Source: a virus
IMG/VR virus record: IMGVR_UViG_3300030105_000865
Coordinates: 1-23,668 of that record
Reading direction: 5' to 3' (one strand)
DNA: 23,668 nucleotides
The notes under the pieces were generated by a model. The model had not been told where the DNA came from and made no database searches. It saw only the letters and a list, made by a program, of their open reading frames with translations. Position 1 is the first letter of the stretch. Each line of letters begins with the position of its first letter. Positions 1 through 23,668 of this stretch are shown in pieces. The translations under genes were made by a program, and so were the position numbers.

Positions 1-1
1 G

Positions 2-664
2 GCCGCTATAGGCGCGGTTGCTGGTGGTGCGTTAGGGTATTTTGCTAAGAAAGGAATGAAGATCAAGAAGTCCTTATACGATGAAGGAGGTTTGTTTGAG
101 AAGCTAAGGGAGAGACGATCGGAACGCAGAATAGATAAAACTCCTGTTAGACAGGCTAGGACCTCAGAGCTTTTAGATGTACTGGCTAGCGATCAACCTA
201 CAACCTTGGGGGCATACGATCCAAAAGAAAAGGAGATAGTTATGTATAGGGATGGCGAAGATCCCGACACTCTTAAGCATGAGCAAGTGCATGCTTCTCA
301 ATACGGACCTTTACAGCGTTTAGCTTACAGAATGGATAACGATCATGACGCAAGGATACAAGACCCCGCAATGAGAAAAGCTTATAGAAAGCTTACTACG
401 GGGAAACACATAGTTGACGACAGTAAGTTCGATAAAGCTGGTAAGTATGTTTTAAGTAACGGGCAAGAATATGAAGCTGTATTAAATACAGGGGTAAATG
501 CTGCAAAAGAACAAGGGGTTGACTTTAATCTTTCGTTTGAAGAGATACTTTCTCAATTAAAAAATATACCTTCTCCTACTAATAATATGAAAGGGTTAAT
601 GAAGTTCATGAGTAATAAGTTTACTAAAGGGCAAAGAGATTTAATACTTAAGTCTATAAGATGA
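2..664 (+). CDS. HExxH zinc metallopeptidase-like protein, 5'-partial
   Basis: Counting from the ATG at 56, residues 75-79 read HEQVH, followed by A-S-Q. This is the HExxHxxQ zinc-binding signature of gluzincin-type peptidases, also seen in DUF4157-like proteins. A Glu in the downstream helix (E138 or E140) could be the third ligand. The frame stays open to the window edge: bases 2-55 encode a glycine-zipper-like stretch (G-A-V-A-G-G-A-L-G-Y-F), so the gene probably begins upstream and the ATG at 56 may be internal. However, the residues from 56 (M-K-I-K-K-S-L-Y-D-E-G-G) resemble the N-terminal tag of other small genes here, so an independent start is possible. The stop overlaps the next start as ATGA. 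A virion-associated peptidase acting during entry or maturation is inference; the metal-site motif is what is visible. Confidence 0.6.
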   Translation, partial: AAIGAVAGGALGYFAKKGMKIKKSLYDEGGLFEKLRERRSERRIDKTPVRQARTSELLDVLASDQPTTLGAYDPKEKEIVMYRDGEDPDTLKHEQVHASQYGPLQRLAYRMDNDHDARIQDPAMRKAYRKLTTGKHIVDDSKFDKAGKYVLSNGQEYEAVLNTGVNAAKEQGVDFNLSFEEILSQLKNIPSPTNNMKGLMKFMSNKFTKGQRDLILKSIR

Positions 665-1287
665 ATATACGCAGATCAACACCTCCAGGGATGAGGGTAA
701 GGAAGTTCCATGAGGGAGGAAAAGGACCAGGTCACCCACATGAGGAGCTCACAACGGAGGTTCTAGACGAGATATTAAATAGTAAAGTTGAAAGGCCTGC
801 TTATAAATTCTCTGAATTCAGATATACTGTAGGGAATCATGAAGGAGGAATAAACGGTTATTCTGCGATACAAAACGAAAGTGATCCTAATAAGCTATCT
901 ACAGGAAAGGGTAAATACCAGTTTGATGCTGAGTCCGCCCAAACCGCTTATACGAGAGCTAAATGGATAGCTAAGGAAAGAGGGTATTCACTCCCTGCTA
1001 TGACGGAGGAGCAATTTAAGAATATGGATCAGGTATCCCCTGAGCTACAGGACCTTCTATTTACAGCCCATTTCGCTAGAGATGAAAATTCCTTAGTTTC
1101 TACAGTTTTAACGGACCAGTCTCAATGGGCAGATCAATGGGCAAAAGGTCACTGGAAAGGTAATTTTGATAAAGATTATGAGACCCGCGTAAAATCTTTT
1201 AAGCACACTTTAGATAACCAAGAAGGCACAGGCAACCCCAGAAAGGATGTAGGCCCTGCGTTTCAACCTATATTCCCAAATGACTAA
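661..1287 (+). CDS. putative lysozyme or transglycosylase-like peptidoglycan hydrolase
   Basis: This 208-aa protein has the layout of a lysozyme-fold muralytic domain. A Glu sits in N-H-E-G-G-I-N-G-Y (E61, candidate catalytic acid). It is followed by G-K-Y-Q-F (84-88), which resembles the G-x-Y-Q element of soluble lytic transglycosylases. A helical C-terminal half carries W-A-K-G-H-W-K-G (159-166). There is no signal peptide, so it could act from the virion during entry or need a holin. Its start overlaps the upstream stop as ATGA. A second ATG at 691 would give M-R-V-R-K-F-H-E-G-G-K, a close match to the recurrent tag of this genome, so the true start may be 691. Neighbouring the metallopeptidase-like gene, it suggests an envelope-penetration pair. 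The fold is inferred from motifs; chitosanase-like or other lysozyme-superfamily members are alternatives. Confidence 0.5.
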   Translation: MNIRRSTPPGMRVRKFHEGGKGPGHPHEELTTEVLDEILNSKVERPAYKFSEFRYTVGNHEGGINGYSAIQNESDPNKLSTGKGKYQFDAESAQTAYTRAKWIAKERGYSLPAMTEEQFKNMDQVSPELQDLLFTAHFARDENSLVSTVLTDQSQWADQWAKGHWKGNFDKDYETRVKSFKHTLDNQEGTGNPRKDVGPAFQPIFPND

Positions 1288-1426
1288 ACCTGACAACAAT
1301 TTCGACCTACCTTCTCCGTCTTTTCTAGACCAAAAGAAGCTTAAAGAGCAAGAGGCTAAAATAGAGTCTGGAGAGACGGTATGCAATACGGACTCCCCAG
1401 AAGACTGTGAAAGTTGTAGCGGATAA
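1280..1426 (+). CDS. small hypothetical protein, 48 aa
   Basis: The ORF starts at an ATG that overlaps the upstream stop out of frame (A-ATG-ACTAA) and runs 48 codons to TAA. The product is hydrophilic with a charged helix-prone middle (D-Q-K-K-L-K-E-Q-E-A-K) and a Cys-containing tail, C-x7-C-x2-C near residues 35-46. The overlap with the upstream gene fits the packing style of the genome and suggests translational coupling. I do not recognise a family. A TATATTTG box follows its stop, so it is probably the last gene of its unit. Its small size keeps confidence moderate. Confidence 0.5.
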   Translation: MTKPDNNFDLPSPSFLDQKKLKEQEAKIESGETVCNTDSPEDCESCSG

Positions 1427-1431
1427 TATAT

Positions 1432-1440
1432 TATATTTGT
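1432..1440 (+). promoter_or_regulatory. Bacteroidota-type -7 box (TATATTTGT)
   Basis: The sequence TATATTTG matches the Bacteroidota -7 consensus TAnnTTTG and lies in the 29-base gap before the ATG at 1456, leaving a short A-rich leader. A TTG at 1414-1416 is a possible -33 element, but the 15-base spacer is shorter than usual. The same octamer precedes the portal gene and the first paralogous structural gene. Confidence 0.45.
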
Positions 1441-1455
1441 AAAAAATAAAGAGTT

Positions 1456-1701
1456 ATGCAGATTAGAAAATACAATATGGGTGGACAGACGCAAGGACAG
1501 ATGCAAGGGCCACCACAACAGGGAGGACCAGAACAACCTGCTCCAGTTGATGTAAATCAACTATTAGAGATGTTATCACAGATGCCTTCTGAAGCAAAGC
1601 TTTCTCCTGAAGAGGTAGCTCGATTTATTATGGGCGACTTACCTATGAATATGCCTCAAGGCGGTGGACCTCCAATGTCTCAAGGAGGCGGAATGCAATA
1701 A
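1456..1701 (+). CDS. small Gln/Gly/Pro-rich protein with N-terminal GG tag
   Basis: This 81-aa protein begins M-Q-I-R-K-Y-N-M-G-G, the recurrent tag seen on several unrelated small genes here. It continues into a low-complexity Gln/Gly/Pro-rich stretch, a short amphipathic helical segment (about residues 32-60, with L-L-E-M-L-S-Q-M and P-E-E-V-A-R-F-I-M) and a Gly/Met/Gln-rich tail. No catalytic motif, membrane span or signal peptide is visible. It follows a promoter-like box and is separated by only three bases from the next gene, a beta-rich structural protein, so a minor virion role is plausible. I do not recognise a named family. Confidence 0.7.
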   Translation: MQIRKYNMGGQTQGQMQGPPQQGGPEQPAPVDVNQLLEMLSQMPSEAKLSPEEVARFIMGDLPMNMPQGGGPPMSQGGGMQ

Positions 1702-1704
1702 TAA

Positions 1705-2181
1705 ATGGCTACTTTAAACGTAACTATAAGCGAAGAACTAACTCTTAATGGAGCTGACAGAGGGTCTACAAACACTCTTGCTGTAGCTTCTGTTACTCAG
1801 GTATACCATAGGATCGTTACTTGTCCTGCAAGCCAAGATACTACAGTAGCAACGTTTGCCAGTACAGTAGATGACAGCACAAGCGCAGCTGGTAGTATAG
1901 ATGTTGGTGATGTAAAATACGTAAGATTAACAAATCTAGGTACACAGCCTGTAAACTTGTCTTTACAAGTAGGTACAACAGACGGTGGAGACGGTGCTGC
2001 TGACGAATCGGCTACAATTCTTATTGCAGCTGGAAGAAGTTTTGTTATGGGTGCTACGATTGACGCTATAGCTGTAAATGACACAAATGCAAACATAGAC
2101 GTATCAATGCATGAGTTGGAATCACTACTTATTGATCCAGGTAGTAACGCAGTAACAGTAGAGGTGTTTGTAGCTAGCTAA
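1705..2181 (+). CDS. beta-rich putative virion structural protein
   Basis: This 158-aa protein is rich in Thr, Val, Ser and Ala in alternating beta-strand patterns, with few charged residues, typical of a phage head-decoration or fibre beta-sandwich. The central K-Y-V-R-L-T-N-L-G-T followed by A-T-I-L-I-A-A-G-R-S-F-V-M-G resembles the K-V-Y-I-[KR]-N ... G-R-L-Y-x-G-D-x-x-F-x-P core of the tandem paralogs at 18750-20726, so it may be a distant member placed far from the main array. It follows the Q-rich gene by three bases and ends one base before the next start. The structural assignment rests on composition and this weak similarity. Confidence 0.6.
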   Translation: MATLNVTISEELTLNGADRGSTNTLAVASVTQVYHRIVTCPASQDTTVATFASTVDDSTSAAGSIDVGDVKYVRLTNLGTQPVNLSLQVGTTDGGDGAADESATILIAAGRSFVMGATIDAIAVNDTNANIDVSMHELESLLIDPGSNAVTVEVFVAS

Positions 2182-2182
2182 T

Positions 2183-2494
2183 ATGAAGCCTATTAAGAGA
2201 TATGAGCATGGTGGAGTTCACTGGGACGTTCCAGAAGATGAACCTACTAGAAGAGAATTAAGGAAAGAAGAAAGAGAGGATAAAAAAGGGATGATTCCTG
2301 CAAGATTTAGAAATAGAGGTCAGGCTGGGCTGGATGCGTATAGAGAAATGATGCGGAGAAGGGGCGGTAAAGGGTTTAATCCCTTAGCTGCTCTTAAAGG
2401 GTTGTTTCAAAAGAAAAGAGGAAGCACACAGGGAGCAGGATCAAATGTAGGTATGAAGTGCTCTAAAACTGGTTGTGGTGCTTATGGGTATTAA
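2183..2494 (+). CDS. small basic protein with N-terminal GG tag
   Basis: This 103-aa protein starts M-K-P-I-K-R-Y-E-H-G-G, matching the recurrent tag. A very charged region (residues about 19-36, many Arg, Glu and Lys) is followed by an Arg-rich stretch containing R-E-M-M-R-R-R-G-G-K, and the tail holds C-S-K-T-G-C. The strong positive charge suggests nucleic acid binding or packaging inside the virion, but no known domain is evident. It sits one base after the beta-rich structural gene. The 29-base gap that follows is A-rich, as expected for a Bacteroidota-type leader. Confidence 0.65.
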   Translation: MKPIKRYEHGGVHWDVPEDEPTRRELRKEEREDKKGMIPARFRNRGQAGLDAYREMMRRRGGKGFNPLAALKGLFQKKRGSTQGAGSNVGMKCSKTGCGAYGY

Positions 2495-2523
2495 AATAAA
2501 TTAAGTTCAAAAATTTAAAAAAA

Positions 2524-3039
2524 ATGAAATTAGAAGTAATTAGATTTAACAAAGGAAAGGACTCAACAAATGGGATACTATTTAATACAACGAATGAAAG
2601 AAAATTTTTATGCTATACCCTCGAAGATGAGAGCCGCACTGAAAAAGTGTGGGGAGAAACTTGTATACCTGAAGGAGAGTATGTTCTCGGTCTTCGAACT
2701 GTGGGGGGCCACCACGCCAAGTACTCTAAAAGGTTTTCTGATATCCATATGGGAATGCTTCATGTACTTGATGTACCTAATTTTAAATATATTCTTATTC
2801 ATTGCGGCAATACTGACGAAGACACTGCTGGATGTTTGCTATTGGGTGATTCGCAAGAAAACAACAACATTAAAGAAAACGGATTCATTGGACGATCAAC
2901 TCAAGCCTACTTCCGTATCTACGAAGACATCGCGAAAGCAATCGAAAAAGGCGAAGAAGTAACTATAACATATCGGGATTTTGCAACATGCCTTCTTTTA
3001 TCTCAAGAAGATGCGGTAAATATGCTTGACGAATGTTAG
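2524..3039 (+). CDS. DUF5675-like phage protein
   Basis: The 171-aa product carries the hallmark run of this family: C-Y-T-L-E-D near residue 30, then K-V-x-G-E-T-C-I-P-E-G-E-Y (about 41-53), G-G-H-H near 61, M-L-H-V-L-D-V-P-N-F (about 78-87), H-C-G-N-T-D-E-D-T-A-G-C-L-L-L-G (about 93-108) and a C-terminal helix. The length fits the family core plus a short tail. DUF5675 proteins recur in phages and prophages, often near lysis or tail genes; their biochemical role is not established, although conserved His and Cys residues hint at an active or metal site. A long alternative frame (2570-2962) runs through it and is discussed as a finding. The gene converges with the minus-strand gene that ends seven bases later. 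Confidence 0.8.
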   Translation: MKLEVIRFNKGKDSTNGILFNTTNERKFLCYTLEDESRTEKVWGETCIPEGEYVLGLRTVGGHHAKYSKRFSDIHMGMLHVLDVPNFKYILIHCGNTDEDTAGCLLLGDSQENNNIKENGFIGRSTQAYFRIYEDIAKAIEKGEEVTITYRDFATCLLLSQEDAVNMLDEC

Positions 3040-3046
3040 GCTGTAA

Positions 3047-3469
3047 TTATCCTTCGAGCTCTCTATAAGCTCTCTGCACAAGTAATCTAGCTTTTTGAGT
3101 TAAAGCATACCTTACCCTATAGTTAAACTTTGTTTCATCTCTAAAGAGATGATCGGCAAAAGTGTTAGAAGGGGTAAGTTTATCAAAATGTTTATATAGG
3201 TAACCTTTATTTACTAACGGATATATAAATCTATTCTGGGTGTTATTCCTATTCATGACTAAGCTTTCCGCTGCGTACTTTATCGTAAAGAACTGAAGGT
3301 CATACCCCCAGAAAAGAAACTCTACATGGGAGAAGTTAATGTCGTATTCTTTATTTACAAAGTGCTTAACAACTTTTAATTTCTTTAAATAGTTCCTGTG
3401 GATATATTTCTTATCTTGCAGGGAGAACTCTCTAAACAGTCTCTTTTTGGGTACTTTACTTTTAGGCAT
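3047..3469 (-). CDS. winged-helix-like DNA-binding protein
   Basis: This is the only credible minus-strand gene. The 140-aa product has a basic N-terminus (P-K-S-K-V-P-K-K-R). A helix-turn-helix-like segment (F-T-I-K-Y-A-A-E-S-L ... N-R-F-I-Y-P-L-V-N-K-G-Y-L, about residues 61-91) would provide the recognition helix and the start of the wing. The end, Y-A-L-T-Q-K-A-R-L-L-V-Q (121-132), resembles the L-T-x-K-G-x-x-L after the wing of MarR/PadR-type proteins. No ligand domain is seen. Its start lies only 16 bases from that of the divergent gene at 3486, so both share a tiny AT-rich control region where autoregulation is plausible. An architectural DNA-binding protein is an alternative. Confidence 0.55.
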   Translation of the reverse strand: MPKSKVPKKRLFREFSLQDKKYIHRNYLKKLKVVKHFVNKEYDINFSHVEFLFWGYDLQFFTIKYAAESLVMNRNNTQNRFIYPLVNKGYLYKHFDKLTPSNTFADHLFRDETKFNYRVRYALTQKARLLVQRAYRELEG

Positions 3470-3485
3470 TAAATAGATTATTATT

Positions 3486-3803
3486 ATGAAAGATATAGCT
3501 TTTTTATTAGAGATTCAAAAATTAGCTCTAGAAATGGATGACCTTGTTGATAAGTATGACATGAGGGATAGATTTGTTTCTATATTAGTTTCTGGTTTTT
3601 TACAAGAAGATGATTACGGGGAGATGAATATGAACGCTATATATAGTTACCATCTATCTACTATATTTGAGCTAACGGAGATATTGGATTTTATAAACAA
3701 TACATTTGAACACGAATTTGAATACGAGACCCCTGAAACCTTTGAAAACTTCGACGCAGACGTAGATGATTTTCTAGAGAGCTTAGGGATAGATACTGAA
3801 TAA
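3486..3803 (+). CDS. hypothetical acidic helical protein
   Basis: The 105-aa product is strongly acidic, especially the C-terminal third, which is dominated by Glu, Asp and Phe (for example E-H-E-F-E-Y-E-T-P-E-T-F-E-N-F). Predicted helices occupy the N-terminal two thirds. No family is recognised. It starts 16 bases from the divergently oriented winged-helix gene and ends one base before the next gene. A short acidic phage protein of this kind may bind a host protein or mimic DNA, but nothing in the sequence shows that directly. Confidence 0.6.
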   Translation: MKDIAFLLEIQKLALEMDDLVDKYDMRDRFVSILVSGFLQEDDYGEMNMNAIYSYHLSTIFELTEILDFINNTFEHEFEYETPETFENFDADVDDFLESLGIDTE

Positions 3804-3804
3804 A

Positions 3805-4044
3805 ATGGAAGGAATTATTAGAAAAATTGTGGTCGGAAGAGACCCTAAAGACGGAATGGCTTATTATGTGGGAATGAGAGCAGGAGCGGGGAAAGTAAGC
3901 ACGATCGTCCAAGACGAGAGATATCTAGTCAAATACAGTAAAGACAGATACCTCGTATATATGCAAGATACAGAAGGGGTTCAAACCTTATGGAAAGCTA
4001 TAGACGGTATGCCGTGTATGTTAGAGTTCGATTGTAATTTTTGA
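3805..4044 (+). CDS. hypothetical small beta-rich protein
   Basis: This 79-aa protein contains a beta-hairpin-like N-terminus (G-I-I-R-K-I-V-V-G-R-D-P-K-D-G-M-A-Y-Y-V-G) and several alternating hydrophobic strands. It ends in D-C-N-F with no membrane span or catalytic motif. I believe similar short proteins with a G-R-D-P-K-D-G-M-A-Y motif occur in marine phages but cannot name a family. Its TGA stop overlaps the ATG of the glycosyltransferase gene (TGATG), so the two are probably translationally coupled. Confidence 0.6.
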   Translation: MEGIIRKIVVGRDPKDGMAYYVGMRAGAGKVSTIVQDERYLVKYSKDRYLVYMQDTEGVQTLWKAIDGMPCMLEFDCNF

Positions 4045-4802
4045 TGCGTATACCTAAAACAATATTACAGGTTTGGTTTGGGGGAACACCGTTAACCCCG
4101 CCAATGTTATCAGCCATAGACACCTGGAGGACTTTAAACCCGTCTTACGATCATATATTAATGTTTGATGACAACGGCAGGAAGTTTCTAGCGGACAATT
4201 TCACCGAAGACGTCTTACTTGCTTTTGACACGATGGATAGAGGCGCCGCTAAATCCGATCTATTTAGATACTGCTACCTGTTTGTTAATGGCGGCGTTTA
4301 TTCCGATATGGATAATATATGCCTCAAGCCCTTAGATGAATGGTTGCCTAAAGACAAGCCTTTTATAAGCTCTTTGAACCTTCCTTGTTTAACTCCTGGT
4401 GAGCAGTACGGAAAACACTTCGACCCCGAATCCGCCTTCTTGGCCTCTGTAGAAAATCACAAGTTCCTGAAGATGGCTATAAATCTATGTAAGTACAACG
4501 TGCTAAATAAGGCTGTCCATGGCCCCCACCCAAAGATGAAATCTCCTTACCGTAGGGGCTTGATGGGATTAACGGGTCCTAAGCTGTTAGCACAGGCTAT
4601 TCTTATGAGCAGCAATAGATCTATTGATGACAGCCTACACTTCGGTGAGAACTCAGGACTTAGCCTTCCTATTAAGGTTAAGGTTACAGGGACTAAGTTC
4701 CATGATAAGTTCTGGCAAGCCAATTTAGTGGATGAGAATGAAGAACCCGTTATACAAATGAAGTATGATGGATATAATCCAAAAGACTACTGGGCATTTT
4801 AA
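4044..4802 (+). CDS. GT32-like glycosyltransferase (DXD sugar-binding type)
   Basis: The 252-aa protein has the recognisable GT32 (Gly_transf_sug, OCH1-like) layout. The N-terminal I-P-K-T-I-L-Q-V-W-F-G (3-13) is the first strand of the nucleotide-sugar fold. It is followed by K-S-D-L-F-R-Y (70-76) and G-G-V-Y-S-D-M-D (83-90), whose D88-M-D90 is the metal and nucleotide-sugar binding DXD motif. The family transfers sugars from nucleotide donors. In phage it could modify host surface glycans or LPS, or decorate virion proteins. There is no signal peptide or membrane span, so it would act in the cytoplasm. An in-frame TTG at 4041 exists, but the ATG at 4044, overlapping the upstream TGA, is the better start. 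Confidence 0.85.
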   Translation: MRIPKTILQVWFGGTPLTPPMLSAIDTWRTLNPSYDHILMFDDNGRKFLADNFTEDVLLAFDTMDRGAAKSDLFRYCYLFVNGGVYSDMDNICLKPLDEWLPKDKPFISSLNLPCLTPGEQYGKHFDPESAFLASVENHKFLKMAINLCKYNVLNKAVHGPHPKMKSPYRRGLMGLTGPKLLAQAILMSSNRSIDDSLHFGENSGLSLPIKVKVTGTKFHDKFWQANLVDENEEPVIQMKYDGYNPKDYWAF

Positions 4803-4812
4803 AATAAAAGTA

Positions 4813-4971
4813 ATGAATAAAAGTAAAGGATTAGGCGACTCTATTGAAAAACTAGCTCGCCTTATAAAGATTAAAGCGCTTGTAGATAAAGTAAGTGCAA
4901 CTACAGGTAAGGACTGCGGCTGTAAAAAACGGCAAGAGTCATTAAATAAAAAATTTCCTTATAAAAAATGA
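4813..4971 (+). CDS. small conserved phage protein with DCGC motif
   Basis: The frame is open from an ATG at 4765 inside the glycosyltransferase gene, but the better start is the ATG at 4813, giving 52 aa beginning M-N-K-S-K-G-L-G-D-S-I-E-K. It contains a helical middle with A-L-V-D-K-V and a T-G-K-D-C-G-C-K-K-R-Q-E-S-L-N-K-K-F-P-Y tail. From memory, this tail recurs in small proteins of unknown function next to glycosyltransferases in marine phages and some bacteria. The two Cys may bind metal or form a disulfide. It overlaps the next gene by four bases (ATGA). Confidence 0.7.
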   Translation: MNKSKGLGDSIEKLARLIKIKALVDKVSATTGKDCGCKKRQESLNKKFPYKK

Positions 4972-5564
4972 AAACATTTAATCTATTTGTCGTTAAGCTA
5001 GAGAAAAGGCTTAAGGATACAATTACTTCCAATAGCGGATTTGAGCTACATATAGACGCAAGGTTTAACGACTTTGACAACCGAACAACTGAAGGCCCCG
5101 TTGTGTGTGTTCCCTTTAAGTTCGATACGGGAGTGGAAGTAGGGGATACTTTATACTTTCACCACTTAGTAGTTCTAGGTGGAGATAATAGCGGTCAAAT
5201 CTTTACTGAAGACGACAACACCTATATCGTTACTTACGATCCAAACAATGCTATTGGGAATCAAGCTATAGCGTATAAGAGCCAAAAAGACGGTAAGATA
5301 CATTGCTTAGCAGGCTGGTGTCTATTGAAATCTGTAGAGCAAGAAGAGTTAAAGCTTCAGTCGGACCTCATAGAGATAGTAGACCTCACGGAAGCCTTAC
5401 CCACTAAAGGGGAGGTGGCTTATACATGCAAAGCGGCTGACGAACAGGGAGTTGTCCCAGGAGACGTTGTGGGATTTAAGCAGAACAGAGATTATCGTAT
5501 AACTATAGACGAGGTAGAATATTACCGAACTCGCGCAGAAGACCTAATGTATGTCGAAATATAA
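4968..5564 (+). CDS. putative GroES-like co-chaperonin with two Cpn10-like repeats
   Basis: The 198-aa protein contains two alignable segments. The first has T-E-G-P-V-V (41-46) then G-V-E-V-G-D-T-L-Y-F (55-64), ending in G-K-I-H-C-L-A-G-W-C-L-L-K-S-V (109-123). The second has T-K-G-E-V-A (146-151) then G-V-V-P-G-D-V-V-G-F (161-170), ending in I-D-E-V-E-Y-Y-R-T-R-A-E-D-L-M-Y-V (180-196). Both match the GroES pattern of G-x-V, V-x-x-G-D-x-V-x-F and a closing (D)G-x-E-Y-x-x-x-x-E-x-D-I. GroES homologs cap the GroEL chamber, and phage versions such as T4 gp31 adapt the host chaperonin to fold capsid protein. A double domain is unusual for phage. No GroEL is in the window, so it would use the host's. 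It overlaps both neighbours. Confidence 0.6.
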   Translation: MKTFNLFVVKLEKRLKDTITSNSGFELHIDARFNDFDNRTTEGPVVCVPFKFDTGVEVGDTLYFHHLVVLGGDNSGQIFTEDDNTYIVTYDPNNAIGNQAIAYKSQKDGKIHCLAGWCLLKSVEQEELKLQSDLIEIVDLTEALPTKGEVAYTCKAADEQGVVPGDVVGFKQNRDYRITIDEVEYYRTRAEDLMYVEI

Positions 5565-5841
5565 ATTTACTACTACTAGTGCATCTAAAAGGCTTATGCA
5601 TAGCATGGAGATAGCTATAGATAATATGATCGAAGAGATTAAAAAACCTGTAGACCCTGAAATAAACGGTAGCGCACGGAAGGCGGAACTTCAATCTATA
5701 AAGCAAACAGCCACGGACTGCAAGGAGCTTATTATAGAGAGGCAGAGGTTGGCTCAGATGGTAAAGGACCTTGAGGTTAGCGGGGATATAAAAGACATAA
5801 AGGACTACTCTGGCGGATTTGCTGAAAGGTTTTCTAAGTAA
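5551..5841 (+). CDS. hypothetical helical protein
   Basis: This 96-aa protein starts inside the end of the co-chaperonin-like gene (14-base overlap) and ends with TAATG shared with the HNH gene. It is mostly helical and charged, with a clear helical run around residues 41-75 (S-I-K-Q-T-A-T-D-C-K-E-L-I-I-E-R-Q-R-L-A). The size and helical character resemble small phage packaging or adaptor proteins, but I see no helix-turn-helix good enough to call a small terminase. No named family is recognised, although similar short helical proteins seem to recur in marine phage contigs. Confidence 0.65.
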   Translation: MSKYKFTTTSASKRLMHSMEIAIDNMIEEIKKPVDPEINGSARKAELQSIKQTATDCKELIIERQRLAQMVKDLEVSGDIKDIKDYSGGFAERFSK

Positions 5842-6215
5842 TGTGTACCGTTACTGAATATAAAGAATGTAAAGATTGTAAAGAAGTTAAATCTAAAAAA
5901 GATTTTCAGTTACATAAAAATTGCTTAGGTGGAATTGAAAATTCATGTAAGAAGTGCAGAACAAAAAGAAAGCGTGACGCTAATCGAACAAAGAAAAAAC
6001 AATTGGTTTCTCTTTCGGGCGGAAAGTGCGAAGTTTGCGGTTATAATAAATGTGATTCGGCTTTAGAGTTTCACCATCGAGATCCATCGCAAAAATCCTT
6101 TGCTATTAGCGAGTCTAAAAGATCATTTAAAAGTTTATTAGTTGAATCTAAAAAGTGCGCTCTTTTATGTGCTAATTGTCATAGAGAGCTTCACGCGGGA
6201 TTAATTAAGTTGTAA
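5841..6215 (+). CDS. HNH endonuclease with N-terminal zinc ribbon
   Basis: The 124-aa protein has an N-terminal zinc-ribbon pattern, C10-x2-C13 and C36-x2-C39. A basic linker (K-R-K-R-D-A-N-R-T-K-K-K) leads to an HNH core: C63-x2-C66, then L-E-F-H-H-R-D-P (76-82) with the catalytic His pair, and C110-A-N-C113-H-R-E-L-H (110-118). This is the free-standing HNH layout common in phages, where it acts as a homing endonuclease or as a nicking or packaging nuclease. It lies 2.2 kb before TerL, whereas packaging-associated HNH genes usually sit closer, so homing is at least as likely. Its start shares one base with the upstream stop, and a TAACTTTG box overlaps its own stop. Confidence 0.9.
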   Translation: MCTVTEYKECKDCKEVKSKKDFQLHKNCLGGIENSCKKCRTKRKRDANRTKKKQLVSLSGGKCEVCGYNKCDSALEFHHRDPSQKSFAISESKRSFKSLLVESKKCALLCANCHRELHAGLIKL

Positions 6216-6221
6216 CTTTGC
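6213..6221 (+). promoter_or_regulatory. possible -7 box (TAACTTTGC)
   Basis: TAACTTTG matches the Bacteroidota -7 consensus TAnnTTTG and overlaps the HNH stop codon. It is only four bases from the ATG at 6225, which would make the transcript nearly leaderless. No convincing -33 element is visible, so the call is tentative. Confidence 0.35.
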
Positions 6222-6224
6222 AGT

Positions 6225-6587
6225 ATGAAAAAATTATTATTTGTTTTATTGTTGTTACCTGTATCTGTTCTATCTCAATGCAATCAGCACGTTTTTACTT
6301 CTGTAGGAGCTGAGAAATGGACTAATTTTCAATATCAAGACTGTGATGGGGAGTCTCATTATTTTGGGTTGCCTGCGGGAGGGTATACTATAATTTACTG
6401 TGCAGACATAGGAACAACTTTTGTTTTAAACGGAGATGGCTTTGTCTACCCGTTACTTACAGAGCACCCTAATTACGCTTCATGCATACAGGAGGATACA
6501 TGCCCTGGGGACTTGGATGATAGTGGAACGGTAGACGTTCAAGATTTATTATTATTTTTATCAAGCTACGGTGTATGCGAAAATTAA
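6225..6587 (+). CDS. secreted protein with one dockerin-like EF-hand repeat
   Basis: Residues 1-18 form a classic signal peptide (K-K-L-L-F-V-L-L-L-L-P-V-S-V-L-S, then Q). The mature part is Cys-containing and beta-rich. The C-terminal repeat D96-x-D98-x-S100-x-T102-x-D104-x2-D107, followed by L-L-L-F-L-S-S-Y-G, is a complete calcium-binding loop plus helix of the dockerin/EF-hand type. Cellulosomal dockerins usually have two such repeats; one is common in marine Bacteroidota surface proteins, where it is not tied to cellulosomes. Export is likely, but there is no T9SS tail. Its end overlaps the start of the T9SS type B cargo by 13 bases, so the two are expressed together and may work together at the surface. 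Confidence 0.75.
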   Translation: MKKLLFVLLLLPVSVLSQCNQHVFTSVGAEKWTNFQYQDCDGESHYFGLPAGGYTIIYCADIGTTFVLNGDGFVYPLLTEHPNYASCIQEDTCPGDLDDSGTVDVQDLLLFLSSYGVCEN

Positions 6588-7747
6588 TATATCTATTAGC
6601 TTTATGGGTTCCAACGCTATCTGCACAATGCGATGTAGCTATAAGTAGTTGGGATGCTATAACAGGGGATATTGTTATAGAGGCTATTAACAGTGAGAAC
6701 TGTGGTTGCAATGAATTTACAACTGAAGGTAATACGTGTGAGAATAGCTCTAGTCCGTACGTAACTAATAACGAAACAGTCTCATCAATAGTTTTAGGGT
6801 TGCATGTAGAAGGGTTGGATTATAATTGGTTGGATTGTTTGACTGGAGTCAATCACCCAGGATGGACGTTTAAAGTTTTTACTCTTTATGGAAATCAAAT
6901 GCTAGAGAGTGGGGATACTTGGAGTGCTAATGTCTATGATACAGGGGCAAGTACAAGTGATTGTTGGACTGAGGTATTAGCTAACGATACGCTATGTACT
7001 GAGTTAGTTGTATGGCAGATTAATCTATCTCGCACAGCTTTTATAGATGATGGCGGTTGGGCGGTAAATCCAGGGTTTAACCAAACGCAGAACTACCCTG
7101 ACGTAGATCTTTCTAATAACACCGTTGTTAATTGTGCTCTACCTGCATGTGATACAGTGTATGTAGACGTAGAAGTTATCGAGTACATCACAGATACAAT
7201 AATCGAGTATATAGATGTAGAGTGGGTAACAACAGATACTATAATAGAATATTTATTACAATTAGTTTATATAACAGATACTCTTGTTGAATACGAGTAT
7301 ATTTATTTAACCGATACGATGTATGTAGACGTAGTTGTAGATAATTACGTTTATGTTACAGATACTTTAACGCTTACTGAATATGTATTTTCAACTGAAT
7401 ATATAGATTGCTATACAGGTTTACCTTGTGAAGATGGTGGAGGCGGGATTAATGACTGTGACGATAACAGTATTTTCATTCCTAATACTTTTACCCCTAA
7501 TAATGATGGGGTCAATGATGTATTTTATGCAATAACCGATCCAACGTGTTGGTTAACGTGGAATATGCAGATATACAATAGATGGGGGACGCTTGTAAAA
7601 GAAATAACCGATCCAATGGGTTATTGGACAGGGACAAGTTTTTCTCAACATTGGTTGTGCCCTGATGGGGTTTATACTTGGAAGCTTAACGCGACTCAGT
7701 CTGGAAAAGCCACCCAGCTGCAAGGGCTTGTAACAATATTTCGCTAA
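6575..7747 (+). CDS. secreted protein with T9SS type B (gliding-motility) C-terminal domain
   Basis: The 390-aa protein begins with a signal peptide (R-K-L-I-Y-L-L-A-L-W-V-P-T-L-S-A, then Q18-C). An N-terminal Cys-rich beta domain (about 19-190) precedes a repeat region (193-275). The C-terminal domain (about 298-390) is a textbook type B sorting domain (TIGR04131/CHU_C): I-P-N-T-F-T-P-N-N-D-G-V-N-D-V-F near 302-317, I-Y-N-R-W-G-T-L-V near 333-341, and D-G-V-Y-T-W-K with G-L-V-T-I-F-R at the very end. In Bacteroidota this domain directs export through the T9SS and surface attachment or release. Finding it in a phage head-gene region implies that the phage product uses the host machine. It overlaps the EF-hand gene and precedes a small basic gene. 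The adhesion or masking role is inference. Confidence 0.85.
   Translation: MRKLIYLLALWVPTLSAQCDVAISSWDAITGDIVIEAINSENCGCNEFTTEGNTCENSSSPYVTNNETVSSIVLGLHVEGLDYNWLDCLTGVNHPGWTFKVFTLYGNQMLESGDTWSANVYDTGASTSDCWTEVLANDTLCTELVVWQINLSRTAFIDDGGWAVNPGFNQTQNYPDVDLSNNTVVNCALPACDTVYVDVEVIEYITDTIIEYIDVEWVTTDTIIEYLLQLVYITDTLVEYEYIYLTDTMYVDVVVDNYVYVTDTLTLTEYVFSTEYIDCYTGLPCEDGGGGINDCDDNSIFIPNTFTPNNDGVNDVFYAITDPTCWLTWNMQIYNRWGTLVKEITDPMGYWTGTSFSQHWLCPDGVYTWKLNATQSGKATQLQGLVTIFR
7151..7399 (+). repeat. degenerate TDT protein repeats in the T9SS type B cargo
   Basis: Residues 193-275 of the encoded protein contain at least five copies of [YV]-x-T-D-T-[IL]-[IV]-E-Y-like units (at about 205, 219, 233, 245 and 261), spaced 12 to 16 residues. 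They are rich in Ile, Val, Tyr, Thr and acidic residues. Such repeats form extended beta stalks in Bacteroidota surface proteins. The DNA copies have diverged, so the array is old or selected at protein level. Confidence 0.7.
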
Positions 7748-7777
7748 CTGTATTTTTTTTAGTATATTGCAAGAGTT

Positions 7778-8005
7778 ATGAAAGCTATAAAAAGAGATTA
7801 TAAAAAGGAGTACGCTAAGTACGGATCTAAGCTTAAAGCTAAAAAATATCGCGCGGAGCTAAATCAAATTAACAGAGAAAAAGGAAATTACGGGAACGGA
7901 GACGGATTAGACGAGGCTCATTTTAGTAAAGGGGGTAAGACTAGACTTCAAGCTCAGTCTAAAAACAGAGCTAACAACAGGCCTAAAAAAAGGAATAGCG
8001 TATAA
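7778..8005 (+). CDS. small basic phage protein (YGNGDG motif)
   Basis: This 75-aa protein begins M-K-A-I-K-R-D-Y-K and contains K-L-K-A-K-K-Y-R-A-E-L-N (18-29), Y-G-N-G-D-G (38-43), F-S-K-G-G-K (49-54) and a basic C-terminus rich in Asn, Arg and Lys. From memory, the K-A-K-K-Y-R-A-E-L-N ... G-N-G-D-G combination recurs in small proteins of unknown function in marine phages. It has no membrane span or signal. The high charge suggests nucleic acid contact or a packaged minor protein. The 30 bases upstream contain a T-run and TATATTGC, a weak promoter-like match. Confidence 0.75.
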   Translation: MKAIKRDYKKEYAKYGSKLKAKKYRAELNQINREKGNYGNGDGLDEAHFSKGGKTRLQAQSKNRANNRPKKRNSV

Positions 8006-8011
8006 GCTATT
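7994..8011 (+). terminator. small hairpin over the stop codon, weak terminator candidate
   Basis: AATAGC (7994-7999) and GCTATT (8006-8011) form a perfect six-base-pair stem with a six-base loop containing the TAA stop, followed by an A/T-rich stretch without a clean U-run. It could attenuate transcription before the lipoprotein gene, but the stem is short. Confidence 0.2.
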
Positions 8012-8029
8012 AAATTTAATATATATATA

Positions 8030-8239
8030 ATGAAATATTTACTTATCTTCATGTCTGCTATATTACTAGCGTCATGTTCTGTGCAGACTAAACACAGAAG
8101 GTCCCAAGCGAGACATTACAATCAATGCTGGTGTATAGACCCTTGGGGAGGAGGCGCCGAATGGTGCTGTGACGGACCAGCTCCAAAATACATGGCCCCA
8201 TACAAACATTCTAGAGGTTACATTAGAGCTAAATTTTAA
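8030..8239 (+). CDS. small lipoprotein
   Basis: The 69-aa protein has a hydrophobic signal segment (Y-L-L-I-F-M-S-A-I) followed by the lipobox L-L-A-S-C at residues 12-16, so it should be lipidated at Cys16 and anchored to a host membrane after signal peptidase II cleavage. The mature part has W-C, W-C-C and a Gly/Trp-rich patch followed by a basic tail; the Cys may form disulfides in the periplasm or at the surface. I do not recognise a family. It belongs to the group of envelope-directed products carried by this phage. Superinfection-blocking lipoproteins such as T5 Llp are a functional precedent, but there is no sequence match that I can see. Confidence 0.7.
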   Translation: MKYLLIFMSAILLASCSVQTKHRRSQARHYNQCWCIDPWGGGAEWCCDGPAPKYMAPYKHSRGYIRAKF

Positions 8240-8243
8240 TTAG

Positions 8244-8432
8244 ATGGCAGAGTATAAATGTGATTGCAACGACGAAGTTGTAGATAAATCAGGCGTAACA
8301 ATAAGGCATATTGAAGGGGAAGGTGTAATACATGACGTCCAATGCGAGAAATGCGAGAAATATATGACGTTAGCTAACCCAAAATCTGGCGCACCTGGGT
8401 TTAGATCTAATAGATATGGGCAGACGTTTTGA
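8244..8432 (+). CDS. small zinc-ribbon-like protein upstream of TerL
   Basis: The 62-aa protein carries C6-x-C8 near the start (Y-K-C-D-C-N) and C34-x2-C37 in the middle (Q-C-E-K-C-E-K), enough for one zinc site. The C-terminal A-P-G-F-R-S-N-R-Y-G-Q is basic and aromatic. Its TGA stop overlaps the TTG start of the terminase gene, so it is translationally coupled to TerL. The position fits a packaging helper, but it is too small and lacks the helix-turn-helix expected of a small terminase subunit. Confidence 0.7.
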   Translation: MAEYKCDCNDEVVDKSGVTIRHIEGEGVIHDVQCEKCEKYMTLANPKSGAPGFRSNRYGQTF

Positions 8433-10546
8433 GTATACTTTTAGATGTTAAAGAGTATGAAGAACCAGCTGTTAAAATTTGTCCCAACGGTACGGAAGGT
8501 GAGCTTATTGAACTCGGTGGGCTACTCATTTGCCTTCCAAAAAGGCCTCCGAAAAAAGAAATTTCAGGATATAAAGAACCAAACTCTATGCAAATGTGGG
8601 GAAGGGTACTTATGCCGCAGGAACTGTCTCGTATTCGTTCTATGGATGAGTGGGCGGAAATGCCACGAGAGTTTAGAGCAAGGTTTCGTCCATATATCGA
8701 GGAAGAGTTTAGGCGTAGGCGTGAGGGTTTTTGGTTTTATAACAACGGCACAGCTACATATATTACGGGGCGGCACTACATGATGATACAGTGGACCAAG
8801 ATGGATATTGGTTACCCGTATTTTTTAAACTTCCAAAGAGATATCTTCTTACACTTAGCGGCGTGTGAAATTGATCCTAGATGTATAGGTCAGCTATATA
8901 CTAAGTGTCGTCGTAGTGGGTACACAAATATGTGTTCATCTGTGCTTGTAGACGAAGGGACGCAAGTCAAAGACAAACTTATGGGGATTCAGTCTAAGAC
9001 TGGTAAGGATGCCCAAGAAAATATATTTATGAAGAAGGTTGTTTTTATGTTTAGAAACTACCCTTTCTTTTTTAAGCCTATCCAGGACGGTACAACCAAT
9101 CCGCGTATGGAGCTGGCCTTTAGAGAGCCATCGAAAAGAATAACTAAAAAGAACAAAACCTCTCAAATGGGAGAGGCTTTGAACACGGTTATAAATTGGA
9201 AAAACACAACAAATAACGCATATGACGGGGAGAAGTTACACCTGTTGTATTTAGATGAAGCAGGAAAATGGGAAAGACCTACAGACATAAGAGACGCTTG
9301 GAGGATTCAGAGGACTTGTTTGATCGTCGGAAGAAAAATCGTGGGGAAGGCAATGGTCGGAAGCACGGTAAACCCAATGGACAAAGGGGGAAGTCAATAC
9401 AAGGATCTATGGGAGGACTCAAATCCTTTGGAGAGGAACGCGAATGGGAGGACTAGAACTGGTCTATATAGACTTTTTATTCCTGCATATAATTCTCTAG
9501 AAGGTTTCTTTGATAAGTTTGGTCACCCAATAGTTGAAGACCCTATAGATACTACAGAAGGTATAGATAACGAGTACATTTATATCGGGGCTAAAACATT
9601 CTTAAAGAATGAAAGAGACTCTTTAAAAAACGATGCTTCGGAGTTAAACGAAGTGGTCAGGCAATTCCCCTTTACGGAAGACGAAGCCTTTAGGGATAGT
9701 ATAGAAGGGAGTGTATTTAACATCGGGCAGATCTATGAACAGATAGAGCATAATGACGAGCTGTTTCCTAACCCTGTTGTTGCGGGGAACTTTGTCTGGA
9801 AAGGAGGGGTAAAAGACACTGAGGTAGTATTTAGCCCAAACGTTCAGGGTAGATTTAAAATTGCCTGGATGCCACCTCCTGATTTTAGAAACCAAAAGAA
9901 AACAGAGAGAGGCAAGAGGGTAGCTCCTCATTCAAATTTTGGCGTTGGAGGAGTTGACTCATATGACCTTGACGCCACTGTAGATGGGAGGGGGTCTAAA
10001 GGTTCCTTGCACTTATATAACAAGTTCCATATGGAGCACCCTTGCAATATGTTTGTATTGGAGTATGCTTCAAGGCCTCCTTTAGCTAAAATATTTTACG
10101 AAGATGTTTTAATGGCCTCTGTGTTTTATGGTTACCCTATATTAATAGAGAATAACAAATACGGTATAGCAAGGCATTTTGAAGCCAGAGGATATGACGG
10201 GTATTTAATGGATCGGCCTAAACATTTACTTAGCGCTAGTGGAATGAAATCTAAAACAAAAGGTATTCCATCTAACTCACAAGACGTAATCCAAGCTCAC
10301 GCACATGCTATAGAGGCCTTTATACATGATCATGTAGGAACAAATAGAGAAACGGGAGATGTTGGAAAAATGTATTTCAATAAAACACTAGAGGATTGGA
10401 TAGGTTATAAGATAGACGATAGAACTAAATATGACCTTACAATTAGCTCTGGATTAGCTCTATTAGGAGCGCAAAAAGCTAAGCCTAAAAAGGCTTCTGA
10501 CCTGTCTGAAAAACGATTCTTTAGGAGATATCAAGTAATCGGATGA
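8429..10546 (+). CDS. terL: terminase large subunit
   Basis: The 705-aa protein is the DNA-packaging motor ATPase and nuclease. The ATPase part shows a deviant Walker A, K-C-R-R-S-G-Y-T (159-166), a Walker B, L-L-Y-L-D-E (272-277), and a coupling motif, G-S-T-V-N-P (311-316). The C-terminal RNase H-like nuclease has G-G-V-D-S-Y-D-L-D (507-515), with D510 a likely metal ligand, and L-I-E-N-N (572-576) with a second acid; D619 in S-Q-D-V could be a third. TerL converts ATP hydrolysis into DNA translocation through the portal and cuts concatemers. The start is a TTG overlapping the upstream TGA (TTGA). The next in-frame ATG lies 53 codons on and would drop the N-terminal strand region. The portal gene follows, as in most tailed phages. 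The long form with an R-R-S-G-Y-T Walker A reminds me of crAss-like TerL. Confidence 0.95.
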   Translation: MSILLDVKEYEEPAVKICPNGTEGELIELGGLLICLPKRPPKKEISGYKEPNSMQMWGRVLMPQELSRIRSMDEWAEMPREFRARFRPYIEEEFRRRREGFWFYNNGTATYITGRHYMMIQWTKMDIGYPYFLNFQRDIFLHLAACEIDPRCIGQLYTKCRRSGYTNMCSSVLVDEGTQVKDKLMGIQSKTGKDAQENIFMKKVVFMFRNYPFFFKPIQDGTTNPRMELAFREPSKRITKKNKTSQMGEALNTVINWKNTTNNAYDGEKLHLLYLDEAGKWERPTDIRDAWRIQRTCLIVGRKIVGKAMVGSTVNPMDKGGSQYKDLWEDSNPLERNANGRTRTGLYRLFIPAYNSLEGFFDKFGHPIVEDPIDTTEGIDNEYIYIGAKTFLKNERDSLKNDASELNEVVRQFPFTEDEAFRDSIEGSVFNIGQIYEQIEHNDELFPNPVVAGNFVWKGGVKDTEVVFSPNVQGRFKIAWMPPPDFRNQKKTERGKRVAPHSNFGVGGVDSYDLDATVDGRGSKGSLHLYNKFHMEHPCNMFVLEYASRPPLAKIFYEDVLMASVFYGYPILIENNKYGIARHFEARGYDGYLMDRPKHLLSASGMKSKTKGIPSNSQDVIQAHAHAIEAFIHDHVGTNRETGDVGKMYFNKTLEDWIGYKIDDRTKYDLTISSGLALLGAQKAKPKKASDLSEKRFFRRYQVIG

Positions 10547-10551
10547 TTTAC

Positions 10552-10560
10552 TATATTTGC
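10552..10560 (+). promoter_or_regulatory. Bacteroidota-type -7 box (TATATTTGC)
   Basis: TATATTTGC lies in the 39-base gap between TerL and portal and matches TAnnTTTG. It is identical to the box before 18750 and nearly identical to that before 1456. The ATG follows 25 bases later. No clear -33 TTTG is visible, which could also mean recognition by a phage polymerase. Confidence 0.45.
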
Positions 10561-10585
10561 TAAATAGAAATACCATATCTTAAGG

Positions 10586-13024
10586 ATGTATAATAACGAG
10601 AATAAAAGCAAGCAGGGTTTCCCAGATCCATTAGAATCTACGGAATTAAAGCAAAAGAAAGAATATGGTGTTCAGTACGCTAAAGCTATTGAATCTCAAT
10701 GGGGAAAAACTACGGACGATTCTTCTTTAGTAGGTAAGAGAAATAAAACTTTTGAGAAAGACCGAGATTATGCTATTGGGGTTCAAGATACAAGTATATA
10801 TAAGCAGCTATTAAATTCCCTTAATCCAAATAAAGCGGACGGAGCTTTGTTAAATATGGATTACACCCCAGTCCCTATTCTACCTAAATTCGTAAGAATT
10901 GTAGTTAACAAGATATTGTCTGTTAATCCTTATCCTAATTTAGAAGCGGTAGACCCTTTGTCTTCTTCTGAAAAAAATGAAAAAAAGAAAAGGATTTTAA
11001 AACAAGTTGACTCTAAGGATAAACTTAAAGAGCTAAAAGATAAGACGGGTGTTGTTTTAGATATGGATCCAGATTCTATTCCAGATACACCAGAAGAAGC
11101 GGAGATTTTATTCGACACTAACGTTAAAACAGACGGGGAGATATCGGCTCAGCTAGGGACGGAACTTACTCTTACGTGGAATAACTTCGTAGATAATACT
11201 TTCCGAAGATGTGTAAATGACTTGGCTACTCTAGGTATGTCTGTAGTAAAAAGGTCAAACGATCCAAACGAAGGCATTAAAACATCTTACGTAGATCCGT
11301 GTATGTTTATACATAGCTACACAGAAGACCCTAATTTCGAAGATCTTATATACGCTGGGCACATAAAAAAAATCTCTATACAAGAGTTAAAACGTTTAGC
11401 TGGAGAGGAATTAAATGAGGAGGACTACAAAAAGATTGCTCAGAAATCTAAAGGCCGAAATGGTAATGATTCTGGAAAATACAATAAGAACAACTATAGT
11501 CAAGCCCTAGGTAAGACCTCATTTGGATATGACGATTATATGGTTGAGGTTTTAGACTTTGAGTTTATTTCTGTCGATTGCATTCATTTTGAAGAAAAAG
11601 AAAACAAACATGGCAACACGGGGTTTTACTTTAAAGGCTTTGAGGAGCAACCTAACAAGAACAGTGTGTTTGAGAGAACCCCTCATAAATTAGAGGTGTC
11701 TACTGTTTATGGCGGAAGTTATGTTTTAGGTTGTGATTATTTATTTGGGTATGGCAAAACTAAGAACGTACCTAAAAATATACACGATATATCTAAGGCT
11801 ACATTGTCTTATTCTGTAACGGCAACTAATATCCGTAACATGATGCCAAAATCTATGGTAAATAGCTGTGTGGGATTTGCAGATATGCTTCAGCTTACTC
11901 ACTTAAAGATACAGCAAGCTATAGCAAAAGCCAAACCAGATGGTTTGATTATAGATATAGAAGGATTAGAGAATGTACAGCTAGGAAAAGGTGGAGAGCT
12001 ACAGCCTTTAGATCTTCATGACATATATGAGCAGACAGGTGTTTTTTATTACAGAAGTAAAAACCCCGAAGGTGGATTCCAAAACCCTCCTGTTAGAGAG
12101 ATAAGCAATAGCATAAGAAACATTAATGAACTTGTAGGTTTATATAACCATTACTTAGGTTTAATAAGAGATACAACGGGAATCAATGAAGCAATGGACG
12201 CTTCTTCCCCTAAAGGTGATGCTTTAGTTGGTGTTCAAAATCAAGCTATAGCTGCAGGTAATAACGCTATATATGATATAACAAATGCCGCTATGGTTTT
12301 GTTTAAAAAAGTATGTGAGGATATAGTTAAATGCATTCAAATTATACCTACTGAATCTGTTCTATATAAAATATATGAGAACGCTATCGGAGACACAAAT
12401 ATGGAGGCTTTAGCTTCTTTCAGAGACCTTCCAATGTACAACTTTGGGGTAGTTGTTGTAAAAGACATGGAGGAGAAAGATAAGGCTTATCTAGAACAAA
12501 ACATCCAGATGGCCCTTCAACAACAAGAGTTAGATTTAGAAGACGCTATAGCTGTTAGAGGTTTAAAAGATATCAACCAAGCGGAAAGGCTTCTTGTTGT
12601 TAGGCGTAAAAAAAGAATGGCTATGCAGCAGCAGATGGCTCAGCAGAACTCAGAGCAACAAGCTAAAATGCAGGGTCAAATAGCACAACAGGCACAACAA
12701 GCTAAAATGTCTGAAATGCAAGCGCAGGGTCAAATTGACACTCAAAAAATTCAAATGCAAGCGCAGGTCGATATGAAGATGGCGCAAATGAGGCATGAGT
12801 TTACTAAAGAAATTGAAATGCTTAAAGCTCAAGCTACTCTTGGATTTAAAGAGGACGATAAAGAGTTTAAAGAAAAACTTGAGGTTTTAAAAGAAACCCG
12901 TAAAGACGACAGGCTAGATCAACAAACCTCCGACCAAAGCAAACTTATATCTCAAAGACAAGGGAAAAGAGAGGAGCTGCCTGAAGGTTCAAACAAACTA
13001 ATTAATGCATTATTAAACGAATAA
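10586..13024 (+). CDS. portal protein
   Basis: The 812-aa product follows TerL and has the size and layout of a podovirus or crAss-like portal. The N-terminal region includes P-V-P-I-L-P-K-F-V-R-I-V-V-N-K-I-L (about 92-108), a typical portal helix contacting the wing domain. A central mixed region contains R-D-T-T-G-I-N-E-A-M-D-A-S-S-P (about 529-543), a signature common in portals before the stem. The last 140 residues are Gln- and Met-rich with a long coiled coil (about 677-790). The dodecameric portal forms the packaging channel at one capsid vertex and the connector to the tail. A promoter-like box and AAGG lie upstream of the start. The extended Gln-rich tail may project into the capsid or bind ejection proteins; this is inference. 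Confidence 0.88.
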   Translation: MYNNENKSKQGFPDPLESTELKQKKEYGVQYAKAIESQWGKTTDDSSLVGKRNKTFEKDRDYAIGVQDTSIYKQLLNSLNPNKADGALLNMDYTPVPILPKFVRIVVNKILSVNPYPNLEAVDPLSSSEKNEKKKRILKQVDSKDKLKELKDKTGVVLDMDPDSIPDTPEEAEILFDTNVKTDGEISAQLGTELTLTWNNFVDNTFRRCVNDLATLGMSVVKRSNDPNEGIKTSYVDPCMFIHSYTEDPNFEDLIYAGHIKKISIQELKRLAGEELNEEDYKKIAQKSKGRNGNDSGKYNKNNYSQALGKTSFGYDDYMVEVLDFEFISVDCIHFEEKENKHGNTGFYFKGFEEQPNKNSVFERTPHKLEVSTVYGGSYVLGCDYLFGYGKTKNVPKNIHDISKATLSYSVTATNIRNMMPKSMVNSCVGFADMLQLTHLKIQQAIAKAKPDGLIIDIEGLENVQLGKGGELQPLDLHDIYEQTGVFYYRSKNPEGGFQNPPVREISNSIRNINELVGLYNHYLGLIRDTTGINEAMDASSPKGDALVGVQNQAIAAGNNAIYDITNAAMVLFKKVCEDIVKCIQIIPTESVLYKIYENAIGDTNMEALASFRDLPMYNFGVVVVKDMEEKDKAYLEQNIQMALQQQELDLEDAIAVRGLKDINQAERLLVVRRKKRMAMQQQMAQQNSEQQAKMQGQIAQQAQQAKMSEMQAQGQIDTQKIQMQAQVDMKMAQMRHEFTKEIEMLKAQATLGFKEDDKEFKEKLEVLKETRKDDRLDQQTSDQSKLISQRQGKREELPEGSNKLINALLNE

Positions 13025-13025
13025 T

Positions 13026-13529
13026 ATGGCTAGTTCAGTAAATTTAGATAGATCAGATGTCTTAAATATAACATGTAGGAAAGGAGATACCTTTTCTATT
13101 ACGCTTACTTTAAAGAATTCTGCGGGTACGGCCCTTACTTTGTCTACCAGCGGGTACGTTTTTTTAATGCAAGTAAAATCTACGGAGGTGACGAGAAGAG
13201 GAGGTTCCGTTAGATCAACTTTAATTTTAGGTACTCCTAATGCCGCAGCAAAGGATCAGGTCCGAGTTAAGTCTAAGTCTAAGACTAGGATCCCGCCTCC
13301 TGTAGTATCTGTACCGTCTAGTGGAAGGACATTTGAAACCCCTACCGTTGATGATAGTGGAAACGTAACTATTGAAGCTTCCGCTGAAACTATGAGTAAA
13401 GTTCCTTCTGGGAGTTACTCTTATGACCTTCAGTATATTCTTCCTAACGCTTCTGGCTTAGATACTCACAGGACTGTTTTAAGAGGAAAGTTTTCTGTTA
13501 ACGCAGATGTAACCGAAGCATTTGAATAA
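13026..13529 (+). CDS. beta-sandwich virion protein, BppU-N-like
   Basis: The 167-aa protein has an N-terminal C-R-K-G-D-T-F-S-I-T-L-T-L (about 17-29), then S-G-Y-V-F-L-M-Q-V (42-50), a Ser/Lys-rich loop, and a C-terminal V-P-S-G-S-Y-S-Y-D-L-Q-Y (125-136) and L-R-G-K-F-S-V (151-157). This R-x-G-D-T-F ... M-Q-V ... G-x-Y-x-Y-D-L ... G-x-F-x-V order matches the N-terminal fold of phage baseplate upper protein BppU and related head or fibre adaptor proteins. It follows the portal with a one-base gap, so it is probably a minor head, collar or tail attachment component. The fold call rests on motif order only. Confidence 0.65.
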   Translation: MASSVNLDRSDVLNITCRKGDTFSITLTLKNSAGTALTLSTSGYVFLMQVKSTEVTRRGGSVRSTLILGTPNAAAKDQVRVKSKSKTRIPPPVVSVPSSGRTFETPTVDDSGNVTIEASAETMSKVPSGSYSYDLQYILPNASGLDTHRTVLRGKFSVNADVTEAFE

Positions 13530-13531
13530 TA

Positions 13532-13702
13532 ATGAGTGTATCTGTAAGCACAACATCTGACAATACAGTTAGCGTTTCTGTTGGCGGCAGTACTTCTGTT
13601 AGCTTTACAAAAAAAAACTTTTCCGTTTCTGCAAGTTTATCTGCTGCGTCTTCAACAATATTAACCGAAAAATCCATTGGATCAATACAAGTGGTTGTTT
13701 AA
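13532..13702 (+). CDS. small Ser/Val-rich beta protein, 56 aa
   Basis: An ATG two bases after the preceding stop opens 56 codons ending in TAA at 13700-13702. The product alternates Ser, Val and Thr (for example M-S-V-S-V-S-T-T-S-D-N-T-V-S-V-S-V), with few charges, as in beta-structured phage decoration or fibre proteins. Otherwise the interval would be a 186-base gap in a compact genome. No family is recognised. It ends 13 bases before the T9SS type A cargo start. Confidence 0.55.
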   Translation: MSVSVSTTSDNTVSVSVGGSTSVSFTKKNFSVSASLSAASSTILTEKSIGSIQVVV

Positions 13703-13715
13703 CAACATAGGAAAC

Positions 13716-15716
13716 ATGAAAAAATTAATCTTCTTTTTATTTTTTTTACCTGTAACAATTTTATCTCAAAGCAGTTGGGTTAATGTAATAGTACAGGCCG
13801 ATAACTACGGAGGAGAAACTAGCTGGGAAATTTACGAAGACAGTACTATTGTAGCTATATCTGGGGCATACGCAAACAACTCGTATAATGAAATATTTGT
13901 TACTCTTCCCCCAGGAGGATATAACTTTGTTATATATGATCAATTTGGTGATGGTATATGTTGTGATTGGGGAGAAGGGTATTTTGGTCTAGTTAACAAC
14001 TGTGGTTTAAATACATTTGTATATGATTTTAACAGTCCTACAGCAACTGTATACTTTGACTTGCTAGCTTGCCCACCACCCGTAATAGGATGTATAGAAG
14101 CAGAAGCTTTAAACTTTAATCCTTGGGCTAATTCTCCTGCTCCTTGTACCTTTCCCCCAGCCGCTTGTGCTAGCGGCCAAACTAACATTATTTCTCTTAT
14201 TACTCCTGATAGCTATCCTAATGAAACGAGCTGGCAGATAACAGTTAACGGAGACACTCTTATATCTGGAGGGTACGAAGGAACTACAGGAGTAACAATA
14301 CCAACTTACACATGTGTTAACGAAGGAGATACTCTTGTAGCTACCATTTATGATACTTACGGAGACGGAATGTGCGGTACTTGTTGGGGAGGAGTAGATG
14401 GATATTTCAATGTGCTAACATTGTGTGGAGATAGTATTTTTACAGTGGGCGGAGAAACTCAGTTTGACACAATTTCTTCTAATCCCTACATAGTACCTGT
14501 ATGTGCACCTGTATCTTTTCAAGGATGCACTACGCCAGGATATGTAGAATACAATCCTTTAGCAGTTACAGATGATGGAAGTTGTAATACACTTGTAACG
14601 TTAGGTTGTACAGACATTACAATGTTTAATTACGATGTCTTGGCAAACACTATGGATGTTCACCCTTCATGTGATTACACCCTTACTATTACAGACGGTG
14701 GAGCAGACGGATGGTTTGGTAGTTGGTTAGGAATGACTCAAGGAGACAGTGTCTACGGTCCTTACTCAATGGGAGTAAATGATGGGTATGAAGAGGATTT
14801 TAATCTAACTCTAAACTCAAACGAAGAGATAAGTGTTTATTTTTTCACGGAGGGTAATGCAGAAACAACAGCTTCACAATGTGGCTTTAGAATTGAAGGC
14901 CCGAACGGAACGGTGCTACAGAGTGGAACAAACCCCTGGACAGATCCTCTTAAAAAATTTCCATATAAATACACTGAAACACCAACGTGTTCTAATTACT
15001 GTGAGGTATTTGTATACGGGTGCATGGATATAGAAGCTCAGAACTACGATGTAGATGCTAACGCCGAAGATAATACTTGTTATTTTGCGGGTTGCACTCA
15101 AGCGGGATATGTAGAATACTACAATCAGGGTTATGTAGCGGACTACGACAATGGGAGTTGTAATGAATTAGCTTTATTTGGATGTATGGATGAGCTAGCC
15201 TTAAATTATGATAGTGAAGCTAACGTAGATACAGGAGACTGCATTGAAGTAGTTGTTGACTGCACGGACCCTAACGCAGTGAATTACAATGAGTTAGCCA
15301 ACTCCCCTAGTAATGAATTATGTTTATACGATGCGGGATGTATAGGTGAACCAGGTACCCCTTATTACTTAAACGACTCATGCTATGCGTGGATAATAAC
15401 AATAGATCCATACTGTTGCGAAGTAGAATGGGACAACGCTTGTATTGATTTATACAGCTATTGTGAGCAGGGATGGCCAACAGGAGTTCCAGAAGCTAAC
15501 AATGGGTTTGATGTGTACCCTAACCCAGTAAGCGACGTATTAAACATACAGACCTCTCAGAACGTCCTTACAGAGGTGTACAATGCTTTTGGTCAAATTG
15601 TAATACCAAGCACTAGAGATAAAAGAATCAACCTTACGCATCTACCTAAAGGCCTCTATGAGGTTGTTGTAAATTATAACGGAAGAATTTTAATTAAAAA
15701 AATAATAAAGTCATGA
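13716..15716 (+). CDS. secreted Cys-rich repeat protein with T9SS type A sorting domain
   Basis: The 666-aa product has a signal peptide (K-K-L-I-F-F-L-F-F-L-P-V-T-I-L-S, then Q18). Two related beta domains follow (about 22-115 and 158-260), each with an E-T-S-W-[EQ]-I start and an I-Y-D-x-[FY]-G-D-G-[IM]-C core; a third related one lies near 320-425. Seven repeats of the G-C-x-D-x-x-A-x-N-Y type lie between 125 and 536. A D-P-Y-C-C ... W-D-N-A-C domain spans about 563-583. The C-terminus (597-666) is a textbook type A T9SS tail (TIGR04183): F-D-V-Y-P-N-P-V-S-D-V-L-N-I, V-Y-N-A-F-G-Q-I-V, L-P-K-G-L-Y-E-V and a final K-K-I-I-K-S. In Bacteroidota such proteins cross the outer membrane by T9SS and are attached to A-LPS by PorU. 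An in-frame TTG at 13677 is not favoured because it would bury the signal peptide. Confidence 0.88.
   Translation: MKKLIFFLFFLPVTILSQSSWVNVIVQADNYGGETSWEIYEDSTIVAISGAYANNSYNEIFVTLPPGGYNFVIYDQFGDGICCDWGEGYFGLVNNCGLNTFVYDFNSPTATVYFDLLACPPPVIGCIEAEALNFNPWANSPAPCTFPPAACASGQTNIISLITPDSYPNETSWQITVNGDTLISGGYEGTTGVTIPTYTCVNEGDTLVATIYDTYGDGMCGTCWGGVDGYFNVLTLCGDSIFTVGGETQFDTISSNPYIVPVCAPVSFQGCTTPGYVEYNPLAVTDDGSCNTLVTLGCTDITMFNYDVLANTMDVHPSCDYTLTITDGGADGWFGSWLGMTQGDSVYGPYSMGVNDGYEEDFNLTLNSNEEISVYFFTEGNAETTASQCGFRIEGPNGTVLQSGTNPWTDPLKKFPYKYTETPTCSNYCEVFVYGCMDIEAQNYDVDANAEDNTCYFAGCTQAGYVEYYNQGYVADYDNGSCNELALFGCMDELALNYDSEANVDTGDCIEVVVDCTDPNAVNYNELANSPSNELCLYDAGCIGEPGTPYYLNDSCYAWIITIDPYCCEVEWDNACIDLYSYCEQGWPTGVPEANNGFDVYPNPVSDVLNIQTSQNVLTEVYNAFGQIVIPSTRDKRINLTHLPKGLYEVVVNYNGRILIKKIIKS
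14088..15323 (+). repeat. seven GCxDxxAxNY-type Cys-rich protein repeats
   Basis: Copies begin near residues 125, 270, 298, 435, 459, 489 and 516 of the T9SS type A cargo, each about 20 residues from a first Cys to a closing Cys. The best match, near 489, reads G-C-M-D-E-L-A-L-N-Y-D-S-E-A-N then a closing Cys. Spacing is irregular because other domains are interleaved. This repeat is familiar from marine Bacteroidota extracellular proteins and probably binds calcium or forms disulfide-stabilised modules. Confidence 0.75.
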
Positions 15717-15913
15717 GTTATTTAACGAATAAAAAGATTAAGAAACGTATTGATAGTCTTTTAGGTAAGAACGCTTCTTACCAAGCGGCTAACGTTTGTG
15801 TTACTAATAGCAAAACTAAGAGACAAGAAATAAATAGGCACTGCAAAGTTAATTTTGTAAACCCTATTAAGGATATAGATAAAAATTTTTACAATCAAAT
15901 AATTTTACAATAA
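15713..15913 (+). CDS. hypothetical small basic protein
   Basis: The 66-aa product begins inside the stop of the T9SS type A cargo (ATGA overlap) and ends two bases before the outer-membrane barrel gene, so it lies in one unit with both. It is basic (N-K-K-I-K-K-R-I-D) with two Cys (near 29 and 44) and no signal peptide or membrane span. I do not recognise a family. Its position suggests it is co-expressed with the two surface proteins, but its role cannot be read from the sequence. Confidence 0.6.
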   Translation: MSYLTNKKIKKRIDSLLGKNASYQAANVCVTNSKTKRQEINRHCKVNFVNPIKDIDKNFYNQIILQ

Positions 15914-15915
15914 CC

Positions 15916-16953
15916 ATGAGGTATTTATTAGTTATATTATTCTCGTTACTTTCATTTAGTGTTAGTAGCCAAACCTTAAAAAAGACTTTTAAGTTTGCAA
16001 CTTTTTATACTGCATTCAGCGGAGGGAATTCTATTTCTGATAATAGCGTATATTCTGTAACTAACTCTTTACAAACGGACATTATAGAGACTCCTTTTGA
16101 TTATTCTTTTACTGCTGGAGTTCGTAAAATAGCTAGGTTTGGATATGAGAACCGAGCTAATGCTTTTTATAACGGAACAGAAAAATCATATAGTGACGCA
16201 GCTACAGTAGGTAAAGTAAAAGGCTTTGAGTTTTTATTTGAAGCTGATTGGAGACGACAACAAGGAGTAAACTTTTTAGATCAAAATCATTTTGTTAGAT
16301 ACGTTGCTAAGGACTGGGTAACTAAAGTGGAATATGTACAGGATGGTTTTGCGGACGTAGAGTATTTTGAAGGATCACAAAGATTACGATTAAGTGTAAA
16401 TGATAGGCTTAGTTTTAATCTTGGCATTGCACAACGAATATCCGAGCCTTATGGCTATGACGCCTTAGAAGAGTGGATGTTATCTAATGGGAATTTACAT
16501 TATACCACTCTTGCTATTCAAGAGGGATACACTGTAGATGTATCTGCTAACGAATATTACAATTCAGAAGGATTTCTTGTTGCTACAAGTGCAGATGTTT
16601 GGGAGCAGGTGGTTGTTCCTGAGGTTATAGATGATTATGTGTTTCGTAAAAGAAGCGAGCTTCCTAGCCAATGGAACCACTCAATAGTAGTAGGATTTGA
16701 CTATTATAAATTTTCTAAAAACTTTTGGATGCACAGCTGGGCGAGTGTAATGCCTTATCACCTAAGGGTTGACAGCGAGTACTCTTACTTTGAAGCAACA
16801 AGCGGGGACCAGTGGATAGATTACTCTGGAGGCCTTATCTTTGGTTGGAGATTAAATAAGAGTCTTGGTGTGTTCTTAGAGGGAAAATACAATAAGTATT
16901 GGAACAGAGAGTGGCACGATTTCTCAGTGGGACTTAACTATGTAATATTATAA
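15916..16953 (+). CDS. putative outer-membrane beta-barrel protein
   Basis: Residues 1-19 form a signal peptide (Y-L-L-V-I-L-F-S-L-L-S-F-S-V-S-S, then Q). The rest (345 aa total) is a run of amphipathic beta strands alternating with polar, Tyr/Trp/Asp-rich turns, for example V-G-F-D-Y-Y-K-F-S, G-L-I-F-G-W-R-L-N and G-V-F-L-E-G-K-Y-N-K-Y-W. It ends F-S-V-G-L-N-Y-V-I-L, resembling the beta-signal read by the BAM machine. This fits an 8 to 14 strand outer-membrane barrel. Phage-encoded outer-membrane barrels are known (for example Lom-like proteins of lambdoid prophages), where they alter adhesion or exclude rival phages; this protein is not obviously related to them. The strand count is by eye, and a virion protein is less likely because of the signal peptide. 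Confidence 0.75.
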   Translation: MRYLLVILFSLLSFSVSSQTLKKTFKFATFYTAFSGGNSISDNSVYSVTNSLQTDIIETPFDYSFTAGVRKIARFGYENRANAFYNGTEKSYSDAATVGKVKGFEFLFEADWRRQQGVNFLDQNHFVRYVAKDWVTKVEYVQDGFADVEYFEGSQRLRLSVNDRLSFNLGIAQRISEPYGYDALEEWMLSNGNLHYTTLAIQEGYTVDVSANEYYNSEGFLVATSADVWEQVVVPEVIDDYVFRKRSELPSQWNHSIVVGFDYYKFSKNFWMHSWASVMPYHLRVDSEYSYFEATSGDQWIDYSGGLIFGWRLNKSLGVFLEGKYNKYWNREWHDFSVGLNYVIL

Positions 16954-16955
16954 AT

Positions 16956-17171
16956 ATGCCAAATATTATTAAAAAGAAAAAGAAAAAGAAAAATACTGTA
17001 AATTACAGTATGCCCTATGAGGGGTCTATAGGGATGTCCGTTAATAGGGAGATAGCAAAAAAAATATGGAGTAGTTCGGCAGACGCAAACGAACAAAAAT
17101 TAGGATATATTTTAACTAGAGATGCCGACGGAAAGTATATAGCAAGAACTAAATTAGAATCAAAAGCATAA
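16956..17171 (+). CDS. hypothetical small protein with Lys-rich start
   Basis: The 71-aa product opens with eight consecutive Lys after M-P-N-I-I-, then a short mixed region with S-M-P-Y-E-G-S-I-G-M-S-V-N-R-E-I-A-K-K-I-W and a C-terminal A-R-T-K-L-E-S-K-A. The poly-Lys stretch is encoded by an AAA/AAG run prone to slippage, but the frame downstream looks genuine. No domain is recognised. It lies two bases after the barrel gene and three before the membrane protein gene, in the same unit. Confidence 0.6.
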   Translation: MPNIIKKKKKKKNTVNYSMPYEGSIGMSVNREIAKKIWSSSADANEQKLGYILTRDADGKYIARTKLESKA

Positions 17172-17174
17172 GAT

Positions 17175-17459
17175 ATGGCGCAACAGATTGGGGAGAAAAC
17201 AGAAGTAACTTTAGACTTAAAGACAATAGGTATGGGAGTTGCTGGTATAGGATCATTAATTGCTATGTGGTTTGCTCTTCAAGCAGACATAACTTTAGCA
17301 AAAGAATTGCCTGTGCCACCAGATCCAGAGATTACACGTATGGAGTTTGACATGAAAGATCAATTGGTTCGTCAAACAATTATGACTACTCAGGACGATG
17401 TTAAGGAGATGAAAGCCGACCTTAAAAATATTGAGGACAAAATAGATGCTTTAAAATAA
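17175..17459 (+). CDS. small membrane protein with C-terminal coiled coil, holin- or spanin-like
   Basis: The 94-aa protein has one strong transmembrane segment (I-G-M-G-V-A-G-I-G-S-L-I-A-M-W-F-A-L, about 18-35). An acidic/Pro linker (P-V-P-P-D-P-E) leads to a charged coiled coil ending D-L-K-N-I-E-D-K-I-D-A-L-K. From memory, the combination with D-Q-L-V-R-Q-T-I-M-T-T-Q recurs in marine phages. One span with a short N-terminus and a cytoplasmic or periplasmic coiled coil could be a holin or i-spanin-like lysis protein, or an anchor for a virion component. No classical cognate is adjacent, since the candidate hydrolase lies 16 kb away at 661, so the lysis role is inference. Confidence 0.65.
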   Translation: MAQQIGEKTEVTLDLKTIGMGVAGIGSLIAMWFALQADITLAKELPVPPDPEITRMEFDMKDQLVRQTIMTTQDDVKEMKADLKNIEDKIDALK

Positions 17460-17465
17460 TAATCC

Positions 17466-17828
17466 ATGAAAACTTTACTCATCACTCTTTCTTTTCTTTT
17501 GTTCACTACAGCAGTATATGTTTCTATACCTGAAGAGATCAATATCCCAGATTCAGGTGTATGTGTTGTAGAATTTAACGCTAGTTTTAATGCTAGCAAT
17601 AGTGTAAGCTGGTTAGATAACCTAAGTGACTGTAAGGGCAGACGTATAGATATAGCGTCAAACCCTGACATGCAAAAAGAACATAAGATCGTTGTGGTCC
17701 CTACTCTTGTTATTTTTAGTGAAGGCGAAGAAGTAGAAAGGTTTCAAGCTAACATTATGATGCAGCTTGAGGCTACACAATCAGAAGTGCAAGATGCGGT
17801 TGACGAAGTTATAATGAGTGCATTCTAA
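17466..17828 (+). CDS. exported thioredoxin-fold protein lacking the CxxC motif
   Basis: The 120-aa protein has an N-terminal hydrophobic signal or anchor segment (T-L-L-I-T-L-S-F-L-L-F-T-T-A-V-Y-V). The remainder follows the thioredoxin plan: strand V-C-V-V-E-F-N-A (32-39), an active-site helix position (40-52), R-I-D-I-A-S-N-P (60-67), the cis-proline strand V-V-V-P-T-L-V-I-F (76-84) with P79, then E-G-E-E-V-E-R-F. The usual W-C-x-x-C is replaced by S-F-N-A-S-N-S, so it cannot act as a dithiol oxidoreductase. Cys33 and Cys56 lie elsewhere. From memory, homologs with E-F-N-A-x-F-N recur in marine phages next to the small basic protein found here downstream. A binding or chaperone role, perhaps like T7's use of thioredoxin as a scaffold, is speculation. 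It overlaps the next gene as TAATG. Confidence 0.75.
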   Translation: MKTLLITLSFLLFTTAVYVSIPEEINIPDSGVCVVEFNASFNASNSVSWLDNLSDCKGRRIDIASNPDMQKEHKIVVVPTLVIFSEGEEVERFQANIMMQLEATQSEVQDAVDEVIMSAF

Positions 17829-18148
17829 TGAAAGCTTGTAAATGCGAACATAAAGAAAAGGAATATAAGAAAGGAGGTAAGACTCCTGCTTGGACACGTA
17901 AAGCAGGGAAGAATCCAAAAGGCGGATTAAACGCAAAAGGTGTAGCTTCTTACAGAAAGGCAAATCCAGGCAGCAAGCTTAAGATGGCTGTAACAGGGAA
18001 AGTTAAAGCGGGGTCTAAGGCTGCAAAGAGACGCAAATCTTTTTGCGCTAGAATGAGTGGGATGAAAGGACCTATGAAAAAACCAAATGGCAAGCCTACA
18101 AGAAAGGCTTTAGCTTTACGTAAATGGCGTTGTAGAAAAAAGAAATAA
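17828..18148 (+). CDS. small basic DUF6321-like marine phage protein
   Basis: The 106-aa product is highly basic. It contains P-A-W-T-R-K-A-G-K-N-P-K-G-G-L-N-A-K-G (about 19-37), A-K-R-R-K-S-F-C-A-R-M (65-75), K-G-P-M-K-K-P-N-G-K-P-T-R-K-A-L-A-L-R (about 79-97) and a final W-R-C-R-K-K-K. I recognise this as a protein family conserved in marine phages and cyanophages; I believe its Pfam name is DUF6321. The N-terminus has a Cys pair (C-K-C, residues 4-6) and a Y-K-K-G-G-K tag. A nucleic-acid-binding or capsid-internal role fits the charge, but no function is established. It is coupled by one-base overlaps to both neighbours. Confidence 0.85.
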   Translation: MKACKCEHKEKEYKKGGKTPAWTRKAGKNPKGGLNAKGVASYRKANPGSKLKMAVTGKVKAGSKAAKRRKSFCARMSGMKGPMKKPNGKPTRKALALRKWRCRKKK

Positions 18149-18495
18149 TGAAAGCAATTAAAAAATATGTAAAGGGTGGAAAAAATTTTTTGGTAGAGAG
18201 TGAAACTTCTACTGATACAAAAAGCAAAAAAAGAAAAAAGGAAGAAAAAACAAAGACTGTTTTTAAAGACGATACTACAGTTACCGATTCTGATACAGGA
18301 GAATCTACTACTAGTAAAACAAAACAAGTAGATAAAGCTAATCCACGTAGAAAGAAATCTAAATTTAGAAAGGTTTTTAAAGTAAGAGATGCTGATGGGA
18401 AGTTATTAGTTAAACAAGTAGATAGAACGAATATATTTGGTAAACCAAAAAGTAGAGTAAGAGTTACTAGAAGAGGGCGTGAAGCTGGTTATTAA
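18148..18495 (+). CDS. small basic protein with N-terminal GG tag
   Basis: This 115-aa protein starts M-K-A-I-K-K-Y-V-K-G-G-K, one of the cleanest copies of the recurrent tag. A Thr/Ser/Asp-rich middle follows Lys-rich K-K-R-K-K-E-E-K, and the tail is Arg-rich (R-V-R-V-T-R-R-G-R). No domain is recognised. It overlaps the DUF6321-like gene by one base. The tag plus a basic, probably disordered body is typical of small packaged phage proteins, but there is no direct evidence for that. Confidence 0.65.
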   Translation: MKAIKKYVKGGKNFLVESETSTDTKSKKRKKEEKTKTVFKDDTTVTDSDTGESTTSKTKQVDKANPRRKKSKFRKVFKVRDADGKLLVKQVDRTNIFGKPKSRVRVTRRGREAGY

Positions 18496-18513
18496 AAAAC
18501 ATATAATAAAAAA

Positions 18514-18705
18514 ATGAAACCTGTTAAAAAAAACACTAAGCTAAAGGTATTTAGCAAGAAGATAGAAGTAGCCCCTCCCAAGGGCTACCATTGGATGGAA
18601 GAAGGCGGTAGATATTTCTTAATGGAAGGCTCTTATGCTCCTCATCCTAAGTCTGTAGAAAAAGCAATGTTCAAACTTTCTAACCATAGCAAGGGTGGAA
18701 AATAA
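18514..18705 (+). CDS. small hypothetical protein with KGGK C-terminus
   Basis: The 63-aa product begins M-K-P-V-K-K-N-T-K and contains P-P-K-G-Y-H-W-M-E-E-G-G-R-Y-F-L-M-E-G (21-39), an aromatic hairpin-like element seen in small marine phage proteins, then a short helix and a final H-S-K-G-G-K. No named family is recalled. It lies 18 A-rich bases after the previous gene and before a TATATTTG box. Confidence 0.65.
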   Translation: MKPVKKNTKLKVFSKKIEVAPPKGYHWMEEGGRYFLMEGSYAPHPKSVEKAMFKLSNHSKGGK

Positions 18706-18722
18706 GACAACGTAATAATACT

Positions 18723-18731
18723 TATATTTGC
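18723..18731 (+). promoter_or_regulatory. Bacteroidota-type -7 box (TATATTTGC)
   Basis: TATATTTGC lies in the 44-base gap before the first tandem structural gene, with the ATG 18 bases downstream. It is identical to the box before the portal gene. The -33 region is not convincing. It would drive the paralog array and perhaps scaffold and capsid. Confidence 0.45.
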
Positions 18732-18749
18732 ATATAAATAATTCTTAAA

Positions 18750-19163
18750 ATGGCTACGATCTCAGCAACAATAAATCTTACTAGTCCAGACATTACTGGT
18801 GACCCTTTAAATTTAAGTAAGACAACTAACTTAAATAAAGCGGGTACTGCTACTGGTTTGGACCAGTTTACAGGCGTTACTACCGTAGTATATGCAACTG
18901 CTAAGACAGCAGAGAAAATTGTAGATGCTGCAGATTACGTTGACACATCCGCTTCTCATAAAGTTTACATTAAAAATTCAGCTACTGGGTCTAGCGATTT
19001 TATTACTGTTGAGCTAGGGGGTAGTAATGTTTTAATGGGTAGACTTTACCCAGGAGATTGGTGTTTCTTCCCGTACGACGGAACTTTAGACGTAGACATA
19101 GATACTAGTGCAGCTAATATGAAGGTTGAATATGCTGTTTTTTCTCAATCAACCGCATCATAA
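18750..19163 (+). CDS. tandem beta-rich structural protein, copy A
   Basis: This 137-aa protein is the first of a paralog array. Its signature is S-P-D-I-T-G-D near 12-18, G-L-D-Q-F-T-G-V-T near 36-44, H-K-V-Y-I-K-N near 70-76, G-R-L-Y-P-G-D-W-C-F-F-P-Y near 97-109, and E-Y-A-V-F-S-Q-S-T-A-S at the end. Low charge, alternating Thr/Val strands and no signal peptide fit a virion decoration or fibre subunit. It is alignable end to end with copy B at 19175. Location just before scaffold and capsid suggests a head-exterior protein. No named family is recalled. Confidence 0.75.
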   Translation: MATISATINLTSPDITGDPLNLSKTTNLNKAGTATGLDQFTGVTTVVYATAKTAEKIVDAADYVDTSASHKVYIKNSATGSSDFITVELGGSNVLMGRLYPGDWCFFPYDGTLDVDIDTSAANMKVEYAVFSQSTAS

Positions 19164-19174
19164 TAATATAGACT

Positions 19175-19585
19175 ATGGCAACTACAACAGCAACATTAAT
19201 CCTTAGTAGCGCAGACGTTACAGGACATAGCTTTAATATGACGCAGACAGCTACCTTAACTAAGGCGGCTTCTTCAACAGGGCTAGACGAGTTTACAGGT
19301 ATTACTAGCAGAAAGTATCCATCAGCGCAAACCGATACGGTTGTTGTGGCGGATAGCATATATGTAGATACTACCGTAGCCCACAAGGTTTATATTAGAA
19401 ATACAAGTACTGGTAATAGCGATTATATCTTAGTGGAGCTTGAAGGTAATGTCATTATTGGAAGACTTTATCCAGGAGATTGGATGTTTATTCCTTATGC
19501 AGGAACGTTAGATATTCAAGTAACTACTATAGCTACAAACGTAAGCATTGAGTACGGGGTATTCTCTCAATCAACTGTATCATAA
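19175..19585 (+). CDS. tandem beta-rich structural protein, copy B
   Basis: The 136-aa product aligns with copy A along its whole length: G-L-D-E-F-T-G-I-T near 36-44, H-K-V-Y-I-R-N-T-S-T-G near 70-80, G-R-L-Y-P-G-D-W-M-F-I-P-Y near 96-108, and E-Y-G-V-F-S-Q-S-T-V-S at the end. The near-identical core with diverged strands between implies a gene duplication followed by surface divergence. Its stop overlaps the start of copy C by one base (TAATG). Probable virion decoration or fibre-like subunit. Confidence 0.75.
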   Translation: MATTTATLILSSADVTGHSFNMTQTATLTKAASSTGLDEFTGITSRKYPSAQTDTVVVADSIYVDTTVAHKVYIRNTSTGNSDYILVELEGNVIIGRLYPGDWMFIPYAGTLDIQVTTIATNVSIEYGVFSQSTVS

Positions 19586-20319
19586 TGGCAAGAACAGCAA
19601 CGACAACGGCAAGCTTTTCTTTATCTAGTGCAAACCTAACCAGTAGCCCTACTAATATCAGTGCGTCTACTACTCTAACAAAAGCAGCCTCTAAGCTTGG
19701 GTTGACCGACACTTCTGGTTTAGGGGTAAAAACAACATTATCGGTTGATCAATATACTTTATTCTATGCAGATCAATACACCGCTGACAAGTCAAGCAAG
19801 GTTTATTTAAGAAACCTTTCTACTATAGCTAGCGAATTCTTTTTAGTTTCAATAGACGACGAACCTTTAGGTAGGCTTTATGCTGGAGATTTTTCATTCT
19901 TCCCATGGTCAGCTACTGATGGGGTTAGACAAGTTATATCTTTAACTTTAGCAGCTACTTGGGCTACAGCAGATACAGTTACTTTTGATGGGCAAACTAT
20001 AACTGGAGCAGCAGCAGCAACTACAGCCGCTTGGGTTGAGCTACTTGCTACTACTAAATATCCTAACTGGACAGCTGCGGAAAATGGTGGCGCTAGTGAT
20101 ACCGTAGTGCTTTTTACAGCTAAGGATAGTAATAATTTAGAAAACTTTCAATTAGGAAGTGCGGAGGTAGCAACTGGGTCAATAGTGGCAACTATAACGG
20201 GCAATGGTACAGCCGTTGTAGCGCAAGTCACAGAGGGCGTAGCAAGTGCAAACGACATTAAAATTACACCAAGTGTAGCAACTTCGATGTCATTAGAACA
20301 CATATTAATAAACGAATAA
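19585..20319 (+). CDS. tandem beta-rich structural protein, copy C, with inserted domain
   Basis: The 244-aa protein shares the array signature in its first half (S-S-K-V-Y-L-R-N-L-S near 71-80, G-R-L-Y-A-G-D-F-S-F-F-P-W near 97-109). Where copies A and B continue directly to their last strands, it carries an extra block of about 100 residues. That block (about 113-218) contains T-W-A-T-A-D-T-V-T-F-D-G-Q-T-I-T-G, a pattern seen in phage fibre and tail domains. The core then resumes with N-D-I-K-I-T-P-S-V-A-T-S-M-S-L-E-H-I. Both ends overlap neighbours by one base. The insert looks like an added surface module on a decoration protein. Confidence 0.75.
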   Translation: MARTATTTASFSLSSANLTSSPTNISASTTLTKAASKLGLTDTSGLGVKTTLSVDQYTLFYADQYTADKSSKVYLRNLSTIASEFFLVSIDDEPLGRLYAGDFSFFPWSATDGVRQVISLTLAATWATADTVTFDGQTITGAAAATTAAWVELLATTKYPNWTAAENGGASDTVVLFTAKDSNNLENFQLGSAEVATGSIVATITGNGTAVVAQVTEGVASANDIKITPSVATSMSLEHILINE

Positions 20320-20726
20320 TGGGAAATCTTAGAGTAGGCTTATCATTAAGTAGTACGGACTTGCTCTCAAGCTCGTTAAATATCTCTGTAGCTACATCTT
20401 TAATATTAGACTCAGGAAGCCTTATTAGAGCAAAAGTAAAAGGTACAGCAGCCGATAGTGACGATCTAGCTATATATATAGTTAATCAGTGTAGCGACAG
20501 AGCGTACCTATACATAAAGAATTTAGATTCTCAACTAGAGAATTACGTATACATACATAACGACACAGATACTGGGTTAGTAGCTAAAGTAGGTGGAGGA
20601 GAGTTTGCTTTCATCCCTGTTGCTGTAGACAAGAAGTATGAAGTGTATGGGACTGTAATAGACACATTAATCGAGTACGGGGTATTCGGAAACGATAACT
20701 CAGCTGCACCATACGGTGGAAGCTAA
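20319..20726 (+). CDS. tandem beta-rich structural protein, copy D
   Basis: The 135-aa product keeps the array outline in diverged form: L-S-S-T-D-L-L-S-S-S-L-N-I-S near 10-23, R-A-Y-L-Y-I-K-N-L-D near 60-69, G-G-G-E-F-A-F-I-P-V near 91-100, and I-E-Y-G-V-F-G-N-D near 115-123. It has more charged residues than copies A and B. It overlaps copy C by one base. It is most likely another virion decoration or fibre subunit of the same fold. Confidence 0.7.
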   Translation: MGNLRVGLSLSSTDLLSSSLNISVATSLILDSGSLIRAKVKGTAADSDDLAIYIVNQCSDRAYLYIKNLDSQLENYVYIHNDTDTGLVAKVGGGEFAFIPVAVDKKYEVYGTVIDTLIEYGVFGNDNSAAPYGGS

Positions 20727-20738
20727 TAACATAAAGAC

Positions 20739-21083
20739 ATGGCACATCCAAGTAATCTTATAGGTAAAAACCCTCATTATATTGTAGGGGCTGTAACTGC
20801 AACTCTTACTGGGGGTGATTATTTTCATACCATTACTGTTCTAGCAGCCGCTGTTTTAACGGTTAAAGGTGGGGGGATATTTGAACACCTAGCAGCTGAT
20901 GGAGGTGATGGTACTCATATAGATTCTGGCGGTACTACACTTGGCGATACACATGACGCTGGTTTCTATGAAGCCTTAGGCACAACAGCGATTGCGCTTA
21001 CTATTCCAGTAGGAACTACTATACACGGAAGATTTACAGAGATTGCTTCTTCAACCAGTGATATCTCAATAGCATACAAATAA
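20739..21083 (+). CDS. beta-rich structural protein, second paralog pair, short form
   Basis: The 114-aa protein has H-Y-I-V-G-A-V-T-A-T-L-T-G-G-D-Y-F-H-T-I-T near 13-33 and a C-terminal T-I-P-V-G-T-T-I-H-G-R-F-T-E-I near 88-102, both shared with the next gene. Low charge and alternating strands suggest a virion exterior protein. The pair differs from copies A-D in sequence but has the same position and size class. It overlaps the next gene by one base. Confidence 0.7.
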   Translation: MAHPSNLIGKNPHYIVGAVTATLTGGDYFHTITVLAAAVLTVKGGGIFEHLAADGGDGTHIDSGGTTLGDTHDAGFYEALGTTAIALTIPVGTTIHGRFTEIASSTSDISIAYK

Positions 21084-21757
21084 TGCCTAGTCCAGCAAGC
21101 AGATTAAATAGTCAAATTTATCACATTGGCACAAGCAAAACAGCTGCTTTAACTAGTGGTAAGCTTTTTCATACAGTTACTTGTTTAACTGGTGGGGTTA
21201 TTACTCTTTTAGGGGATTTAACCGAATTTGTTGCTGGTTCAAGCACAGATACTACCATTCGCGCAACAGATTATGTAGAGGCTGGAGACTATGGGTATAC
21301 GCAAGGATTATTGGGGAAGCTTATTGAAGATGATGCAGAGTTAGATAACAGTGTAACAGGAACATTTACAGCAAGTCAAAGTGGCGGAACTGTTGCGGAT
21401 AGTACAGTAACTGTAACTAGAGCAGGTGTTGATGTCACTGCTAGTGTAACCCCGCCTGCATTTGACGGAATAACTACAGGTAGTGGCGGCGCAATAACCG
21501 CTATAATTCCTACAAGTACAGTAGGGGCAGATTTAAAGGTAGGAGATGTTTTAACTTTTAACGTTATAGTCAGTGCTGCTAGTATTGGTGGGGCAACCCT
21601 AACATTAGAAGCTGACGATATAGATCTTGATGCTGGTATATACTTAACCGCCTCAGGAACATCTGTAGCGGTAACTATGCTTGCTGGACAAACCATTACA
21701 GGTCGGTTTACGTCTATAGTAACTGACGGGACAGCTATATTAATAGGATATAAATAA
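21083..21757 (+). CDS. beta-rich structural protein, second paralog pair, long form with insert
   Basis: The 224-aa protein matches the short form at both ends: K-L-F-H-T-V-T-C near 26-33 at the start and A-G-Q-T-I-T-G-R-F-T-S-I near 199-210 at the end. Between them lies an extra block of about 90 residues (about 93-180). It contains G-S-G-G-A-I-T-A-I-I and L-K-V-G-D-V-L-T-F-N-V, similar to the Gly-rich V-G-D-[VI]-[IL]-T repeats of phage fibres. It ends 17 bases before the scaffold gene. The internal extension again suggests a displayed module on a capsid or fibre protein. Confidence 0.7.
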   Translation: MPSPASRLNSQIYHIGTSKTAALTSGKLFHTVTCLTGGVITLLGDLTEFVAGSSTDTTIRATDYVEAGDYGYTQGLLGKLIEDDAELDNSVTGTFTASQSGGTVADSTVTVTRAGVDVTASVTPPAFDGITTGSGGAITAIIPTSTVGADLKVGDVLTFNVIVSAASIGGATLTLEADDIDLDAGIYLTASGTSVAVTMLAGQTITGRFTSIVTDGTAILIGYK

Positions 21758-21774
21758 CAATATAATTAAATATA

Positions 21775-22926
21775 ATGGAAGAACAATTTGAAAAAGCGGA
21801 GATCTTTGATACTCCCGAACAGCTTGCCGCATCAATGCAAGCAGACGCACAACCTACTCAAGAAGCTCCACAACAGGAGTCTCAACCTGTTTCCGAACCC
21901 GTTCAGGAACAAACAGAGCAGGAAGCTCCACCTCAGGTAGAGCCAGTACAGGAACAGACTAACGAACCTGTACAACAAGAAGAATTTCAATATCAAGCGA
22001 CGACTGACGATAATATCGAACAACAGGCGTCAACGGATAATGATAATACAACTCAGCAGTATTCTGACAACGACATAGAGTCGGCAGTGTTTAACTACGT
22101 AAGCGAAAGGCTTGGACGCGAGGTTAAATCATTTGACGATTTTAGTCAACCCCAGAACGCTATGGATGAGAGGATCCAAAAGATCGCGGAATTTGTACAA
22201 AATACAGGTCGCGGTCCTGAAGATTGGTTTAAGTATCAGTCGTTAAACCCATCTGAAATGGATGATATGACGGCAGTGAAGATTAAATATTCACAAGATT
22301 ACCCACAGCTAAACTTCAATGAGATCAATACTCTCGTTAGTTCTAAATACAAGACGAATCCTGATGAGTTTAGTGAAGGTGAATTACAGGTCTCAGCTTT
22401 ACAGCTAAAGATCGATGCCACGGATGCACGTAATAATATTGAAGAGATACGCAATACTTACGCCGCTCCTATGCAAAAGGAAACATCTGAACAACAAGAA
22501 TCTTACTTTACTGAAGATTGGGCTCAAGATATGCAAAGAGAAACATCTAGTTTCGAAGGCTTAGAGTTCGATTTAGGAAATGGTAAGAATTTTAATTTTG
22601 GTGTAGGTGAGAACTACAGAAAGACTCTAGTCGACAACCACCAGAATGCTGAGAATTATTTAGACAGGTATGTTGACCCTAATGGAAATTGGGATTACGA
22701 TACCTTTAATTCTCATCAAACGCTCATTGATAATATCGACAACATCGTCTCTTCGGCGTATCGTCAAGGTATGGGAGATGGGCAAAGAGGGTTAGTTAAT
22801 AAGGCGGCTAACGTCTCTACTAACACACCTTCTCAAAACGCTGCTCAAAACAACACTAATTCATTAGCGGAGCAAGTGAAGAACATCATGGGGGCTAACT
22901 CCAATAAGATGACATTTAACATTTAA
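21775..22926 (+). CDS. putative head scaffolding protein
   Basis: The 383-aa protein lies directly before the capsid gene, where scaffolds normally are. It begins with a long acidic low-complexity region rich in Gln, Glu and Pro (about 20-90), followed by helical segments, and ends with a helical tail (E-Q-V-K-N-I-M-G-A-N-S-N-K-M-T-F-N-I). Scaffolds of tailed phages are acidic, helical and poorly conserved in exactly this way, and guide capsid assembly before being released or cleaved. No protease motif is seen in it. The leader before the capsid ATG is A-rich. Assignment depends on position and composition. Confidence 0.75.
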   Translation: MEEQFEKAEIFDTPEQLAASMQADAQPTQEAPQQESQPVSEPVQEQTEQEAPPQVEPVQEQTNEPVQQEEFQYQATTDDNIEQQASTDNDNTTQQYSDNDIESAVFNYVSERLGREVKSFDDFSQPQNAMDERIQKIAEFVQNTGRGPEDWFKYQSLNPSEMDDMTAVKIKYSQDYPQLNFNEINTLVSSKYKTNPDEFSEGELQVSALQLKIDATDARNNIEEIRNTYAAPMQKETSEQQESYFTEDWAQDMQRETSSFEGLEFDLGNGKNFNFGVGENYRKTLVDNHQNAENYLDRYVDPNGNWDYDTFNSHQTLIDNIDNIVSSAYRQGMGDGQRGLVNKAANVSTNTPSQNAAQNNTNSLAEQVKNIMGANSNKMTFNI

Positions 22927-22947
22927 AATAACAAAAACTAAGAAACA

Positions 22948-23668
22948 ATGGCAACATTAACAGGAGCTAAAACAACGGCTGGGTCAACCCAAGCTGATGC
23001 AGCAGGCGCATTTCGGATTTCACCTGAATCGTACACAACTGTAGGCGAACTATTAAAAACAACAAAAGATGAGCACATGCCTGGGCTTATCGAGACTTAC
23101 GGCGATCAAGGTATCACTGGATTTCTTAAACTTACAGGCGCAATTAACAGCGGTGGATCTTCTGACGAAGTAAACTGGTGGGAGGCTGGTCGTCGTCACA
23201 AGACATTAGCATACACATCTGGTATAACTATTTCTGGGGACACTAAAAGCCTAAGCGTTACAGACGCTATTGTAACAGCAGCGGTGCAAGTTAACGATGT
23301 TCTTATGGACAAAGAAACAGGCGCACGTTTTATCGTAAAATCTGGTGGATTTGCAACAGGAGATGCAGTAAATGTCGTTCTTGTAAAACTAGACGGAAGT
23401 ATAGTTGCAACAGGCACAGATATTGACGCTGGTACAGCTGGAGAGTTTATTAGACTAGGTAATATGTACGCTCAGGGAAGTAACCAACCTACAGCATACG
23501 ACGATTTCAACGCTAAAAAGCGTACTAACCCATATATGATCGTTAAAGATCGTTACGAGGTTAACGGTTCGCAGGCTACGAATATCGGTTGGGTAAATGT
23601 AGGTGGCGGAGAGTACCGCTGGTTTATGAAGGGTGAGCAAGAGGCTCGTGCTCGTTTCGAGGACCGTC
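22948..23668 (+). CDS. major capsid protein, 3'-truncated by window end
   Basis: The first 240 residues are present; the frame runs off the edge. Recognisable capsid features include an N-terminal arm, M-P-G-L-I-E-T-Y-G-D near 48-57, W-W-E-A-G-R-R near 80-86, and V-N-G-S-Q-A-T-N-I-G-W-V-N-V near 206-219, followed by Y-R-W-F-M-K-G-E-Q-E-A-R. The V-N-G-S-Q-x-x-x-I-G-W block with the downstream E-x-x-x-R reminds me of crAss-like capsid proteins. The fold would be HK97-like. Arg is encoded almost only by CGT/CGC here, whereas neighbouring genes mostly use AGA, a sign of very high expression. It is preceded by the scaffold-like gene, supporting the call. Confidence 0.85.
   Translation, partial: MATLTGAKTTAGSTQADAAGAFRISPESYTTVGELLKTTKDEHMPGLIETYGDQGITGFLKLTGAINSGGSSDEVNWWEAGRRHKTLAYTSGITISGDTKSLSVTDAIVTAAVQVNDVLMDKETGARFIVKSGGFATGDAVNVVLVKLDGSIVATGTDIDAGTAGEFIRLGNMYAQGSNQPTAYDDFNAKKRTNPYMIVKDRYEVNGSQATNIGWVNVGGGEYRWFMKGEQEARARFEDR

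Follow-up and report, generated by a model that had tools for sequence, protein, structure and literature searches.

The locus studied here raises two questions, namely whether a gene in a virus record joins two GroES-like domains in a single chain, and which function such a protein could perform in a phage. The DNA analysed (hereafter the window) is the virus record of 23,668 bases, and the gene occupies positions 4968..5564 of its + strand as an ORF of 198 amino acids (aa) with an ATG start and open throughout. Judging from its sequence and from predicted structures, the product of this marine phage gene is most likely GroES in doubled form, GroES being the lid that closes the bacterial folding machine GroEL.

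Sequence evidence for the two domains

The protein can be divided into a divergent GroES-like domain 1 (residues 1-110; 4968..5297, + strand) and a canonical Cpn10 domain 2 (residues 111-198; 5298..5561, + strand). A sequence-only reading of this DNA had derived two tandem repeats from two similar strings lying about 106 residues apart, each preceded by a T-x-G-x-V strand. Both observations hold in the ORF: the GVEVGDTLYF strand of the first repeat unit (residues 55-64; 5130..5159, + strand, in domain 1) and the GVVPGDVVGF strand of the second (residues 161-170; 5448..5477, + strand, in domain 2) are spaced by 106 residues, and T41-E-G-P-V45 and T146-K-G-E-V150 stand ahead of them, respectively. 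G59, D60 and L62 of the first string were invariant in the alignment of relatives (41 rows). The PHROG 13932 profile ('co-chaperonin GroES') gave a full-length match, covering residues 1-197 over profile positions 1-199 of 200 (E 1.4e-41).

Domain 2 is GroES-like both by sequence comparison and by its predicted fold. Pfam Cpn10 (PF00166) covers residues 118-194 of the window protein with E 0.0047 and 17.4 bits, below the cut-off of 21.1 bits; all 41 rows of the alignment, the window protein included, match Cpn10 at E<=1 (best 6.8e-11), and a Cpn10 match above the cut-off was found in 27 of 30 records, in 9 of those solely via a separate single-domain GroES. A profile of residues 106-198 from 54 relatives matches Thermus GroES with E 7e-8, and the full-length profile (41 rows) retrieves Thermus GroES from the PDB at 0.0033, over positions 107-193 only. 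Pfam Cpn10 matched domain 1 alone in none of the 54 relatives, and the domain 1 profile retrieved no co-chaperonin from the PDB sequences (best E 0.17). An NCBIfam search of the tandem protein at E 0.01 yielded no match, and phmmer with a single tandem protein against the PDB sequences yielded no co-chaperonin. The Cpn10 search on each half that had been proposed as a check on the repeats favoured the second half, although below the cut-off in the window protein, and found nothing in the first.

That domain 1 is GroES-like though far diverged is supported by profile comparison, by its own predicted fold and by its loop motif. Comparison of half 1 with single-domain GroES, represented by a profile of 14 phage rows (partly redundant) and five fragments of PDB chains, gave 30.9 in hhalign (P 3e-5), against a mean of 10.5, a standard deviation of 2.5 and a maximum of 23.7 in 150 shuffles, and the alignment extends from the mobile loop through the GDTLYF strand. 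The same comparison gave 63.7 for half 2, the shuffled null having been made for the half 1 comparison. In the tandem protein of an elemo phage, domain 1 (residues 14-64) matches the single-domain GroES profile PHROG 3188 (3e-4).

The similarity of the two halves to one another is a different matter. Half 1 against half 2 gave 20.6 in hhalign, the maximum of 150 column-shuffled controls being 20.1, so that an internal repeat barely exceeds chance when judged by sequence alone. The hhalign probabilities of three half-against-half comparisons were weak (4.6, 14.8 and 8.2), so that, as the origin of the gene, a fusion of two different GroES genes fits these comparisons as well as an internal duplication does.

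Predicted fold, mobile loops and roof

The AlphaFold model of the full-length protein had a mean pLDDT of 74.3, with alternative models as low as 55.8. It is uncertain at residues 1-3, 16-21, 24-32, 72-80 and 127-140, with pLDDT under 50 at 16-21, 24-32 and 127-140; the uncertain stretches 16-32 and 127-140 coincide with the expected positions of mobile loops. Its best match in the PDB, both by Foldseek (E 1.4e-3) and by Z, was 7ekq_R, a 'Cpn20 co-chaperonin subunit', presumably from Chlamydomonas, as 'CrClpP' in the entry title suggests. The alignment (Z 9.4, rmsd 5.4, 166 residues) extends over residues 3..198 against 14..194 and thus across both domains, in the two-domain layout of Cpn20. 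T4 gp31 aligned with the full model over residues 104-198 only, with Z 7.1 (2cgt_O) and 6.4 (1g31_A). Domain 2 within this model reached Z values of up to 8.8 against GroES, and in a viral structure library the full model was closest to the cpn10 of Cellulophaga phage phi18:3.

Modelled alone, domain 1 had a pLDDT of 82.7. Plain Foldseek matches of this model were weak (best E 0.24), yet the top eight rows were GroES or Cpn10 chains. In a second-look alignment the best 14 entries were all GroES, Cpn10, gp31 or Cpn20, with Z from 7.2 to 5.6, the highest of these values lying in the middling range of the alignment tool; the first unrelated entries were dehydrogenases with a related barrel, at Z 4.3 or below. 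The predicted models therefore have the GroES beta-barrel in both domains.

The tandem claim had been staked on a GroES fold in both halves and on the retention in each of the mobile-loop residues needed for GroEL binding. It survives on both counts, since both halves are predicted to be GroES-like and a putative hydrophobic GroEL-binding motif is present, at the motif level, in the loop of each. The mobile loop of domain 1 (residues 11-43; 4998..5096, + strand; 33 residues, including the two low-pLDDT stretches at 16-21 and 24-32) contains the putative motif G24-F-E-L27 (5037..5048, + strand) inside the stretch aligning to single-domain GroES. The loop of domain 2 (residues 123-148; 5334..5411, + strand; 26 residues, with low pLDDT at 127-140) contains L134-I-E-I-V138 (5367..5381, + strand). 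G-F-E-L and L-I-E-I-V would be the residues that contact GroEL.

We surveyed these loops in full-length relatives, 182 of them distinct after removal of a longer variant, and counted alanine as hydrophobic. The pattern G-hydrophobic-x-hydrophobic was found in the domain 1 loop of 180 of the 182, the two exceptions being the elemo protein, with G-L-I-L shifted in the alignment, and another with G-K-E-L. For the domain 2 loop, 119 proteins have a long form and a clade of 63 a short one, of 17-19 residues; the strict pattern of the I-E-I-V type was present in 112 of the 119 long-loop members, the other seven having a variant of the motif, and in 0/63 of the short-loop members. Two working loops are thus not universal in this family, because the second is shortened in these 63 relatives.

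Between the same landmarks, the domain 1 loop has 33 residues and that of Thermus GroES, by a hand count, 25; from the strand to the GD turn, domain 1 has 12 residues, domain 2 has 13 and Thermus, again by a hand count, 20. The latter counts suggest that the roof hairpin is missing in both domains. A short roof is not specific to the tandem protein, because single-domain phage GroES and domain 1 of Cpn20 are likewise short between strand and GD turn. Domain 1 also has an expansion of its own (residues 65-98; 5160..5261, + strand), of 31-34 residues in the relatives versus 13 at the equivalent site of domain 2. It contains the pair H65-H66, each reaching at least 90% conservation over 54 rows; the pair is retained in the window-like and short-loop clades, and the Cellulophaga proteins lack it.

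The expansion, for which domain 2 has no counterpart, and the failure of Pfam and of the PDB sequence profile to detect domain 1 would fit a protein in which only domain 2 works as GroES, domain 1 being either a spacer that has diverged or an adaptor, GroES-like in its barrel, for binding substrate or capsid. We consider this unlikely, given that the loop motif of domain 1 is nearly always retained while loop loss hits domain 2 in one clade, and that mean column identity is higher in domain 1 (56%) than in domain 2 (49%). Moreover, the median dN/dS of the tandem ORF was 0.043 in each half (66 and 68 pairs, drawn from 37 genes of equal length, one of them probably counted twice). Both halves are under equal and strong purifying selection, which counts against the decay of one of them, and the ORF behaves like a selected gene.

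Distribution, gene neighbourhood and chaperonin repertoire

The tandem gene is widespread, hundreds of phage contigs carrying a relative. Pattern scans of IMG/VR confirmed 105/106, 6/7, 540/545 and 109/116 stretches in overlapping sets, and a further overlapping scan confirmed 519 among the 599 matches listed. The gene and its GroES/cpn10 label are already known from PHROG 13932 and from phage annotations, other relatives being labelled hypothetical. The expectation that a tandem co-chaperonin would be notable in a phage needs qualifying: the gene is not rare in IMG/VR and several relatives already bear the label 'GroES/cpn10'. A literature search in part of PMC yielded no description of the two-domain phage type.

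To characterise the neighbourhood we used a sample of 302 loci, all with the tandem gene (at most 80 per scan), which comprise 200 distinct gene sequences. In 197 of the 200, the terminase large subunit gene (TerL) follows the tandem gene on its own strand; for the other three, the downstream sequence in the sample amounted to at most 2461, 1488 and 13 bases, and one of these three is the window's own gene, for which TerL begins at 8429 when the full window is considered. The gap between the tandem gene and TerL ranged from -16 to 2904 bases, with a median of 795 (295 loci). In the window, the terminase large subunit (8429..10546, + strand; phrog_6681, E 1.5e-199) is followed by the portal protein (10586..13024, + strand; phrog_6547, E 3.7e-191) and, cut at the window end, by a gene matching phrog_13704 'virion structural protein' (22948..23667, + strand; E 2.1e-35), whose product is a possible folding client. 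Phage records matching the window terminase number 98, and in 83 of these the phage is one of Flavobacterium or Cellulophaga. The order tandem gene to TerL, with no or one ORF between them, recurs in Cellulophaga phage phi19:3, Maribacter phage Panino, Flavobacterium phage elemoF and a Manatee Spring (USA) phage genome; the gene is annotated as a co-chaperonin GroES in the first three and as a hypothetical protein in the last. According to a flavophage survey (Table 2, PMC8776804), the eight core genes of 'Pervagoviridae' include a 'chaperonin cpn10', which may be of the tandem or of the single-domain type.

A scan of genome contigs gave two confirmed stretches among 87, one on a scaffold of an Ekhidna metagenome-assembled genome (MAG) and the other, which matches only partially, in a Flavobacteriales MAG. 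The Ekhidna relative (206 aa, 39% identity) lies at 8001-8621 of a 44-kb scaffold and is followed by TerL-like and portal-like ORFs, as judged by eye. Both loci could be phage contigs binned into MAGs, and the Ekhidna scaffold, as phage or prophage, may hint at a host.

Location within a block of structural and packaging genes could also mean that the protein is a virion component or a scaffold, in which the GroES barrel is a mere structural fold, and related barrels do occur outside chaperonins, for example in alcohol dehydrogenases. The conservation of GroES-like loop motifs speaks against this very improbable reading, as does, though absent annotation is weak evidence, the fact that the tandem gene of phi19:3 is not annotated as a virion structural protein, unlike several genes near it.

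The chaperonin repertoire was examined in 30 records, possibly incomplete, with the loop class checked for each. All 16 window-like records carry the tandem gene and gave no match to GroEL or to single-domain GroES. In the four records of the phi19:3 group the tandem gene is accompanied by a single-domain GroES, again with no GroEL, whereas nine of the ten records of the short-loop clade combine tandem gene, single-domain GroES and GroEL, the tenth (41.8 kb) having the tandem gene only. Outside the short-loop clade and with no phage GroEL, the second loop was kept in 20 of the 20 records examined. The full second loop thus accompanies the absence of a phage GroEL, a correlation that is drawn from few clades, rather than from independent events of loop loss, and from possibly incomplete records. 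The window record itself (23.7 kb) contains no GroEL and no second Cpn10 match, which is uninformative alone given its short length.

Comparison with known co-chaperonins and proposed function

The earlier reading held that the protein resembles plastid Cpn20 rather than T4 gp31. In architecture this is correct, with 7ekq_R aligning over both domains and gp31 over one and at lower Z; for the likely role, gp31 is the better analogy. Like plastid Cpn20/Cpn21, the phage protein has two head-to-tail GroES-like domains, about 200 aa and one mobile loop per half. It differs in that domain 1 is far diverged and carries the long expansion, and in that a sister clade of phage tandem proteins lacks most of the second loop; the similarity is one of architecture and implies no orthology. 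Cpn20 is defined by eukaryotic encoding and by plastid or apicoplast targeting, while this gene resides in a virus record that also encodes a terminase and a portal of phage type, and the protein is accordingly Cpn20-like in layout and not classed as Cpn20. In a review, the tandem type is called chloroplast-specific (PMC5780408), and functional homo-oligomers and seven-domain hetero-oligomers of Cpn20 are reported there and in a second source (PMC3542282), so that tandem units can work. T4 gp31, as portrayed in PMC6318259, is likewise a phage-encoded co-chaperonin with a longer mobile loop and without roof loops, essential to the folding of the capsid protein gp23; it is a single-domain heptamer, whereas the 198-aa tandem protein has two GroES-like domains by prediction.

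Among phage proteins, the 'chaperonin cpn10' of Cellulophaga phages phi19:3, phi18:3, phi13:2 and phi46:3 is the same two-domain type, with a full-length match at about 24% identity to the window protein, and in phi19:3 the gene is placed one ORF before TerL; unlike the window-like records, all four of these records additionally carry a single-domain GroES. The single-domain phage GroES (PHROG 3188), for instance that of Flavobacterium phage elemoF, has the loop motif and the GD-type strand common to both halves, but comprises one domain of 83 aa and adjoins a phage GroEL gene.

The gene is placed among packaging genes, its product is predicted to fold like a GroEL lid, and no GroEL turned up in window-like records, which makes the host GroEL the presumed partner; we infer from this that the protein acts as a lid on host GroEL for the benefit of phage structural proteins. 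We regard it as probable that this lid is built, like Cpn20, from tandem units and that, in the manner of gp31, its clients are structural proteins of the phage; docking on GroEL, the size of the ring and the client are predictions. Three or four tandem copies would assemble into a lid of six to eight domains, or alternatively three tandem copies and one single-domain GroES would make seven domains. In the latter composition the single unit could be the phage's own GroES, for the phi19:3 and elemo types, or the host GroES, for window-like phages. The loops of the tandem lid would dock on host GroEL, the roofless lid with its long first loop may enlarge or open the folding cage, and phage head proteins would then fold in this altered cage, as with gp31 in T4. 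A more specific version, which we put forward tentatively and hold to be doubtful, is that window-like phages draft the host GroES into a chimeric seven-domain lid on host GroEL, and that phages encoding both GroEL and GroES use the cut-back tandem protein, with fixed asymmetric GroEL contacts.

The protein might instead bind host GroEL as an inhibitor or re-targeter, displacing host GroES and diverting or blocking host folding. Its lid is unlike bacterial GroES, and for window-like records a partner would have to come from the host; the terminase gene is a conserved neighbour, however, which points to a part in morphogenesis, and gp31 offers the precedent of a phage protein that replaces GroES productively (PMC6318259). 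We accordingly judge inhibition quite unlikely and favour the host-GroEL lid that folds phage proteins.

Tandem co-chaperonins have been regarded as a plastid peculiarity, and the puzzle they pose is that of fitting an even number of domains as a cap onto a ring with seven-fold symmetry. The phage family, which is large and shares this architecture, is an independent and clonable case. Nature supplies it in three settings (tandem alone, tandem with GroES, and tandem with GroES and GroEL) and with a second loop that is either retained or cut back, so that both the symmetry problem and the contribution of each loop can be tested directly. The family also points to a way in which many Bacteroidota phages could fold their head proteins.

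Other genes of the window were noted in passing. Directly upstream of the co-chaperonin gene lies a DXD-motif glycosyltransferase (4041-4802, + strand; Gly_transf_sug, E 1.1e-17). Two phage genes, at 6575-7747 and 13677-15716 (+ strand), end in type IX secretion (T9SS) sorting domains, of type B (CHU_C/TIGR04131) and type A (Por_Secre_tail/TIGR04183), respectively; a cryoconite phage with T9SS cargo was termed 'a unique occurrence' in 2020 (PMC7468147). Finally, six successive ORFs of 137, 136, 244, 135, 114 and 224 aa occupy 18750-21757 (+ strand), the first four of which look similar at their starts by eye and are possibly tandem duplicates.
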